Below are positions 1-64,000 of a DNA stretch of 64,000 nt, in pieces. Numbering within the stretch: position 1 is the first letter of the stretch; each line of letters starts with the position of its first letter. This DNA comes from Gemmatimonadales bacterium (lineage in GTDB: Bacteria; Gemmatimonadota; Gemmatimonadetes; Palauibacterales; Palauibacteraceae). The translations under genes were made by a program, and so were the position numbers. Location: positions 62,001 to 126,000 of the forward strand of contig VXQX01000081.1 in NCBI GenBank assembly GCA_009838765.1. Reading direction: 5' to 3'. The notes beneath the pieces were generated by a model. It made no database searches. It saw only the letters and a list, made by a program, of their open reading frames with translations, and was not told the origin of the DNA.

Positions 1-1526
1 AGGAGTCCCCGCGCGACGCGGTCGGCGCTCACCCCCAACTGTTGCGACAGCGCCTGTGACGCGCGGTCCACCAGCTTCGAGAAGGGCACCGCGCCCTCGT
101 AGTCGAGGACATCCGAAGACGCGATGAGTTCCTCGAAGGGGTCCGCGTCGCGCAGCCCCTTCTCCTTGAGGATCCCCCGCAACTCGCGCTCCAACCCCTC
201 GTTCCGCTGCTGGCCGAGCCGCTCGAACACGTGGTAGATCGCGCCCTCGCGGCGCACGTGGTCCCGGGCGTAGACGCGGTACCAGAGGAGGCCGAAGACG
301 ACGAACACAATGCTGAACAGGATCGCCAGCCAGCCCATCTGGACGATCAGCGGGAGCGGGATGACGAGGCCGACGACCTGGATCCAGGGGTAAAAGGGAG
401 CACGGAAGCCGGGGTCGTACGGCGCGAGGCCGCTTTCGCGCATGACGATCACCGCGAGGCAAGCCAGCGCGAACATGATGAGCTGGAAGGCGCTCGCGAG
501 CTTGGCGATGCCCGATGGATCGAAGAGCACCAGCCACAGGACGATCAGCCCCGCGGTCGCGAGGATGGCGACCCACGGCGTGCCCCAGCGGCTGATCCGG
601 CGCATAGCCGCGGGCAGCACGTGGTCGCGGCTCATGGCCAGCGGGTAGCGGCTCGCGGACAGGACCCCGGCGTTGCCGACCGAGGTGAAGGCGAGGATGG
701 CGGCCACGGTCATGACGGCCTCGCCCGCGGGACCCGCGACGGCTCTCGCCATCGCCGCCGCCGGGGCCAGGTTGCCGCCATCGGCGGAGAGCACCTCCAC
801 GCCGACCGCCCCCACCATCGCCCACGTGCCGAGCACGTAGACGAGCAGCACGGTGACGAAGGCCAGCAGCATGCCCAGCGCCAGATTGCGGTCGGGGTTC
901 TTCACCTCTTCCGAGACCGAGGCCACGTGGGTAATCCCCATGTAGGAGACGATCACAAGTCCCACGGTGGAGAAGAACGGCGAAGCCCCAAGGTTGAACG
1001 CTCCCGCGAAAGCGCCGGGGTCCACGGCTGTCACGCCGGCTCCGATCAGCCAGCCCAGCATGGCCAGGAGGACCACCGTCAGGACCATCTGGATGGAGCT
1101 GGTCTTCTTGGCGCCGAAGAGGTTGACGGCGGCGAAGCCCAGCGCGAACGCGAAGGCGATGGGGCCGGCAGGAGCGTCGGGGAAGTAGACCTGCAGGTAG
1201 GCGCCGAGGCCCACGAGCGCGAAGGCGGACTTGAGCGTCAGCGTCGTCCAGGTGCCGAAACCGCCGATCGCGCCCACGCGCTGGCCCATGCTGCGGTCGA
1301 GGAAGTAGTAGATGCCGCCGGCGCGCGGCATGGCGGTCGACAACTCGGCCATGCTGAGGATGCCGGGCAGGAGCACGAGGCCCGCCAGCAGGTACGCGAT
1401 GGGGATCGCGCCGCCGGCCTGGGCAGCGGCGAGGCCGGGCAGGAGGAAGAAGCCCGAACTGAGCGTCGCGCCGGTCGCGATGGCGTACACGTCGAACAGT
1501 CCGAGTTCCCGCTTGAGTGTGCCCAT
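1..1526 (-). CDS. APC-family amino acid permease, 3' end outside window
   Basis: Inner-membrane amino acid/polyamine/cation permease of the APC superfamily. The reading frame opens with an ATG at 1526 (MGTLKRELGLFDVYAIATGA) and runs without a stop to base 1, so the C-terminus is cut off. The N-terminal helix carries the GATLSSGFFLLPG stretch typical of TM1 in APC transporters, followed by about twelve hydrophobic segments. After the last helix (roughly residue 430) there is a soluble tail with DPFEELIASSDVLDYEGAVP and a LVDRASQALSQQLG-like stretch, resembling the EIIA/USP-like regulatory tails found on some APC and antiporter proteins. The tail function is a guess. It is divergent from the SLC13-type permease at 1619. 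The substrate cannot be told from sequence. Confidence 0.85.
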   Translation of the reverse strand, partial: MGTLKRELGLFDVYAIATGATLSSGFFLLPGLAAAQAGGAIPIAYLLAGLVLLPGILSMAELSTAMPRAGGIYYFLDRSMGQRVGAIGGFGTWTTLTLKSAFALVGLGAYLQVYFPDAPAGPIAFAFALGFAAVNLFGAKKTSSIQMVLTVVLLAMLGWLIGAGVTAVDPGAFAGAFNLGASPFFSTVGLVIVSYMGITHVASVSEEVKNPDRNLALGMLLAFVTVLLVYVLGTWAMVGAVGVEVLSADGGNLAPAAAMARAVAGPAGEAVMTVAAILAFTSVGNAGVLSASRYPLAMSRDHVLPAAMRRISRWGTPWVAILATAGLIVLWLVLFDPSGIAKLASAFQLIMFALACLAVIVMRESGLAPYDPGFRAPFYPWIQVVGLVIPLPLIVQMGWLAILFSIVFVVFGLLWYRVYARDHVRREGAIYHVFERLGQQRNEGLERELRGILKEKGLRDADPFEELIASSDVLDYEGAVPFSKLVDRASQALSQQLGVSADRVARGL

Positions 1527-1618
1527 GGCGGCGGTGCGGCTCCCTGCGCTGGTTGTAAAGTCGGCCGGATCGGCCGGCCGGACTGGTGCCGGGACAGGCG
1601 GGAGACGAACATCCTCAC

Positions 1619-3397
1619 ATGACGTTCGACATCGCATTCGTGCTCGCCCTGACCCTGGCGGCGCTCGTCCTGTTCGCTCTCGACCGGCTGCGGCTGGACC
1701 AGGTCGCCATGTCGGTCCCGGTGGTCCTCCTCCTGAGCGGCATCATCACGCCGGCCGAAGCCGTATCGGGCCTGTCGAGCCGCGCCACCGTGACGGTCGG
1801 CTCGATGCTCGTGCTCGGCCTGGGGCTCCGCAAGACCGGCCTCGTGTCCGCCATCGGGGCCTGGGCGCGCACCGCCCCCCTCGGCGGCAAGTATTCTCGC
1901 ATGTTCGTGCTCTGCCTCGTCTGCGCGCTCCTCTCGCCCTTCCTCATGACCACCGCCGTCGTGATGGTGTTCCTGCCCGTTTTCGTCGCGCTCGCCGAGC
2001 AGGCCGAGGAGCCGTCCTCCCGGTATCTGATGCCGCTCTCGTTCGTCTCGATTCTCGGGGGCACCGTCACGTTGATGGGGACGTCCACCAACCTGGTCGT
2101 GCACGGCGAAGCGATGAGGCGCGGGTTCGACGAACTCCACATGTTCTCGATCACCCCGCTCGGCCTGATCTGTCTCGCCGTGGGTCTGCTGTATCTCTTC
2201 ACCGTCGGCCGGGTGCTCCTGCCGCGCCGCGTCAGGCCACCGGATCTGTCCAGCAAGTACGACATCCGCCGCTTCGTCACGGAACTGCACGTCCCTGAGG
2301 ATTCGCCGGCGAACGGCCGCTCGCTGGCCGAACTCAAGTGGGGCGAACGGTACGGCGTCACCGTCCTGGACATCGAACGGGGGGAGCAGGAGATCACGGC
2401 GCCGCACGGAGACCGCCACATACGGCCGGGCGATGTCCTCTACGTGCAGGGCTCGGCGGAACGCCTTCTCGAACTCGCGCGCCGGCAGCGACTGGAGACC
2501 CCGCGCGAGCGGAAGGAACAGGGGCTCGACCTGGCCGGCGGCGGCGGCCGGCTGGTCGAAGTCCTCGTGGCGCCCGGCTCGAGCCTCGTGAGCCGGACGC
2601 TTCGCGATCTGAACTTCGCGCAGCGCTACGATGCGGCGGTGCTCGCGATCCAGCATCACGGCGTCACCGTAACGGAGCGGCTGGCGGAGGTCTCGTTCCG
2701 CGTCGGCGACCTCCTCCTGGTGCACGGGACGGCGAACGCGCTCGGCCGCCTCGTCGAAGACCCGGGGTTCGTCCCCGTGGGCGAAGTCAAGACGCAGACC
2801 GGGCGCAGGCCGCGGGCCGGCGTAGCCGCGGCGATCATGGTCAGCGTCGTGCTCAGCGCCAGCCTCGGCATCCTCGACATTATGACGGCCGCGCTCTCGG
2901 GCGTCGGCCTCATGGTGTTCACGCGCTGCGTGCGGGTCGAGGAGATCTACGCGGAGATGGAGTGGATGGTCCTCTTCGTTCTGGCCGGCCTCATTCCGCT
3001 GGGGGTGGCGCTCGAGACCACCGGGGCGGCGGAGTTGCTCGCACGCGGCGTGGTGGCGGCGACGGCGCCGCTGGGAGCTCCCGGACTCGTCGCGGCCTTC
3101 TACCTCGTGACCGTCATCATGACCGCCATCGTATCCAACGCGGCGACGGCCGTGATGCTCACTCCGGTCGCGATCCTCGCGGCCACGCAGGCCGGCGTGA
3201 ACCCCTACGCGCTTCTCATCGCCGTCATGTTCGGCGCATCGGCCTCCTTCGTCACGCCCTTCGGCTATCAGACCAACGTCATGATCTACGGGCCGGGCGG
3301 ATATCGCTTCTCGGACTTCGTGAAGGTGGGCGGCCTGCTCAACCTCGTTCTCCTCGTCACGGCCAGCCTCCTCATCCCCGTTTTCTGGCCCGGCTAG
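1619..3397 (+). CDS. SLC13-family permease with two RCK_C (TrkA-C) domains
   Basis: Inner-membrane DASS/SLC13-type permease of 592 residues. An N-terminal set of helices (about residues 1-200) contains the GTSTNLVVHG hairpin that binds substrate and sodium in this family. Two soluble TrkA-C-like regulatory domains follow (about 210-300 and 310-395; repeated signatures GVTVLDIERG / RPGDVLYVQGS and AAVLAIQHHG / RVGDLLLVHGT). A second membrane half ends with a second hairpin-like FVTPFGYQTNVM motif. The start at ATG 1619 is preferred to the in-frame ATG 1586 because it lies just after a GGAGACGA ribosome site and leads directly into a membrane helix. Substrate may be sulfate, a dicarboxylate or another anion. 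The 3' end overlaps the convergent flavoprotein gene by 26 bases. Confidence 0.9.
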   Translation: MTFDIAFVLALTLAALVLFALDRLRLDQVAMSVPVVLLLSGIITPAEAVSGLSSRATVTVGSMLVLGLGLRKTGLVSAIGAWARTAPLGGKYSRMFVLCLVCALLSPFLMTTAVVMVFLPVFVALAEQAEEPSSRYLMPLSFVSILGGTVTLMGTSTNLVVHGEAMRRGFDELHMFSITPLGLICLAVGLLYLFTVGRVLLPRRVRPPDLSSKYDIRRFVTELHVPEDSPANGRSLAELKWGERYGVTVLDIERGEQEITAPHGDRHIRPGDVLYVQGSAERLLELARRQRLETPRERKEQGLDLAGGGGRLVEVLVAPGSSLVSRTLRDLNFAQRYDAAVLAIQHHGVTVTERLAEVSFRVGDLLLVHGTANALGRLVEDPGFVPVGEVKTQTGRRPRAGVAAAIMVSVVLSASLGILDIMTAALSGVGLMVFTRCVRVEEIYAEMEWMVLFVLAGLIPLGVALETTGAAELLARGVVAATAPLGAPGLVAAFYLVTVIMTAIVSNAATAVMLTPVAILAATQAGVNPYALLIAVMFGASASFVTPFGYQTNVMIYGPGGYRFSDFVKVGGLLNLVLLVTASLLIPVFWPG

Positions 3398-4790
3398 CGC
3401 GCGACCTGGCCGGCGGTCCGGACTGCGGCAACCGTCGGGCTCTTCTGAAGCGCCAGCCGTACAGGATGCGGCCGTAGTAGTTGAACATCTTGCGCGCCTC
3501 GGGATCCGTGAAGGGGTAGTCGGCGCCGATCTGTCTCGCGGCCGCGAGTCCGGTGACGAAGGCCGTTTCCTGGCTGTTGATCAGCGTGTGAGCGCCGCAG
3601 TGCCAGCTCCCCTTCTTCCCCTGAATGAAGCGGAAGAGGGGGACGAGCCATGCGACATGGCGCACGTCGTGGACGATGTGCTGGAACCATCGCCGCTCGA
3701 TCACCTTCCCGTCGTCGATCTCGCTGATCGGGTTGTAGGTCACCAGGCAGGGCTTGTCCGAGCGCTTCGCCCACGGCTGCTGGTTGTGCATGATGTACGT
3801 GATCTCGTAGTTGTCCGGCCGGGCGCCGTACTGCTCGATGTGGTTGCTGCGGGTTTCCAGCGCTCTTACCTCGTCGTTCGGCAGAACGGACGCGTCCGAA
3901 TGCACGACCGTGTGGTTGTGGAGTTCGCTCTCGTAGCGGACCGATGAGAGGATGTAGCGCTCCAGGAACGTGGGCTCGTCGAGCATCATCAGCGTCTGGT
4001 TCGCGTTGCAGGCGAAGATCACCGCGTCGAACGTCTCCTCCCCGCCGTCTTCGTCCTCGACCGCGACGTGGGATGGCCCTCGAACCACCCTGCGGACGGG
4101 CCGGTTGAGGTAGATCTTCTCCCGGAAGCCGACCGACAGGTGCTCGTAGATCCGCCGCGTCCCCTGATCCCACGTCTGCATGGTCGTCGCGACCTCGATG
4201 TCGAAGAACTCGAGATACCTGGAGAAGAGCGAGGCGGGCATGTCGAAGACGTTCGTCGCCATCAGGAAGTTGACGAACATCGGCTTCAGGACCTTGTACC
4301 TGAAGTCCCCGGAGAAGCCCGCCACGTTGAGGACCGTTCCCATGCTGATGTAGTTGAAGAGATTCAGGCTGTTCAGGAACTTCGACCGCGAATGGGTCAG
4401 CCGGCCGAACCCGTGCAGGAGCCGCAGGATGCGCTGGAACTTCCGGATCTCGTGCCGCAACTGTTCCCGGATGTCGGAATCGAAATCGTGGGCGTAGGTC
4501 TCCCCGCGGTATTTCACGCTGTAGCTGAACCTCGTGTCGATCAGATCGATGCCGAACTGTTCCAGCAGCACCACGAAGTGCTGGTATACGGAGGGGATGC
4601 AGGCGGTGACGGAAATGTCGAAGGGGATCGAGCCGCCGTCTTCCTGGGGCATGTCGACGGTCACGGCATTCCCGCCGAGCTGCTCCCGGGCCTCGAACAG
4701 CCGGAAGTCGAACCGCTCCGAGTCATGATGCAGTGCCCAGGCGGCCCCGAGCCCCGAGACACCTCCACCGATGATGGCGATGTTCTTCAT
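3372..4790 (-). CDS. FAD/NAD-binding amine-oxidase-like flavoprotein (COG2907-like)
   Basis: Predicted flavin oxidoreductase of 472 residues. It begins MKNIAIIGGGVSGLGAAWAL, a Rossmann GxGxxG dinucleotide-binding fold, followed by the FRLFEAREQLGGNAVTVD motif seen in amine-oxidase/desaturase-type FAD enzymes. The overall pattern resembles COG2907 proteins, often found beside cyclopropane-fatty-acid-synthase-like genes. No such neighbour is here, so the substrate is open. Start at 4790 is chosen over the upstream ATG at 4892 because the dinucleotide fold begins there and GGGAGACGG precedes it. The C-terminal tail is arginine-rich and overlaps the convergent permease gene. No signal peptide, so cytoplasmic. 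Confidence 0.8.
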   Translation of the reverse strand: MKNIAIIGGGVSGLGAAWALHHDSERFDFRLFEAREQLGGNAVTVDMPQEDGGSIPFDISVTACIPSVYQHFVVLLEQFGIDLIDTRFSYSVKYRGETYAHDFDSDIREQLRHEIRKFQRILRLLHGFGRLTHSRSKFLNSLNLFNYISMGTVLNVAGFSGDFRYKVLKPMFVNFLMATNVFDMPASLFSRYLEFFDIEVATTMQTWDQGTRRIYEHLSVGFREKIYLNRPVRRVVRGPSHVAVEDEDGGEETFDAVIFACNANQTLMMLDEPTFLERYILSSVRYESELHNHTVVHSDASVLPNDEVRALETRSNHIEQYGARPDNYEITYIMHNQQPWAKRSDKPCLVTYNPISEIDDGKVIERRWFQHIVHDVRHVAWLVPLFRFIQGKKGSWHCGAHTLINSQETAFVTGLAAARQIGADYPFTDPEARKMFNYYGRILYGWRFRRARRLPQSGPPARSRASRARKRG

Positions 4791-5032
4791 CCGTCTCCCT
4801 TCCCCCGCGTCGTCGCGCCCTCCGTCCGCCGGCCGGTCGATCGCAGCCCCGGCGTGGCGCCCGGAAACGTTGCCGCGCGCGTGCGTGTTCACACATGCGG
4901 ACGCCGCCGACGCGCGCGGCGGTCGGCGCCGGCGGCGAGCCTTGCTGTTCAGGGGCCGCCCGCACCAGTTTTTTTGTGCGCCGCCAACCCATGAACCACG
5001 AGATGGACGTCATGATTTTCCCTGGAGACAAG

Positions 5033-6193
5033 ATGATCAAGCGGACCCCACTGGCGACCCTCACCGCCGGGCTTCTTCTGTCGACCGCGACTCCGGCTCT
5101 GGGCCAGGAGGTGATGCAGTCGGCGTATCACGACTACAGGCTCGTCCCGGTGGCGGAGGGTCTGGTTCGCCCGTGGTCGATCGCGTTCCTGCCCGATGGC
5201 GAGATGCTCGTCACCGAGAAGGCGGGCACGCTTCGCGTCGTGCGCGACGGGATGCTCCTTCCCGCACCCGTGAAGGGCGTGCCGGAAGTGATCTCGGCCG
5301 GACAGGGCGGACTTCTCGATGTCGTGCCTCACCCCGACTTCGAGGACAACCGGCTCCTCTACCTCAGCTATTCGAAGCCCGACGAGACCGAGCGCGGGAC
5401 GACCGCCGTCATCCGGGGACGCTACGAGGACGGCGCTCTGACGGGCATCGAGGAGATCTTCCTTGCGGTATCCGAAGGGCGGGGGCACTACGGGTCCCGT
5501 CTCGTCTTCGACGGACGGGGGCACCTCTTCATCAGCGTCGGCGATCGCCAGGCCTCGACCCGCGGCGACCTCTACACGCACCCCGCGCAGGATCCCTCGA
5601 ACCATCACGGCACCGTCAGCCGCGTGTACGAGGACGGCCGGATTCCCGAGGACAACCCGTTCCTCGGCGATCCGAGCGTTCAGCCGGAGATCTGGAGCTT
5701 CGGGCACCGCAACCAGCAGGGGATGGTCATGAACCCGGAGACGGGCGACCTGTGGGCCACCGAGCACGGTCCGCAGGGCGGCGACGAACTCAACCTGGTT
5801 CAGCCGGGGCTCAACTACGGCTGGCCCATCGTGGGCTACGGCGTGAACTACGGCTCGGGCACCGCGATCCACGAGGGCACGCACAGGGAAGGAATGGAGC
5901 AGCCGGCCCACGTCTGGGTGCCGTCGATCGCGACCTCCGGGCTGCTTTTCTACACCGGGGACCGCTTCCCGCACTGGAAGGGAAACCTGTTCGTGGGCGG
6001 GATGGCCGGGGAGCAGTTGGCGCGCCTGACGCTGGACGGACAGGACGTCGTGCGGGAGGAGACGCTCGTGGAGGGACTGGGCCGCATCCGCGATGTCCGA
6101 CAGGGTCCGGACGGGCTCATCTACCTGGCGATCGACGGTCGGCGCGGCGAGCCGACGGCCATCGTGCGGATGGAGCCGGTCGCCACGCGCTAG
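5033..6193 (+). CDS. Periplasmic PQQ-dependent soluble aldose sugar dehydrogenase
   Basis: Secreted quinoprotein of 386 residues in the glucose/sorbosone dehydrogenase (YliI/Asd) family: six-bladed beta-propeller, PQQ-dependent oxidation of aldose sugars in the periplasm. A signal peptide (about residues 1-24, ending TPALGQ) is followed by VRPWSIAFLPDGEMLVTEKAG, QGGLLDVVPHPDF, SFGHRNQQG and TEHGPQGGDELN, the conserved blade motifs holding the catalytic His and PQQ/calcium ligands. The ATG at 5033 is chosen because CCTGGAGACA lies just upstream and the signal peptide starts there; in-frame ATGs further upstream would spoil it. The 242-base gap before it is divergent with the flavoprotein gene, GC-rich, and contains a T7 run near 4970 but no promoter I would commit to. 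Confidence 0.88.
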   Translation: MIKRTPLATLTAGLLLSTATPALGQEVMQSAYHDYRLVPVAEGLVRPWSIAFLPDGEMLVTEKAGTLRVVRDGMLLPAPVKGVPEVISAGQGGLLDVVPHPDFEDNRLLYLSYSKPDETERGTTAVIRGRYEDGALTGIEEIFLAVSEGRGHYGSRLVFDGRGHLFISVGDRQASTRGDLYTHPAQDPSNHHGTVSRVYEDGRIPEDNPFLGDPSVQPEIWSFGHRNQQGMVMNPETGDLWATEHGPQGGDELNLVQPGLNYGWPIVGYGVNYGSGTAIHEGTHREGMEQPAHVWVPSIATSGLLFYTGDRFPHWKGNLFVGGMAGEQLARLTLDGQDVVREETLVEGLGRIRDVRQGPDGLIYLAIDGRRGEPTAIVRMEPVATR

Positions 6194-6202
6194 CGCCGTG
6201 TC

Positions 6203-7075
6203 TCAGCGGGCCGCCGCTCCTCCCGGGGCCACGGCCCGCCGGTAGGCTTCCGACAGCGCCCGGGTGATCTCCCCAGGGCGTCCGCTTCCCACGGGCCGAC
6301 CGTCCAGTTCCACGGTCGGCCGTATCTCCGTCGTCGTACCCGTGAAGAAGATCTCGTCGGCGCTCCGGAGTTCGTCCGCCGTGAAGGCGCGTTCGCGGGC
6401 GGGGATGCCCAGCCCCGCGCAGAGTTCGAGCGTGAAGGCGCGGGTGACGCCGTGCAGGATGTGGTTCGTCGCCGGCGCCGTCGTCACCTCGCCGCCGAGA
6501 ACCGCGAACACGTTGTTGTGCGTTCCCTCCTGAACCATCCCTTCGCGGATGAAGATCGCGTCCTCGACGTCCGCCTCCACCGCGGCCTGCTGCGCGAGGA
6601 CGTTGGGCAGGAGGCCGGTCGTCTTGAGATCGGCGCGGGCCCAGCGCTGGTCCGGCAGCGTGATGGCGCCGAAGCCCCGCTCCCACCGCTCCGGCGTCGT
6701 GCGCACGAGCGCCTTCGCGAACGCGTAAACGGTGGGCGACACCGCCTCCCTCGGGAACGCGTGCGTGCGGGGGGCGGCGCCGCGCGTCACCTGCATGTAG
6801 AAGACGGAGAACTCGGCCGCGACGAGGTCGTTCCGCGCGATGAGTTCGTCACCCACGTCGGCGAGGGGAGCCACGTCCGCCTCGATCCGGAGCGTTCGGA
6901 GGCCCCAGGCGAGCCGGGCCAGGTGGCGGTCGCGCAGGAAACAGCGGCCCGCGTACGCCGGGATCGCCTCGTAGACCGCGTCCGCGAACAGGAAGCCCCG
7001 GTCGTTCACCGAGACCCGCGCTTCGCCGACGGGGAGGTACTCTCCGTTCAGATAGACGATGATGGTCCGTAACAC
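6203..7075 (-). CDS. Class IV PLP aminotransferase, D-amino-acid/branched-chain type
   Basis: Fold-type IV PLP enzyme of about 290 residues that interconverts 2-oxo acids and amino acids. Motifs in order: VYLNGEYLPVGEARVSVNDR near the start, FLFADAVYE, the PLP lysine in DLKTTGLLPNVLA, EGTHNNVFAV, and the C-terminal FTADELRSADEIFFTGTTTE. The closing motifs (TTTEIRP, GRPVGSGRPGEIT) resemble D-amino acid transaminase more than IlvE, but one cannot be excluded. A GTG at 7075 is the most natural start for the family; the next in-frame ATG, at 7174, would add 33 residues without family similarity. Convergent with the PQQ sugar dehydrogenase, 9 bases apart. Confidence 0.85.
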   Translation of the reverse strand: MLRTIIVYLNGEYLPVGEARVSVNDRGFLFADAVYEAIPAYAGRCFLRDRHLARLAWGLRTLRIEADVAPLADVGDELIARNDLVAAEFSVFYMQVTRGAAPRTHAFPREAVSPTVYAFAKALVRTTPERWERGFGAITLPDQRWARADLKTTGLLPNVLAQQAAVEADVEDAIFIREGMVQEGTHNNVFAVLGGEVTTAPATNHILHGVTRAFTLELCAGLGIPARERAFTADELRSADEIFFTGTTTEIRPTVELDGRPVGSGRPGEITRALSEAYRRAVAPGGAAAR

Positions 7076-7260
7076 CTCCGCTCTCTGGAAATCGCCCGCG
7101 GCCGCGCCCGCACGCCGGCCCACTAGATGCCCGTGTCGAGGCGCGGGGGCAAGTTCGGTCCCGATCTGGTTCACGTCCGTGCGCCGCGTTAGCGTTCAGC
7201 GGGCAACTTCAGCGGGCGGGTGCCGCTGTCGGCCCGTTTTCTTCTGCTTCCGGAGGACCG

Positions 7261-8478
7261 ATGAAGGTTTGGCGGCGAGTTCGCGGCATCCCTGCCGCTC
7301 GGTGGCTCTTCCTCGCGATCATCCTGCCCTCGACGATCCTCGCGGGCGCGACGTGGTTCACGCCGGCGCTGGCGGCGCAGGAGGCGCGCACGCTCTCCTA
7401 CGGCGAACCGGAGGAAGTCGGCATGTCCCGCGCCGTCCTCGAGGGCGCCCTCGGGCTGTACCACGAGGCGGTCGAGCGGGGAGACATCGTCGGCGCCGTC
7501 CTGCTCGTCGCCCGCAAGGGCAAGATCGTCCTCCACGAGGCAGTCGGCATGCGCGACAAGGAGCGGGGGCTGCCGATGGAGCGGAATTCAATGTTCCGCA
7601 TGGCCTCGAACACGAAGCCCGTCGTGGCCACGGCGATCGCGCAACTCGTCGAAGAGGGCAAGCTCTCCTACGACGATCTCGTCCGGGAGCACATCCGCGA
7701 ATGGGACAACTACCGCGCGGGATTCATCACGGTCGGACACCTGCTGTCCCACAGCAGCGGGCTCCGGATCCCCACGCTCTTCCTGCAGCCGCTGGGCGAG
7801 AACCCGACGCTGCAGAGCGAGTCGGCCCGCTTCGGCGCGATCGGCGCGGAGGTGCCCCCGGGCGAGACGTACTCCTACAACAATCCGGGCTACAACACGC
7901 TCGGCGCGCTGGTCGAAATCGCCTCCGGCCAGTTGCTGGAGGACCGGCTCATGGAGACGGTCTATGGACCGCTCGGGATGGGGGACAGCTACAACCACCA
8001 CGCCGAGCACGCCGTCGGCGGGAAGGTCGACCGCATGGGCGCCGTCTATTACCAGCGCGGCTCCGATGGCGACTGGATGCCCGGCGGCACGCCGGGAGGC
8101 CCGGTGGCCTTCCCCTTCGCGCGCGCCTCGGGCGGGATGATCTCGTCGGCGTGGGACTACGCGGTCTTCGCCCAGACCTTCCTGAACGGCGGCAGCTATG
8201 ACGGCGCCGAGATCCTGTCGCCGGAGTCCGTCGAACTCATGACCTCGCCGAAGATCCACATCGCGGGCGAGGGAGACGAGGCGAGCTACTACGGCTACGG
8301 CTGGCGGCTCGCCGACGGTACGTACGGCCACGGCGGGTCGGACGGCACGAACGCATGGCTCGACCCCGACCGCGAGATCATCGGTCTCGTGTTCACGCAG
8401 ACGCCGCGCGGCGACAACCGCGGAACCCGCCTCGAACGCTTCCGCGAACTCGTGAACCTCTCGCTCGAGGGCAACTGA
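7261..8478 (+). CDS. Exported serine hydrolase, class C beta-lactamase fold
   Basis: Periplasmic serine hydrolase of 405 residues in the beta-lactamase/esterase EstB/PBP4* family. An N-terminal signal peptide is followed by the nucleophile motif S116-N-T-K119, the Y206-N-N208 motif in YSYNNPGYN, and the C-terminal YGHGGSDG (HGG replaces KTG of classical beta-lactamases, as usual in esterases and peptidases of this family). Antibiotic hydrolysis is therefore not implied; D-peptide or ester hydrolysis is more likely. The neighbouring D-amino-acid-type aminotransferase is suggestive of D-amino acid metabolism, but they are divergent genes and this is only inference. It ends 3 bases from the convergent ABC permease gene. 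Confidence 0.87.
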   Translation: MKVWRRVRGIPAARWLFLAIILPSTILAGATWFTPALAAQEARTLSYGEPEEVGMSRAVLEGALGLYHEAVERGDIVGAVLLVARKGKIVLHEAVGMRDKERGLPMERNSMFRMASNTKPVVATAIAQLVEEGKLSYDDLVREHIREWDNYRAGFITVGHLLSHSSGLRIPTLFLQPLGENPTLQSESARFGAIGAEVPPGETYSYNNPGYNTLGALVEIASGQLLEDRLMETVYGPLGMGDSYNHHAEHAVGGKVDRMGAVYYQRGSDGDWMPGGTPGGPVAFPFARASGGMISSAWDYAVFAQTFLNGGSYDGAEILSPESVELMTSPKIHIAGEGDEASYYGYGWRLADGTYGHGGSDGTNAWLDPDREIIGLVFTQTPRGDNRGTRLERFRELVNLSLEGN

Positions 8479-8481
8479 CGC

Positions 8482-9291
8482 TCAGGCGGACGCTCGGCGG
8501 CGGAGCCATTCGACGGTCAGCAGGAGCGCGAGCGCGAAGACGACCAGGAAGGTGGCCACGGCGAGGATCGCGGGGCTGATCTGCTCGCGGATCCCGGCCC
8601 ACATCTGGCGCGGGATCGTCCTCTGCTCCAGTCCGCCCATGAAGAGGACGACGACGACCTCGTCGAACGAGGTGGCGAAGGCGAACAGGGCCCCGGAGAT
8701 CACGCCGGGCGCGATCAGCGGCAACTGCACGGTCCGGAAGATGCGCACCGGCCCCGCGCCGAGGCTGGCCGCGGCCCGCGTGAGGTTGCGGTCGAAGCCC
8801 GTCAGCGTGGCGACGACCGTGATGACGACGAAGGGCATGCCGAGCGTGGCGTGGGCCAGGATGAGCCCGAGGTGCGTCTGGGCCAGCCCGACGTTGGTAT
8901 AGAAGAAGAACATCCCGGCCGCCGAGATGATCACGGGCGTGACCATCGGCGAGATGAGGAGTCCGGTGATGAAACGGCGGGCCGGCATGGCGGGGCTCGA
9001 GAGCCCGAGGGCGGCGAGCGTGCCCAGCGCGGTCGCGAGAACCGTGGCGGAGACACCGATCACGAGGCTGTTCGCGAGACTGCGGGTCCAGACCTCGTTC
9101 TCGATGATCTCCCGGTACCAGCGCAGCGACCACGCCGCGGGGTCGAGCCGGAGCATCCCCTCGGTGAAGGTGAAGTAGGGCTCCGCGTTGAAGCTGAGTG
9201 GCACGATCACGATGATCGGCGCCACGAGGAAGATGAAGACGAGGGCGCAGAAGGCGAGGTGGGCGAAGCGCCCGATCCGGAGTCCGGTCAC
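8482..9291 (-). CDS. potC: ABC transporter permease, PotC-type
   Basis: Inner-membrane permease of 269 residues for a polyamine-type (POTRA-independent, binding-protein-dependent) importer. About six transmembrane helices; the EAA loop reads AAASLGAGPVRIFRTVQLPLIAPG, which docks on the ATPase. GTG start at 9291, 16 bases downstream of the potB stop, with GAGGGGATC upstream. It is the last gene of the five-gene operon potA-SBP-SBP-potB-potC. The substrate assignment (spermidine/putrescine or another small amine) rests on family resemblance of all five genes. Confidence 0.87.
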   Translation of the reverse strand: MTGLRIGRFAHLAFCALVFIFLVAPIIVIVPLSFNAEPYFTFTEGMLRLDPAAWSLRWYREIIENEVWTRSLANSLVIGVSATVLATALGTLAALGLSSPAMPARRFITGLLISPMVTPVIISAAGMFFFYTNVGLAQTHLGLILAHATLGMPFVVITVVATLTGFDRNLTRAAASLGAGPVRIFRTVQLPLIAPGVISGALFAFATSFDEVVVVLFMGGLEQRTIPRQMWAGIREQISPAILAVATFLVVFALALLLTVEWLRRRASA

Positions 9292-9307
9292 GATCTCGCC
9301 GATCCCC

Positions 9308-10510
9308 TCAGCCGAGGCTCATGCGCTCGACTCCCACCAGCCGGTCGTAGAGCAGGTAGAGGACGAGCACGCCCACGAGGAGGAGTGCGCCGAGCGCGGC
9401 CGCCAGCCCCCAGTTCAGCGAGGTCTGCATGTGGTAGGCGACCATGTTCGAGATCAACTGGCCGCTGCTTCCACCTACGAGCGCCGGGGTGATGTAGTAG
9501 CCGATCGCCAGGATGAAGACGAGGAGCGATCCGGCTCCCACGCCGGGCAGCGTCTGCGGCCAGTAGACCCTTCGGAACGCCTGCGCGGGCGTGGCCCCCA
9601 TCGAGGCGGCCGCCCGCATGTGGAGCGGCGGGATCGAACGCATCACCGAGTACAGGGGCAGGACCATGAAGGGGAGCAGGACGTGCGTCATGGCCACGAG
9701 CGTGCCGGTCATGTTGTAGACCATGGAGAGCCGGCCGTCGTCGCCGACGAGCCCGATCGCCACCAGAATATCGTTGATCACGCCCTGTGTCTGGAGGAGG
9801 ACGATCCACGACGTGGTGCGAACCAGGAGCGATGTCCAGAAGGGCACCAGGACGAGGGCGAGCAGCAGGTTGCCCCGGCGCGGCGGCGCGTGCGCGATGA
9901 GGTGCGCGATCGGGTAGCCGAGGATGAGGCAGAACACGGTGATCGCCAGGCTTACGAGCAGGGTCCGCCACAGCAGGGGAAGGTAGATGCGCCGTTCCTC
10001 GGGCTGGGGGGCGACCGAGCCGTCCGGCAGCCGCCGCATGTCGACCGCGTTGAGGTAGTGACGGGCCGTGAAACGCTCGCCCGCCGCGCGGATGGCGTGC
10101 CATGTCCCCGGGTCGACCCAGGCGGAGTCCATGCCCGCCATCGCCTCGCGCCACGGCCCGCCTGCCACGTCGTCGAGGTCCCGGGCGGTGCGCGTGAGGA
10201 CGCTGCGCAGCCCGCTCTGCAGCCGGTTCACGCGGCCCGCCACCTGCCCCAGCGTCCTCGCCTCCCGGGCCGATCCGAGCTCCCGCGCCGCCGCCTCGTA
10301 CACCGCCTCGGGAGGCAATCCCTCTCCCTCCCATTCGCGCAGCGCGGCGAGTGTCGCGGGCAGCGCATCCGCAACCACCGGATCGTGGACGCTCCGCAGC
10401 AGCATCGTCGCCAGCGGGGCCAGGAAGGTGACGCCGAGGAAGACGAGAAGCGGCAACACGAGCCCCATCGCCCGCATCCGCTCGCGTGGCGGCGGACCGA
10501 CGCCTCTCAC
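9308..10510 (-). CDS. potB: ABC transporter permease, PotB-type, with long periplasmic insert
   Basis: Inner-membrane permease of 400 residues. TM1 (about residues 15-38) is followed by an insert of roughly 120 residues before TM2, rich in Arg/Glu and likely periplasmic, making the protein clearly longer than E. coli PotB (about 275-285 residues). The EAA loop reads AAASMGATPAQAFRRVYWPQ. GTG start overlaps the stop of the upstream binding-protein gene by 4 bases (GTGA), indicating translational coupling. The insert could interact with the two binding proteins, but nothing in the sequence proves it. Confidence 0.86.
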   Translation of the reverse strand: MRGVGPPPRERMRAMGLVLPLLVFLGVTFLAPLATMLLRSVHDPVVADALPATLAALREWEGEGLPPEAVYEAAARELGSAREARTLGQVAGRVNRLQSGLRSVLTRTARDLDDVAGGPWREAMAGMDSAWVDPGTWHAIRAAGERFTARHYLNAVDMRRLPDGSVAPQPEERRIYLPLLWRTLLVSLAITVFCLILGYPIAHLIAHAPPRRGNLLLALVLVPFWTSLLVRTTSWIVLLQTQGVINDILVAIGLVGDDGRLSMVYNMTGTLVAMTHVLLPFMVLPLYSVMRSIPPLHMRAAASMGATPAQAFRRVYWPQTLPGVGAGSLLVFILAIGYYITPALVGGSSGQLISNMVAYHMQTSLNWGLAAALGALLLVGVLVLYLLYDRLVGVERMSLG

Positions 10511-11610
10511 CGCGCCAGCCAGGCGCTGAAACGCTCGTTCAGTACATCCTGGTTATCCACCCACCAGGCCCAGTCCCTCCAGAGCGCTCCGGTCATGTTG
10601 GAGGGATGCGTGGGCAGGTGCGGCCCCATTTCCACACCGGTCTCCAGGTGGGTCGTGATCAGCGGTGCTGCCGAGGCCCGGGCGGGGCCGTACGAAATCC
10701 GGCGGCCGAGCGCCGCGAGCGCCTCTGCCGTACTCGCGAAGCTCACGAGCCGCATCGCCTCCTCCACCCGCGGCGTGCCGGCCACGATGGCCAGTTGGTT
10801 GATGTCCAGGAGCTGACCGTCCCAGACGATCGCGAACGGCTGGTCCTCGAGCACCTGGGCGTTGAAGATGCGGCCGTTGTAGGCCGTGCTCATGACGACT
10901 TCCCCGTCGGCCAGCATCTGCGGCGGTTGGGCGCCCGCCTCCCACCACACGACGTGATCCTTGATCGTATCGAGCTTGCGGAACGCCCGGTCCAGACCCT
11001 CCGGCGTGTCGAGCAGCCCATATACCTCCTCCGCCGGCACATTGTCCGCCATGAGGGCAAATTCGAGGTTGAACATGGGAACACGGCGCATCCCGCGGCG
11101 CCCGGGGAACTTCTCGAGATCGAAGAAATCGGCGATCGTCTCCGGTCCGGCGCCCTGGAAGCGGCTCGCATCGAACGCGTAGATCGTGGACCAGACGACG
11201 ACCCCGGCCCCGCAATCGGAAAGCGTCCCGGGCGCGAAGTCCTCCGCCGCCGGCGTCCCGTCCGGGCCCGGGGGCAGCATCTCCGCATCGATGTACTCCA
11301 GCAGCCCCTCGTCGCACGCGAGCGTGACGTCCGACACGTTGAGGTCCACGACATCCCAGTACACGTTGCCCACTTCCACCTGGGCGCGGATCTGAGCCAG
11401 GCCGCCGGTGAAATCCTCGACATCCACCCGGATCCCGGTGGCGGCGGCGAACGGTTCGAACCACGCCTCCGTGCTCGCCTTCTGATACGAGCCGCCATAG
11501 GAGACGGCGGTGATCGACTGGGCCGCGGCCTGGGTGGCGAAACACGCGGCGAGCAGGGCCGTGCACGTTGACGCTCTCGCCGCGGCGGCCGCCGCCCGGT
11601 CAGTTCGCAC
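10507..11610 (-). CDS. potD: ABC substrate-binding protein, PotD-like, copy 2
   Basis: Periplasmic binding protein of 367 residues with a Sec signal peptide (cleavage near ATQAAAQS). The mature part starts ITAVSYGGSYQKAS, typical of the PotD/Fe-binding-like cluster. It is a tandem paralogue of the gene just upstream: long identical blocks, for example DFFDLEKFPGRRGMRRVP, EAGAQPPQMLADGEVVMSTA and YNGRIFNAQVLE, and both end NERFSAWL. Unlike its partner it has no lipobox, so it should be freely diffusible. GTG start at 11610 overlaps the partner stop by 11 bases. It is GTGA-coupled to potB. Confidence 0.85.
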   Translation of the reverse strand: MRTDRAAAAAARASTCTALLAACFATQAAAQSITAVSYGGSYQKASTEAWFEPFAAATGIRVDVEDFTGGLAQIRAQVEVGNVYWDVVDLNVSDVTLACDEGLLEYIDAEMLPPGPDGTPAAEDFAPGTLSDCGAGVVVWSTIYAFDASRFQGAGPETIADFFDLEKFPGRRGMRRVPMFNLEFALMADNVPAEEVYGLLDTPEGLDRAFRKLDTIKDHVVWWEAGAQPPQMLADGEVVMSTAYNGRIFNAQVLEDQPFAIVWDGQLLDINQLAIVAGTPRVEEAMRLVSFASTAEALAALGRRISYGPARASAAPLITTHLETGVEMGPHLPTHPSNMTGALWRDWAWWVDNQDVLNERFSAWLAR

Positions 11611-12730
11611 GGGTCAGCCAGGCGCTGAAGCGCTCGTTCAGCGCGTCCTGGTTGTCCACCCAGAACTCCCAGTCGTTCCGTAGGGCGCGCGCGACGTTTT
11701 CGGGGCTCGTGGGCAGGTGGGGCGCCATCTCCACGCCGGTCGCCAGATGGGTCGTAACGAGCGGCTCTCCGGACCGGCGGGCCGGACCGTAGGAGATCCG
11801 GCGCGCGACGGCCGCCAGCGATTCCCCCGTCGTCGCGAACGCGACGAAGCGGAGCGCGTTCTCCAGGCGCGGCGTCCCCGCCACGATGCTCAACTGGCCG
11901 TAGTCCAGGACCTGGCCATCCCACACGATGACGAACGGCTGCTCCTCGAGGACCTGGGCGTTGAAGATCCGGCCGTTGTAGGCCGTACTCATCACGACCT
12001 CGCCGTCCGCGAGCATCTGCGGCGGCTGGGCGCCCGCCTCCCACCAGACGACCCGGTCCTTGATCGTATCGAGTTTGTCGAAGGCCCGGTCGAGCCCTTC
12101 CGGCGTCGAGAGCGTGGCGTACACATCGTCGAGCGGGACCCCGTCCGCGATAAGGGCAAACTCCAGGTTCACCTGCGGGACGCGGCGCATGCCGCGGCGC
12201 CCCGGGAACTTCTCCAGGTCGAAGAAGTCCGCCATCGTCGCCGGCCGCCCGTCCGGGAAGAGGTCGGCGTTGTACGCGTAGACGGTGGAATAGAACAGCA
12301 TCCCGGCCCCGCACGGACCCTGCAGCTCCGGGTAGAAGTCATCCCTCGCGGGCGTCCCGTCCGGGGCGGGCGGCAGCATGTCGACGTCGATCGGCTCCAG
12401 CAGGCCTTCGTCGCAGCCACGCATTGCATCCGCCATCTCCAGGTCCACCACATCCCAGTAGACCGCATCGACATCGACCTGCGCCCGTATCTGGGCGAGG
12501 CCGCCGTTGTAGTCCTCCATGTCCACCCGAATCCCCGTCTCATCCATGAACGGGACCTGGATGGCCCCGCGATACGCCCGGCCGTAGGACCCTCCCCAGG
12601 AAACGGCCGTGATCGCCGGATCTTCCGGCGCCTGCGGCCCGCAGCCGAGCGTGAACGCCGCCGCGGCGGCGAGGACGGCGAGCGTCATGTTACGCGACGC
12701 GCGGACGGCCGATTCCGTATTCGTGTTCAT
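11600..12730 (-). CDS. potD: ABC substrate-binding lipoprotein, PotD-like, copy 1
   Basis: Binding protein of 376 residues with a lipoprotein signal: lipobox FTLGC near residue 30, so anchored to a membrane, unlike copy 2. Fold and sequence match PotD-like proteins (ITAVSWGGSYGRAY, CDEGLLEPIDVDMLPP). By eye about two thirds of positions are identical to copy 2, with most differences in the first third and in the region around residues 125-145. It lies 22 bases after potA, with a GGAGAAACGG ribosome site, and overlaps copy 2 by 11 bases. Confidence 0.86.
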   Translation of the reverse strand: MNTNTESAVRASRNMTLAVLAAAAAFTLGCGPQAPEDPAITAVSWGGSYGRAYRGAIQVPFMDETGIRVDMEDYNGGLAQIRAQVDVDAVYWDVVDLEMADAMRGCDEGLLEPIDVDMLPPAPDGTPARDDFYPELQGPCGAGMLFYSTVYAYNADLFPDGRPATMADFFDLEKFPGRRGMRRVPQVNLEFALIADGVPLDDVYATLSTPEGLDRAFDKLDTIKDRVVWWEAGAQPPQMLADGEVVMSTAYNGRIFNAQVLEEQPFVIVWDGQVLDYGQLSIVAGTPRLENALRFVAFATTGESLAAVARRISYGPARRSGEPLVTTHLATGVEMAPHLPTSPENVARALRNDWEFWVDNQDALNERFSAWLTRAN

Positions 12731-12752
12731 CCGTTTCTCCGATCTGTCTCCA

Positions 12753-13895
12753 TCATGTGCGGTTCTCCCCGTCCCCTTCGAAGTCCAGCGCGCGGCAGTC
12801 GTTGACGGTCCAGCCGATGCGGACGGCGTCGCCCACCATCATGGCGCCGTGCCCCACGATGTTCGGGATCTTGGCCACGACATCCCGGCCCCCGCAGGCG
12901 GTGAGCCGGACGCGCAGGTGGTCGCCGAGAAAGGTCATGTCCTCGATGGCGGCCTCGACCACGTTGTGGTACAGACCCTCATCGGGCTTGATCGCGATCC
13001 GCTCGGGACGAATCGAGAGGGTGACCGTGTCCCCGACGCCGCACGGAGCGATCCGAAAGGCCCGGATCCGCTCACCCCCCACGTCTACTTCGCACAGGTC
13101 ATCCTTCACGAGCGTCACCCGCCCGTGGAGCCGGTTGTTCTCGCCGATGAAGCGGGCCACGAACGCGCGTTCGGGCTCCTCATAGAGCCCCTCCGCTCCG
13201 GCGATCTGCTCGATCCGGCCGCCGTTGAGGACGGCGATCCGATCCGACATCACCATCGCCTCCTGCTGGTCGTGGGTGACGTACACGACGGTCACGCCCA
13301 GTCTCTGGTGGATGGAGCGGATCTCGTACTGCATCTCCTCGCGCAGGCTGCGGTCCAGGGCGCCGAGCGGCTCGTCCATCAGCACAAGTTCGGGTTCGAA
13401 CACGAGGGCCCGCGCGATGGCCACGCGCTGCTGCTGACCGCCGGAAAGCTGGCCGGGCCGCCGGTCCTCCAAGCCGCCGAGGCGGACGAGATCGAGGGCA
13501 CGCTCGACGCGCTCGCGGCGCCGCGCCTCCGCGATGCCTCGCACTTCCAGCGGAAACGCGAGGTTCGCGCCCACCGTCATGTGCGGAAAGAGCGCATAGT
13601 TCTGGAACACCATCCCGATCCCGCGCTTCCGGGGCGGAAGGTCCTGAACGGAGCGGCCTCCGATGCGGATCGCACCGGACGTTGCGGTCTGAAAGCCCGC
13701 GAGCATCATCAGGATGGTCGTCTTCCCCGAACCGGAAGGACCGAGCAGGGTCACGAATTCGCCCTTGTCGATGCCGAGGTTCAGATCGTCCACCACCAGC
13801 GTGCGGCCGTCGTAACTCTTGCTCACGCCCTCGAACTCCACGTGCGCGGCCTGGCTGTGACCGTCGCTCTCCGCGCCGCTGGAACCCGCGATCAT
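12753..13895 (-). CDS. potA: ABC transporter ATPase, PotA-type
   Basis: ATPase subunit of 380 residues that powers the polyamine-type importer. Walker A GPSGSGKTT at about 52-60, Q-loop in VFQNYALFPH, signature LSGGQQQR, Walker B LVLMDEP, then the H-loop VYVTHDQ. The C-terminal third is the TOBE/OB regulatory region usual for PotA/MalK-type ATPases (LSIRPERI). ATG at 13895 is preferred although the frame stays open further upstream, because similarity begins only at HVEFEGVSKSY and no ribosome site supports longer forms. First gene of the operon; the 144-base gap before it is divergent with the DUF3500 gene. Confidence 0.9.
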   Translation of the reverse strand: MIAGSSGAESDGHSQAAHVEFEGVSKSYDGRTLVVDDLNLGIDKGEFVTLLGPSGSGKTTILMMLAGFQTATSGAIRIGGRSVQDLPPRKRGIGMVFQNYALFPHMTVGANLAFPLEVRGIAEARRRERVERALDLVRLGGLEDRRPGQLSGGQQQRVAIARALVFEPELVLMDEPLGALDRSLREEMQYEIRSIHQRLGVTVVYVTHDQQEAMVMSDRIAVLNGGRIEQIAGAEGLYEEPERAFVARFIGENNRLHGRVTLVKDDLCEVDVGGERIRAFRIAPCGVGDTVTLSIRPERIAIKPDEGLYHNVVEAAIEDMTFLGDHLRVRLTACGGRDVVAKIPNIVGHGAMMVGDAVRIGWTVNDCRALDFEGDGENRT

Positions 13896-14039
13896 CTGGC
13901 GATTCCACCCTGTTGTTCGGAATATGAAATAGTGATCGGACCCGGTTGAGGTCGACCAACTTGAAGCCGGCGGCGTCAATCCGCGAGTGCCAATCCGCGA
14001 GTGTACGCGGTCGTGTCTGTTTCGAGCGGAGGAGGAACG

Positions 14040-15083
14040 ATGAAGATCAGGAATCGGACGGCGGGACCGGTCGCGTGGGCGGCCTGCCTGCTCGTTCCCC
14101 TGGGCGCGTTCGCGCTGGCGGCCGGAGGAGAAACGGGCGCGCGGATGGATTCGGCCTCCGCCGCGCAGGCCTTGATCGACCTGCTCGACGCGACGGGACG
14201 GGAGAAGGCGCTCTTCCCCCTCGACGACGAGGAGCGGTTCAACTGGCACTTCGTCCCGAGGTCGCGGAACGGACTGCCGCTCGCCGACATGACGACCGAA
14301 CAGCGCGGCGCCGCCCACGATCTCCTTCAGGCCGCCATGAGCAGCCAGGGCTTTCTGAAGGCCAGCGCGATCATCGAACTCGAGCGCATCCTCGGACTCC
14401 TGGAAGGGCGGCCCGAGCGCCGGGATCCGGAGAACTATTACGTCTCGATCTTCGGCGACCCGTCGTCGGAGGGACCGTGGGCATGGCGGTTCGAGGGGCA
14501 TCACCTCTCCCTCAACTTCTCATCGCCCGCGGGTTTGCTCACGGTGACGGGGCCCGCGTTCATGGGCGCGAACCCGGCCCGCGTGCCGTCGGGTCCCAAG
14601 GCGGGCTGGCGGCCGCTGGGGCGGGAGGAGGACCTGGCCCGCGCGCTGATGCGGAGCTTCACGCCGGATCAGCGCGAGCGGGCGACCATCGCGGCCGAGG
14701 CCCCCAGCGACATCCTCACCGGGAACGACCGCGAGGCCCGGCTCGACGCGTTCGAGGGTCTTTCCGCCGACGCCATGACGGTGGCGCAGCGCGCGATCCT
14801 GTTCGAGATCGTGCGCGAGTACGCGGGCAACACGACGACGGGCGGCGATTGGATGGCGCGGATCGAGAACGAGATTCCGGCGGGCGACATCCACTTCGGA
14901 TGGGCGGGGTCGCTCGAACCCGGCGAGGGGCACTACTACCGGGTCCACGCTCCGGTCTTCCTGATCGAGTACGACAACACGCAGAACGACGCGAATCATG
15001 TCCACTCGGTGTGGCGGGACCTGGAGAACGACTTCGGCGGCGACGCGCTCGCCCGTCACTACGAGGAGTCCGACCACCACTGA
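14040..15083 (+). CDS. Exported DUF3500 family protein
   Basis: Protein of 347 residues with a signal peptide (about 1-27). The body matches DUF3500: RFNWHFVPRSRNGLPLADMT near the start, the AWRFEGHHLSLNFS and GPAFMGANPA blocks in the middle, and a C-terminal FLIEYDNTQNDANHVHSVWR block rich in His, Asp and Asn. The family is of unknown biochemical function and is widespread in marine and soil bacteria. An excellent GGAGGAGG ribosome site precedes the ATG at 14040. It is monocistronic as far as can be seen: divergent from potA, convergent with the TolC/DUF1028 gene (55 bases apart). Confidence 0.85.
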   Translation: MKIRNRTAGPVAWAACLLVPLGAFALAAGGETGARMDSASAAQALIDLLDATGREKALFPLDDEERFNWHFVPRSRNGLPLADMTTEQRGAAHDLLQAAMSSQGFLKASAIIELERILGLLEGRPERRDPENYYVSIFGDPSSEGPWAWRFEGHHLSLNFSSPAGLLTVTGPAFMGANPARVPSGPKAGWRPLGREEDLARALMRSFTPDQRERATIAAEAPSDILTGNDREARLDAFEGLSADAMTVAQRAILFEIVREYAGNTTTGGDWMARIENEIPAGDIHFGWAGSLEPGEGHYYRVHAPVFLIEYDNTQNDANHVHSVWRDLENDFGGDALARHYEESDHH

Positions 15084-15138
15084 CGGGCGCCGGCGGGCCG
15101 GGGCGAGCCCGGTCCCCGCGGGGCCCGACGGGCTCCGG

Positions 15139-17571
15139 CTAGCGGCCGATGAGCGTCAGAAAGCGGGGATGCTCGCGCACGCGCTCGAAGTCGTCCGCGC
15201 CCGGCAGCGTCCGCCGTCGTCCGGGATTGAGTTCGACCGCCCGCTCCAGGGCGTTGAAGGCGTCATCTTCTCGCCCGCTGTCGAGCAGGAGCGCCGCCAG
15301 CGTCACCCACGCGTTGTCGTTCTCCGACGACCTGGCCGTGGCTTCGCGCGCCAGCGCCAGGGCACCCTGCAGGTCGCCGTCGCGCCTCAGCCGCGAGGCT
15401 TCGCGCAGCATCTGGCCCGACCGGTACATGTCGAGAACTCGGCGCAGTTCGGCGAGTGGTGCGTCGTGGTCGTCCACCCGGATGTCGACGACGCGGTCGC
15501 TGTAGCCGCCGTTGACGCGCGGCGCCACGACGAGGATGGCGCCGGACTGCATGCCGCGCGCGTCGCCGCCAGCGGCCTGCGCGGCGTCGAGTGCATCCAT
15601 GAGCCGTTCCGCCAGCGGGCCGGTGGACGATTCGAACGAGGCCGCCATGGCGTCGACGACCTCGGGCCCCGTGAGGATGTTCCCCTGCGCGCAGTAATCC
15701 ACTCCGCACCGGTGGCCCTTCCAGTCGCTCGCGCCGGCGCCGGTCCAGGCGGCCGTCCGCCCCTGCTGGTCGAGGATGGCGACCTGGCGGCGATCCCGGC
15801 CCTCGTCGCTCCCCACCATCATCTCGAGAGCCTCCTCGGGCGAGTAGCCGGCCTGGAGGAGCTCGATGCCGATGGCCCCGTACATGGGATTCGCGGCGGC
15901 CTGGTGGGCGATGATCACGAGTCCGCCCTTCGCGTGCATGGCACGGTTCCCCGCCCCGAACGCCTTCGACTGCACGCCCATTCCAAGCTCGCCGGTCGCG
16001 GGATCGCGCCCGATGATCGAGTACGTGCCGAGGTAGTTCGGGTCGAGGAGGTCCGCGTCGCCCGAGGCCGGAACCATCTGCGGCTCGGGGACCGCCTCGG
16101 GCGAGGCCCAGGCGCCGCCCAGCGCGCGATGGACGGCCAGCCTCGCCAGAGCCAGGTCTCGCGTCGCACCCGCCAGCGCCGCCTCGACGTTCAGGAGCGT
16201 GCGCAGGGCGTCCAGATAATCGGTGTAGCCCACGACCCCGGACTCGTACCGCTGCGACTGCAACTCCATCGTCCCCAGCGCCTCCGCACGCTGGGAGGCG
16301 AGGAATGCATGCCGTCGCGTTTCGTTCTCCAGACCCGCGAGGGCGGTTTCGACTTCGTTCACCGCCGTTACCACGGTTCGTCCGTACGCCGCTGCGGCCT
16401 CATCGAAGCGGCCCTCGGCCAGCGCGAGATTGTTCCGGAGGCGGCCGGCCTGGAAGATGGGCGCGGTCAGGTTCGTGATCAGGTTCGTGAACCATTGCTG
16501 CGCGTTGAAGAGTTCTCCTGCGTCCGCGCTGGCGAGCCCGATGGAACCGGAGAGCGAGAGCGAGGGGAGCAGTTGGGCCCGGCGCGCGCCGATGCTGTAG
16601 CGGGCCGCGTCCAGCCGCTGACCCGCCGCCCTCACGTCGGGCCGCTGGTGCAGGAGATCCGCCGGTATCCCGGCGGGGACGGGGTCCGCCGCCAGTTGCG
16701 GCTGGAGAGAGTCGGGCAGGATCGCCTCGACATCCTCGCGATAGCCGCCCAACAGAACGGCGAGCCGTGCCTCGGCACTCGTAAGGTGCGTCTCGAGCTG
16801 CGGCAGCCCCGCCTGCGTGTTCCTGAGGTCCTGGCGAACCTGGGACAGCGTCCAGGAGTCGATCAGGCCGCGATCATAGCTGGTCGAGGCCAGCGACTCG
16901 CGTTCGAGCAGCACCTCCACCGTCTCGCGGGCCAGTCCGGTCTGCCGCCGCAGGCTGACGATGTCGAAGTACGTGGAGATGGTCTCGGCCAGGATACCGA
17001 TCCGCGCCGCATGGAACTCCGATTCCGAGGCCAGGTATTCCGACCCCGCCGCCCGGGCGTCGTTGCGGGCGCGCCCCCAGAAGTCCAGCTCCCAGGCAAA
17101 ATCCGCGCTGACCGAATACGTCGTCAGATCGATCCTGTCCGGAAACACGAAACCCGCGATCGAATCCCCCGGCCCGCCCAGCCCGAGGGCTTGTATCTGC
17201 GCGCCGATGCCGGCGTCCGTAGGCGTGTCGGTATCGGTGACGTTTCCGCTGGCCCCCACGCTCGGGAAGAGGTCGGCCCGCGCGATGCGCGCCCTCGCGC
17301 GAGCCTGCCGGACCCGCGCGACGCCCGCGGCGAGGTCGAAGTTGGAGGCGAGCACGGAATCGACCACCGCGTCGAGCACCGGATCCCGGAACGTCGTCCA
17401 CCACTCCAGCGGCTCGTACGTCCCCGGCTGCAACTCCGCCAGGAAGTCCTCCGGCATCTCCGCCACCGGCTCCGGAAGGGACGGCCCCGGAGCCAGCGAA
17501 CAGGCGGAGAGCAGCAGGAGCGGGAGGGCCCCCGGCAGTTTCATCGGACGCGGTACTCCGGTGCGCGCCAT
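15139..17571 (-). CDS. Fusion: TolC/NodT-family outer membrane lipoprotein plus DUF1028 Ntn-hydrolase-like domain
   Basis: Single open frame of 810 residues. Residues about 1-490 form a complete NodT/OprM-type outer membrane factor: signal with lipobox LLLSAC, EPLEWWTTFRDPVLDAVVD, repeated alpha-barrel segments, LLHQRPDVRAAGQRLDAAR, and the usual ending VHRALGGAW. A linker of about 25 residues leads to a full DUF1028 domain from about residue 516 (GTYSIIGRDPATGELGMGVQ; later QGNILTGPEVVDAMA and DIRVDDHDAPLAELRR), then a TPR-like tail of about 85 residues. DUF1028 belongs to the Ntn-hydrolase superfamily, where the nucleophile is an N-terminal Thr; Gly515-Thr516 would be the equivalent processing point (inference). 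OMF termini are periplasmic, so the extra domain should be too. ATG 17571 lies 7 bases after the upstream stop; ATG 17544 is an alternative with a GGAG 11 bases ahead. No inner-membrane pump or adaptor gene is adjacent. Confidence 0.85.
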   Translation of the reverse strand: MARTGVPRPMKLPGALPLLLLSACSLAPGPSLPEPVAEMPEDFLAELQPGTYEPLEWWTTFRDPVLDAVVDSVLASNFDLAAGVARVRQARARARIARADLFPSVGASGNVTDTDTPTDAGIGAQIQALGLGGPGDSIAGFVFPDRIDLTTYSVSADFAWELDFWGRARNDARAAGSEYLASESEFHAARIGILAETISTYFDIVSLRRQTGLARETVEVLLERESLASTSYDRGLIDSWTLSQVRQDLRNTQAGLPQLETHLTSAEARLAVLLGGYREDVEAILPDSLQPQLAADPVPAGIPADLLHQRPDVRAAGQRLDAARYSIGARRAQLLPSLSLSGSIGLASADAGELFNAQQWFTNLITNLTAPIFQAGRLRNNLALAEGRFDEAAAAYGRTVVTAVNEVETALAGLENETRRHAFLASQRAEALGTMELQSQRYESGVVGYTDYLDALRTLLNVEAALAGATRDLALARLAVHRALGGAWASPEAVPEPQMVPASGDADLLDPNYLGTYSIIGRDPATGELGMGVQSKAFGAGNRAMHAKGGLVIIAHQAAANPMYGAIGIELLQAGYSPEEALEMMVGSDEGRDRRQVAILDQQGRTAAWTGAGASDWKGHRCGVDYCAQGNILTGPEVVDAMAASFESSTGPLAERLMDALDAAQAAGGDARGMQSGAILVVAPRVNGGYSDRVVDIRVDDHDAPLAELRRVLDMYRSGQMLREASRLRRDGDLQGALALAREATARSSENDNAWVTLAALLLDSGREDDAFNALERAVELNPGRRRTLPGADDFERVREHPRFLTLIGR

Positions 17572-17578
17572 CGCGTGC

Positions 17579-18295
17579 TCAGGGCGCGATGCTGAAGCCG
17601 AACACGAGGTGCGCCCGGTCCCGGTCGGGATTCAGGATGTACGCGACGCTCACCGGCACGGCGAAGGTGTCCGTGATCGCGAGGTCCTTGCTCGCCGTAA
17701 CCCCCAGATTGACCACGGCCGCTTCGTCGGTGCCGTAGAAGTCGCTCTCGCCGCCCACGAACCCCAGGTGCAGCCCGACATCCACCCCCGACATCTCGAA
17801 GGGCACGCCCACCTCCGCGTACAGCACGCTGCTCTCGGTAAGCACACCCCCGAAAAGGGAGATCGGGAAGGTCTCCGGACCCGAGAGGCCGAGCGACATC
17901 TCCACCGTGTGCGCCGCGCCGGCCCCGAAGCCCGCATCGGCGCCGGGCAAGGGGAAGTAGTAGTCGGTGATCCCGACCGCGACGGAGAGGCCCGATTCGG
18001 CCGTCACCGTGTAGGTCGCCCAGAGATCGTTCTCGTTGGCATGGGCACCCGACGCGGAGATGGAGTACGAACCCCACGCGCCGAACTCGAGCCCTCCGGC
18101 CCCGAAGGTGATCGCCGGTTGCACGGCCATGGATTCGCCGAAGTCGACGCCGCGCCAGACGTAGCGGCTCACGACATCGGCCCCGATCGAGGCGGACTGC
18201 CCCCACACGGGGACGGCGAAGGTAAAGAAGGCCGCGACGGCTGCGGCGAGCCGGAGACCCTGGAATCGGAACGAATCAGCGCGGATCACGGACAC
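17579..18295 (-). CDS. TorF-family putative porin (gcw_chp)
   Basis: Outer-membrane beta-barrel protein of 238 residues. Signal peptide ending VWGQS, then SIGADVVSRYVWRGVDFGES, the hallmark start of the TIGR02001/TorF-like family, followed by alternating beta-strands and a short hydrophobic end. Members of this family often sit next to amtB/glnK in Proteobacteria (from memory), and here an amtB begins the same gene string. Its start overlaps the transglutaminase stop by 10 bases and its stop is 7 bases from the TolC/DUF1028 start, so it is almost certainly co-transcribed with both. Confidence 0.85.
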   Translation of the reverse strand: MSVIRADSFRFQGLRLAAAVAAFFTFAVPVWGQSASIGADVVSRYVWRGVDFGESMAVQPAITFGAGGLEFGAWGSYSISASGAHANENDLWATYTVTAESGLSVAVGITDYYFPLPGADAGFGAGAAHTVEMSLGLSGPETFPISLFGGVLTESSVLYAEVGVPFEMSGVDVGLHLGFVGGESDFYGTDEAAVVNLGVTASKDLAITDTFAVPVSVAYILNPDRDRAHLVFGFSIAP

Positions 18296-19158
18296 GATGC
18301 TTCTCCTCTCTCAATGGTGACCCGGGTGCGGAGCATCGACTCCGCCGAACCCCGGAATACGCCGCGAGTGGGCGGAACGTCGGCATAATCGCGGCCCACC
18401 GCGACTCGCACATGGCGCACATCGCATTGTGCGTCGTTGGTCGGATCGAAGCCGATCCATCCCGCGCCGGGAAACCAGCTCTCGACCCAGGCGTGGCTTT
18501 CACCCCTCGTCACGCCACCGCCGTTCCCGCCGTCCGGACCCAGATAGCCCGACACGTACCGGGTCGGGACCCCCCATCCCCGCAGGATCGCGGCCATGAC
18601 ATGTGCGTAGTCCTGGCATACGCCCTCGCGGCTCTCGAGGATGCGCTCGATCGGCGAATCCACGGCGGTCGTACCTGGAATATAATCAAACGACTCGTGG
18701 AGCCGGCTGCGCAGGGCCGTGGCGGTCTCCAGCGGGTCGTCCCCGCGTTCGAGGCCGCAGCTCCTGATGAAATCGGCGAGAAGCGGCGAGGAGCGGACGT
18801 AATGGCTGGGTTGCAGCATCAGCCCGAGTTCGGGAGCGCGCGCCGCGGCGTCGAGCCGGGGCCACGCGTCTTCCCCGATCTGACGGGGCGCGTCCGGTAT
18901 CGGACCCACCTCCACGGTCGAACGTCCGATGATCGAGAGACGGCGATGCGTCCCGGGGCGATCAAAAAAGTGGCCCCGATTGTGGAAGGGTCCTTCGAAT
19001 TCGAACACGGGACCGGAGGGGTCGGTCTCGATCGCGAACCCGCGTACGACCTGTCTTCGGTCCTGCACGGGATGCAGGTAGAGCGTCATGACGGACGCCT
19101 GAACCGGCGCGCTGTACACAAACTCGACCGTGTGTTCGATCGTGTAGCGCGCGATCAC
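18286..19158 (-). CDS. Transglutaminase-like cysteine protease/ligase (COG1305)
   Basis: Cytoplasmic protein of 290 residues. The N-terminal beta domain begins VIARYTIEHTVEFVYSAPV. The catalytic core shows the Cys in REGVCQDYAHVMAA, His in GESHAWVESWF and Asp in WIGFDPTND. This is the partner that normally travels with alpha-E and the circularly permuted ATP-grasp protein in a predicted peptide ligation/modification system. The GTG start at 19158 overlaps the alpha-E stop as GTGA, so translation is coupled. Reaction may be amide hydrolysis or transfer; the substrate is unknown. Confidence 0.88.
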   Translation of the reverse strand: MIARYTIEHTVEFVYSAPVQASVMTLYLHPVQDRRQVVRGFAIETDPSGPVFEFEGPFHNRGHFFDRPGTHRRLSIIGRSTVEVGPIPDAPRQIGEDAWPRLDAAARAPELGLMLQPSHYVRSSPLLADFIRSCGLERGDDPLETATALRSRLHESFDYIPGTTAVDSPIERILESREGVCQDYAHVMAAILRGWGVPTRYVSGYLGPDGGNGGGVTRGESHAWVESWFPGAGWIGFDPTNDAQCDVRHVRVAVGRDYADVPPTRGVFRGSAESMLRTRVTIERGEASCP

Positions 19159-20162
19159 GACGGGAACCCCGCGGTCACCGGATAGTCCACGTACGTGGCC
19201 TGAACGAGGTCGTGCAGGGCCCGGCTGTCGCGTGTCAGAGGCTCGAAGGGCTCTCCGGGTGCAGCGTCGGCTGCGGCGTCGGGCGCGGCGTCGGCTGCGG
19301 CATCCGGCTCGCCCGGATCGAGTTCGAGGGCGGCCGAGATGCGAAGCGCCAGGCGGTGCGGCGCGGCGAGCGGCGGACGCCCGCCGGCCGGGTCGATTCC
19401 CCGCAGCGTCGACTCGATGCGGCCGGTCGCGTAGTGCAGCGACCGTGAAACCTCCGGGTTCCGCATCAGAAAGCCGAGCACGCAACCGCGACGCAGCGTG
19501 AGCGACCGGTCCCGGCGGTAGGGCTCGAAGGCGCCGCACACGCGCAGCAGATCGGCCCAGGAGAGGGCCAGGCCGTCGTCGTCCGGCCGCGCGATCCGAT
19601 CCCATACATCGAGCAGCACGATCTGCTGCTGCAGCCGTTCCACGTAGCGGCCGAGTTCGAGGAAGCGCCACGCGTCGTCCCGCGCCATGTTGGCGTCGAC
19701 GACCCCGGCGAGGAGTCGGAGCCGGTCGATCGCCCGGCTCACCAGAGCCACCGGCCCTTCGCCCCAGGCGTCGGCGAACTCCGTCTCCTGGAGCCAGAGG
19801 TATCCCTGGTTCAGGCACACCCACACGGGCAGGGGCAGCCTGGGCCGGATTTCCCTGGCGTTCTCCCGCGCCATCCCCCAGCACGAAATCATCGATGCCG
19901 GGTTCGTCGTGTCCTCGACGAGGCCGCCCGTCAGCGTGTAGGCATCCGCGATGAGGAAGGCTTCGGCCTCGTCCACATCGGTCGGCGCCGGGGGAGGGGG
20001 CTGACTCAGGGCCCGGTAAACGACGCGCCACCCGAGGGCGATTTCGTCGGCGTCCGCATCCACGAGCCGGGTCAACTGATACTCGAGCAGGCGAGCCGTG
20101 TTTTCGGTCCGTTCCGCGTAGCGGCCAAGCCAATAGAAGTTCGCCGCCATCCGGGCTAGCAT
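19155..20162 (-). CDS. Alpha-E domain protein (DUF403/COG2307)
   Basis: All-helical protein of 335 residues starting MLARMAANFYWLGRYAERTE, the signature of alpha-E proteins, with NQGYLWLQETEFADAWGEGP and RFLELGRYVERLQQQIVLLD later on. Biochemical role unknown; it is a constant neighbour of circularly permuted ATP-grasp ligases. Near the C-terminus it carries an Ala/Asp-rich low-complexity stretch (DAAADAAP repeated) encoded by a 24-base tandem duplication. It lies 24 bases after the ATP-grasp gene and is coupled to the transglutaminase. Confidence 0.88.
   Translation of the reverse strand: MLARMAANFYWLGRYAERTENTARLLEYQLTRLVDADADEIALGWRVVYRALSQPPPPAPTDVDEAEAFLIADAYTLTGGLVEDTTNPASMISCWGMARENAREIRPRLPLPVWVCLNQGYLWLQETEFADAWGEGPVALVSRAIDRLRLLAGVVDANMARDDAWRFLELGRYVERLQQQIVLLDVWDRIARPDDDGLALSWADLLRVCGAFEPYRRDRSLTLRRGCVLGFLMRNPEVSRSLHYATGRIESTLRGIDPAGGRPPLAAPHRLALRISAALELDPGEPDAAADAAPDAAADAAPGEPFEPLTRDSRALHDLVQATYVDYPVTAGFPS
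19263..19310. repeat. 24-bp tandem duplication inside the alpha-E gene
   Basis: Two adjacent 24-base units (19263-19286 and 19287-19310) differing at a few positions. In the alpha-E frame they encode two copies of an Ala/Asp/Pro octapeptide, probably a flexible linker that expanded by slippage. Confidence 0.6.
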
Positions 20163-20186
20163 CGTCCGTCGCCCTTCACCCGGCCG

Positions 20187-21686
<1,500 letters not shown>

Positions 21687-21710
21687 CGAACGCTACCCGC
21701 GGGCGGGCGC

Positions 21711-23120
21711 TCAGTCCGCGTCGCGGAAGTCGTTGTCGTCGTCGGGGTCCACCATGAGGATGAACTCCGGATAGGCGTCGATCCCGAGTTCCGCCGCGTC
21801 CTGGCCGATGCTCTCGACGCTCCGCGACACGCGAACGCCCAGCGTCCTGTCGAGCACCGTCCAGAGGATCCACGAAATGGAGAAGACGAACGCACCGATG
21901 GCCGCGACGCCGGTCAACTGCACGACGAAATCGCCGCCGGCCGCGATGCAGGTGGCGAGCGTGCCCCAGACTCCGGCGAACAGGTGCGCGGGCACCGCCC
22001 CGACCACGTCGTCGATCCTCCGCACCTCCAGCAGCTTCAGCCCGAACATGCACAGGAGGGAGCCGATGGCCCCGATCAGAATCGCCCACAGCGAGTTGGT
22101 GATGTTCGGTCCGGCCGTGATCGCCACCATTCCGGAGATCGCCCCGTTGAGCGTGGCGAAGAGGTCGACCCGGCCGAGTATGGACCTGGACAGGCAGAGC
22201 GCCGTGATGACGCCGGCCCCGGCGGCGAGGTTCGTGTTCACGAGGATGTTGCTCATCGAAACCGCGTTGACCACGCCCGAGAGGGCGAGTTCGGAGCCGC
22301 CGTTGAAGCCGAACCAGCCCATCCAGAGGATGAACACCCCCAGCGTGACCGCGGGGATGTTCGACGGGGGGGTCGGCTTGATGGAGCCGTCCTTGCGGTA
22401 CTTGCCCCAGCGCGGGCCCACGACGAGCGCGCCGGCAAGCGCTGCCCAGCCGCCCGTCGAGTGCACGATCGTCGAGCCGGCGAAGTCCGTGAAACCCATC
22501 TGCCCGAGCCAGCCGCCGCCCCACGTCCACGCGCCGACGATGGGGTAGATGACCGCGGTGAGCCCGCCCACGAAGACGAAGAAGGTCCAGAGCTTGACCC
22601 GCTCGGCCAGCGCGCCGGAGACGATCGAGGCGGTCGTGGCGACGAAGACCATCTGGAAGAACCAGTCCGACATCACGGCATAGCCGTTCTCCGTGACGGC
22701 GGCCGCCGCACCTTCGTTCCCGCCGATGAGCGCCACCTCGTCCGCGGAGGGGCCGTAGAGGAGGCTGATCGATCCGATCACGCTCCCGACGTCGACGTAC
22801 ATGAGGTTGTAGCCGATGACGTAGTACGTGAGACCCGCGATGGCGTACAGTCCGATGTTCTTCATGCAGATCATCGACGCGCTCTTGGACCGCACGGACC
22901 CGGCTTCGAGCATTGTGAACCCCGCGCACATCCACATCACGAGCACGCCCCAGACGAGGAACGAGTACGTGTTGAGGACGAATCCGAGATCACCGGCAAC
23001 GTCCTGCGCGGCGAGGAGGGCCGGCGCCAGGAGGAGGCCTGCTCCGGAGAGCAGCGCGGCGGTTGCGAGGTTCCTTCCCGCCGCGAACCGGCGGGGCCAG
23101 CGTACCTGATGGGTGCTCAC
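21711..23120 (-). CDS. amtB: Ammonium transporter AmtB
   Basis: Inner-membrane ammonium channel of 469 residues. Signal-like first helix, then 11 helices with the family motifs: MLEAGSVRSKSASMICMKN, DWFFQMVFVATTASIVSGALAE (split across TM4-5), GGWAALAGALVVGPRWG with the first pore region nearby, and VPAHLFAGVWGTLAT with the C-terminal pore His. GTG at 23120 is taken as start because GAAGGAG lies 6 bases upstream; the ATG at 23156 has no such site. The C-terminal cytoplasmic tail ends in an Asp-rich stretch (MVDPDDDNDF). No glnK/PII gene follows; instead the ATP-grasp gene begins 24 bases later. Confidence 0.92.
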   Translation of the reverse strand: MSTHQVRWPRRFAAGRNLATAALLSGAGLLLAPALLAAQDVAGDLGFVLNTYSFLVWGVLVMWMCAGFTMLEAGSVRSKSASMICMKNIGLYAIAGLTYYVIGYNLMYVDVGSVIGSISLLYGPSADEVALIGGNEGAAAAVTENGYAVMSDWFFQMVFVATTASIVSGALAERVKLWTFFVFVGGLTAVIYPIVGAWTWGGGWLGQMGFTDFAGSTIVHSTGGWAALAGALVVGPRWGKYRKDGSIKPTPPSNIPAVTLGVFILWMGWFGFNGGSELALSGVVNAVSMSNILVNTNLAAGAGVITALCLSRSILGRVDLFATLNGAISGMVAITAGPNITNSLWAILIGAIGSLLCMFGLKLLEVRRIDDVVGAVPAHLFAGVWGTLATCIAAGGDFVVQLTGVAAIGAFVFSISWILWTVLDRTLGVRVSRSVESIGQDAAELGIDAYPEFILMVDPDDDNDFRDAD

Positions 23121-23303
23121 GGCGGCTCCTTCTTCAACAGGTTTTTGTCCGATCATGGCCCTTCCCGACTCGCGGTTTAGGTTGCGTCCCTGCTTGGCAT
23201 CGCGCAACGGGTTCTCGGTGCGCCGGTAGCCGAACGGCGGCGGCCGGCTATCTTCGGGTGTGGCCGGGCTCCACCGGAATCTTCGACGAGAGGGCATATC
23301 ACC

Positions 23304-24362
23304 ATGTGGAAACGCTCCATCGGAGTGGTCGCCGCATTTGGTTTGGGATTGACGCTCCCTGCCGTCCACCCCCTCCATGCCCAGGAAATCCGGGCGCGTG
23401 GCGGCTCCACCGTCACCGTGGGCGCCCGGGTCCAGGCGCAATACGAGGCTTCGAGCGTTGACGAGACGCCAACATCGTTCTTCATCCGCCGCGCGTGGGT
23501 GACGATCGACGGGAAGCTCAACGATCTCGTCGCAGGGAGGGCCCAATTCAACATCGACGGCGCATCGGTGCTGGAGGCCTACCTGGAACTCACGCCGAGC
23601 GAAGCGTTGCAGATCCAGCTGGGGCAGTTCAAGAAGGGAATGTCCTACTTCTGGCTGGTCCCCAACGCCTGGCTGCCGATCATCGAACGAGACGCCCGGG
23701 TCACGGGCGTGAATCACTGCCCGGGCGTCGGGAGCGTATGCACCTTCGGCCGTCTCACCGACGCGCTGGGCCTGGACAACTACGAGCCGGGCCTCCTCGC
23801 GCAGGGGCGCGTGAGCGAGCACTTCGGCTACCGGTTCACGCTCACCAACGGCGAGGGGATCGGGAACCTGGACGTGAACACCGGGAAGTCGGCCTCGGGC
23901 CAGCTCTCTCTCTTCCCGACCGGTGGGGACACGCGGGTGTCCGCCTACTTCGCCCTGGACGAGACGTTGAACAGCCGGGAGGAGACGATGGGCGTTCCGG
24001 CGGTCGGCGCCGAAGTGGAACTCGGGACATGGCTCGGCGGCCCCCACCTGATCGCCAACGTTCTGCAGGGCCGCAACTGGAAGCTGAACGATGACGCGAA
24101 GTTCTCCGCCTTCCAGTTCATGGCCTTCTGGTATCTTCCCACGGCACCGGAGTCCGGGTTCTCGGGGATCGAACCGATGCTTCGGGTGAGCTGGGTCGAT
24201 TCCGGCGCGGAAGATCCCGAAAAGGTCACCGGGACGGTGGTCACGCCCGGCGTGATGGTGTACTTCACGGGCCGAAACGGGATCTCCACGAACGTGGACT
24301 TCTACAGCTCTGGCGGCCGGTCGGACTGGTCCTGGAAGGTGCAGGCGTTCGTTTTCTTCTGA
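23304..24362 (+). CDS. Phosphate-selective porin O/P-like outer membrane protein
   Basis: Outer-membrane barrel of 352 residues. Signal peptide ends HPLHAQE; the mature protein starts with a beta strand VTVGARVQAQYEAS and FFIRRAWVTIDGKLNDLVAGR, typical of OprO/OprP-like porins, and the chain ends in FVFF with a terminal Phe as recognised by the BAM machinery. Divergent from amtB with a 183-base gap. Could admit phosphate or other anions; specificity is not readable. Confidence 0.82.
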   Translation: MWKRSIGVVAAFGLGLTLPAVHPLHAQEIRARGGSTVTVGARVQAQYEASSVDETPTSFFIRRAWVTIDGKLNDLVAGRAQFNIDGASVLEAYLELTPSEALQIQLGQFKKGMSYFWLVPNAWLPIIERDARVTGVNHCPGVGSVCTFGRLTDALGLDNYEPGLLAQGRVSEHFGYRFTLTNGEGIGNLDVNTGKSASGQLSLFPTGGDTRVSAYFALDETLNSREETMGVPAVGAEVELGTWLGGPHLIANVLQGRNWKLNDDAKFSAFQFMAFWYLPTAPESGFSGIEPMLRVSWVDSGAEDPEKVTGTVVTPGVMVYFTGRNGISTNVDFYSSGGRSDWSWKVQAFVFF

Positions 24363-24446
24363 TCGGGCCCGGACGGGCCGCGACGAATCAACGGATCGAG
24401 GGGCGCGCTGCCGATCCGGCGCCCACCCGATCCGCCTCCCGGCCTC

Positions 24447-24782
24447 CTACTTGAAGCTCGCCTGAGCTTCGTCGACCGTATCGAAGACCTTGGTCAGCCG
24501 AACGAAACCGCTGACTTCCAGCACTTCGAGGATATTCTCCGGGACCTGGCACAGGGCGAGCCCGCCGCCGGCCTGGTTGGTCTTGCGGATGGCGATCAGC
24601 AGCGCCCGCAGCCCGGCACTGCTGATGTAACGCAGGCTCCCGCAATCCAGGACCAGGTTGGTCGCTCCCCCGTCGATGATGCCGGAGAGCTCCCCATCGA
24701 AGTCCTTGGCGTTGCTGGAGTCTACGCGCCCGCTGACCACCCCCACGGCGGTATCTCCCGAATAGCTGGTCTCAATGTTCAT
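24447..24782 (-). CDS. STAS-domain anti-sigma factor antagonist (RsbV/SpoIIAA-like)
   Basis: Cytoplasmic 111-residue STAS protein. The phospho-acceptor region reads LRYISSAGLRALL; aligning the Gly-Leu to SpoIIAA puts the phosphoserine at about Ser55. Dephosphorylated STAS proteins bind the RsbW-type kinase and release its partner. The gene overlaps the kinase gene by 11 bases, so they are co-translated. The 84-base gap to the convergent porin gene holds only imperfect GC hairpins. Confidence 0.88.
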   Translation of the reverse strand: MNIETSYSGDTAVGVVSGRVDSSNAKDFDGELSGIIDGGATNLVLDCGSLRYISSAGLRALLIAIRKTNQAGGGLALCQVPENILEVLEVSGFVRLTKVFDTVDEAQASFK

Positions 24783-25314
24783 CTGGCGATTCCTCGCTTC
24801 CGGCAGCCCCCAGCGGCTGCCTTAGGGTAAGGCAGTTGAAACCCTCGACCCGCTCGTACGCAAGCGTGTCAATAAAAGACTTCGTAAGGTGGATGCCAAG
24901 CCCCCCGATGGGACGATCCTCCGCCGCAAGGCTTATGTCCGGAGTTTCCGCGTCCTCAAGCGGGTTGAAGGGCCGACCGTTGTCTCGAATCGTGATCTCA
25001 ATGTCGGCGTCTCCGAGGCGAATGTCCACCGTGATGACCGGATCCTCCGTAACTCCCTCGAATCCGTAGGAGATGACGTTCGTCAGAAGTTCGTCCAGCG
25101 AGAGCTGAAAACGGAAGACGATATCGTTGGAAAGCCCGCGCTCGAGACAGAAGCGCTCGACCTCGTCCACCACGCGGCGTGGCTCGCTCGGGTCCTGCTT
25201 GACGGCGATCCGCACTCCCGCTCCGCTCCTGTCGGTTGGTTGTCCACTCGCTGTCCCGGGCGCCTCCGGCGCGCGCTCGGCACCGAAACTACGCATCCTG
25301 CCGAGGTTCGACAT
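24772..25314 (-). CDS. RsbW-like serine kinase / anti-sigma factor (HATPase_c_2)
   Basis: Cytoplasmic protein of about 180 residues with a GHKL ATPase fold: N box SLDELLTNVISYGFEG, G1 box TIRDNGRPFNP, G2 box GGLGIHLTKSF. This is the anti-sigma/serine kinase class that phosphorylates a STAS partner, encoded immediately downstream. ATG 25314 is chosen; a second in-frame ATG at 25296 is possible and the first 30 residues are low complexity. No sigma factor gene is found in the window, so its controlled target must be elsewhere. Confidence 0.87.
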   Translation of the reverse strand: MSNLGRMRSFGAERAPEAPGTASGQPTDRSGAGVRIAVKQDPSEPRRVVDEVERFCLERGLSNDIVFRFQLSLDELLTNVISYGFEGVTEDPVITVDIRLGDADIEITIRDNGRPFNPLEDAETPDISLAAEDRPIGGLGIHLTKSFIDTLAYERVEGFNCLTLRQPLGAAGSEESPDEH

Positions 25315-25462
25315 ATTGCGCGGCCGGTCCCCGGTTGTGGAGATTCCCGCACCGTGGCGCGGGGACCCCCGCGCCAAGATCGACAGGGACGATGACGACT
25401 GGACGCGGTTTCGGACAAGGGCGAGAACCCATGGCCGACGATTCACCTCAACCGAGGCCTCG

Positions 25463-26620
25463 ATGCCGAAGATCCTGGTAGTAGACGACGAACCCGATCT
25501 GGAGCTGCTCCTCCGGCAGAAGTTCCGGCGCCGGATCCGCTCGGGCGAATTCACGCTGGTCTTCGCCCAGAACGGGGTCGAGGCCCTCTCGGAGCTCGAG
25601 AAACACGACGATGTCGATGTCGTGCTCTCCGACATCAACATGCCCGAAATGGACGGCCTCACGCTCCTGGCGCAGCTGGGCGAACTCGACCGCGATCTCC
25701 GCGCCGTCATGGTGACGGCCTACGGGGACATGAAGAACATCCGCACCGCCATGAACCGCGGCGCTTTCGACTTCGTCACCAAACCGATCGACTTCGGAGA
25801 TCTCGAAACCACGATCGCGAAGACCCTGGAACACCTCGCGGTGATGCGAGCCGCGCTTCGCGACCGGGACGCGCTGGTGGCGTTGCGCCAGGAGCTGGGC
25901 GTGGCGGCGAGGATGCAGGAGTCGATCCTGCCGACGAACTACCCCAACGATCCGCGCTACGAGCTCCACGCGTGGATGACGCCGGCCCGCGAAGTGGGAG
26001 GAGATTTCTACGATTTCTTCCGCCTCGAGGAAGACCACATGGCGATCGTCATGGCCGATGTATCGGGCAAGGGCGTGCCGGCGGCCTTCTTCATGATGGT
26101 GAGCCGCACGCTGCTCAAGGGAACGGCGATCGGCGAGGCGGACCCCTCGGTCTGTCTCGACGAGGTGAACCGGCTTCTCATCAACGAGAACGAGGAGTCG
26201 ATGTTCGTGACCCTCTTCTACACCAAGTTCAATCCCGTGAACGGTCAGGCCACGTTCGCGAACGCCGGGCACAATCTTCCGTTCCTCATGAAGGCGTCGG
26301 GAGAGGTCGAGCAGATCGTCTCCGATCCCGGACTCGTGCTCGGGATCATGTCCGGGGTCGACTTCCCCAAGGGGTCGATCACGCTTGAACCGGGCGATGC
26401 CGTCTTCTTCTACACGGACGGCGTGACGGAGGCGATGAACGAGGATGGCGTCGAACTCGGCGAGAACGAGCTGGCCGAGGTGCTGGGCGAATGCCACGGC
26501 TCGTCGGCCGAAGACATCAACCGCCACGTGATACGGGCGGTGCAGGAACATGCGGGAGAGGCGGACCAGTCCGACGACATCACCTGCCTGACGCTTCGAT
26601 ACCTGGGGTCGCCCTCCTGA
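25463..26620 (+). CDS. Response regulator with SpoIIE/PP2C phosphatase output (RsbU-like)
   Basis: Cytoplasmic 385-residue protein. Residues 1-125 are a receiver domain (VVDDE, phospho-acceptor D57 in LSDINMPEMDG, T85, K107 in FVTKPID). A short linker helix follows (about 130-165, ELGVAARMQESILP), then a PP2C-type SpoIIE domain with metal ligands in GGDFYDFF, MADVSGKGVPAAF, FYTDGVTEAM and QSDDITCLTLRY. Phosphorylation by a histidine kinase should control dephosphorylation of a STAS antagonist. It is divergent from the kinase/STAS pair (148-base gap) and overlaps the next gene by one base. Confidence 0.92.
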   Translation: MPKILVVDDEPDLELLLRQKFRRRIRSGEFTLVFAQNGVEALSELEKHDDVDVVLSDINMPEMDGLTLLAQLGELDRDLRAVMVTAYGDMKNIRTAMNRGAFDFVTKPIDFGDLETTIAKTLEHLAVMRAALRDRDALVALRQELGVAARMQESILPTNYPNDPRYELHAWMTPAREVGGDFYDFFRLEEDHMAIVMADVSGKGVPAAFFMMVSRTLLKGTAIGEADPSVCLDEVNRLLINENEESMFVTLFYTKFNPVNGQATFANAGHNLPFLMKASGEVEQIVSDPGLVLGIMSGVDFPKGSITLEPGDAVFFYTDGVTEAMNEDGVELGENELAEVLGECHGSSAEDINRHVIRAVQEHAGEADQSDDITCLTLRYLGSPS

Positions 26621-27798
26621 TGCGGCGCCGGTCGTTCGCGATCGCGGCCGCCGTGGCGGCCGGCACGCTACCGGGCGCCGCCACGTCGCAGCAGAGCGAA
26701 GCCGCAACCGAGGGCGTGTACGCCGATTCCATCGTCTTCGGCCAGTCCGCGGCCCTCGAAGGGCCCGCGGGCGAACTGGGCCGCAACATGAACCTCGGCA
26801 TCCGGGCCGCGTTCGAGGAGGCCAATCGGGACGGCGGCGTCCACGGGCGCGCCCTCCGCCTCATCGTCCGCGACGACGGCTACGAACCCGAACCCGCCGT
26901 CGCCAACACTCAGGAACTCATCGAACATGGCGTGTTCGGCCTCATCGGCGCCGTCGGCACGCCGACCTCCGCCGCCGCGGAACCCGGCGCGAGCGAAGCG
27001 GGCGTCCCCTACATCGGGGCGTTCACGGGCGCCGGCCTCCTGAGGGGCCCGGACCAGCGTTACGTCGTCAACCTGCGCGCGTCCTACGACCAGGAAACCG
27101 AGGAGATGGTGGAACGCCTCGTGCGGGACCTCGACTTCCGTCGCATCGCGGTCTTCTACCAGGATGACAACTACGGGCTGGCCGGCCTGACGGGCGTCCG
27201 CAACGCGATGGACGCACTGGGCATGGAACTCGTCAGCGAGGCCCCGTACATGCGGAACACGCGGGCCGTGAAGCGCGGGCTGCTCGACATACAGGCCGGC
27301 AACCCGCAGGCCGTCATCATCATCGGCGCCTACATCCCCGTGGCGCACTTCATCCGGTGGGCGAAGAAGATCGGCCTCGACGTCCTGTTCGTGAACATCT
27401 CCTTCGTCGGCAGCTACGCCCTCCTCGACGAGCTGGGCCGCGCCGGAGACGGCGTCGTAGTGACGCAGGTCGTGCCCTTCCCCCGCGACCCGAGCATCCC
27501 CGTGGTGGCGCGCTACCAGGCCGCGCTGCGGGCGGTCGATCCCGCCGCCCGGCCGGGCTTCGTGTCGCTGGAAGGTTATCTGGCCGGGCGGCTGGTCGTG
27601 GAGGCGCTGGCAGCCGGCGATCCGGACGTTCGGCCCACGCGGGAATCCTTCCTCCGCACGCTGACCGAATCCGGCCCCATCGACCTCGGCGGGTTCACGG
27701 TCGAATACGGGGCGGACGACAACCAGGGCTCGGACCTCGTGTTTCTGACCGTGATTCGGGAGGGCGAGTTCGTTCCCGTGACCCGGCTCTCCCGGTGA
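26620..27798 (+). CDS. Periplasmic binding protein, LivJ-like (branched-chain amino acid type)
   Basis: Exported solute-binding protein of 392 residues. Signal peptide (about 1-24) then DSIVFGQSAALEGPAGELGRN, the start of type I periplasmic binding proteins of the Leu/Ile/Val and amide group; LIGAVGTPTSAAAEPGASEA and AVFYQDDNYGLAGLTGVRNA are fold-typical. No permease or ATPase is nearby. Its ATG overlaps the phosphatase stop (TGATG) and its stop overlaps the histidine kinase start (GTGA), so it is most simply a ligand sensor for that kinase. Confidence 0.88.
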   Translation: MRRRSFAIAAAVAAGTLPGAATSQQSEAATEGVYADSIVFGQSAALEGPAGELGRNMNLGIRAAFEEANRDGGVHGRALRLIVRDDGYEPEPAVANTQELIEHGVFGLIGAVGTPTSAAAEPGASEAGVPYIGAFTGAGLLRGPDQRYVVNLRASYDQETEEMVERLVRDLDFRRIAVFYQDDNYGLAGLTGVRNAMDALGMELVSEAPYMRNTRAVKRGLLDIQAGNPQAVIIIGAYIPVAHFIRWAKKIGLDVLFVNISFVGSYALLDELGRAGDGVVVTQVVPFPRDPSIPVVARYQAALRAVDPAARPGFVSLEGYLAGRLVVEALAAGDPDVRPTRESFLRTLTESGPIDLGGFTVEYGADDNQGSDLVFLTVIREGEFVPVTRLSR

Positions 27799-30023
27799 GT
27801 ACCGCAGGTCCCCCGGTGAAACAGAGCGACGAGCGCATCCACCGCGTCTTCGAGTGGGCGCTGGCGCGGCTCCCCGGCCGGCTCGGGGCGCGGGCTCGGG
27901 ACGCGACCGGCGGTCGGTTCGGCATCGGCAGCCAGATCGTCGTGGGACTGGGCGGCGGTGTGCTCCTGACGATCAGCGCCATCCTCCTCGCGCTCCTCCT
28001 GATGACCATCGTGGAGCGGGGACAGAGCGAGGTGACGCAGGAACAGATCCCTTCGCTCCTCGCGGGCCACCGCGTGACGCAGCACAGCGAGGCGCTGCTG
28101 CGCGCATCCCCGCAGCTCCTGTCGGCCGCCGACCCCGCGACGCTGGCGGACGTCCGGGCCGCCGTCCTGCTGGAGCAGGACAGCCTCCAGTACTGGGTCA
28201 GCGAGGTCGGCGGCGGAGCGGGGATGGATGCGGATGTCGCGGGTCTGGCCGAAGGCCTGGTGGCGAACATCAACGAGATCTACGAGTCGGTCAACAACAC
28301 GATGACCTACGCTGCGCGGCTCGCCGAGATGGCGGCGACCGTCGAGGAGACCGGACTCCGCCTGCAGTCGGTGCTCGAGGAGGCGATCGACGATCAGTAT
28401 TTCTTCATGCGCACGGGGCTCCGCCAGCTGACGGACGTGCCGGCGCCGGTTTCGCAGCGCCAGGCGCAGGACGAGATCGAGCAGCTTTACGGTCTCCTGA
28501 GCTTCAAGGCGTCGCAGAACCAGGCGATCACGCTCATCCAGCAGGCCTTCGCCGAGACGGATCCGGGGGAGCTGCTCGCCAACCAGGGGCGCGTCGAGAC
28601 CGCGCTCCGCGATGTGCGGGCGACGCTGCCCAGGATCCGCCCGCTCCTGAGGGAGACGCTGGCCGACGCGGTGAGCGTCCCCAGCGAGCTGTACGGAGGC
28701 TCCGCCGGCATCTTCCAGACCCGCCGGCGGGAGCTGGACGAGGTCGGCCGGGCCGAGGAACTGCTCGAGCGCAACCGGCAGACGACGGCGGAACTCGACA
28801 TGGGCGTCCGGGCGCTGATGGAGCGCGTCGAGGAGACCGCCCGGGATGCGGCCAGCCGCTCCGAGTTCCTCGTGCAACTGGGGTTCTGGTTCCTCCTCGC
28901 CGTGATCCTGTTCACGGTCGGCGCGGCCCGGGTCGCCTGGAAGACGTTCGGCCGCTCGCTCATCGTTCGATTGAACAGCCTGTTTGCGACCACGCGCCGC
29001 ATGTCGGAGGGCGACCTCGAAGTGAAGGTGGAGGTCGAGGGCAACGACGAGGTCACCGACATGGCGCACGCGCTGGAGGTCTTCCGCAAGCACGCCCTCG
29101 AGGTGCAGAGGCTGAACCTGGTCGAGAAGCTGGCGCAGGAGGTGCAGACGAAGAACGAGGCGCTGGAGCAGACGCTCGACGACCTCCGGCGTACGCAGGA
29201 ACAGGTCATCACGCAGGAGAAGCTGGCCTCGCTCGGCGCGCTCACGGCGGGGGTCGCCCACGAGATCCGCAACCCGCTCAACTTCGTCAACAACTTCGCG
29301 GTGCTCTCGAAGGAACTGATCGAGGAACTCAAGGAGGAGATGAAGGAGGTCGCGGAGGGGAACGCGGAGCTGGACCGCGATTTCATCGAGGAGGTTCTCG
29401 GCGACCTCGACATGAACGTGACCAAGGTTCGGGAGCACGGAGGCCGGGCCGACCGCATCGTCGAGGGAATGCTGGCTCATTCCCGGGACGAAGCCGGCGC
29501 CGCCGAGACCATCGACGTCAACCAGCTCGTCGATGAGTATGCGAAGCTCGCCTACCACGGCCTGCGCGGCACGGACTCTTCGTTCAACGTGGCGCTGGAC
29601 CGCGATTTCGATGACGAAGCCGGCGAGGTCACCGGGATCGCCCGCGATCTGAGCCGGGTCTTCCTGAACATCGTGACCAACGCCTGCCACGCGACGGCTG
29701 CCCGCAAGGAGGAGGAGGAGGACGCCGACTATTCCCCCACCGTCGCGCTCAAGACGAGGGGCTACGAAGACCACGTCATCGTGTCGATTCGGGACAACGG
29801 CACCGGCATTCCGGACTCCATCGTCCGGAAGATCTTCGAGCCGTTCTTCACGACGAAGTCGGGGACGCAGGGGACCGGACTCGGGCTGTCGATCTCCCGC
29901 GACATCGTCGTCGGCCACGGCGGCGAACTCGAAGTGGAGAGCGAGCCGGGCGAGTTCACCGAGTTCCGGGTCAAGCTGCTCCGCGAGAGCAACATTTCCG
30001 AAGTGGCGGCGGCCGTGACATGA
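27795..30023 (+). CDS. Membrane sensor histidine kinase with periplasmic sensor region
   Basis: Inner-membrane histidine kinase of 742 residues. TM1 at about 45-73; a mostly helical periplasmic domain to about 350; TM2 (LGFWFLLAVILFTVGAARVA) near 360-380. A HAMP domain (MSEGDLEVKVEVEGNDEVTD) and coiled coil come next, then the H box with H489 in AGVAHEIRNPLNF, N box VFLNIVTNACHAT, G1 SIRDNGTGIP, F box KIFEPFFTTK and G2 GTGLGLSIS. Lacks a receiver of its own. GTG start at 27795 overlaps the binding-protein stop. Likely partner of the receiver-PP2C protein two genes upstream. Confidence 0.9.
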   Translation: MSTAGPPVKQSDERIHRVFEWALARLPGRLGARARDATGGRFGIGSQIVVGLGGGVLLTISAILLALLLMTIVERGQSEVTQEQIPSLLAGHRVTQHSEALLRASPQLLSAADPATLADVRAAVLLEQDSLQYWVSEVGGGAGMDADVAGLAEGLVANINEIYESVNNTMTYAARLAEMAATVEETGLRLQSVLEEAIDDQYFFMRTGLRQLTDVPAPVSQRQAQDEIEQLYGLLSFKASQNQAITLIQQAFAETDPGELLANQGRVETALRDVRATLPRIRPLLRETLADAVSVPSELYGGSAGIFQTRRRELDEVGRAEELLERNRQTTAELDMGVRALMERVEETARDAASRSEFLVQLGFWFLLAVILFTVGAARVAWKTFGRSLIVRLNSLFATTRRMSEGDLEVKVEVEGNDEVTDMAHALEVFRKHALEVQRLNLVEKLAQEVQTKNEALEQTLDDLRRTQEQVITQEKLASLGALTAGVAHEIRNPLNFVNNFAVLSKELIEELKEEMKEVAEGNAELDRDFIEEVLGDLDMNVTKVREHGGRADRIVEGMLAHSRDEAGAAETIDVNQLVDEYAKLAYHGLRGTDSSFNVALDRDFDDEAGEVTGIARDLSRVFLNIVTNACHATAARKEEEEDADYSPTVALKTRGYEDHVIVSIRDNGTGIPDSIVRKIFEPFFTTKSGTQGTGLGLSISRDIVVGHGGELEVESEPGEFTEFRVKLLRESNISEVAAAVT

Positions 30024-30034
30024 GGGGCCGACGC

Positions 30035-31702
30035 ATGGATCATGGAGGGATCATGAGAACGAAACGGTATTGCCGGCACGTCCTGACGGCGGCCGGGCTC
30101 CTCCTCCTCGGCGCGGGGTCGCTGCTCGCGCAGGTCGGACGCCCGGAAACGACTCCACGCGGCGATGACGAGGGCGACGGCCCGTACGACCGCCTGATTC
30201 TTCGCGGCGTCACGATCATCGATGGAACGGGCGCGCCGCCGCAGGGCCCCGTGGACATCGTCATCGAGGGCGACCGCATCGTCTCCGTCAACACCGTCGG
30301 CTTCCCGGGGCTCGACATCAACGAGGATCGCCGACCCGATGTGGAAATCGAGGACGATCCCGGCGCGAACGTGCACGAGGTCGACCTCTCCGGGCACTTC
30401 GTCATGCCCGGCTTCGTCGACATGCATGCGCACACCGGCGGCCTCCCCAAGGCGCCGCAGCCCGAGTACGTCTACAAGCTCTGGATGGCGCACGGGATCA
30501 CGACCTCTCGAGGCGTGGGCCACGGACCGATGATGTGGTCGCTCGAGGAGAAGGCGAGGGCGGCGCGCAACGAGATCGTCGCCCCGCGCATGTACACCTA
30601 CGTGCGGCCCGGCGAGGCCTGGGGCCAGGGGCTGGTGCATTCCCCCGAGACGGCGCGCGAATGGGTGCGCTGGGCGGCGGCACAGGAAGTCGACGGACAG
30701 AAGATCGACGGGCTGAAGCTGGGTTCCTACGACCCGCCGATCATGGAGGCGCTCATCGACGAGGCGCGGCAACACGGGCTCGGCACCGTGGCCCATCTCG
30801 GCCAGATGGGTGTGGGGCGGATGACCGCGCTCGACGCGGCCGAGATCGGGCTCGACATGATGACCCACTACTACGGCCTGTTCGAGTCGATGCTGTCCGA
30901 CTACAGCGTCCAGGACTGGCCGCTCGACTACAACTACCAGAACGAGCAGCACCGCTTCGGCAACGTGGCCCGGCTCTGGGACCAGGTCGACGGCCCCGGC
31001 TCGGAAAGCTGGAACGCGCTTCAGGAGCGCTTCCTCGAACTCGGGTTCGGGATCGATCCGACGATGACGATCTACGAGGCGAGCCGGGACGTGATGGCCG
31101 CCCGCAACGCGGACTGGCACGAGGAGTACACACTCCCCAGCCAGTGGGAATTCTATCAGGCGAGCCGCGCCGCGCACGGCTCGTACTGGTTCTACTGGGG
31201 CACGGAGGAAGAGGTCGCGTGGCGAAACTTCTACAAGGTGTGGATGCAGTTCCTCAACGAGTTCAAGAACCGCGGCGGCCGGGTGACGACGGGCTCGGAC
31301 TCGGGCTTCATCTACAAGCTGTACGGCTTCGACTACATCCGGGAGTTCGAACTGCTGCGCGAGGCCGGGTTCCACCCGGTGGAAGTCATCCGCTCGGCCA
31401 CCCTGCACGGGGCGCAGGAGCTGAACGATCCCAAGGGACTGCCGCCCGACTTCGGGATGATCCGTCCCGGGCTCAAGGCCGATTTCGTCGTCATCGAGGA
31501 GAACCCGCTTCAGAACCTGAAGGTCCTGTACGGCAACGGCGCGCCGAAGCTCAACGACGAGACCGGCGAAACGGAGCGCGTCGGCGGCATCAAGTACACG
31601 ATCAAGGACGGCATCATCTACGACGCGAAGCGGATGCTGGCCGACGTGCGGGAGATGGTGCGGGCGGCAAAGGCCCAACTCGCGACGGAGGACGACGATT
31701 AG
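30035..31702 (+). CDS. Exported metal-dependent amidohydrolase
   Basis: Periplasmic or lipid-free exported amidohydrolase of about 555 residues. Signal peptide MRTKRYCRHVLTAAGLLLLG region ending SLLAQ; the first metal site HxH is in GFVDMHAHTG, further ligands in TVAHLGQMG and MTHYYGL, and the catalytic Asp in TTGSDSGFIYKL. The N- and C-terminal beta sandwich (DRLILRGVTIIDGTG; IRPGLKADFVVIEENP) is typical. ATG 30035 has GAGGGG seven bases ahead; ATG 30020 (ATGA overlap with the kinase stop) and ATG 30053 are alternatives. Such proteins act on imides, lactams or dipeptides; substrate unknown. Confidence 0.84.
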   Translation: MDHGGIMRTKRYCRHVLTAAGLLLLGAGSLLAQVGRPETTPRGDDEGDGPYDRLILRGVTIIDGTGAPPQGPVDIVIEGDRIVSVNTVGFPGLDINEDRRPDVEIEDDPGANVHEVDLSGHFVMPGFVDMHAHTGGLPKAPQPEYVYKLWMAHGITTSRGVGHGPMMWSLEEKARAARNEIVAPRMYTYVRPGEAWGQGLVHSPETAREWVRWAAAQEVDGQKIDGLKLGSYDPPIMEALIDEARQHGLGTVAHLGQMGVGRMTALDAAEIGLDMMTHYYGLFESMLSDYSVQDWPLDYNYQNEQHRFGNVARLWDQVDGPGSESWNALQERFLELGFGIDPTMTIYEASRDVMAARNADWHEEYTLPSQWEFYQASRAAHGSYWFYWGTEEEVAWRNFYKVWMQFLNEFKNRGGRVTTGSDSGFIYKLYGFDYIREFELLREAGFHPVEVIRSATLHGAQELNDPKGLPPDFGMIRPGLKADFVVIEENPLQNLKVLYGNGAPKLNDETGETERVGGIKYTIKDGIIYDAKRMLADVREMVRAAKAQLATEDDD

Positions 31703-31727
31703 CGGTCGACGGGCGGAGCGCCACGGG

Positions 31728-32378
31728 ATGACGTTCCTGACGTTCCCGCGCGGAGCCGTGCTCCTGCTCCTGACGCTGACCGCCTGCGGCGACGCGGGCG
31801 CGGGGGAGGCGCGGACGGTCCAGCCCGGCGCCCCCGGCGAGGCCACGCGCGTCCTGACCGTGGAGGAAGCCGCAGCCCTCGAGCACGTCACGCACACCGA
31901 GGCGGACGTGCGCTTCATGCAGGGGATGATCCCGCATCACGCCCAGGCGCTGGAGATGGCCGCGCTCATTGCCGAGCGGACGGAGCACGAGGGGCTGCGC
32001 CTGCTCGGGCGCCGGATCGAGATCTCCCAGCGGGACGAGATCGCGTGGATGACGCGCTGGCTCGAGCGCCGCGGGGAGACGGCTCCGATGATGGGGGCCG
32101 GACACGCGCACGGACTCGGCGAGGGCGAACTCATGCCGGGGATGCTGTCGCGCGACGAGATGGCCGCCCTCGCGGCGGCACGCGGCTCCGAGTTCGACCG
32201 GCACTTCCTCGAAGGCATGATCAAGCATCACCAGGGCGCGCTCATGATGGTGGCGGAACTGTTCGACAGTCCTGGCGGAGGCCAGGAGACCGAGATCTTC
32301 CGGTTCGCGGCGGACGTGGACGCGGACCAGGACATGGAGATCCTGCGCATGAGCGACATGCTGAACGCGATTCCATGA
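31728..32378 (+). CDS. DUF305 lipoprotein
   Basis: Protein of 216 residues with a lipoprotein signal (LTLTAC) followed by two DUF305 half-motifs: FMQGMIPHHAQALEMAALIA at about 65-84 and FLEGMIKHHQGALMMV at about 165-180. These His-His pairs in helical hairpins resemble ferritin-like metal sites, and DUF305 proteins are often linked to copper or to periplasmic redox systems. Twenty-five bases after the amidohydrolase, same strand. Confidence 0.88.
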   Translation: MTFLTFPRGAVLLLLTLTACGDAGAGEARTVQPGAPGEATRVLTVEEAAALEHVTHTEADVRFMQGMIPHHAQALEMAALIAERTEHEGLRLLGRRIEISQRDEIAWMTRWLERRGETAPMMGAGHAHGLGEGELMPGMLSRDEMAALAAARGSEFDRHFLEGMIKHHQGALMMVAELFDSPGGGQETEIFRFAADVDADQDMEILRMSDMLNAIP

Positions 32379-32415
32379 GCGCTCATCGACGATTCACGAG
32401 GTAGGAGGTAGGAAG

Positions 32416-34269
32416 ATGTCACGCAGAGATACCCTGACGGAGTGGCGGCGGATCGGCCGCCCGGCGGCGGCGTTGCTCGCGTTGGCGTTCGGCTGGCTGG
32501 CCGGCGCGGATGCCCTTGCGGGGCAGGACCCGCCACCACCCCCGCCGGAGGCCGTCTGGGAATGGGATCCGGACGATCCGCGCATCGGGCTCGCGCCCGG
32601 CCTCCACGACGCCGGCACGGCGATCGGCAACCTGGAGCGGCTGGTCAGCCTCCCGAAGCCTGATCCGTTCCTCACGGACGAGGCCGGTGGACGCGGGCCG
32701 ACCAACTCGGATATCGCGTTCCAGGGAGACCTCGTCTTCCAGGGCAGCTACTGGGGCTTCCAGGTGTTCGACGCCTCGGATCCGGCCCAGCCCGAACTCG
32801 TCGTCGCGGTCGTGTGCCCCGGTGGACAGGGTGACGTCAGCGTGCACGAGAATCTCCTCTTCATGTCGGTCCAGCAGGCGTCGGCCCGGCTGGACTGCGG
32901 CACCGAGGGGGTCCAGGACAGCGTCAGCACCATGCGTCTGCAGGGGATCCGGATCTTCGACATCTCCGACATCGAGAATCCGCGCCAGGTGAAGACCGTG
33001 CAGACGTGCCGCGGCTCGCACACGCATACGCTCGTCACCGACCCCAACGACGACTCGCACGTCTACATCTACGTTTCGGGCACGGGACGCGTCCGTTCGG
33101 GCAGCGAACTCGAAGGCTGCTCCGGCCAGCCGGCGGAGGAGGACGAGAACACGGCGCTGTTCCGCATCGAGATCATCGAAGTGCCCGTGGCTGCCCCGGA
33201 GAATGCCGAAGTCGTGAACATGCCGCGCATCTTCGCCGACGCCGAGACGGGGGATATCGCGGGTCTGTGGGCCGGAGGCGACCACGGCGAAGGCACGCAG
33301 GCGTCCCGTCTCACGAACCAGTGCCACGACATCACGGTGCGCTCGGATCTGGGACTCGCCGCCGGAGCCTGCGCGGGGAACGGCATCCTGCTCGACATCT
33401 CCGACCCCGAGAATCCGACTCGCATCGACCAGGTCGTCGATCCGAACTTCGCCTACTGGCATTCAGCCACCTTTAACAACGACGGGACGGCAATCGTCTT
33501 CACGGACGAGTGGGGCGGCGGCGGCGCGCCTCGCTGCCGCGGTTCCGATCCGGAGACGTGGGGCGCCAACGCGATCTTCACGATCCGCGACCGCAAGATG
33601 GAGCTGGCGGGCTACTACAAGCTGCCGGTGCCGCAGACCGAGCAGGAGAACTGCGTCGCCCACAACGGCTCCATGATCCCGGTGCCAGGCCGCGACATCA
33701 TGGTGCAGGGCTGGTACCAGGGGGGGCTCTCGATCTTCGATTTCACGGACCCGGAGAATCCGTTCGAGATCGCCTACTTCGACCGGGGCCCGCTCGACGC
33801 GGTGGAGATGCTGAGCGGCGGCTACTGGTCGGCGTACTGGCACAACGGTTCGATCTACGGCGCGGAAATCGCGCGGGGCGTGGACGTGTTCCAGCTCGCT
33901 GCCAGCGAGCACCTGTCGCAGGCGGAGATCGACGCGGCGATGTCGGTGATGGTCGGCGACTCCAACGTGCAGAACCAGGAGCGGTTCGATTGGCCCGCGA
34001 GCTTCGCGGTCGCGCGCTCGTACCTGGTCCAGATGCAACGCAGCAGCGGCATCCGGACCGAGCGGGGGGAGCGGGTGGCGTCGCTGCTCGACACGGCGGA
34101 GAGCCAGTCCGGCGCCGAGCGGAACGCCACGCTGGATGAATTGAACGCGGTCGCCGCCGAACTCGACGAGGACGCGCGCCTCGCCGCCAACGCGGCCGCG
34201 CCGGGAGATGCGCGGCGTCTGGCGCTGCTGGCCGACGCGATCCGCGACCTGACGGCCTCGCTGCGCTGA
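32416..34269 (+). CDS. Exported LVIVD-repeat beta-propeller protein
   Basis: Secreted protein of 617 residues. Signal peptide (about 1-36, LAGADALAGQ), then repeated LVIVD-type blades: QVFDASDPAQPELVVAV, RIFDISDIENPRQVKTV, LLDISDPENPTRIDQV and SIFDFTDPENPFEIAYF, each with a strand-Asp-Pro-x-Asn/x-Pro pattern. The last 120 residues are helical and low in repeats. Nothing catalytic is recognised; such proteins are commonly surface or periplasmic scaffolds in Gemmatimonadota-like genomes. AGGAGG sits 8 bases before the ATG. Confidence 0.85.
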   Translation: MSRRDTLTEWRRIGRPAAALLALAFGWLAGADALAGQDPPPPPPEAVWEWDPDDPRIGLAPGLHDAGTAIGNLERLVSLPKPDPFLTDEAGGRGPTNSDIAFQGDLVFQGSYWGFQVFDASDPAQPELVVAVVCPGGQGDVSVHENLLFMSVQQASARLDCGTEGVQDSVSTMRLQGIRIFDISDIENPRQVKTVQTCRGSHTHTLVTDPNDDSHVYIYVSGTGRVRSGSELEGCSGQPAEEDENTALFRIEIIEVPVAAPENAEVVNMPRIFADAETGDIAGLWAGGDHGEGTQASRLTNQCHDITVRSDLGLAAGACAGNGILLDISDPENPTRIDQVVDPNFAYWHSATFNNDGTAIVFTDEWGGGGAPRCRGSDPETWGANAIFTIRDRKMELAGYYKLPVPQTEQENCVAHNGSMIPVPGRDIMVQGWYQGGLSIFDFTDPENPFEIAYFDRGPLDAVEMLSGGYWSAYWHNGSIYGAEIARGVDVFQLAASEHLSQAEIDAAMSVMVGDSNVQNQERFDWPASFAVARSYLVQMQRSSGIRTERGERVASLLDTAESQSGAERNATLDELNAVAAELDEDARLAANAAAPGDARRLALLADAIRDLTASLR

Positions 34270-34422
34270 ACGACGCCATTCGAGGTGCGCTCCGGGGGGC
34301 CGCGTCCTCACCCCGGAGCGCGCCTCGCGTCGCGGGCCGGGCCCGGAGGCGGAACCGGGGCGCCCACCGAACCGTATGACAGCCTGACCGACGGCCGTCC
34401 CATCCCCGAAGCGGACCCTGCG

Positions 34423-34890
34423 ATGAAGCACGATTCCCCAACCGACGCCGCTCTTTCCGCCGGCGGATTGACCCGGGGCCTCGTCCCCGGGGGCACCTTT
34501 CTGGCGGACTTCCTCTACCCCGAGCCGGCGGAGCGCCGGGTCGGGGCGATCATCGGCTGGTGGGAGAAACGCCGTCTCCCCTACAACCTCATCGTCGGCG
34601 GGACCGGGCTTGTGACGATGACGTTCGGCGCGGCGCTCACGGCGGTGGTCGCGACACTGCAGCCGGTCGACCTGATCCGCGGGGCGATCTGGTGGGCCGT
34701 GTGGGCGAACGTGTGCTATACGCTGGGACCCGTCGTCGAGATCGCGCTCCAGAAGCTGTTCGGCGAACGGCTCCTTCCGGCCGGTCCCCTCCTCTTCCGG
34801 GCGGGCGTGACCGTCGCCGTCGGCGTCACGCTGCTGCCTATCATCCCCCTCACGATCGGGTTCATCCTGAACTTCCTCGGACTGCTCTGA
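34423..34890 (+). CDS. Small membrane protein, unknown function
   Basis: A 155-residue protein with three or four hydrophobic segments. Signature stretches are GTFLADFLYPEPAERRVGAI, WWEKRRLPYNLIVGGTGLV and LLFRAGVTVAVGVTLLPIIP. A second, damaged copy of the same gene lies 1 kb downstream. ATG 34423 is used; the frame is open further upstream but the extra residues are low complexity. Unknown family to me. Confidence 0.6.
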   Translation: MKHDSPTDAALSAGGLTRGLVPGGTFLADFLYPEPAERRVGAIIGWWEKRRLPYNLIVGGTGLVTMTFGAALTAVVATLQPVDLIRGAIWWAVWANVCYTLGPVVEIALQKLFGERLLPAGPLLFRAGVTVAVGVTLLPIIPLTIGFILNFLGLL

Positions 34891-34922
34891 CCGCCGCGAG
34901 GTGGGGCCCTTGGCTCCTGTGG

Positions 34923-35441
34923 GTGCTGGCGAGCGGAGTCGGCGGAGCCGCGGGCGTCGTCCCGGCAAGCATCATCGGTACGGCGATGGGCGAGGCCGTC
35001 CTCGGGGCCGTGGCGCTGGGCGGGGTCCTCGGCACGATCGCGGCAGCCCAGTGGCTCATCATGCGGCGGCGCCTGTCCTGGGCGGCCCGGTGGGCGATGG
35101 CAAAGATCGCGGCAGGACTCGTCGGGGGCGCCGTCGCGCTCGGCCTGTTGGACGCTCTGTCCGCAAATGGGAGTGAAACCCTCGGCGCCGTCCTGGGAAC
35201 GCTCGCGGGACTGGGCGCGTTCGGCACCGTCCAATGGCTGATTCTCCGACGGGTCACGCGTGCCGGCGCGTGGGTGGCGGCAAGCGTCGCGGGCCTCGTC
35301 GCGGCCGGCCCCCTCGGTGTGGGCGTGCTGGGGTCGCTCGTTGGAGATGGCGGTGGATTCGGGGTCGTCTACGGGGCGATAACAGGCGCACGGTTCGTCT
35401 CAGTGATCTCGAAGCGCCCCGCTTCCGCGCCGAAGGCCTGA
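34923..35441 (+). CDS. Small glycine-rich membrane protein, unknown function
   Basis: About 172 residues of alternating small-residue-rich helices: GAAGVVPASIIGTAMGEA, GGVLGTIAAAQWLIMRRRLS, LGAFGTVQWLILRRVTRAGA, with QWLI(M/L)RR occurring twice, i.e. an internal duplication. Resembles the loosely related bacterial proteins with repeated QWL-LRR motifs; function unknown. GTG 34923 is the first standard start in the open frame, but helix prediction suggests the first TM begins a few residues earlier, so the start is uncertain. Confidence 0.5.
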   Translation: MLASGVGGAAGVVPASIIGTAMGEAVLGAVALGGVLGTIAAAQWLIMRRRLSWAARWAMAKIAAGLVGGAVALGLLDALSANGSETLGAVLGTLAGLGAFGTVQWLILRRVTRAGAWVAASVAGLVAAGPLGVGVLGSLVGDGGGFGVVYGAITGARFVSVISKRPASAPKA

Positions 35442-35444
35442 GGG

Positions 35445-35914
35445 ATGAAACCCGACGCCATGACGGACTCGATCCCTGCCGGGCGAACTCCCGCAGGGCA
35501 GCGTCCCCGGAGGCCCCTTCCTCGCGGACTTCCTGTACCCGGCTCCGGCGGAGCGCCGCGTCGGGGCGATCATCGGCTGGTGGGAGAAGCGCCGGCTTCC
35601 CTACAACGTCGTCGTCGTCGGAACCGGACTTGTGACGATGACCGTCGGCTCGCTGATCATGGCCTTGAACGGAGAATTCGAACCGCTCGTGTGGTTCCGG
35701 GTCGGTATTTTCTGGCTGGTTGCGGCTAACGTGAGCTATACGCTGGGTGCCGCGATCGAGATCGTACTCGACAAGTTATTCGGCCGCGGAGTCCTTCCCA
35801 CCGGCCCTCTACTCTTCCGGGCCGGAGTGACCGCTTCCGTCGGCGCGACGCTTGTTCCCCATCATCTTTATCGTGCTGGGGTACATCGCGATGAGTCTGG
35901 GCATCGGTGTCTGA
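35445..35914 (+). pseudogene. Frameshifted second copy of the 34423-34890 membrane protein
   Basis: Reading across three frames reconstructs a paralogue of the gene at 34423. It starts MKPDAMTDSIPAG in one frame, shifts around 35475-35510 into the frame of FLADFLYPAPAERRVGA and NVSYTLGAAIEIVLDKLFGR, then shifts again at a CCCC run (about 35855-35860), after which the remaining C-terminus would be IIFIVLGYIAMSLGIGV and stop at 35912-35914. Two indels could be real decay or homopolymer errors in the assembly. Downstream is the convergent FMN enzyme. Confidence 0.65.
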
Positions 35915-35956
35915 CCTCAACACGGCCCTTCGCGTTCCCGCGGGACCGTACTGTCG

Positions 35957-37207
35957 TCAATCGACGCCGATGGAGTGGGGGCCGATGTCGGCGAGTGACG
36001 GGGTCCCGACGGCGCCCATGGTGATGCGCAGTTCCTCAATCAGGATTTCCAGCACCCGCTCGACGCCCGCCTGGCCGAAGGCCCCGAGTCCCCACAGGTA
36101 GGGGCGCCCGATCGCCACCGCCGTGGCGCCCCGCGCGAGGCCCTTGAAGATGTCCGTGCCGCGGCGGAAACCTCCGTCGACGATGATCGGCACCTCGCCG
36201 CCCGCCACCTCGACGACCTCGGGCAGCGCGTCGATCGTGGCGCGGCCGCTGCCCTCCGCACGGCCGCCGTGGTTCGAGACCCAGATGCCGTCCACGCCGT
36301 TTTCCAGCGCGAGTTCGGCATCCTCGCGGGTGACGAGCCCTTTCACGACGATCCACTGGTCGGTGATGTCGCGCAGGCGGTGCACGTAGTCCCACGTCAT
36401 GGTGGGGCCGGCGCTGTCCGGCGGGCCCTGGGGCAGCCCCTCGTACATCGGCTTGACGGGGTCCGCGCGGCCGCCGCTCCGGTGACAGCTCTCGCAGTTG
36501 CGGTCGTCGATCCGCCGGTAGCGCTCCAGCGTGAGACGATTGCTCCCGCCCAGGAGATCCACCGTGAGCACGATGACGGGGCACCCGGCTTCGCGAACGC
36601 GGTTCACCAGTGCGACGGTCGCGTTCCAGTGGCGCGGCGCGTAGAGCTGGTACCACACCGGCTCCCCTCGCGCCTCGTTCACCGCCTCGACCCCCGTGGA
36701 ACTCACCGACGAGAGCGTCTGCAGGTGGTTGCGGGCCGCGGCCGCCCGCGCGGTGGCGAGTTCGCCGTCGCGGTGGAAGCCGACCTGGCTCCCCGCCGGC
36801 GCGATCATCAGCGGCGTCGGCCACTCCCGCCCGAAGATCGAGACGCGCATGTCGAGGTTCGAGACGTCGACCAGCCGGCGCGCGCGGAGGTAGATGCGCT
36901 CCAGCGAGGCCCGGTTGTTCGCCTGCGTCCCCTCCCCGTCGACGCCGGTCTTGATGTATCCCCAGTGCGCCGTCGGCACCGTCTGCGCGGCCACCTTCTC
37001 CAGGTCGAAGACGTCGAGGGCCTCCTGCGCCGACCCGACGAGGTCGCCGAGCGACCGCGCGGGCGCCTCCTGCGCCACTGCGCGCCCCACCAAGCCCAGG
37101 TCGCAACCCGCGAACGCACCCAGGAGAGGGCTGGCCGCAAGCCAGCGGAGGAGGTCGCGACGGTGGACGGCCTTCGATTCCGATCCCGGCTCCGGCGTGT
37201 CGTACAT
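35957..37207 (-). CDS. Tat-exported FMN alpha-hydroxyacid dehydrogenase with CXXCH motif
   Basis: FMN-dependent 2-hydroxyacid oxidase/dehydrogenase family (lactate/glycolate type), 416 residues. A Tat-like signal (RR at 16-17, HRRDLLRWLAASPLLG) ends near AVAQEA. Active-site pattern intact: Y189 in QLYAPRHW, K289 in VVKGLVTRED, H313 and R316 in SNHGGR, R348-region in DGGFRRGTDIF. Between beta-strand 4 and TWD (the variable loop 4) lies C238-E-S-C-H242, a c-type haem attachment motif not normal in this family. Export plus this motif suggests electrons pass to a periplasmic acceptor instead of oxygen (inference). A 247-base gap separates it from the divergent moxR operon. Confidence 0.86.
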   Translation of the reverse strand: MYDTPEPGSESKAVHRRDLLRWLAASPLLGAFAGCDLGLVGRAVAQEAPARSLGDLVGSAQEALDVFDLEKVAAQTVPTAHWGYIKTGVDGEGTQANNRASLERIYLRARRLVDVSNLDMRVSIFGREWPTPLMIAPAGSQVGFHRDGELATARAAAARNHLQTLSSVSSTGVEAVNEARGEPVWYQLYAPRHWNATVALVNRVREAGCPVIVLTVDLLGGSNRLTLERYRRIDDRNCESCHRSGGRADPVKPMYEGLPQGPPDSAGPTMTWDYVHRLRDITDQWIVVKGLVTREDAELALENGVDGIWVSNHGGRAEGSGRATIDALPEVVEVAGGEVPIIVDGGFRRGTDIFKGLARGATAVAIGRPYLWGLGAFGQAGVERVLEILIEELRITMGAVGTPSLADIGPHSIGVD

Positions 37208-37298
37208 TCGGCCCTCCCGGTTGGCACTCTGCGGCTGAGTGTCCGGTTCACGGTGCCCGCCGCCACGGCCCGCGTCAACGCAGGTCGGCCGGAAACCC

Positions 37299-37354
37299 TT
37301 CGGGCAACGCCGAAATTCGATAAAATGTCTTTCAAACGCCGATCCTTATCGGCG
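37299..37354 (+). promoter_or_regulatory. Candidate promoter and palindrome upstream of moxR
   Basis: An AT-richer patch has a -10-like TAAAAT at 37321-37326; a weak -35-like element may lie 16-17 bases before. Directly downstream is a perfect inverted repeat with 7-base arms and a CCTT loop at 37337-37354 (CGCCGAT/ATCGGCG), which may be an operator or a 5'-UTR hairpin. By-eye evidence only. Confidence 0.3.
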
Positions 37355-37454
37355 CCGCGTGCCCGAGGCTGTTCGCCCGCGGGCTCCAAGCCCTTCGCGT
37401 GAGATCATTCGAGAGACGATTCAAGACGATTCGAGAGGAGAGGAACGCACCGCG

Positions 37455-38444
37455 GTGAGTCACGACATCGAAGCGATACAGGAGAAGATCCGCGAGCAGA
37501 GCGCCTTCGTGGAGCGGCTGGTCGACGAGGTGGGGCGCGTCATCGTGGGGCAGCGAACCATGGTCGAGCGGCTCCTCATCGGCCTGCTCGCCGACGGCCA
37601 TGTGCTCATGGAGGGAGTGCCGGGACTGGCGAAGACCCTCACGGTGCGGACGCTCGCGCAGGCGATCGACACCGGCTTCCAGAGGATCCAGTTCACGCCG
37701 GACCTCCTCCCCGCCGACCTCATCGGCACGCTCATCTTCGACCCCAAGCGGAGCGAGTTCCAGACCCGGAAGGGTCCGATCTTCTCCAACATCATCCTCG
37801 CCGACGAGATCAACCGGTCCCCCGCCAAGGTCCAGTCCGCGCTCCTCGAGGCGATGCAGGAGCGGACGGTCACGATCGGGGACGAGACCTTCCCCCTCGA
37901 CGACCCCTTCCTCGTCCTCGCGACGCAGAACCCGATCGAGCAGGAGGGGACGTACCCGCTCCCCGAGGCGCAGGTGGACCGCTTCATGCTCAAGCTCTCG
38001 ATCGGATATCCCGACAAGGAAGAAGAGCTGGAGATCATGCGGCGCATGGGCGTCGGGTCCGCGCCCGAGCCGCAGACGGTCGTCACGCCGGACGAGATCC
38101 TCCGGGCACGCGGCGCCGTCGACCTCATCTACATGGACCGGCAGGTCGAGCGGTACATCGTGGAGTTGGTCTTCGCCTCGCGCGCGCCGACCGACCACGG
38201 ACTCGACGACCTCGCGGACCTCATCGCCTACGGCGGATCGCCGAGAGCCAGCATCTGCCTGGCGCGCACGGCGCGGGCACACGCCTTCCTGCGGCACCGG
38301 GGCTACGTGACGCCGGAGGATGTGCGCTCCGTGGCCCTCGACGTCCTGCGGCACCGCGTGCTCGTCACCTACGAGGCCGAGGCCGAGGAAGTCACGAGCG
38401 AAGACGTGGTGAACCGCATCCTCGACAGCGTCGAGGTCCCGTAG
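37455..38444 (+). CDS. MoxR-family AAA+ ATPase
   Basis: Cytoplasmic AAA+ chaperone of 329 residues. Walker A-like EGVPGLAKTL, Walker B ADEINRSPAKVQSALLEAMQ, sensor region FLVLATQNPIEQEGTYPLPEAQ. MoxR ATPases assist maturation or metal insertion of partner proteins carrying VWA domains, here encoded downstream. GTG 37455 is chosen because upstream residues are poorly conserved and a GAGAGGAAC site precedes it at a slightly long spacing. First gene of the bat operon. Confidence 0.9.
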   Translation: MSHDIEAIQEKIREQSAFVERLVDEVGRVIVGQRTMVERLLIGLLADGHVLMEGVPGLAKTLTVRTLAQAIDTGFQRIQFTPDLLPADLIGTLIFDPKRSEFQTRKGPIFSNIILADEINRSPAKVQSALLEAMQERTVTIGDETFPLDDPFLVLATQNPIEQEGTYPLPEAQVDRFMLKLSIGYPDKEEELEIMRRMGVGSAPEPQTVVTPDEILRARGAVDLIYMDRQVERYIVELVFASRAPTDHGLDDLADLIAYGGSPRASICLARTARAHAFLRHRGYVTPEDVRSVALDVLRHRVLVTYEAEAEEVTSEDVVNRILDSVEVP

Positions 38445-38472
38445 GGGTTCGGGGGCAGGAGGGGATCGAGGG

Positions 38473-39348
38473 ATGATTCCGCGGGAGATCCTCCGGAAGG
38501 TCCGCCGCATCGAGATCACGACGCGGGGGCTCGTGGACCAGGTGTTCTCGGGCGAATACCACTCCGTGTTCAAGGGACGCGGCATCAACTTCGCCGAGGT
38601 CCGCGAGTACGACTACGGCGATGACATCCGCACGATCGACTGGAACGTCACCGCCCGCACCGGAACGCCCCACGTCAAGATCTTCGAGGAAGAGCGCGAA
38701 CTCACGGTGATGCTGCTCGTCGACGTGAGCGCGTCCGGAGATTTCGGCACCCGCGAGCGCATGAAGGGAGACCTCGCCGTGGAGGTGTGTTCCCTCCTCG
38801 CCTTCAGCGCGATCAAGAACAACGACAAGGTCGGGCTCATCATCTTCAGCGACCGCGTCGAGAAGTTCGTCCCGCCCCGGAAGGGCCGGCGGCACGTCCT
38901 GCGCGTGCTGCGCGAGATGCTCTACCACGAGCCCGCGGGCCGCGCGACGGACCTCGGCGCGGCGCTCGAATATCTTTCCCGCATCATCCGCCGGCGGGCC
39001 GTGGTGTTCGTCGTCTCCGATTTCGTCTCGAAGCCCTTCGAGAAGGCGCTCGGGGTTGCGGGCCGGCGGCACGACGTCGTCGCCCTGCGGGTGAGAGACC
39101 GGCGGGAATCGGAGCTGCCCCCGATCGGACTCGTCGAACTTGAGGACGCGGAGACGGGAGAACGGCTCGTCGTCGACACCTCGAACCGGGACTTCCGCGC
39201 GGCGTTCGCGAGCCGCGGGGAGGAGGCGCGCGCGGGACAGGACCGGACGTTCCGCCGCAGCAAGGTCGATGTCGTGGATCTCAATCCGGGGCGCCCCTAC
39301 CTGCGGCCTCTGATGCGCTTCTTCGAGGAGCGGGGACGGCGCATATGA
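38473..39348 (+). CDS. DUF58 protein (VWA-like, MoxR partner)
   Basis: Protein of 291 residues. Core motif VFKGRGINFAEVREYDYGDDIRTIDWN is split by the DUF58 signature EYxxGDDxRxIDW, followed by a VWA-like MIDAS in LLVDVSASGDFG. No membrane helices seen. Members are adaptors between MoxR and membrane-bound Bat proteins. It overlaps the next gene by 4 bases (ATGA). Confidence 0.9.
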   Translation: MIPREILRKVRRIEITTRGLVDQVFSGEYHSVFKGRGINFAEVREYDYGDDIRTIDWNVTARTGTPHVKIFEEERELTVMLLVDVSASGDFGTRERMKGDLAVEVCSLLAFSAIKNNDKVGLIIFSDRVEKFVPPRKGRRHVLRVLREMLYHEPAGRATDLGAALEYLSRIIRRRAVVFVVSDFVSKPFEKALGVAGRRHDVVALRVRDRRESELPPIGLVELEDAETGERLVVDTSNRDFRAAFASRGEEARAGQDRTFRRSKVDVVDLNPGRPYLRPLMRFFEERGRRI

Positions 39349-40349
39349 GTCGGGGTGCGGGGTGCGGGAACCGGCGGGCCGCGATCGCGGGCCTCCTGCT
39401 GGCATGCGGGGCGCTCGGCGCGGGCGGAGACCTCCGGGGACAGTCGCCGCGGGTCACGATCGAGCCCGACACGACGGAGATCCATGTGGGCGATCCCCTG
39501 GCGCTGCGGCTCGCCGTCGAGCACCCGGCGGATTTCGCGGTGCGCTGGCCCGATTCCCTCTCGCTGGGTCCCTTCGAGGCGCTGGCGCTCGAAGTGAGCC
39601 CGCCGGAGGCCTCGGCGGACGGCGCCCGCACTGCGGCGGTGCTTCACGTGACCGCATTCGAACTCGGGGAACTCGAGATCCCGTCCTTTATCCTCGAACT
39701 CGCGGACGGAGGCGGCGGGACGACTACCGTCTCCACCGACCCGGTGGTCATCGGAGTGACCACGGTCGGGCTCGACGAGGGCGGGGACATCCGCGACGTG
39801 ACGGGTCCGCGCGCGATCGCGCGCAACTGGCTTCTCCTGTGGCCGTGGTTCCTGCTCGCCGCGGCCCTCGCCGGCCTCAGCTACTGGTGGGGGAGCCGGC
39901 GGCGCCGCCGCTCCGACCGGATCGACTCCCGCCCGCCGGTCCCCACCCGGCCGCCGCACGAAATCGCGCTGGAAGCCCTGGACCGGCTCGAGGCGTCCCC
40001 TCTCCTGGAACGGGGCGAGATCAAGCCGTACCACATCGAGGTGTCCCGGATCATCCGCGCCTACCTCGAGGGTCGCTACCGGATCTGGGCGCTGGAGATG
40101 GTCACGCCGGACGTGATTTCGAGCCTGGGGCATGCCGGCGTGGACCCCGGCATTCGAACGGCCTTCGAGCGCTTCCTGGACGCCTGCGACCTCGTGAAGT
40201 TCGCGAAATGGCGGCCGGATGACGTGGCGTGCCGGAACATTCTCGCCGACGCGCGCACGCTGGTGGAGCGGACGCAGTTCGTGGCCCCGCCACCCGTCGC
40301 GGAGCCCGAAGCGACGGTGGACGACCGGATCGAGGCGGCGGGGTCATGA
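39345..40349 (+). CDS. Bat-operon membrane protein, DUF4381-like with BatD-like N-terminus
   Basis: A 334-residue protein with an N-terminal signal (about 1-30), a beta-rich periplasmic domain similar in pattern to BatD (VTIEPDTTEIHVGDPLALRL), one TM helix (WLLLWPWFLLAAALAGLSYW, about 165-185) and a cytoplasmic helical domain with IKPYHIEVSRIIRAYLEGRY and FAKWRPDD, as in DUF4381 proteins of bat operons. Probably a membrane organiser. Overlaps both neighbours by 4 bases. Confidence 0.78.
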   Translation: MSRGAGCGNRRAAIAGLLLACGALGAGGDLRGQSPRVTIEPDTTEIHVGDPLALRLAVEHPADFAVRWPDSLSLGPFEALALEVSPPEASADGARTAAVLHVTAFELGELEIPSFILELADGGGGTTTVSTDPVVIGVTTVGLDEGGDIRDVTGPRAIARNWLLLWPWFLLAAALAGLSYWWGSRRRRRSDRIDSRPPVPTRPPHEIALEALDRLEASPLLERGEIKPYHIEVSRIIRAYLEGRYRIWALEMVTPDVISSLGHAGVDPGIRTAFERFLDACDLVKFAKWRPDDVACRNILADARTLVERTQFVAPPPVAEPEATVDDRIEAAGS

Positions 40350-41341
40350 TCCACCGGTTCGCGGATCCCGCGTTTCTCCTGCTCCTGCTTCTCCTCGTCC
40401 CGGCGCTGGCCTACCGGCACCTGGCGAAGGGAGGGCGCAGGGCCGGCACCCTGCGCTACCCGGATCTCGCGCTCCTCCGCCACGCCGGGGCCGAGCGCAC
40501 CGGCCGCCTGCGCCATGTGCCGCTGGCGCTGCGACTTCTCGCCCTCGGCGCGCTCATCGTCGCCTTCGCCCGCCCCCAGTCCGCCTCGACGAGCGAGGAC
40601 GTGTCGACCGAGGGCGTCGACATCGTGATGGCCCTGGACATCTCCAGTTCCATGCTCGCGCAGGATCTGGCGCCCAACCGGCTGGAGGCGGCCAAGGAGG
40701 TGGCGGCGGACTTCGTCGAGCGCCGGCGCAACGACCGCATCGGACTCGTCGTGTTCGCGGGCCGGGCGTTCACGCAGGCCCCGCTCACGATCGACCACCC
40801 GGCCGTCTCCGCAGTCATGGCCGAGCTGGAGGTGGGGATGGTCGAGGACGGGACCGCGATCGGACTCGGACTCGCGACCGCGCTCAAGCGACTCGAGTCC
40901 AGCCAGGCCGAGTCGCGGCTCATCGTGCTCCTCACCGACGGCCGGAACAACCGCGGTGAGATCGATCCGGCGACCGCCGCCCAAATGGCCCGGGCGCTGG
41001 GGGTCAGGGTCTATACGATCGGGGCCGGTTCGCGGGGGACAGCCCCGGTTCCCGTCGATGATCCGGTCTTCGGGCGCCGCCTCGTCTCGATTCCGGTGGA
41101 TGTCGATGAACCGACGCTCACGGAGGTCGCCGAGGTCACCGGAGGTCGCTACTTCCGGGCCACGGACCGCGAGAGCCTCGAACGCATCTACGAGGAGATC
41201 GACGCCCTCGAGACGACCGAGATCGACGTGCAGAGCTTCACGCGGTACGGCGAACTCTTCCACTTCCCGCTCGCGGCGGGGCTCGGACTGCTGCTGCTCG
41301 AGATCGGGCTCGCGCAGACGGTCCTGCGAAGACTGCCGTAG
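40346..41341 (+). CDS. batA: VWA-domain membrane protein BatA
   Basis: 331 residues: N-terminal TM helices (FADPAFLLLLLLLVPALAY; LRLLALGALIVAFA), a VWA domain with MIDAS DISSSM and DGRNNRGEID, and a C-terminal TM helix (FPLAAGLGLLLLEIGLA). The ATG at 40346 overlaps the previous stop as ATGA. BatA and BatB together form the membrane VWA pair of the aerotolerance operon. Confidence 0.9.
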   Translation: MIHRFADPAFLLLLLLLVPALAYRHLAKGGRRAGTLRYPDLALLRHAGAERTGRLRHVPLALRLLALGALIVAFARPQSASTSEDVSTEGVDIVMALDISSSMLAQDLAPNRLEAAKEVAADFVERRRNDRIGLVVFAGRAFTQAPLTIDHPAVSAVMAELEVGMVEDGTAIGLGLATALKRLESSQAESRLIVLLTDGRNNRGEIDPATAAQMARALGVRVYTIGAGSRGTAPVPVDDPVFGRRLVSIPVDVDEPTLTEVAEVTGGRYFRATDRESLERIYEEIDALETTEIDVQSFTRYGELFHFPLAAGLGLLLLEIGLAQTVLRRLP

Positions 41342-41359
41342 CGAGGGGGAGGCGAGATC

Positions 41360-42391
41360 GTGTTCCGCTTCGGGTTCGTCACGGCGCTGTTCGGACTGGC
41401 GCTCATCCCGCTGGCCGCCGGACTCATGTGGCGCGGCGCGGCGCAGCGGCGCCAGGCGCTGGCCCGCTTCGGCGATCTCGCGCTCGTCCGCCAGCTGAGC
41501 CGGAGCGTGAACTCGCGGGCCCGCGCCTGGAAGGCCGTCGGGCTCCTCGCCGTGCTCGGACTCTCCGTCGTCGCCGTCGCCCGTCCGCAGTTCGGCTCGC
41601 GCGTGGAGACCGTCCGCCGCGAGGGGATGGACATCGTCGTCGCCCTCGACCTCTCCACCTCGATGCTGGCGGAGGACCTCGCCCCCAACCGCCTGCAGCG
41701 CTCGAAGCTCGAAATCCAGCGCCTCATCGAGCGGCTGGATGGGGACCGCATCGGCCTCATCGCCTTTGCCGGCCAGGCCTTCGTCCAGAGCCCGCTGACC
41801 TCGGACTACGGGGCCGCGCGCCTCTTCCTCAACGCGATGGTCACGGACCTAGTGCCCGTGCAGGGGACGGACCTCGGTGCCGCGCTCGAACTCGCGCTCG
41901 ACGCCTTCTCCGACGCGCCGGTGGAGGAACGCGTCATCATCGTCGTCACCGATGGCGAAGACCACGAGGGGGGCATCGAGCCGGCCCTGGATCGCGCGCT
42001 CGAGGCCGGGGTTACGATCCACACGGTCGGCGTGGGTTCGACGGACGGCGTCCCCATTCCCGAGTACGACGCGGCGGGCCGGCCGGCCGGGTTCAAGCGC
42101 GACGAAGCGGGGGCCGTCGTCACGACCCGGCTCGACGAGACGACGTTGCGGGAGATCGCGACGCGAACGGGCGGACAGCTCTACCGCAGCACCCCCGAGG
42201 CGAGCGAGTTGACCGCGCTAATCGAGGAGGTGTCGGAGCTGGGCGGACGGGAGATCGACGCGCGCGAAGTCACCCAGTACGAGGAGCAGTTCCAGATATT
42301 CCTCGGGGCGGCGATTCTCCTATTGTTCCTGGAAGGCCTGTGGACGGACCGCAAGAAGACGGCGAGGGTCTGGAGAGGGAGGTTCTCGTGA
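41360..42391 (+). CDS. batB: VWA-domain membrane protein BatB
   Basis: 343 residues starting at GTG 41360 with GGGGGAGGCGAG upstream. Short TM N-terminus, VWA domain with MIDAS DLSTSM and TDGEDHEGG, and a C-terminal TM (FQIFLGAAILLLFLEGLW). Closely similar in layout to BatA, a product of duplication. Coupled to batC by a GTGA overlap. Confidence 0.9.
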   Translation: MFRFGFVTALFGLALIPLAAGLMWRGAAQRRQALARFGDLALVRQLSRSVNSRARAWKAVGLLAVLGLSVVAVARPQFGSRVETVRREGMDIVVALDLSTSMLAEDLAPNRLQRSKLEIQRLIERLDGDRIGLIAFAGQAFVQSPLTSDYGAARLFLNAMVTDLVPVQGTDLGAALELALDAFSDAPVEERVIIVVTDGEDHEGGIEPALDRALEAGVTIHTVGVGSTDGVPIPEYDAAGRPAGFKRDEAGAVVTTRLDETTLREIATRTGGQLYRSTPEASELTALIEEVSELGGREIDAREVTQYEEQFQIFLGAAILLLFLEGLWTDRKKTARVWRGRFS

Positions 42392-43167
42392 GTACGACGC
42401 CTGTCGGGAGCGGGCGGTTGTGGCTGCCCGTGGCCATCGCGACGCTTGCGGCTGCGGCCGCGGCTCCGGGCGAGATCCGGGCGCAGGCGGGGCGCGCGGA
42501 GACGCGCGAGGGGAACCGCCTCTACGAGGAGGGACGTTTCGCCGAGGCGCACGAGAAGTACCTGGAAGCGCTCCTCGAGGCCCCCGACTCCCCCATCATC
42601 CGGTTCAACGATGGGAACGCGCTCTACCGGGGCGAGAACTACGAGTCCGCGCTGGAGTCTTTCCGAGCCGCGGTGGAGAGCGGAGACCCGGCATTGGCGG
42701 GCGCCGCCTGGTACAACCTCGGCAACACGCTCTACCGGCAGGGTGCGCTCCCCGAGAGCCTGGAGGCCTTCAAGCAGGCGCTACGGGCCGACCCGTCCGA
42801 CGCCGACGCCAAGCACAACCTCGAGCGCGTGCTCGAACAGATGCAGGAGCAGCAGCAACAGCAGCAGGGCGAAGGCGAGAGCGACGAGGAGAACGACGAG
42901 GAAAACGAGGACGAGGGCGAGGGCGAACCGCAACCGCAGGACGGCGAGCAGGATCCGGATCCCGAACAGGACCCGCAGAATCAGCCCGAACAGGAGCCGG
43001 AGCCGAATCCGGACGAATCGGAACCGCAGGAGGGAACGCCTCCGCCGGGCGAGATGACAAGAGAGGAGGCCGAGCGGCTCCTGGACGCGATCCGGGAAGA
43101 TCAGGATGAGGTGAACCGCCAGCCGCGCACGCCGACGCGCGGCACGAGGCCTCGCCGGGACTGGTGA
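42388..43167 (+). CDS. batC: TPR protein BatC with acidic/Gln-rich tail
   Basis: 259 residues. Signal peptide (about 1-32), three TPR units (ETREGNRLYEEGRFAEAHEK; GAAWYNLGNTLYRQGALPES), then a low-complexity region of about 80 residues made of Gln, Glu, Asp and Pro. Such charged tails are common in BatC. The stop overlaps the start of batD by one base. Confidence 0.87.
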   Translation: MSTTPVGSGRLWLPVAIATLAAAAAAPGEIRAQAGRAETREGNRLYEEGRFAEAHEKYLEALLEAPDSPIIRFNDGNALYRGENYESALESFRAAVESGDPALAGAAWYNLGNTLYRQGALPESLEAFKQALRADPSDADAKHNLERVLEQMQEQQQQQQGEGESDEENDEENEDEGEGEPQPQDGEQDPDPEQDPQNQPEQEPEPNPDESEPQEGTPPPGEMTREEAERLLDAIREDQDEVNRQPRTPTRGTRPRRDW

Positions 43168-45038
43168 TGCGAACCCTTCAACTCCCGGCCCGCAGCGGGC
43201 TCCCGGCCATCGTTGCCGTGTTCGGCTGGCTCCTGGGTTGTCTTCTCGGTCCAGGTACGCTCGCCGGGCAGGAAGTCACGGCCTCGGCGCATCTCGACCG
43301 CGGTGAGGTCGGCGTGGGACAGACCTTCACGCTCAACGTCGTCCTGGAGGGCGTCCAGCGCTTCGATCAGGACCCGGCCCTTCCCGACATGGCCGCCTTC
43401 GCCGCCTTCCTGAGCAGCGGGACCCAGACCTCCGTTCGGATCGTGAACGGCCAGACGACCGTCTCCCTCACCGTGCAGTACCGCTTCCAGGCGACGGAGG
43501 AGGGCACGTTCGAGATCGGGCCGGTGACGGTCGAGGCGGGCGGCGAGACGCTGACCACGGAGCGGCTGAGCCTGCGGGTGTCGTCGGCTCCGCCGCCGGC
43601 GCCGGGAGCGGAAGGAGCGCCCGCGGGGCAGCCCTCCGATCCGGGAACCATCGGCCCGGACGACCTCTTCATCGTGGCCGAGCCGGACAAGCGCCGCGTG
43701 CGGGAGAACGAGCCGGTCATCGTCGAGTACCGGCTCTTCACGCGCGTCAACGTGAGTTCGTACGGGGTCACGCGACTCCCCGGCACGGCGGGCTTCTGGG
43801 TCGAGGAGTTCGAACTCCCGCAGCAGCCGCAGGTCGAGCAGGTCGTGCGCGACGGCGTCGCGTACGCGACCGCGGTGATCCGGAAGGTGGCGCTGTACCC
43901 GACGGGGCCGGGCACGAAGACGCTCGAGCCGCTCGCGATCGAGGCGCAGGCCCGCGTGCGGCGGCGGTCGCGCGATCCGTTCGACGATGTGTTCGGGGGG
44001 GTCTTCAACCGGAGTTCCCTGTTCGGAGACGTCGTGACGGCGGGCGCCGCGTCCCGTCCGGTCGAGATCGAGGTGCTCCCCCTCCCCGCCGAGGGCCGGC
44101 CCGCGGACTTCACCGGGCTCGTGGGGGATCTGGCCGTCGAGACTTCCGTCGACCGGGACAGTCTCGCCGCGAACGAAGCGGTCACGCTGCGCGTGGAGGT
44201 GTCGGGTTCCGGCAACCTGAAAGCGCTGGCGCCGCCGGAACTCGCCTTCCCGCCGACCGTGGAGGCCTTTCCGCCCGAGGTGTCGGATCGCCTGCGGACC
44301 GCCGACGCGGGCGTCTCGGGGACGCGGACGTGGGAGTACGTCCTTATTCCCCGTGCGCCCGGAACGCTGACGATACCGGGCGTGGACATGGCGTACTACG
44401 ACGCCGCGGCGGACCGGTACGAGATCGCGGCGGCGGCGCCGGTCGAGCTGCGGGTCACGGGCCGGGCGGTCGAGGACGCGCTGCCGGGAGCACGCGCGCG
44501 CGGCTCCGTCGAGGCCCTGCGCTCGGACATCCGCTTCATCCGGATCGACACGCCGCGCTTCCGCCGCCGGGGTGAGACGCTGTTCGACCAGGCATGGTTC
44601 TGGATCGTCGCGCTTGCGCCCGTCGGCATGGTCGCGGGCGCGGCCGGGTTGCGCCGCCGCCGCGACCGGCTCGCCGGCGACCGGGCGTACGCTCGCGACC
44701 GCCGGGCCGCCCGCGTGGCGAAGAAGCGCCTCGCCCGGGCCGCCGGGCTCGCGGGAGGCGACGATGCGCGGGCCTTCTACGCCGAGACCGCCCAGGCGCT
44801 CGAAGGGTTCGTCGCCGACAAGCTCGACACTTCCGCGGCCGGGATGATCCGCGACGACCTCCGCGCCGCCCTGCTCCGCCGCGCCGCCCGCGAGCCCGCC
44901 GTCGAAGAGTACTTCGCCGTCCTCGAAGCGTGCGACCGGCAGCGGTTCGCCCCGGTCGGCGCCGAGATCGAAGAACGCAAAGCCTTTCTGGCCCGCGCCG
45001 AGTCCGTGCTGTCCGCCCTCGCGGGAGAACTCCGATGA
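43167..45038 (+). CDS. batD: BatD-like large periplasmic protein
   Basis: 623 residues. Signal peptide ending GTLAGQE, then several BatD-type beta-sandwich repeats: ASAHLDRGEVGVGQTFTLNV; EVSGSGNLKALAPPEL; DVVTAGAASRPVEIEVLPLP. A C-terminal TM (WFWIVALAPVGMVAGAAGL) and a cytoplasmic helical domain follow. Either the GTG at 43164 or the ATG at 43167 can serve as start; both overlap batC's stop. batE overlaps by 4 bases. Confidence 0.87.
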   Translation: MRTLQLPARSGLPAIVAVFGWLLGCLLGPGTLAGQEVTASAHLDRGEVGVGQTFTLNVVLEGVQRFDQDPALPDMAAFAAFLSSGTQTSVRIVNGQTTVSLTVQYRFQATEEGTFEIGPVTVEAGGETLTTERLSLRVSSAPPPAPGAEGAPAGQPSDPGTIGPDDLFIVAEPDKRRVRENEPVIVEYRLFTRVNVSSYGVTRLPGTAGFWVEEFELPQQPQVEQVVRDGVAYATAVIRKVALYPTGPGTKTLEPLAIEAQARVRRRSRDPFDDVFGGVFNRSSLFGDVVTAGAASRPVEIEVLPLPAEGRPADFTGLVGDLAVETSVDRDSLAANEAVTLRVEVSGSGNLKALAPPELAFPPTVEAFPPEVSDRLRTADAGVSGTRTWEYVLIPRAPGTLTIPGVDMAYYDAAADRYEIAAAAPVELRVTGRAVEDALPGARARGSVEALRSDIRFIRIDTPRFRRRGETLFDQAWFWIVALAPVGMVAGAAGLRRRRDRLAGDRAYARDRRAARVAKKRLARAAGLAGGDDARAFYAETAQALEGFVADKLDTSAAGMIRDDLRAALLRRAAREPAVEEYFAVLEACDRQRFAPVGAEIEERKAFLARAESVLSALAGELR

Positions 45039-45874
45039 CCGCCGGCCGAACCGCAGGGCGTCGGGGCGGACTCGCGGCGATCGGGCTCCCCGCCGTGCTA
45101 CTGGCTCTGGCGGCAACGCTCGCTCCAGCCTCGTCGACCGGTTCGGCCTCGGCGGTGGGACTCGCCGCCCTGCAGGAAGCCGCGCCCGCCGACCGGTTCC
45201 AGGCGGGCAACAGCCGCTACCAGGCCGGAGACCATGAGGGGGCCCTCGAGGCCTGGCTCGGGCTGCACGAGGACGGGTTCGAGAGCGGCGAACTCCACTA
45301 CAACATCGGCAACGCCTACTTCAGGCTCGGCGAACTGGGCCGGGCCATCCTCTTCTACGAGCGCGCCAAGGTCGCGCTGCCCCGCGATGAGAGCGTGCGG
45401 GTGAACCTCGAACTCGCGCGCTCCCTGACCGCCGACCAGATCACGCCGCTTCCCGGATTCTGGGTGCCCCGCGTCGTCAGGTGGGCGGTGCAACTCGCGC
45501 CGCGCGCGTGGCTCATCGCGACCCTTGCGCTGGGCTACCTGGGGCTGGCGTCCATCCTGCTCTACCGGCTCCTCTCCACCGGACCGCCGCGGTGGACGCG
45601 CCACGCCGCCGTCGCCGCCGCCGCCCTCGCCTTCGTCGTCGGCACGAACCTCCTGATCCGTGAATTCGGTATCGGGCGCGCGGAGCGCGGAGTGATCCTG
45701 CAGACCGAGGCCGCCGTCCAGAGCGCGCCCTCCGACGATCCCTCGCTGCAGCTGTTCACGATTCACGAGGGGGCCGTGGTCCGGATCGACCGGAGATCGA
45801 GCGACTGGCTCGAGATCGTCCTGGAAGACGGCAAGGTCGGCTGGGTACGGGCCGGAGACCTCGAAACGATCTAA
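45035..45874 (+). CDS. batE: BatE-like TPR and SH3 membrane protein
   Basis: 279 residues. N-terminal signal/TM, TPR pair (AGNSRYQAGDHEGALEAWLG; YNIGNAYFRLGELGRAI), two central TM helices around residues 150-200, and a C-terminal bacterial SH3-like domain ending VGWVRAGDLETI. Last gene of the operon; ATGA overlap with batD. Its TAA overlaps the convergent glycosylase stop by 4 bases. Confidence 0.86.
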   Translation: MTAGRTAGRRGGLAAIGLPAVLLALAATLAPASSTGSASAVGLAALQEAAPADRFQAGNSRYQAGDHEGALEAWLGLHEDGFESGELHYNIGNAYFRLGELGRAILFYERAKVALPRDESVRVNLELARSLTADQITPLPGFWVPRVVRWAVQLAPRAWLIATLALGYLGLASILLYRLLSTGPPRWTRHAAVAAAALAFVVGTNLLIREFGIGRAERGVILQTEAAVQSAPSDDPSLQLFTIHEGAVVRIDRRSSDWLEIVLEDGKVGWVRAGDLETI

Positions 45875-46551
45875 CGGTTCGTGTCCCGGCGATCCCGCGA
45901 ACCCACCGGAATCGTGTTTCTCCGCCGCATTTCCGTCGTGTAGTACTCCCAGAGCAGGCGCGCCGCCACGCTCCGCCAGGGTCGCCAGCCGCGGGCGATG
46001 TCGCGGAGCGTTTTTTCGTCGGGACGCTGCTCGAGGCCGAGCGCATGGCCCGCCGCGTTACGCAGCGCAAGGTCGCCCGCCGGGAAGACGTCGCTGTGGC
46101 CGGCACAGAAGAGGAGATAGACCTCGGCCGTCCACACGCCGATCCCCTTGAGGGCCGTCATGGCCGCGATGGATGCCTCGGCCGGCATGAGGCAGAGCGC
46201 CTGGGGGTCGAGCCGACCGCTTTGAACCGCCTCAGCGGCGCCCTTGAGCGTCGCCTCCTTGGACCGGGACAGCCCGATCCGGCGGCACTGCGCATCGGAG
46301 ATCCCGGCCACCTGCGCCGGCTCGCAACCGCCCGCTTCCTGAACCAGTCGCTCCCAGATCGCGGTGGCCGCCGCCTTCGAGACCATCTGCGCGACGATCG
46401 TCCGGGCGAGGCCCTCGAAACCGGGGGTCCTCCGCCGCAGCGGCACCGGCCCCGCCTTTTCGACGACCTCGGCGAGCCGTCCGTCGATCCGCACCAACGC
46501 CTCGAGGCCCTCGGCGATATCGTCGGGCGTTTCTATCGTTCTCCCCTGCAT
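45871..46551 (-). CDS. DNA-3-methyladenine glycosylase II (AlkA-like, HhH-GPD)
   Basis: Base-excision repair glycosylase of 226 residues without the N-terminal AlkA domain. Helix-hairpin-helix LKGIGVWTAEVYLLF and the catalytic Asp in FPAGDLALRNAAG are present. Converts alkylated bases to abasic sites in the cytoplasm. Stands alone; divergent from the flavoprotein gene with an 80-base gap that contains an AT-rich GTCTTATTGC just before the latter start. Confidence 0.88.
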   Translation of the reverse strand: MQGRTIETPDDIAEGLEALVRIDGRLAEVVEKAGPVPLRRRTPGFEGLARTIVAQMVSKAAATAIWERLVQEAGGCEPAQVAGISDAQCRRIGLSRSKEATLKGAAEAVQSGRLDPQALCLMPAEASIAAMTALKGIGVWTAEVYLLFCAGHSDVFPAGDLALRNAAGHALGLEQRPDEKTLRDIARGWRPWRSVAARLLWEYYTTEMRRRNTIPVGSRDRRDTNR

Positions 46552-46631
46552 TCTCCCCCTCCGCGCGTTCCCGCGGGAACGTTTCGGCGCGCTCTCTGGC
46601 CGATCCGTGTGCCTGACATCAGTCTTATTGC

Positions 46632-47906
46632 GTGGAACGTCGAACGCTGATCAAGACCGTGGGCGCCGCGGCGCTGGGCTCGAGCCTCGGCGCGTGCTCC
46701 CCCGCCTGGCGCCGTTTTTCGCCGGGCCCCGCCGCCTGGAGCCTTCCCCTCCTCCGCGTCGCGCCGGACCGCGTCATCCGGACCACCGTGGGTCTCAGGC
46801 CCTTCCGGCCCGCCGGTTTCCGCGTGGCCGCGGAGCGGCTGGACGAGAAGACGGTTATCCACAACTACGGCCACGGCGGCGCGGGGATCTCCCTTTCGTG
46901 GGGGACGGGACTGCTCGTGTCGGAACTGGCCGAACCTCATCCTTCGAGGCAAGCCGCCGTCATCGGGGCCGGCGCCGTCGGCCTCGCCACCGCGCGGCAG
47001 CTTCAGCGCCGCGGGTTCGATGCGACGATCTACGCGCGCGCCCTCCCGCCCGACACGACCTCGAACATGGCCTACGCCGGGTTCTCGCCGCTCTCCAACC
47101 TCGTGTCGGCCCCGGAACGGACCCCGGCCTTCGACGCCCAGTTCGACCGGGCCGTCCGCGCCTCCTACGAGCAGATGCAACGTTGGGCCGGCGCCGGACG
47201 CGGCGTGTCGTGGATGACGACGTACACGTGGACGAACCGCCTCTCGAGTCGGCGGGCGGAAGACTCCGGACTCGACGAGACCGAGAGCGGCCTCGACCCG
47301 GGCCTCGACGTGGGCGCTACCGTGCTGCAGCCGGGAGAACACCCCTTCCCCGGCACCTACGCTCTCCGCCGGCCGACGCTCCGCATCGAGCCGTCGATCT
47401 TTCTCGACCGGCTGATGGAGGAGTTCCTCCTCTTCGGCGGACGCGTGCGGATCCGGAGCTTCGAGGCACCGCGCGACCTCATGTCGCTCGACGAACCGCT
47501 CATCGCCAACTGCACCGGTCTCGGCTCGCGGGCCCTGTTCGCCGACGACACGATGACCCCGATCAAGGGCCAGCTCACCTTCCTCGCTCCGCAGCCCGGG
47601 ATCGACTACAGCCTCGAAGGCAGCGCACCGGGCGGCGGCCGTATCGGGATTCTCCCGCGTTCGGACGGGATCGCGCTCGGACATGTGATGGAGCGCGGCG
47701 ACTGGAGCCTGGAACCGATCGAGGAGGCGGTCGCGACCCGGCTCGACCGCGCGGGCCGGCTCATGGCGGCGATGGCGGACCACCCCTCGGGACTCGGCGG
47801 GGTCGCCGCCGTCCCCCGGTCACCCGCGATGCGTCACGCGCTCGAAGGCAACCCCGTGCCGGCGACCCCGCCCCCGGTCGAGAGCTTCTTCGATATCGAG
47901 TCCTGA
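46632..47906 (+). CDS. Tat lipoprotein-type D-amino-acid-oxidase-like flavoprotein, circularly permuted
   Basis: FAD-dependent amine oxidase of the DAO family, 424 residues. Signal with RR at 3-4 and lipobox SLGAC (C22). The motif order is unusual: VGLRPFRPAGFR and HNYGHGG (77-83), normally near the C-terminus of DAO, come before the FAD-binding GAGAVG (112-117) and DATIYARALPPDTTSN. After the usual remaining core the chain ends shortly after GGVAAVPRS, so the C-terminal segment has moved to the front. GTG 46632 start. Likely oxidises a D-amino acid or related amine in the periplasm; electron acceptor unknown. Confidence 0.82.
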   Translation: MERRTLIKTVGAAALGSSLGACSPAWRRFSPGPAAWSLPLLRVAPDRVIRTTVGLRPFRPAGFRVAAERLDEKTVIHNYGHGGAGISLSWGTGLLVSELAEPHPSRQAAVIGAGAVGLATARQLQRRGFDATIYARALPPDTTSNMAYAGFSPLSNLVSAPERTPAFDAQFDRAVRASYEQMQRWAGAGRGVSWMTTYTWTNRLSSRRAEDSGLDETESGLDPGLDVGATVLQPGEHPFPGTYALRRPTLRIEPSIFLDRLMEEFLLFGGRVRIRSFEAPRDLMSLDEPLIANCTGLGSRALFADDTMTPIKGQLTFLAPQPGIDYSLEGSAPGGGRIGILPRSDGIALGHVMERGDWSLEPIEEAVATRLDRAGRLMAAMADHPSGLGGVAAVPRSPAMRHALEGNPVPATPPPVESFFDIES

Positions 47907-47913
47907 CGGGCGG

Positions 47914-48594
47914 TCAGTCGCCGAAACGGTCCACCAACCGTTCGTGAAGCCGGCGACCGATCGCTTCGAGCATCGCGGCATCTTCGTCGGTGACGCCGCG
48001 CACCGAGAGCGCGACGCCAGGCGCAATCTCGATTCGGGACCAGGTTTCCACATTGCCTCGAGAAACGTCGCGGCCCGCCAACTCCCGGAGAACGGCCAGA
48101 AACCCAATCAACTCCGAGTCGTCGGCGGGAGCCGACGCCGCTTCGCGAGGCCAGCGGGGCCCCTCCTCCCGCACCATCATCCTGCCCTCGAGGGCCGCGT
48201 GCCGCGCCCGCGGGGCGGCGAAGGCGACCGGCGCCTCGCGCCGTTCCGCCACGTCCTCCGTTCGTAGCCGCGAATCCGTTTCGGCGGACCCGGCGGAGAG
48301 GAGGTCGGCGGTCACGGCGATTCGTCCGTCCGCGACGCCCGCGATCAGTTCGGGCGACGATCCCTCGAACACGGCGCCGATCTCGCGGAGCGGGGTCGCC
48401 GGCACCCTCCCCGCCCCCTCCGCCTCGCGGACCCGCCGAATGAAGAGGAGGCGGTCCCGCGCGAGCTTGGGATAGCGGGTCTTCGGCCCCCTCCGGCCGA
48501 CGCGCGGAAGCAGTCCGACCTGCACGTAGTACGCGATCGTGCGCCGGCTGAACCCCGTTTCCTCCTCCAGCTCCCGGGCCGTGTAACTGCGCAT
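47914..48594 (-). CDS. MerR-like transcriptional regulator
   Basis: 226 residues. N-terminal winged helix typical of MerR (YTARELEEETGFSRRTIAYY), followed by RDRLLFIRRVREAEGAG and a long, low-complexity middle; the C-terminal third (GRDVSRGNVETWSRIEIAPG) may bind a ligand. ATG 48594 is chosen because the HTH starts there; ATG 48627 in the same frame has no ribosome site. Divergent from the ARPP-1 gene; the intergenic region carries inverted and direct repeats. A plausible local regulator of that gene. Confidence 0.75.
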   Translation of the reverse strand: MRSYTARELEEETGFSRRTIAYYVQVGLLPRVGRRGPKTRYPKLARDRLLFIRRVREAEGAGRVPATPLREIGAVFEGSSPELIAGVADGRIAVTADLLSAGSAETDSRLRTEDVAERREAPVAFAAPRARHAALEGRMMVREEGPRWPREAASAPADDSELIGFLAVLRELAGRDVSRGNVETWSRIEIAPGVALSVRGVTDEDAAMLEAIGRRLHERLVDRFGD

Positions 48595-48631
48595 GCCGTT
48601 TCCGCCGTTCCAATGCGTGAGTGACATATGC

Positions 48632-48649
48632 TGTCGTTTACCGACGACA
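48632..48649. promoter_or_regulatory. Inverted repeat in the MerR/ARPP-1 divergent region
   Basis: Perfect 6-base arms TGTCGT-N6-ACGACA, just upstream of the regulator gene. A candidate binding site; further repeats lie nearby (TCAACA at 48682-48687 and again at 48693-48698). Confidence 0.4.
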
Positions 48650-48653
48650 ACCG

Positions 48654-48682
48654 TTGACTTATCCCAGCCTCCCCACTACTGT
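48654..48682 (+). promoter_or_regulatory. Candidate sigma-70-like promoter for the ARPP-1 gene
   Basis: TTGACT at 48654-48659 and TACTGT at 48677-48682 are separated by 17 bases in an AT-enriched patch, 41 bases before the start codon. The -10 match is weak; by-eye only. Confidence 0.4.
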
Positions 48683-48722
48683 CAACAGCGTATCAACACT
48701 GACAATATCAAGGAGGGGAGAG

Positions 48723-49736
48723 ATGAACCAGATTGCGACCGCCATCGCCGGTCTCGAGATCGGCGAACCGACCTTCCGCGGCGGCCTCACGGTGTTCCCT
48801 CTGCTTTCCCGAGAGACCTCGGCACTCGACTACCTGCTGCTGGGCGACGGGCTTCGCGAGGATCGCGTCACCGTGCGCGAGGTGTCCATGGGGGGGAGCG
48901 TCCCCGACCTCGAGGTGGAGAACCGCGCCGAGCGTCCCCTGCTCATCGTGGACGGCGAGGAACTCGTCGGCGCCAAGCAGAACCGGGTCGCCAACCTCAC
49001 GCTGCTCCTCCCCGCCGGGAAGACGACGGTCATCCCGGTCTCCTGCGTGGAACAGGGCCGCTGGTCGTACGACAGCCCCGGGTTCCAGGTGACGAACCGA
49101 ATGCACTTCGCGAGCGGGCGCGCGGAGCGATACGCGAGCGTGCAGGAGTCGATGCGCAGCGAGGGGACGCGGCGCTCCGACCAGGGCCGGGTGTGGAGTT
49201 CGATCGACGACAAGGCCGTGGCGATGGAGGCCCCATCGGAGACCGGAGCCATGAGCGAGATCTTCGAGCGCCACGCGGCGGCGCTGGACGACTACGTCCG
49301 GGAAGTGGAGGCCGCTCCGGATCAGCTCGGCGCCATCTTCGCGGTGGCGGGCGGCAACTACGGACTCGACGTGTTCGACCGTCACGCCACCCTCGCCGCA
49401 TTCCTCCCCCGGCTCGTGCGGAGCTACGGCGTGGACGCGCTGGAACGGCGCTCGGAGTGGGACACGGCGGCGCCGGCCTCCGCGGCCCGGGACTTCCTCG
49501 ACCGCCTGCGGGCGGGCTCCATCGATGACCACCCGGCGGTCGGCCTCGGGCGCGATGTGGGAATCGTCACCGAACGCGCCATCGGCGGCGCACTCGTCGT
49601 GGACGACACCATCGTGCACCTGACGGGATTCTCCAACCCCCGGGCCGGCCGCGGCGAGCGCGCCGGAGAGCAGGTGTATGCGAACTACCACCAGAGGCGC
49701 GACGCCCTCCGCCGACGGCACAGCGATGTCGCTTGA
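48723..49736 (+). CDS. ARPP-1 family protein (DUF6569)
   Basis: Cytoplasmic protein of 337 residues. The family blocks are clear: TVREVSMGGSVPDLEVENR, RPLLIVDGEELVGAKQNR, TTVIPVSCVEQGRWSYDSP and SDQGRVWSSID. ARPP-1 domains occur with antibiotic-resistance-, rhodanese- and phosphatase-associated gene clusters (from memory of the family name); activity unknown. AGGAGGGGAG at 48711-48720 makes ATG 48723 secure. Followed closely by a toxin-antitoxin pair and preceded by the divergent MerR-like gene. Confidence 0.85.
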   Translation: MNQIATAIAGLEIGEPTFRGGLTVFPLLSRETSALDYLLLGDGLREDRVTVREVSMGGSVPDLEVENRAERPLLIVDGEELVGAKQNRVANLTLLLPAGKTTVIPVSCVEQGRWSYDSPGFQVTNRMHFASGRAERYASVQESMRSEGTRRSDQGRVWSSIDDKAVAMEAPSETGAMSEIFERHAAALDDYVREVEAAPDQLGAIFAVAGGNYGLDVFDRHATLAAFLPRLVRSYGVDALERRSEWDTAAPASAARDFLDRLRAGSIDDHPAVGLGRDVGIVTERAIGGALVVDDTIVHLTGFSNPRAGRGERAGEQVYANYHQRRDALRRRHSDVA

Positions 49737-49750
49737 CTCGACAAAAGTAG

Positions 49751-49773
49751 GGCCATACCATCGTGGTATGGCC
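49751..49773. promoter_or_regulatory. Perfect palindrome overlapping an antitoxin start codon
   Basis: GGCCATACCA-TCG-TGGTATGGCC, 10-base arms around a 3-base centre. The right arm includes the start codon (49768-49770) of the antitoxin gene. A strong candidate operator for antitoxin/toxin autorepression. Confidence 0.7.
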
Positions 49774-50046
49774 ACTACTACAATCAAGTCGACGTACTCG
49801 CTCGACGTGGAGTCCGTCAGGACACTCGAGGCCCTGGCGAGCCGATGGCGTGTCTCCAAGTCCGAGGTGCTGCGTCGCGCGATAAGGGCGGTAGCGGCGG
49901 AAGAAGCCGACACCGTCGGCGGACCCCTGGACGCATTGCAGCGGCTCCAGGCCAGCGTGCGCGACGAGGGCGTGGATCTCGACCGCTGGGCGGAGGACGT
50001 CCGGAGCGAACGCCGCGCGACGCGTGCCGGTGATCCCCGGGCATGA
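49768..50046 (+). CDS. Ribbon-helix-helix antitoxin (CopG/VapB-like)
   Basis: 92-residue DNA-binding antitoxin. The RHH core is TYSLDVESVRTLEALASRWR followed by VSKSEVLRRAIRAVA; the C-terminal half is charged and would wrap the toxin. Overlaps the toxin gene by 4 bases (ATGA). The palindrome covering its own start suggests autoregulation. Confidence 0.85.
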   Translation: MATTTIKSTYSLDVESVRTLEALASRWRVSKSEVLRRAIRAVAAEEADTVGGPLDALQRLQASVRDEGVDLDRWAEDVRSERRATRAGDPRA

Positions 50047-50414
50047 TCCATCTGGACACCAGCTTCCTTATCCTCGCACTCGATGCGGGATCGCCGCAGT
50101 CGCGGGAGTTGAACGCGTGGCTTCAGGCCGGAGTGACGCTCGGGATGAGCGCCGTCGCGTGGACGGAGTTCCTGTGCGGGCCCCTTTCTACGTCCCAGTT
50201 GGCGACGGCCGACAGTATCGTTGGCCCCCGCGCCGACTACACGGGGGAGGACGCCGCCGTCGCCGCGCGACTGTTCAACGAGACCGGGCGGCGGCGCGGG
50301 ACGTTGCGCGACTGCATGATCGCGGCAGGGGCGCTGCGCGATGGGGCCCGACTCGCCACTGGCGATGAGGCCGACTTTCGCCGTTTCGAACCTCTCGGCC
50401 TGAAGTTGGCCTGA
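50043..50414 (+). CDS. vapC: PIN-domain toxin (VapC-like)
   Basis: 123-residue PIN ribonuclease: first acidic site in HLDTSFLIL (D5), then WTEFLCGPL, and the later acidic pair in GTLRDCMIAAGALRDGARL and TGDEADFRRF. Expected to cleave tRNA or other RNA and to be neutralised by the preceding antitoxin. Confidence 0.88.
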   Translation: MIHLDTSFLILALDAGSPQSRELNAWLQAGVTLGMSAVAWTEFLCGPLSTSQLATADSIVGPRADYTGEDAAVAARLFNETGRRRGTLRDCMIAAGALRDGARLATGDEADFRRFEPLGLKLA

Positions 50415-50545
50415 GGATCCCGCTCCCATGCCTCGGCCGCGCTTCGGCAGCGGCCGGCGGCTGGAATTGCCTCGCCGTCGCCCTCACCTTACGCGACCCG
50501 CCAGCGCCTTGGCGGCGTTACAGCTAACGATCGCGTGGAGGGCGG

Positions 50546-51778
50546 GTGAAAACACGGGGGCGGGGCCGCGAGGCGGCGATGGTCTTCATCCTCATCACCG
50601 TCTTCATCGACGTGCTGGGGATCGGGATCATCGTCCCCATCCTCCCCGAACTCATCAAGGAGTTCACGGGCGGAAGCACGGCGCGCGCGGGTCGGTGGTT
50701 CGGCGTGCTCGCGGCAGCCTACGCCGTCACCCAGTTCTTCTTCGCGCCCATCCTGGGCTCGCTCTCAGACAGGGTCGGGCGCCGGCCCGTCATCCTGATT
50801 TCGCTCTTCGGCCTCGGGATCGACTACATCATCATGGGGCTCGCGCCCTCCATCGGCTGGCTCTTCGCGGGGCGCCTCATCGCGGGCGTGATGGGCGCCA
50901 GCATCACCACGGCGAACGCCTACGTCGCCGACGTGTCCGAACCCGAGCAACGGGCCCGGAACTTCGGACTCATCGGGGTCGCGTTCGGCCTCGGCTTCAT
51001 CTTCGGCCCCGCCATCGGGGGCGTGCTCGGCGGGATCGACCTGCGCCTTCCCTTCTTCGCGGCGGCCGGACTTGCCCTGGTGAACGCGCTTTACGGCTTC
51101 TTCGTCCTCCCGGAATCGCTGCCGCCCGAGAAGCGCGACGCCTTCAGCTGGCTCAAGGCCAACCCGGTCGGGAGCCTCTTCGTGCTGCGCTCGTACCCGC
51201 TGGTGGCCGGCCTCGCCGTGTCCTTCGTGTTCATGATCCTCGCCCAGCGCGGCCTGGAGACCGTGTGGGTGCTCTACACGGGCCACAAGTTCGGCTGGGA
51301 TGAACTCGCCAACGGACTGTCGCTGGCGCTCGTGGGACTCATGGCGGCCCTCGTCCAGGGAGTCCTGGTTCAGCCCGTGATCAAACGCACCGGGGAACGT
51401 CGCGCGATCCTCGGAGGGCTCGTGCTGGCCGTGATCACCTACCTCGGCTACGGCCTCGCCACGCAGGGGTGGATGCTCATCGCCTTCATCATCTTCGGTT
51501 CCATCGGGGGCGTCGCGGGCCCTGCGCTCCAGAGCCTCGTGGCCGGAGCCGTGGAGCCGCAGGACCAGGGGAAGGTCCAGGGCGGCCTCCAGTCGCTCAT
51601 GAGCCTGACGAGCATCCTGAGCCCCCTGATCTTCACCAGCCTCCTGTTCAGCTACTTCACGTCACCCGCCGCCCCGGTGGAGCTGCCGGGCGCGCCCTTC
51701 CTGCTCGGCGCCGTGATGTACGCCACGGCTTTCGTGCTCGTGTTCCGCCTATTCCGCCGCATCCCGCCCACCGGATAG
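50546..51778 (+). CDS. MFS transporter, TetA-like
   Basis: Inner-membrane major facilitator of 410 residues with 12 helices. The TM2-3 loop motif A is SLSDRVGRRPVIL; TM5 motif C region is FGLGFIFGPAIGGVLG. Resembles TCR/Tet family exporters, but drug specificity is not implied. GTG 50546 follows GGAGGGCG. The 131-base gap before it has a short hairpin (50498-50515) and no clear promoter. Lies between two toxin-antitoxin pairs. Confidence 0.87.
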   Translation: MKTRGRGREAAMVFILITVFIDVLGIGIIVPILPELIKEFTGGSTARAGRWFGVLAAAYAVTQFFFAPILGSLSDRVGRRPVILISLFGLGIDYIIMGLAPSIGWLFAGRLIAGVMGASITTANAYVADVSEPEQRARNFGLIGVAFGLGFIFGPAIGGVLGGIDLRLPFFAAAGLALVNALYGFFVLPESLPPEKRDAFSWLKANPVGSLFVLRSYPLVAGLAVSFVFMILAQRGLETVWVLYTGHKFGWDELANGLSLALVGLMAALVQGVLVQPVIKRTGERRAILGGLVLAVITYLGYGLATQGWMLIAFIIFGSIGGVAGPALQSLVAGAVEPQDQGKVQGGLQSLMSLTSILSPLIFTSLLFSYFTSPAAPVELPGAPFLLGAVMYATAFVLVFRLFRRIPPTG

Positions 51779-51796
51779 ACGCCGGCGCCCCCGCGG

Positions 51797-52222
51797 TCAC
51801 GTCGCACTCCTCTCGGCTCCCGGGCGACCCAGGTCCCGCAGCGATACGGCAACGTCCGGCGCTACTCGCAGGACCTGGCGGTCCAACGTTGCCAGACGGA
51901 CCCCCAGGGCGCGCGCCACGGCCACGAACTCGGCATCGTAGGCCGTAAGGCCGCACTCGAGAGCGATATCGATCACCAGCCCGCCGGGGACGCCGACGAT
52001 TCTGCTCCCGAGTACGTGCGCCGCGTCGTCACCCATCGCCTTGACCTGCGCGGACGTCGCGACGCCGCGACGCACGACTCCGAGCAGAGCGTTGCGCAAC
52101 TCGCTCAGGAGAATGACAGGGGCGGCCCATTCCGGATCCTTCCTGAGGAGGTCGGCGGCAGCGGCCCCGTCCGTTCCGCCAAAGACAAAACTCATCATCA
52201 CGTTGGTGTCGACGACGATCAT
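51797..52222 (-). CDS. vapC: PIN-domain toxin, second copy (VapC-like)
   Basis: 141-residue PIN protein: D5 in VVDTNVMMSF, LLSELRNALLGV, then the acidic site in LTAYDAEFVAVARALGVRL and TLDRQVLRVAPDV. Overlaps its antitoxin gene by 4 bases. Its sequence differs clearly from the other VapC here, so the two modules are not recent duplicates. Confidence 0.86.
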   Translation of the reverse strand: MIVVDTNVMMSFVFGGTDGAAAADLLRKDPEWAAPVILLSELRNALLGVVRRGVATSAQVKAMGDDAAHVLGSRIVGVPGGLVIDIALECGLTAYDAEFVAVARALGVRLATLDRQVLRVAPDVAVSLRDLGRPGAERSAT

Positions 52223-52461
52223 CGCCGCCCCTCGTCTCGCAGCCGTCGCACGTTGTCGGGGCTCAAGTCGATCGCCCCCAGAGTCTCGTGTCGGCGCGCT
52301 ATCCGATCGAGCAATGCCTCGACATCGAGCGGCGCGGAATCCACGGAGGCCGTCAGGCGAGCAATGATCTCCCCGTTCAAGCTTCGGTGGTTGCGGGCCG
52401 CCGCCTCCTTGAGCTCGCGATGCAGGCCCGCGGGTATCCCGCGCAGAGCCAGGTTCGGCAT
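52219..52461 (-). CDS. Ribbon-helix-helix antitoxin (FitA-like)
   Basis: 80-residue antitoxin starting MPNLALRGIPAGLHRELKEA, then NHRSLNGEIIARLTA, an Arc/FitA-type RHH with the N-terminal strand intact. ATG 52461 is preferred; ATG 52479 in frame is possible. A perfect palindrome lies just upstream. Confidence 0.8.
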   Translation of the reverse strand: MPNLALRGIPAGLHRELKEAAARNHRSLNGEIIARLTASVDSAPLDVEALLDRIARRHETLGAIDLSPDNVRRLRDEGRR

Positions 52462-52487
52462 GGTCGGATTCTCTCGCATGGAGTGGA

Positions 52488-52506
52488 TGATATCGATCCG
52501 ATATCA
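52488..52506. promoter_or_regulatory. Perfect palindrome upstream of the second antitoxin gene
   Basis: TGATATCG-ATC-CGATATCA, 8-base arms and a 3-base centre. Sits 9-27 bases ahead of the farther start codon; likely operator for autorepression of the FitA/VapC-type pair. Confidence 0.65.
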
Positions 52507-52594
52507 TTAAGGTATCAACAAACACTGACGGAAGCCACGGTCTTGGTCGGAATCCGGGCTCAGGCGGTGGCCGCGACCCGACAGGAGGTGGGAA

Positions 52595-54763
52595 TCAGGA
52601 CACGCCGAGTTGCTGGAGGAGAAAGGCGAGTTCCATCGCGGCGTTGCGGACGTTGCGGCTGAAGGAGCGGCCGCCGGCGTGGCCTGTGCGCGGGTCGTAG
52701 TCGAGGATCACCGGCAGGCCGGAACTCGAGGCGGCCTGCAGGCGCGCGGCCATCTTGCGGGCCTGAAGCGGGGGCACGCGGGTGTCGAGGTCTCCCTGCG
52801 TGAGCATGACGGCGGGGTAGGCCACGCCGTCATGCACGTTCTGGTACGGGGAGAACGTCCGAAGCACGTCGAACTCCTCGGCCACCGCCGCGTTCCCGTA
52901 CTCCAGGAGCGCCGGCATGTTGTTCGTGTCGGTGAACTGGTAGAAGCGGACCATGTCGAGGTCGGGCAGCCCGCAGTAGACGGCCCGGAAGAGGTCCGGC
53001 CGCTTCGTGAGGGAGGCGGCGACGAGGAGGCCGCCGTTGCTCCCGCCCCGGATCGCGAGCCGGTCGGGGTTCGTGTAGCCGTTGTCGACCAGCCACTCCG
53101 CCGCCGCGATGAAGTCGGCGAACACATTCGGTTTGTTTTCAAGCATGCCGGCCCGGTGCCACTCCTCGCCGAACTCGCCGCCGCCCCTCAGCGTCGCCAT
53201 CGCGTACACGCCGCCCTGCTCCAGCCACGCCGCGGCACGCGTGTCGAAGCGGGGCAGCAGGTTCACGTTGAAGCCGCCGTACCCGTACAGGAGCGCGGGC
53301 GCCTGCCCGTCCAGCGCGATTCCCCGGCGGTGGGCGACGTACATCGGGGCTCGCGTCCCGTCCTCCGAGGCATACCACACCTGCTTCAGTTCGTACTCCG
53401 AGCCGTCGAAGGGGACGGATGACGGCCGCCACCCCTCCGTCTCCATCGTCTCAAGGTCGAGCTTGAGGATGGTGGAGGGGGTGAGGAGCGACGTCAGCGT
53501 GAGGAGGGCCTCGTCCCCGTCCTCTCCGTGCGAGCGCAGCGTCGCCACGTGGTGCGGCGGGATCGGGATCTCACCCTTCACCGCGCCGTCCGGCCCGTAG
53601 CGCACGATCCGGCTGCTCACGTCGCGCAGGTAGTCGGCGTACAGGTCGTCGCCGATGAACCGGTATCCGGTCAGGAGGTCCCCCCCCTCAGGCAGCACCT
53701 CCCGCCACCGCGCGGGGTCCGGATCCGGATTTTCGAGGTCCACCGCGAGGATGCGGTTCTTCGGCGCGTCCAGATTCGTGAGCAGGTAGAGTTCGTCGTC
53801 AACGAAGCGCGTGCTGAAGCGGGCGGGCGCGCCGACGATGAGCGGCGCGGGGGCCGCTCCGGAGCGGAGGTCGTGGAGGTAGACGTCCGTCCGCGCCCAC
53901 CCGTGCTGTACGGTGTAGACGTGCCACCGGCCGTCGCCCCCCTGCGAAAAGCCCACGAAGCGCTCCGGGCCGTGCCCCTCCCCGAACAGCTCCTCGTCCT
54001 CGTCGAGGTCCGTCCCCAGCCGGTGGTAGCGGACCCGCGCGCCCGTTTCCCGCGACCGGCGGCTGTAGTAGAACCCCTCCCCTTCCGGATCGAAGGAGAC
54101 GTTCCCGTACAGGTAGGTCGGCAGGCGGTCGGGCAGGTCCTCGCCGCTCTCCACGTCGCGGACGCGGTACTCCCGCTCGTCCCGTCCGCCGTCCCGGATG
54201 GCGTAGATCATGAGGCGGCCGTCGGGCGAGAAGTCGATGATGCTCACGCTGGTCGTGGCGTCATCGCGGAGGTCGAGCGGGTCGATGACGACCTCGAACT
54301 CGCCGGCGGGATCCTCCGGGTCCACCGGACCCTCCTGCGGTTCTTCGGGCGCCGGTCGGCGGTAGATCCCTCCGACCTCCCGGCCCGGCTTCCGGAACGA
54401 GAAGTACTCGTAGTCCCCCGCCCGGCGCGGGAAGATCGCCCCGGGCGCGTCCATCAGCTCCCGCAGCCTGCCCTCGAGCGCCGTCCGCAGCGGCGTGTCG
54501 CCGACGATGCGTTCCGCGTAGGCGTTCTGCTCGTCGATCCAGGCGCGGGTCGCGGGGCTCTCCTGGTCCTCGAGCCACCGGTAGTCGTCGATAAACTCGA
54601 CGCCGTGCAGCGTGTCGACGACGGGAATCCGGACCGTCTCGGGCGGGGGCGGCCAGGCCTCGCACGCCGCCACGCAGGCGGCGAGTGCGGCCAGTCGAAG
54701 CGGCGGAAGCGAGCGGCCGCCGGGCACGGCGATGGCGCGGGCGCGGCGTGTCGAGTCCGCCAT
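52595..54763 (-). CDS. Prolyl oligopeptidase family S9 lipoprotein
   Basis: Exported serine peptidase of 722 residues. Signal with a lipobox-like AACVAAC; N-terminal IPVVDTLHGVEFIDDYRWLE, then a beta-propeller (about 80-440), and a hydrolase domain with the nucleophile in RGGSNGGLL, Asp in TQGDLDTRVPP and His in RTGHAGG. Cleaves Pro-containing oligopeptides. Nineteen bases after the unknown-protein gene on the same strand; may or may not be part of the same operon. Confidence 0.9.
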   Translation of the reverse strand: MADSTRRARAIAVPGGRSLPPLRLAALAACVAACEAWPPPPETVRIPVVDTLHGVEFIDDYRWLEDQESPATRAWIDEQNAYAERIVGDTPLRTALEGRLRELMDAPGAIFPRRAGDYEYFSFRKPGREVGGIYRRPAPEEPQEGPVDPEDPAGEFEVVIDPLDLRDDATTSVSIIDFSPDGRLMIYAIRDGGRDEREYRVRDVESGEDLPDRLPTYLYGNVSFDPEGEGFYYSRRSRETGARVRYHRLGTDLDEDEELFGEGHGPERFVGFSQGGDGRWHVYTVQHGWARTDVYLHDLRSGAAPAPLIVGAPARFSTRFVDDELYLLTNLDAPKNRILAVDLENPDPDPARWREVLPEGGDLLTGYRFIGDDLYADYLRDVSSRIVRYGPDGAVKGEIPIPPHHVATLRSHGEDGDEALLTLTSLLTPSTILKLDLETMETEGWRPSSVPFDGSEYELKQVWYASEDGTRAPMYVAHRRGIALDGQAPALLYGYGGFNVNLLPRFDTRAAAWLEQGGVYAMATLRGGGEFGEEWHRAGMLENKPNVFADFIAAAEWLVDNGYTNPDRLAIRGGSNGGLLVAASLTKRPDLFRAVYCGLPDLDMVRFYQFTDTNNMPALLEYGNAAVAEEFDVLRTFSPYQNVHDGVAYPAVMLTQGDLDTRVPPLQARKMAARLQAASSSGLPVILDYDPRTGHAGGRSFSRNVRNAAMELAFLLQQLGVS

Positions 54764-54782
54764 GGCGCCTCCTGTCAGGCGG

Positions 54783-55658
54783 TCAGGGGGTGACGGTCAC
54801 CCGGACGTAGGCGTTGCTCCAGCAGCACTGGTCGCCGCCGGCGCTGTCGTTCGCGTCCCAGTTGTCAGCGCGCGCGCGCAGGACGTACTCGCCCGGCTCG
54901 CTGAACGTCGCCGCGGTCGTCGTCTCGCCGGTGCCGCCCTCGACCGTGATCTGCCACGGCTCGAACGCCACCGGCGCGGCGGGCCCCTGGTGCTTGAACC
55001 AGGTCACCTCCACGTCGACCGCCTGGTTCACGAGATCCTCGGGGTCGCGGACGGAGACCTCCTCGGTCCACAGCCGCAGCGTCAGTGGCGCCCCCACCTG
55101 AACCGTGCGCGGCTCGCCCCACACGCCCTGGACGTGCTGGCCCGCCTCCCCCTCGGGGTCGAAGCGGACGAGGGGCGGTATCGACCCCATGGCCCGCGGC
55201 CCGTAATCGAGCTGCAGCGCCGGGGCGAACACGCGGGCCGGCACGGGATATGTCACGCCGTTCGAGGTGATCGTCCACACGACGCGCTGCTCGCCGTCGC
55301 CGTACGACGCGGGCACCGTGACCGAGAACACGCCGCGGTCCCGGCGCGGCCGCACCGGGAAATGCGTGGGCTGCACCCCGTCGAACTCGGCCGGCTCGAT
55401 GAAGTTGTCCGGGCCGATCGGGATTTCGATGACTTCCCGGGTGTTCAGGTTGAAGTAGCCGAACGAGAAGGTGAAGGTGCCGTCGTCGTTGCGGTACCAA
55501 CCCTCGAAGAACGGGGCCACCGGCTCTCCCGTCGGCGGGATGGGCGCAAGCGGCAGCCGCTGCACCTGCTGGGCGTGAAGGGGCGCCGGCCCCCCGACGA
55601 GGGCGACCGGCGCCACCTGGGCGGCGACCAGGACGGCCGCGATATGTACGCTGCGCAT
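54783..55658 (-). CDS. Exported protein of unknown function
   Basis: About 291 residues with a signal peptide (APLHAQQ near residue 30). The mature part is beta-rich: FFEGWYRNDDGTFTFSFGYF, the Pro-rich HFPVRPRRDRGVFSVTVP, and a C-terminal immunoglobulin-like strand pattern (EPGEYVLRARADNWDAND) with a CC pair. I do not recognise the family. It follows the cytochrome gene by 17 bases and is most likely co-transcribed and functionally tied to it. No strong ribosome site precedes the ATG at 55658. Confidence 0.6.
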   Translation of the reverse strand: MRSVHIAAVLVAAQVAPVALVGGPAPLHAQQVQRLPLAPIPPTGEPVAPFFEGWYRNDDGTFTFSFGYFNLNTREVIEIPIGPDNFIEPAEFDGVQPTHFPVRPRRDRGVFSVTVPASYGDGEQRVVWTITSNGVTYPVPARVFAPALQLDYGPRAMGSIPPLVRFDPEGEAGQHVQGVWGEPRTVQVGAPLTLRLWTEEVSVRDPEDLVNQAVDVEVTWFKHQGPAAPVAFEPWQITVEGGTGETTTAATFSEPGEYVLRARADNWDANDSAGGDQCCWSNAYVRVTVTP

Positions 55659-55675
55659 GCGTAGCAGCCCGTGGC

Positions 55676-57070
55676 TCAGCTGTCGTCGTTGCTGCTGTCG
55701 CCGGCGTCGTCGTCGGTCGCGAGCTTCGCCTCCCGCTCCTCGACGAGCCGCTCGTAGCCTTCCTCCGTGAGGTGCGTCACGGCGAGCCACGCGTGCGACA
55801 TCTCATCCCCCGTGCGCGCGCCGCGCGCGTACCAGATCTCGGGATCGGGGGTCAGCTCGTTCTCCGCCGTGTTGTCGTACCACCCGGTCATGACGAGCAC
55901 CGTCCCGGGCGGGAGCAGCGGCGCCACGTCATCCTCGTAGATGTAGCTGTGGTGCCAGCGCGCGTCGAAGTCCGTGACCATGCTGACGAGTTCGAGCCTG
56001 CCGTCGGGGTAGAGCGCCTGGATCGACATCGCGTGCAGGTGGACGTGTCCGTGCGGCTGGAAGCTGTCGAGTCGGACCGGGTGATCCCAGCGATAGAAAC
56101 CCTGTGTCATCGCGGTGCCTCCCGGCGCCAGCGCGATGTCCCCCCTGAGAGGATAGAGACGCAGGTCCTGCTGGAACTCGGGCTCATAGCCCTCCTCGTG
56201 GAACCAGATCCCGAGTTCGACCTGGTCGCCGGTCACCTCGTATCCCATGGGATAGTAGTGCGCGTCCCACTCGATCATGTCGTTCGCCTTCAGCATCCGC
56301 CCCGCGTCCGCGGGCACGATCTCCCCGACCTTGCCCATCGCGTACTCGGAGAGGCTCTGGATGCGCCGGTACTCCCCTTCCTCGTTGAGCCTGAGCAGGC
56401 GCGGGATCGCGTGGTGCACGACCTGCCGCCCAGCGGGGAAGGAGGGACGCGTCTCGAAGGCCATCACCCAGCGATCCTCGTCGAGCCCCGTCGGCACCCG
56501 CGGCCGCCACCAAGTGTCGCCGCCCTCGGCCGGCACGTCGAACGGCTTCGACTTGATCACGTGATCGGGCGGGCCGAGGATGTCCTCGAGCTGCCACTTC
56601 TGCTCGTCCGGCCACTCGATCGGGGGCGGCATGTCCGCCGGATTCCCTTCGGGCGCCCCGGCGTCGGCCCATGCGACGATCGTCCCGATGTCCTCCTCGC
56701 TCAGCCGCCAGTCATCCTTGATTTCCTGGATGCCGACGCCCGTGTCGAGGTGGAACGGCGGCATGAGCCGCTTCGAGACCAGCTCCTTCATGCGAGACGC
56801 CCAGCGGCGCGTGTCCCGGTAGTCGAGGAGCGGCATCGGACCCACAGATCCCGGCCGGTGGCAGTTCTGGCAGTTCGCCTGGAGGATGGGTGCGACGTCC
56901 TTCGAGAACGTGACGTCCGCCTCCGCCCCGCCGCCGTCCGCTCCGTTCGCCGCCGGCCCCTGTCCGCCGAGATCCCCGAACGTGAGACCCAGAGCCAGGG
57001 GCACCATGAACACGGCAAGGGCCGTTGCATGCGACCAGGAATGGCTCGAGTGACGATGCGATCCACGCAT
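55676..57070 (-). CDS. c-type cytochrome with copper-monooxygenase-like (PHM/DBH) domain
   Basis: Exported protein of 464 residues. Signal/TM at about 15-32; haem-binding C67-Q-N-C70-H71 in a short cytochrome c domain (DVAPILQANCQNCHRPGSVG). The rest resembles copper type II ascorbate-dependent monooxygenase folds, with Cu-site-like VVHHAIPRL and HGHVHLHAM clusters, and a C-terminal IWYARGARTGDEMSHAWLAV. Divergent from the PQQ dehydrogenase gene, 198 bases apart. It may accept electrons from, or act beside, that enzyme; this is inference from placement. Confidence 0.83.
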   Translation of the reverse strand: MRGSHRHSSHSWSHATALAVFMVPLALGLTFGDLGGQGPAANGADGGGAEADVTFSKDVAPILQANCQNCHRPGSVGPMPLLDYRDTRRWASRMKELVSKRLMPPFHLDTGVGIQEIKDDWRLSEEDIGTIVAWADAGAPEGNPADMPPPIEWPDEQKWQLEDILGPPDHVIKSKPFDVPAEGGDTWWRPRVPTGLDEDRWVMAFETRPSFPAGRQVVHHAIPRLLRLNEEGEYRRIQSLSEYAMGKVGEIVPADAGRMLKANDMIEWDAHYYPMGYEVTGDQVELGIWFHEEGYEPEFQQDLRLYPLRGDIALAPGGTAMTQGFYRWDHPVRLDSFQPHGHVHLHAMSIQALYPDGRLELVSMVTDFDARWHHSYIYEDDVAPLLPPGTVLVMTGWYDNTAENELTPDPEIWYARGARTGDEMSHAWLAVTHLTEEGYERLVEEREAKLATDDDAGDSSNDDS

Positions 57071-57268
57071 GAGACATCCTCCTCCAGCTGGAACTGCTCC
57101 GCTGCCGCTCCCGGCGACTCCTCTTTAATGACCCGATACAGTGCGAAGAAACGTGGCCTTGGTGCAAGGAGCCGTTGCGTCCCGGGAAACGTCCGTCCAC
57201 GATGGAGTGTTATCCTTGCCGTGCATCGAACGGCGAGCGGCGGAAGAGAGAACAGCGAGAGCGGACGG

Positions 57269-59335
57269 ATGATGAAGAACCACTGGAGCTGGCGGCCGAG
57301 CAGCGCCCTTCTTCTCCCCCTTCTCTGCGGAGCCATCGCGGGGGCCCCCGTTGCGGCGCAGGGCCCCGGCGTGGAGGGAGCCGCGTGGACCTATCTCGGG
57401 GGCGACGCCTGGCACACCCGCTACACGCCGGCGACGCAGATCGACGCCTCCAATTTCGAGAGCCTCGAGGTCGCGTGGCGCTGGGACGCTTCGAGCTTCG
57501 GGCCGAGCACGGCGCGGGCCACGCCGTCCTACGTCGATGGAAAGATGATCACGGTCACGGGCGAAAACCGGCATGTCATCGCCCTCGATCCTTCCACGGG
57601 AAGGCTCCTGTGGAGCTTCGCCGAACCCATGACCTGGCGGCACGAATACTCGATGCGAAAGGCGTACGGCAAGGGCATTGCCTACGCCGAAGTCGATGGG
57701 CGCGGGGTCGTCTACATTCTCAGTCCCGGGTTCTTCCTCTACGCGCTCGACGCCGACACCGGACAGCCGCTCGACAACTGGGGCGAGGCCGTGCCGCTCC
57801 CGGGATTCCCGTCCTCCGGGACGGTGGACCTGGTGGCGGACCTCATCGAGGGCTGGGGACCGTGGGAAGACCTGAACCAGGAGTACGACCCGGATCAGGG
57901 GATGCCGCTCGAGATCGGATACATCACGTCGTCTTCCCCTCCCATCGTCGTGAACGACGTGGTCGTCGTCGGCAACTCCGCGGAGCAGGGCTACAACCAG
58001 ACGCGGAAGGAGATGGTCCCGGGCGATATTCTGGCCTATGATGCCCGCACCGGGGACTTCAAGTGGAAGTTCCACGTCATCCCGCGGCCGGGAGAGTTCG
58101 GACACGAGACGTGGGAGAACGACGCATGGCAGTGGACCGGTGACGTCTCCCCGTGGGCGCCGCTCTCGGCGGACCCGGAACTCGGACTCGTCTACCTCGT
58201 CACGAACGGCGCCACGATCGACTACTACGGCGGCTTCCACCCGGGCGACAACCTCTTCAGCACGAGCATCGTCGCGCTCGACGTGGAGACGGGAGAGCGC
58301 CGCTGGCATTTCCAGTTCGTGCACCACGACATCTGGAACTACGACACGCCGACCGCTCCCATCCTGATGGACGTCGTCGTGGACGGACGGCCGATCAAGG
58401 GCGTCTTCCAGGCGACGAAGCAGTCGTGGCTCTACGCGCTCGACCGCGAGACGGGCGAGCCGATCTGGCCGATCGAGGAGCGGCCGGTGCCGCCGTCGAA
58501 GGTGCCGGGCGAGAAGCTCTCCGAGACCCAGCCGCACCCGACGTGGCCCCTGCCCTACGACCTGCAGGGCCGCACGGAGCAGGACCTCATCGACTACACG
58601 CCGGAGCTGCGCGAGATGGCGCTCGAGTACGCGCGCGAGAACGATCTCTTCGTGCCGCTCTTCAACCCGCCGACACACGTCGGGAACCCGGAAGGCGAGG
58701 GCCCGGCGCTCTTCTGCCCCGGCGGGGGCGGGGGCGCGAACATCACGGGTCCGCCCGCCGCCGACCCGGTGAATGGGGTCGTCTTCGTCACATCGACGAG
58801 CGGGTGCTCGCCGGTGATGGTGGCGCCGGGCATTGAATCCGAACTCGACGGACCGGAGCAGACGGGCGTCACGCACTCCGAATTCTCCCGCGCGATCGGC
58901 GTCGTGACGGAGAGCACGGCGGACCAGGCGACGGTCGAGGGGCTGCGGATCTGGAAGGGGCCGGTGGGACGGATCACGGCGATCGACGTGAACACGGGCG
59001 AACACCTGTGGATGATCCCGCACGGCGACGCGCCGGAGCGGCAGCAGGCGGTGATCCGCGACCATCCGATGCTGCAGGGGGTGGACGTGAATCCGAACCA
59101 GGGCCGGCGCGGCCATTCCGCCATGGTTGCAACTCCGACGCTCCTTCTTGCGTCTGGACAGACGAGCGATGGGACGCCGCACCTGTTCGCGATCGACAAG
59201 CGGACCGGCGAGCGCGTGGGCCAGGTGGAGTTGCCCGGCAACACGCGCTACGGAATGTCGAGCTGGGTCCACGAGGGCAAGCAGTATGTGATCATTCAGC
59301 TAACCGACGGACTTGCGGCGATGGCCCTGCCCTGA
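57269..59335 (+). CDS. Large PQQ-dependent quinoprotein dehydrogenase
   Basis: Exported quinoprotein of 688 residues, eight-bladed propeller of the alcohol/glucose dehydrogenase group. Signal ends APVAAQG; blade motifs: WTYLGGDAWHTRYTPATQI, NRHVIALDPSTGRLLWSFAE, GDNLFSTSIVALDVETGER, FVHHDIWNYDTPTAPILMD, LYALDRETGEPIWPIEERPV and AIDVNTGEHLWMIPHG. It lacks a CXXCH, so electrons must leave through a partner, possibly the divergent cytochrome. ATG 57269 precedes the signal peptide; the frame stays open far upstream but those residues are shadow. Confidence 0.87.
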   Translation: MMKNHWSWRPSSALLLPLLCGAIAGAPVAAQGPGVEGAAWTYLGGDAWHTRYTPATQIDASNFESLEVAWRWDASSFGPSTARATPSYVDGKMITVTGENRHVIALDPSTGRLLWSFAEPMTWRHEYSMRKAYGKGIAYAEVDGRGVVYILSPGFFLYALDADTGQPLDNWGEAVPLPGFPSSGTVDLVADLIEGWGPWEDLNQEYDPDQGMPLEIGYITSSSPPIVVNDVVVVGNSAEQGYNQTRKEMVPGDILAYDARTGDFKWKFHVIPRPGEFGHETWENDAWQWTGDVSPWAPLSADPELGLVYLVTNGATIDYYGGFHPGDNLFSTSIVALDVETGERRWHFQFVHHDIWNYDTPTAPILMDVVVDGRPIKGVFQATKQSWLYALDRETGEPIWPIEERPVPPSKVPGEKLSETQPHPTWPLPYDLQGRTEQDLIDYTPELREMALEYARENDLFVPLFNPPTHVGNPEGEGPALFCPGGGGGANITGPPAADPVNGVVFVTSTSGCSPVMVAPGIESELDGPEQTGVTHSEFSRAIGVVTESTADQATVEGLRIWKGPVGRITAIDVNTGEHLWMIPHGDAPERQQAVIRDHPMLQGVDVNPNQGRRGHSAMVATPTLLLASGQTSDGTPHLFAIDKRTGERVGQVELPGNTRYGMSSWVHEGKQYVIIQLTDGLAAMALP

Positions 59336-59408
59336 CGGCCGCACCGGCCCCGTGGGGGGCGCTTGACCTTCAAGACAACGGACGAACGGAAGAAGGAAGA
59401 GAGAGAAT

Positions 59409-60080
59409 ATGCTGCGTGAACATCTGAATTTCGGACGCGGGGGCGTCTGCGTCGCGGTGGTGTTGTCCATCCTCGTCGCCGGGGCATGTATCGAGAGCGA
59501 GGACACGATGGAGCCCACGCCCGCGAACGAAGCACCGGTCGCGGTCGGTGTCGTGCCGCCCGTTACCGTGGCGGCCGGCGACCACGTGATGGTGGACGTG
59601 TCCGGCTTCTTCCAGGATCCGGACGGCGACCCGCTCCTGTACGGCGCGGGAACCTCGAACGCGCTCGTGGCCGGCGTCTCCGTCTCGGGCAGCATGATGA
59701 CCGTGGTCGGGGTCGGGACCGGCCAGGCGGGCGGCGTGCTCTTCGCCCGCGATCAGGCCGGCGGTGAAGCCGCGCAGAACTTCCTGATCACGGTGCCGAA
59801 CCAGCCGCCGGTCGTGGCCCAGGCGCTCCCGGCGCTGAGCCTGACCACCGGGCAGGTACACCAGCTGAACCTGTCGCAGTACTTCAGCGATCCGGAGGGC
59901 GACGACCTGACGTTCAGCGTCACGACCGGGAACACGCTTGTCGCGGTGGGCGCGGTATCGGGCGGCACGCTCACGGTGGTCGGCGTGACGGTGGGGAGTA
60001 CGACGATCACCGTCACGGCGCGGGACGCGGACGGCGGCGAGGTCCAGCAGGAAACGCCGGTGGTCGTGACCAGCCGGTAG
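59409..60080 (+). CDS. Surface lipoprotein with two cadherin/Ig-like repeats
   Basis: 223 residues. Lipobox VAGAC (about residue 27), then two tandem beta-sandwich units, each beginning NxAPVA / NQPPVVA and with FxDPxGDxL (FFQDPDGDPLLYGAG; YFSDPEGDDLTFSVT). Such repeats occur in adhesins and surface proteins. GGAAGAGAGAG lies before the ATG. Seventy-three bases after the PQQ gene, so possibly separate. Confidence 0.8.
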   Translation: MLREHLNFGRGGVCVAVVLSILVAGACIESEDTMEPTPANEAPVAVGVVPPVTVAAGDHVMVDVSGFFQDPDGDPLLYGAGTSNALVAGVSVSGSMMTVVGVGTGQAGGVLFARDQAGGEAAQNFLITVPNQPPVVAQALPALSLTTGQVHQLNLSQYFSDPEGDDLTFSVTTGNTLVAVGAVSGGTLTVVGVTVGSTTITVTARDADGGEVQQETPVVVTSR

Positions 60081-60196
60081 AGTCGGCGGGGGCAATGTGA
60101 CCCGCCCCGGGATTGCTTCGTGTTAGAAGTAGCACACGAAAAACCCGGTTGGCGCGAGCGACGGACGTTCCGCTCAGGCGTCTTGAAGGAGGCAAC

Positions 60197-60943
60197 GTGA
60201 AGTACCGATTCAGACAGTCCTCGATGGCGGCCGTCCTCGCCGTCATCGGGGGAGCCGGGGCGGCCGAGGCCCTCGCGGCGCAGGACTTTCTCTTCGGGCG
60301 TCCTTCCGTCACGCTCGGCGCTCGAATCGGGTACGCGATACCCCGCGCGGACAGCGAGATCTTCGATTTCACGCGCAGGGAACTGACGGTCGAGAAGGAG
60401 GATTTCAACGCGGTGGCGCTCGCCGCCGACTTCGGCTTCCGGCTCTCCGACCGCATCGATCTTGCGGTGGGGCTCGGGTATGAGGCCAGCGAGATCGACT
60501 CCGAGTCCCGGGAGTTCATCGGCACGGACGACCTGCCGATCCTGCAGACGACGGACTTCAGCCGCATACCGTTCACCGTCGGCCTGAAGGCCTATCTCAC
60601 GGAGCGCGGACGGCGGATCAGCGATCTCGCCTGGATTCCGGGCAAGTTCGCTCCCTTCGTCGGAGGCGGCGTCGGGTTCATGTGGTATCAGTTCGAGCAG
60701 GAGGGCGAATTCGTCGACTACGAAACGCTGGACATCTTCTACGACTATTTCTCGTCCAGCGACGGATCGGCGCTCGCCTACGTGACGGCCGGATTGGACT
60801 ACTCGCTCGGGCTACGGTGGATTCTCACCGCCGAAGCCCGTTATTCTTGGGCCAGCGCGGCCATGGGCGAGGGCTTCGTCGGGTTCGACAGGATCGACCT
60901 GAACGGGCTTCGCGCCGCGTTCGGCTTTTCGGTACGGCTGTAA
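60197..60943 (+). CDS. Outer-membrane beta-barrel protein
   Basis: 248 residues. Signal peptide ends ALAAQD; strands alternate polar/hydrophobic (VTLGARIGYAIP, AVALAADFGFRLSDRIDLAV, YVTAGLDYSLGLRWILTAEA) and the last strand ends FGFSVRL. Resembles the OmpA/OmpW-type small barrels. The GTG at 60197 has AAGGAGG close upstream, which decides the start. Function unknown. Confidence 0.75.
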   Translation: MKYRFRQSSMAAVLAVIGGAGAAEALAAQDFLFGRPSVTLGARIGYAIPRADSEIFDFTRRELTVEKEDFNAVALAADFGFRLSDRIDLAVGLGYEASEIDSESREFIGTDDLPILQTTDFSRIPFTVGLKAYLTERGRRISDLAWIPGKFAPFVGGGVGFMWYQFEQEGEFVDYETLDIFYDYFSSSDGSALAYVTAGLDYSLGLRWILTAEARYSWASAAMGEGFVGFDRIDLNGLRAAFGFSVRL

Positions 60944-60961
60944 ACCTCGAGGTATGGTCAC

Positions 60962-62128
60962 ATGACGAAACAGCGCACTGCTGGAATCGGCTCCGCTCTC
61001 TTCCTGGCGGCCGGCACGATGCTTGCGACCGGGCCGCTGTCGACCGCGGCGGCGCAGGAGATGGACGAACGCTGGCTCGCCTGGATGGGTTGCTGGCAGC
61101 CCGTTCGGACTTCGACGACCGCCGACGCGCCGGAATCGCTGCTCTGCTTCCGGCCCAGCGCCGAAGAGGCCGGCGTCGAGGTGATCACGGTCGAAGACGG
61201 CGAGATCGCGGCCCGGGAAACCGTGCGGGCGGACGGACAGCCCCACGAGGCGACCCTGGACGGCTGCAGCGGATCGCGCCGCGCGGTGTTCGCTTCCCGT
61301 CCCGGCCGGGTGTTCATGGATGTGGACCAGGTCTGCGAGGGCGGCGTCGACCGATCCTCGAGCGGGATGTTCGCGATGATCTCGTCCGAGGCCTGGATCG
61401 ACACGCGCGTCGTCACCGTCGGCGACGAGAAGATGACGTGGGTGACGCGATACCGGCTGGCCACGCAGAGTCAGGCCGAGGCCATCGGGCTGGGCGAGAT
61501 CGCGGCCGACCGGAGCCTGGCTGTCCGCTCGTTGCGGATGGCGGCAGCCGGAGGGTATTCGGTTGACGACATCATCGAGGCGCAGGCGCATGTGGATCCC
61601 GCGGCGGTGGAGGCCTGGATCGTCGAACACGAGATGCCTCTCGCGGTCGACGCCGACCGGCTCGTCCAACTCGCCGACGCCGGGGTGTCCGAAGGGGTCA
61701 TCGACATGATGATCGCTCGGAGCTATCCCCGGCGCTTCGCGGTGTCCACGGGCGGCGACGGCGGCGCGGGGCCGTGGCGCGGCGTCGGCGGATACTACGA
61801 TCCGTTCTACGGCGGCTGGGGCTATCCCTACTACGGCCGCTTCGGCTACCGCTACGGTTACGGGTACTCGCCCTTCGGCTGGGGCTCTCCGTACGGGTAC
61901 GGGTACGGGTACGGCTATGGGTACGGACCGACGATCATCCGCACGGAACCCAGGAACAGCGGCGGCCGGGTGATCAGCGGACGCGGCTACAGCAGCGGAA
62001 GCTCCAGAATCGGCACGCGGTCGACCGGTTCCTCGCGAGGCACCGCGTCGGTCGGTTCGTCTTCCTCGGGCTCGGGAGGGCGGTCGACGGGACGGACCGC
62101 GCGGCGGCGCGGCGGCGGAGACCTTTGA
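60962..62128 (+). CDS. Exported protein with Gly/Tyr-rich and Ser/Gly-rich tail, unknown function
   Basis: 388 residues. Signal ends TAAAQE. Residues about 30-255 form a folded domain (MDERWLAWMGCWQPVRT; VMGVDQV-like VFMDVDQVCEGG) of a family I cannot name. From about 265 the chain becomes low-complexity: GYYDPFYGGWGYPYYGR, a GY run, then a Ser/Gly/Arg tail. Could be a surface or envelope-matrix protein. Eighteen bases after the beta-barrel gene, hence probably the same operon. Confidence 0.65.
   Translation: MTKQRTAGIGSALFLAAGTMLATGPLSTAAAQEMDERWLAWMGCWQPVRTSTTADAPESLLCFRPSAEEAGVEVITVEDGEIAARETVRADGQPHEATLDGCSGSRRAVFASRPGRVFMDVDQVCEGGVDRSSSGMFAMISSEAWIDTRVVTVGDEKMTWVTRYRLATQSQAEAIGLGEIAADRSLAVRSLRMAAAGGYSVDDIIEAQAHVDPAAVEAWIVEHEMPLAVDADRLVQLADAGVSEGVIDMMIARSYPRRFAVSTGGDGGAGPWRGVGGYYDPFYGGWGYPYYGRFGYRYGYGYSPFGWGSPYGYGYGYGYGYGPTIIRTEPRNSGGRVISGRGYSSGSSRIGTRSTGSSRGTASVGSSSSGSGGRSTGRTARRRGGGDL
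61892..61926. repeat. Tandem GGGTAC-like hexamer repeat encoding Gly-Tyr
   Basis: About six hexamers of the pattern TACGGG/TACGGC inside the preceding coding region, giving a run of Gly-Tyr dipeptides. Prone to slippage, so its length may vary between strains. Confidence 0.7.
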
Positions 62129-62163
62129 GCCCCGCGGTCCAACCCAGCTGACAGCTCCTTCGA

Positions 62164-62187
62164 GAGGGCCCGGTCTTCCGGGCCCTC
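62164..62187 (+). terminator. GC-rich hairpin, likely transcription terminator
   Basis: Perfect 10-base stem GAGGGCCCGG / CCGGGCCCTC with a TCTT loop, 36 bases after the stop codon of the Gly/Tyr-rich gene. The following T run is weak (GTTTC), so the effect may be partial. Confidence 0.65.
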
Positions 62188-62271
62188 GCGCGTTTCACGT
62201 CTCGCGCCCGAAGGTCCGAAACCGCAGATTGGCGATGCGGCCAATTCCGATGCCGGCACCGAGGAGGAACG

Positions 62272-63360
62272 ATGAACGTGGACCGACCTGCCGCGCGCCC
62301 CTTCACCTACGCCGCGATCGGCGTCCTCGGACTCGCTGCGGTCGCCGCGATCCTCGTTCAGCCGGACGCCGCACGCACGCAGACCACGTCCGGCAACTGG
62401 GAGCCCCCGCTCACCGCGCACGGCCATCCCGACCTGCAGGGGAACTGGACCAACCAGACGCTGACCCCCTTCGAACGTCCGGAAGGCCGGAAGCCCGTGT
62501 TGAGCCCGGACGAAGTCGCCGCCCTGGAGGGCGGCCAGGCGCAGACCGTCGCCGAACGGACGGCGCCCGTAGACCCGGATCGGCCGCTGCCGCCGGGCGG
62601 TGAGCACCGGGTCTGCATCGACGGGGCCACAACCTGCTACGACGAGTTCTACCGCGAGCCGGGCGAACGCGTGGCCGTCGTGAACGGCGAGCCGCGCAGC
62701 TCCCTCGTCACCGACCCGCCGGATGGACGGATTCCGGACCTTACGCCGGAAGCCCGGCGACGACTGGCGGAGGCGGCCGCGTTCCGCGGCCGATTCGGCC
62801 AGTACGACCATCCCGAACTGCGGCCGCTCGCGGAACGGTGCATCGTCTCGTTCGGATCGAGCGCCGGGCCGCCGATGCTCCCCAACTACTGGTACAACAA
62901 CAGCTACACGATCGCGCAGAACGAGGACTTCATCGTGATCATGGCCGAGATGGTGCACGACGCCCGAATCATCCCCATCCACGACCTGCGGGAGCAGCTC
63001 GAAAGCCGGCCCGAGCCGGAGCACGTCACGCCGTGGTTCGGAAGTTCGGTCGGTTGGTGGGAGGACGGAACGCTCGTCGTCGAGACGACGAATCTGAACC
63101 CGGAACACGCGTTTCGGGGGGTACCGCCGTCGAAGGATCGGAGGGTCGTCGAGCGCTTCACGCGCGTGGACGAGGAGACAATCCTCTACGAGTTCACGAT
63201 CGACGATCCCGCGGTGTACACGCGTCCGTGGGGCGGACAGGTTCCCTTCAAACGCTTCGACCATCTGCTGTATGAGTACGCGTGCCACGAGGGCAACTAC
63301 GCGATGTTCAACGTCCTGAGCGGCGCACGCTACCAGGAGCGGATGGGGGGGAATCCGTAG
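62272..63360 (+). CDS. Exported protein of unknown function (HPDLQG family)
   Basis: 362 residues. N-terminal TM/signal (about 10-30); HGHPDLQGNWTNQTLTPFER near the mature start, DEFYREPGERVAVVN in the middle and FKRFDHLLYEYACHEGNYAM near the end. Such proteins are abundant as repeated paralogues in Acidobacteriota and Gemmatimonadota-like genomes; function unknown. GAGGAGGAACG precedes the ATG. Confidence 0.75.
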   Translation: MNVDRPAARPFTYAAIGVLGLAAVAAILVQPDAARTQTTSGNWEPPLTAHGHPDLQGNWTNQTLTPFERPEGRKPVLSPDEVAALEGGQAQTVAERTAPVDPDRPLPPGGEHRVCIDGATTCYDEFYREPGERVAVVNGEPRSSLVTDPPDGRIPDLTPEARRRLAEAAAFRGRFGQYDHPELRPLAERCIVSFGSSAGPPMLPNYWYNNSYTIAQNEDFIVIMAEMVHDARIIPIHDLREQLESRPEPEHVTPWFGSSVGWWEDGTLVVETTNLNPEHAFRGVPPSKDRRVVERFTRVDEETILYEFTIDDPAVYTRPWGGQVPFKRFDHLLYEYACHEGNYAMFNVLSGARYQERMGGNP

Positions 63361-64000
63361 CCCGCGCGCCGGGTCGCCTGTGTGGGCTGCTCGCCGCGCT
63401 GGCCGTCGCGGGTTGCGCCGCCGATCGTCCGCCGGAGAGCGCGGCCGAAGCGGAGCGCGTCCCGGCCGGGCTGCTCGGCCTGCGTCCGGGCCCTTCGCCC
63501 GATCGATCCTCGCCTGACTGGGAGCCGCCCGTGAAAGTCGTCGTCGCCGATCTGTGGCCCGGCCGCACGGCCGAACTCGCGGAGGTCGCCCCGGGCGTGG
63601 ACCTCGTCGTCGTCTCAGACGGGCAGGCCGCGGCGGCCGAAGCGCACGACGCCGACGCGGTCCTCGGCGTGCTGAACGCGGACATCCTCGCCGCCGGCGA
63701 CCGGCTCCGCTGGGTGCAGGTCGCCTCCGCGGGCGTCGAACGCTACCTCGCGTTGCCCGGGGTCTCCGACGCCGAGGACCTCGTCATCACGAACGCCCAG
63801 CGAATCTTCGCCCCCGGCGGCGCGGAGCACGCGCTCGGCATGGCGCTCATGCTGGCGCGACGTTTTCACACGGCGCTCGACCTGCAGCGGGAGCGGCGCT
63901 GGGACATCCGGCCGCTGACCGGGCCCTCCCCCTACCGCGGGGAAGGGAGCGAACTGCTCGAACTCCGCGGTCGCACGATGCTCGTCATCGGCCTCGGCGG
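63282..64000 (+). CDS. D-2-hydroxyacid dehydrogenase, apparently lipoprotein-anchored, 3' truncated
   Basis: Partial gene running off the window. The frame encodes a lipobox-like LLAALAVAGC, a linker, then a catalytic-domain start VKVVVADLWPGR (GTG at 63531) with VASAGVERYLALPG and IFAPGGAEHALGMALMLAR, typical of D-isomer 2-hydroxyacid dehydrogenases just before the NAD domain (VIGLGG at the very end). The signal-like segment can only be translated from GTG 63282, overlapping the previous gene by 79 bases. If 63531 is the real start the enzyme is cytoplasmic. Lipid anchoring of an NAD enzyme is odd; both starts are kept open. Confidence 0.7.
   Translation, partial: MPRGQLRDVQRPERRTLPGADGGESVARAPGRLCGLLAALAVAGCAADRPPESAAEAERVPAGLLGLRPGPSPDRSSPDWEPPVKVVVADLWPGRTAELAEVAPGVDLVVVSDGQAAAAEAHDADAVLGVLNADILAAGDRLRWVQVASAGVERYLALPGVSDAEDLVITNAQRIFAPGGAEHALGMALMLARRFHTALDLQRERRWDIRPLTGPSPYRGEGSELLELRGRTMLVIGLG

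What the first reader, a model, noticed from the sequence alone, without database searches (positions are those of the whole stretch)
15139..23120. Six-gene unit linking ammonium transport, ATP-grasp/alpha-E/transglutaminase ligation and an OM channel with Ntn-hydrolase domain
Seen: amtB, CP-ATP-grasp, alpha-E, transglutaminase, TorF-like porin and TolC::DUF1028 lie on one strand with gaps of 24, 24, -4, -10 and 7 bases, so one transcript is likely. Known: the ATP-grasp/alpha-E/transglutaminase trio is a predicted peptide ligation/modification system, and a proteasome-like Ntn hydrolase is a frequent fourth partner in other genomes; TorF porins commonly sit near amtB. Inference: the locus couples ammonium handling to synthesis, trimming and export of an amide-rich peptide or modified product, with DUF1028 taking the Ntn-hydrolase role in the periplasm. 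I do not know of a described system with this composition.
Basis: partly seen in the sequence, partly recalled or inferred. Interest (0 to 1): 0.8.

Follow-up and report, generated by a model that had tools for sequence, protein, structure and literature searches.

The report
Sponge-symbiont ammonium and peptide-ligase island
A block of genes that joins an ammonium channel, an uncharacterised peptide-joining enzyme set and a nutrient-sensing switch recurs, whole or in part, in very different bacteria, most of them from sponges or corals, and in this one it landed beside a resident gene and fused with it.

Summary
The six genes exist as described, with the stated gaps, but are not one conserved six-gene unit. 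Five (amtB, CP-ATP-grasp, alpha-E, transglutaminase, TorF-like barrel) keep their order across two Gemmatimonadota families. The sixth, TolC::DUF1028::TPR, was found only in the window's genus (Candidatus Palauibacter). The run is half of a ~14-kb, 12-gene island; the other half is a porin plus a binding-protein/histidine-kinase/PP2C/anti-sigma/STAS partner-switching module. In 4 of 5 Palauibacter genomes without the ATP-grasp, a DUF1028-TPR gene with its own signal-like start lies divergently beside an amidohydrolase gene; in island genomes the island lies between these two genes, and its end gene, TolC, is fused in frame to DUF1028. So DUF1028 is best read as a captured resident gene, although it has the Ntn fold. 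Relatives of the ATP-grasp occur in records labelled with nine phyla, 60 of 80 with amtB or sensor genes nearby; 69 of 80 titles carry sponge or coral sample codes. Marine-type amtB, the sensor and the ATP-grasp co-occur almost one-to-one in 249 Gemmatimonadota genomes. Best reading: a horizontally spread, nitrogen-responsive variant of the Anbu-type ATP-grasp/alpha-E/transglutaminase system, without Anbu. Product and signal are unknown.

The parts
21711..23120 (-). amtB, marine-subtype ammonium transporter (GTG start; alternative ATG 23156)
   Evidence: PF00909 313 bits, TIGR03644 514.6 bits; D224, H232, H391 (numbering from ATG 23156) invariant in 25 of 25 aligned
20187..21686 (-). circularly permuted ATP-grasp ligase
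   Evidence: PF14403 514.7 bits; only solved relative by sequence 3n6x, a putative glutathionylspermidine synthase; dN/dS 0.079 in 11 Palauibacter loci
19155..20162 (-). alpha-E protein
   Evidence: PF04168 206.3 bits
18286..19158 (-). transglutaminase-like protein with conserved Cys, His and Asp
   Evidence: PF01841 and PF08379; C168, H209, D225 (numbering of the translation) invariant in 26 of 26
17579..18295 (-). TorF-like outer-membrane barrel
   Evidence: TIGR02001 19.9 bits, below cut-off; AlphaFold2 barrel with Foldseek hits to OmpG, KdgM, NanC, FapF
15139..17571 (-). TolC/NodT::DUF1028::TPR fusion (DUF1028 about 15445-16026); NodT part read as island, DUF1028-TPR as the resident gene
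   Evidence: DUF1028-TPR model pLDDT 91.7 matches 2imh
23304..24362 (+). porin O/P-like outer-membrane protein, divergent from amtB
   Evidence: PF07396 20.2 bits, just under the cut-off of 20.9; present in 11 of 12 Palauibacter loci (the other is cut) and 11 of 16 f5 loci
24447..24782 (-). STAS anti-sigma-factor antagonist
   Evidence: PF01740 65.5 bits; TIGR00377 63.3 bits, over its cut-off of 53.45
24772..25215 (-). RsbW-like HATPase_c_2 protein
   Evidence: PF13581 68.2 bits, over cut-off; RsbW equivalog models only 23-30 bits, below cut-off; start inferred at GTG 25215
25463..26620 (+). response regulator fused to SpoIIE/PP2C phosphatase
   Evidence: PF00072 88.5, PF07228 180.8 bits; RssB model 109.8 bits, below its cut-off of 700; start
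26620..27798 (+). Peripla_BP_6 periplasmic binding protein with a signal-like start
   Evidence: PF13458 187.5 bits; nearest solved sequence 4kv7; start
27906..30023 (+). sensor histidine kinase with TorS-like sensor region (5' end uncertain)
   Evidence: HAMP and HATPase_c; TIGR02956 TorS 126.7 bits, best stretch residues 20-441, below the equivalog cut-off of 676.5
16036..30019 (.). inferred extent of the inserted island between DUF1028 and the amidohydrolase gene
   Evidence: empty versus occupied site comparison
30020..31702 (+). flanking resident amidohydrolase gene, right border of the island
   Evidence: PF01979 45.5 bits; follows the kinase in the window and in 7 of 7 other occupied sites fetched

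Best explanation
The six genes are one arm of a horizontally spread, nitrogen-responsive island found mostly in sponge and coral symbionts (12 genes in Palauibacter, 11 without TolC in f5 Gemmatimonadota, parts elsewhere). Inferred working: a periplasmic binding protein presents a small nitrogen-containing ligand to a TorS-like histidine kinase; the response-regulator/PP2C enzyme then acts on a STAS/RsbW-type partner switch, which sets expression or activity of the amtB arm. Two outer-membrane barrels and AmtB bring in ammonium. In the cytoplasm the ATP-grasp ligase, with alpha-E and a transglutaminase that keeps its Cys-His-Asp, forms or rearranges amide/isopeptide bonds, as proposed for the Anbu operon but without Anbu. 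TolC::DUF1028 is a by-product of insertion: the island landed between a DUF1028-TPR gene and an amidohydrolase gene, and its end gene, a NodT-type TolC, was joined in frame to DUF1028, which keeps its own ancestral role. Shown: gene content, linkage, co-occurrence, empty and occupied sites, purifying selection. Inferred: direction of the insertion, signal, wiring, substrate, product.
For: Gene content. Five-gene order in 12 Palauibacter and 15 of 16 f5 loci; all eleven genes in the window's order in 8 of the 15 f5 loci (L097-L111). Family f1: ATP-grasp in 12 of 17 Palauibacter and 0 of 18 other genomes, amtB in 13 of 17 and 0 of 18, amtB beside the ATP-grasp in 12 of 12. 249 Gemmatimonadota genomes: 40 with full-length ATP-grasp, 33 of these with amtB within 3 kb; marine-type amtB of at least 495 bits in 34, of which 33 have the ATP-grasp (threshold set afterwards at a gap in the scores, 495.8 to 460.1); sensor binding protein in 35, of which 33 have the ATP-grasp (Fisher 7e-32), including six g33 genomes where it is on another contig. 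Other lineages among the 80 loci: amtB in 5 of 6 Binatota-I, 2 of 2 Immundisolibacterales-type and 4 of 8 Rhodospirillales-type loci; all five sensor genes in 4 of 4 Binatota-II/Entotheonella; RsbW-like plus STAS in 7 of 8 Acidobacteria-labelled loci. Glutamine synthetase beside amtB in 5 of 6 Binatota-I loci. Empty site in 4 of the 5 Palauibacter genomes without ATP-grasp; occupied site in 8 of 8. Tree: 7 Rhodothermales/Bacteroidota rows nest among Gemmatimonadota on starred branches. Literature: Anbu reported up in nitrogen limitation (PMC6376114, PMC5666114; passages); trio domains correlate with urea-metabolism domains in marine metagenomes (PMC3597751; passages).
Against: No expression, biochemical or ligand data exist. 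32 of 80 loci show no amtB in the flank held (only 52 of 80 have full flanks); Rhodothermales, Acidobacteria and several Proteobacteria have the ligase set without amtB, so amtB is not obligatory. No transglutaminase was found in the 4 Binatota-II/Entotheonella or the 8 Rhodospirillales-type loci. G035 has amtB and binding protein without ATP-grasp, G017 the binding protein alone; 7 of 40 ATP-grasp genomes lack the binding protein. A sigma-54-type motif scan of 300 bases upstream of amtB found none in 27 loci, so NtrC-type control is not shown. PMC5666114 (passage) also says expression of the Anbu operon did not change under various other conditions. Island GC is close to its flanks (67.4 against 68.5 and 69.3%). 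Habitat is read from record titles, partly by recall, with no background rate. The 80 loci were found with an alignment from AmtB-linked genomes, so the set is biased. AmtB linkage within the 56-row clade may be one inherited linkage, later rearranged, not several independent ones.
Confidence: 0.6

Rival explanations
1. One reading: one six-gene transcript makes, trims (periplasmic DUF1028 as the Ntn hydrolase) and exports through TolC an amide-rich peptide, coupled to ammonium handling.
For: Close spacing of all six genes; fusion under purifying selection in 11 loci; DUF1028 fold resembles Anbu; Anbu is the usual fourth partner of the trio (PMC6376114, passage).
Against: TolC::DUF1028 not found in the 15 f5 loci with the five-gene operon (2 of them hold under 1 kb beyond TorF); standalone DUF1028-TPR, 85-90% identical, at the empty site; no inner-membrane exporter in the operon; the residue before the invariant Thr varies and secreted forms have extra residues before it, so a free N-terminal nucleophile is not evident.
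Confidence: 0.1
2. The ligase set makes a host-directed or defensive bioactive metabolite (for example against grazers), and amtB and the sensor merely time its production to nitrogen supply in the host.
For: Most relatives found carry sponge or coral sample codes; a review table lists a seaweed metagenomic clone with ATP-grasp/alpha-E/transglutaminase/protease genes among antinematode activities (PMC7764037; passages).
Against: No dedicated exporter in the conserved form; the primary report of that clone was not read; the wider ATP-grasp family also occurs in free-living bacteria (Caulobacter and Synechococcus controls).
Confidence: 0.2
3. Linkage without a shared pathway: a nitrogen-acquisition island that carries the trio as passenger, amtB being the only nitrogen gene that matters.
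For: The operon copy is the only amtB in the 12 ATP-grasp-bearing Palauibacter genomes; amtB-less ligase loci exist.
Against: Sensor and ATP-grasp co-occur even when on different contigs (six g33 genomes); ATP-grasp, alpha-E and sensor lie together without amtB in the flank in Binatota-II and Entotheonella.
Confidence: 0.2

Closest known systems
Anbu operon (ATP-grasp, alpha-E, transglutaminase, Anbu; Iyer et al. 2009 recalled and not held; PMC6376114 and PMC5666114, passages)
   Same: Same three proteins in the same order; Anbu reported up in nitrogen limitation
   Different: No Anbu; amtB in front and a barrel behind; sensor/partner-switch arm; relatives mostly in sponge and coral bins
AmtB-GlnK nitrogen operons (recalled)
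   Same: Ammonium transporter with conserved pore residues
   Different: No glnK beside it; followed by a ligase set; marine subtype TIGR03644
TorT/TorS binding-protein-coupled sensor (TIGR02956; pairing recalled) and RssB/RsbU-type partner switching
   Same: Sensor region, adjacent periplasmic binding protein; response-regulator/PP2C, RsbW-like protein, STAS
   Different: Scores far below the TorS and RssB cut-offs; binding protein is Peripla_BP_6; output partner unknown; lies beside amtB and ligase genes
rlo operon of Pseudomonas (PMC12239564, passages)
   Same: ATP-grasp plus transglutaminase-domain protein in one operon with a protease
   Different: There the transglutaminase is inactive and membrane-bound, and the protease is retropepsin-like

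Membership tests
Anbu operon | CP-ATP-grasp, alpha-E and transglutaminase genes adjacent | tested here: met
Anbu operon | Anbu (proteasome-like) gene in the operon | tested here: not met
   no room between the genes; the one PF00227 match in the window's genome (95% complete) is on another contig, C53
Anbu operon | peptide-ligation activity | not testable with these tools
   no assay
Marine-subtype ammonium transporter (TIGR03644) | score over curated cut-off | tested here: met
   514.6 against 514; relatives straddle the cut-off, 13 of 249 genomes over it
AmtB-GlnK operon | glnK beside amtB | tested here: not met
   neighbours are the divergent porin and the ATP-grasp gene; no PII model was searched genome-wide
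TorF family (TIGR02001) | score over curated cut-off | tested here: not met
   19.9 against 47.15 bits
TorF family (TIGR02001) | outer-membrane beta barrel | tested here: met
   predicted barrel, pLDDT 79; a prediction, not a solved structure
DUF1028 / Ntn-hydrolase fold | family score and fold | tested here: met
   219.1 bits; predicted model matches 2imh at 2.5e-16 and Anbu 5nyw at 2.5e-4
DUF1028 as active Ntn hydrolase | free N-terminal nucleophile | tested here: inconclusive
   Thr invariant (54 of 54) but preceding residue variable and not at the N terminus
TorS | score over equivalog cut-off | tested here: not met
   126.7 against 676.5; similarity over the sensor region only supports 'works like'
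Partner-switching module | PP2C phosphatase, RsbW-type kinase domain and STAS together | tested here: met
   PF07228, PF13581 and PF01740 over their cut-offs; STAS also TIGR00377; RsbW equivalog models not reached
Partner-switching module | phosphorylation of STAS and control of a target | not testable with these tools
   no assay

The most novel reading that the evidence does not exclude
A symbiosis-specific, horizontally shared system in which a host- or community-derived nitrogen compound, sensed by a TorS-like binding-protein sensor and partner switch, turns on ammonium capture together with synthesis of an unknown amide-linked peptide that serves life in the sponge (nitrogen store, signal or protective metabolite).
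Probability: 0.3. Interest if true: 0.88.

Novelty: new variant of a known kind. Interest (0 to 1): 0.72.

Why it matters
[quoted passage not shown] This variant gives the trio three concrete handles: a physical and phylogenetic tie to ammonium transport, a candidate sensor whose ligand can be measured, and an ecological setting (mostly sponge and coral symbionts, in records labelled with nine phyla, with signs of cross-phylum transfer). It also gives a clear natural example of an island that lies beside, and is fused with, a resident gene.

Tried and rejected
Rejected: DUF1028 as the system's own Ntn partner (empty-site comparison). Rejected: the fusion as an assembly error (one frame in 11 loci of separate genomes, linker 27-30 aa). 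Tried without result: sigma-54-like sites upstream of amtB in 27 loci, none by my pattern; sigma-70 scan, 1 site against 0.7 expected, and 11 terminator-like matches against 5.9 expected, none in the gaps of the run; GC contrast of the island, weak. PF00227 search for Anbu: 33 of 35 genomes have a match, mostly one each, read as HslV because of this pattern; not proven for each, and contig numbers could not be tied to every locus. Papers: DUF1028 in 0 papers; 'circularly permuted ATP-grasp' with 'ammonium transporter' 0; 'ammonium transporter, SpoIIE, STAS domain, sponge', at least 3 of 4: 1, judged unrelated from its title and the start of its abstract; six-term sponge search, at least 4: 1, PMC7764037. 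Searches listed 4 and 12 papers on the trio's terms; of these I opened passages of PMC5666114, PMC6376114, PMC3597751, PMC7764037, PMC12239564 and PMC12096838. Iyer et al. 2009 was not held, so what it says about amtB neighbours is unchecked.


Full report
WHAT IS THERE. Domains: Ammonium_transp, CP_ATPgrasp_2, Alpha-E, Bact_transglu_N plus Transglut_core, a TorF-like protein with only a sub-threshold model match, and a NodT/TolC::DUF1028::TPR fusion. The TorF-like protein is predicted as a barrel (pLDDT 79) whose best structural hits include OmpG, KdgM, NanC and FapF. Transglutaminase C168/H209/D225 are invariant in 26 of 26 aligned sequences and AmtB D224, H232 and H391 in 25 of 25 (sequences with broken or cut genes were left out); that these are the catalytic triad and the pore residues is recalled. 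In 11 Palauibacter loci (G042 left out) dN/dS, by a pooled pairwise count of my own, is 0.195 amtB, 0.079 ATP-grasp, 0.177 alpha-E, 0.191 transglutaminase, 0.156 TorF, 0.106 TolC part, 0.028 DUF1028 part, 0.277 TPR tail; the TolC-DUF1028 linker varies from 27 to 30 residues with the frame kept.

FIVE GENES, NOT SIX. In the window's family f1 (35 genomes) the ATP-grasp occurs in 12 of 17 genomes of genus g1 and in 0 of 18 others; amtB in 13 of 17 and 0 of 18, and next to the ATP-grasp in 12 of 12. g1 is Candidatus Palauibacter: contig lengths of G165, G167 and G042 equal those of records so titled. tblastn maps show amtB, ATP-grasp, alpha-E, transglutaminase, TorF in that order in the Palauibacter loci (G172 cut inside amtB) and in 15 of 16 fetched loci of family f5; the exception, G095, and the 4 loci of f3/f6 have the ATP-grasp and transglutaminase (alpha-E detected in 4 of these 5) without amtB or TorF beside them. 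TolC::DUF1028 was found beside the operon in Palauibacter only: one ORF of 801-813 aa in 11 of 12 loci, while the coral-derived G042 has lost most of TolC. Two f5 loci (L103, L104) hold under 1 kb beyond TorF.

THE REST OF THE UNIT. Clustering ORFs around relatives of the ATP-grasp exposed further genes that recur beside it. In the window they are: a divergent porin 23304-24362, STAS 24447-24782, RsbW-like protein 24772-25215, response regulator-SpoIIE phosphatase 25463-26620, Peripla_BP_6 binding protein 26620-27798 and a histidine kinase about 27906-30023. The kinase matches TorS at 126.7 bits with its best stretch over residues 20-441, far below the equivalog cut-off; TorS works with a periplasmic binding protein (recalled), and here one lies directly upstream. 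The phosphatase matches the Pseudomonas RssB model at 109.8 bits, also below cut-off. Of the 15 f5 loci (L097-L111), 8 show all eleven genes (the island without TolC) in the window's order and orientation; the others are cut, lack the sensor nearby (g33) or have a glutamine synthetase gene inserted. No terminator-like match lies in the gaps of the six-gene run.

EMPTY AND OCCUPIED SITE. Five Palauibacter genomes lack the ATP-grasp. In four of them (G168, G169, G173, G088) a DUF1028-TPR gene with an N-terminal signal-like extension, 85-90% identical to the fused domain, lies divergently beside an amidohydrolase gene, in three followed by DUF305 and LVIVD genes. The distance between the matched parts is 308, 471, about 1100 and 3198 bases; in G169 and G173 another ORF lies between. 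The fifth, G059, has neither DUF1028 nor this amidohydrolase, only a 59% paralogue. In eight occupied genomes (window and L197-L203) the same amidohydrolase gene directly follows the kinase; coordinates of G042 and G166 agree, and G165 and G172 could not be tested because of contig ends. In three f5 loci no such amidohydrolase follows the kinase within 10 kb. The simplest history is insertion of a 12-gene block (NodT to kinase, window about 16036-30019) between DUF1028 and the amidohydrolase gene, with NodT joined in frame to DUF1028. The reverse, loss of the island with regain of a signal peptide, is less likely because unfused DUF1028 with a signal-like start is found through the phylum; it is not excluded.

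DUF1028. The fused domain is a true member (219 bits). Its model (pLDDT 91.7, 36 sequences) matches the DUF1028 crystal structure 2imh (E 2.5e-16), then proteasome subunits and Anbu 5nyw (2.5e-4). A threonine (T4, followed by S6) is invariant in 54 of 54 sequences; no lysine reaches 95%; the residue before the threonine varies (G, A, S, H, T), and many members have residues between the signal-like start and the threonine. Whether it is ever an N-terminal nucleophile is open.

PHYLOGENETIC PROFILE. In 249 Gemmatimonadota genomes 40 hold a full-length or nearly full ATP-grasp (E at most 1e-148); the other matches (E 7e-12 and weaker; 83 genomes match in all) were not counted. amtB of any type occurs in 131 of 249. 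Of the 40, 33 have amtB within 3 kb; the exceptions are G134, G033, G070, G052, G095, G234 and G097 (in G097 the two are on different contigs, amtB 0.2 kb from a contig edge). Marine-type amtB of at least 495 bits occurs in 34 genomes, 33 of which have the ATP-grasp; G035 does not (the broken G042 and cut G172 copies fall below). The threshold was set afterwards, at the gap between 495.8 and 460.1 bits. The binding-protein orthologue (E at most 1e-70) occurs in 35, of which 33 have the ATP-grasp; G035 and G017 do not, and 7 ATP-grasp genomes lack it. Fisher p is 7e-32, an overstatement because related genomes are not independent. In six g33 genomes the sensor is on another contig and still co-occurs.

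OTHER PHYLA AND HABITAT. One scan of 84,980 species genomes gave 105 relatives, of which the best 80 were kept. amtB is in 48 of 80 loci, alpha-E in 79, transglutaminase in 66, TorF in 37; 60 of 80 show amtB or at least two sensor genes; 52 of 80 have the full flanks (I drew the clades by hand from the tree). Arrangements differ: amtB directly upstream (Gemmatimonadota), about 1.2 kb upstream (L138, L176), downstream with glutamine synthetase (L129, L142, L144, L148, L149), or on the other strand beyond the sensor genes (L178, L188, L189, L191); ATP-grasp, alpha-E and all five sensor genes on one strand in L165, L167, L168 and L177; RsbW-like and STAS after the trio in 7 of 8 Acidobacteria-labelled loci, the eighth being the permafrost L192. 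Seven Rhodothermales/Bacteroidota loci have the trio alone in the flank held. The titles carry nine NCBI phylum labels, some of them doubtful. In the 86-row ATP-grasp tree the seven Rhodothermales/Bacteroidota rows lie among Gemmatimonadota on starred branches (100 and 99), reading five Pseudomonadota-labelled rows there as mislabelled f5 bins, and Binatota fall in two places; so transfer between phyla is likely, though quick-search supports and bin labels limit this. By title, 69 of 80 records carry sponge or coral sample codes (SB06xx 15, jk18x 21, p16x 5, RHO 12, APA 5, COS 2, CAR 1, Plut 3, binNN 4, Spongia 1), 10 are uninformative and 1 is permafrost. jk18x is confirmed as Ircinia (PMC9531527, passages); RHO, APA, COS and CAR fit the species list of PMC8163846 (passages); SB06xx, p16x, Plut and binNN are assigned by recall. 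No background rate was measured, and the query came from AmtB-linked genomes of this kind. Inside family f1 there is a partial control: ATP-grasp in 12 of 17 Palauibacter against 0 of 18 other genomes. PMC10469786 (passages) reports MAGs of the order from marine sediments (26), sponges (21), saline soils and waters; that the sponge ones are Palauibacter I infer from species names, not from its tables.

MECHANISM. Shown: a stable association of ammonium transporter, ligase set and sensor. Inferred: the sensor reads a periplasmic nitrogen compound; the partner switch controls the amtB arm; barrels and AmtB take up ammonium; the ligase set joins or rearranges amide bonds in the cytoplasm. The Anbu papers report Anbu up in nitrogen limitation, no detected peptidase activity of Anbu, and phosphate release from ATP by the operon's ATP-grasp (PMC6376114, PMC5666114; passages); a marine metagenome study found the trio's domains correlated with urea-metabolism domains (PMC3597751, passages). 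A metabolite with activity on animals is a serious rival (PMC7764037 table entry; primary report not read).

VERDICT. Observation confirmed; interpretation partly supported: right about the ammonium-ligase link and the fold of DUF1028, not borne out on the unit's limits, the role of DUF1028 and export. New variant of a known kind. That no paper describes this composition rests in an open-access library only.

Noticed in passing
L077 (G042, Candidatus Palauibacter poriticola, coral-coded bin): amtB and alpha-E are interrupted and most of TolC is missing, while ATP-grasp, transglutaminase, TorF and DUF1028 read through; either decay of the operon in a coral symbiont or assembly error.
   Followed up: partly
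L126, L128, L130, L164: Bins titled Gammaproteobacteria carry loci that group with family f5 Gemmatimonadota (L126 is a 10,002-base contig like G085:C114, which the genome tool places in f5); submitter labels look wrong.
   Followed up: partly
L129, L142, L144, L148, L149: A glutamine synthetase gene, 92-93% identical to that of L129 in the other four, lies beside marine-type amtB downstream of the trio. A more distant one (37-53%) lies in 10 of 31 f5-like loci.
   Followed up: partly
window 10890-14000: ABC transporter genes (binding protein and ATPase, polyamine-type by eye) lie beyond the DUF3500 gene left of the fusion; the ATPase is there in 10 of 11 other Palauibacter loci. The nearest solved ATP-grasp relative is named a putative glutathionylspermidine synthase.
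   Followed up: no
f5 genomes, e.g. G140 (10 matches), G045, G077, G098 (6 each): Many DUF1028 copies in one genome, several in long open frames, suggesting an expanded family of unknown role.
   Followed up: no
G057 (L112): TorF gene matches in pieces in different frames while its neighbours match whole.
   Followed up: no
G168:C17 (L207): A Palauibacter genome without the ATP-grasp has a different amtB (64% identical) elsewhere.
   Followed up: partly
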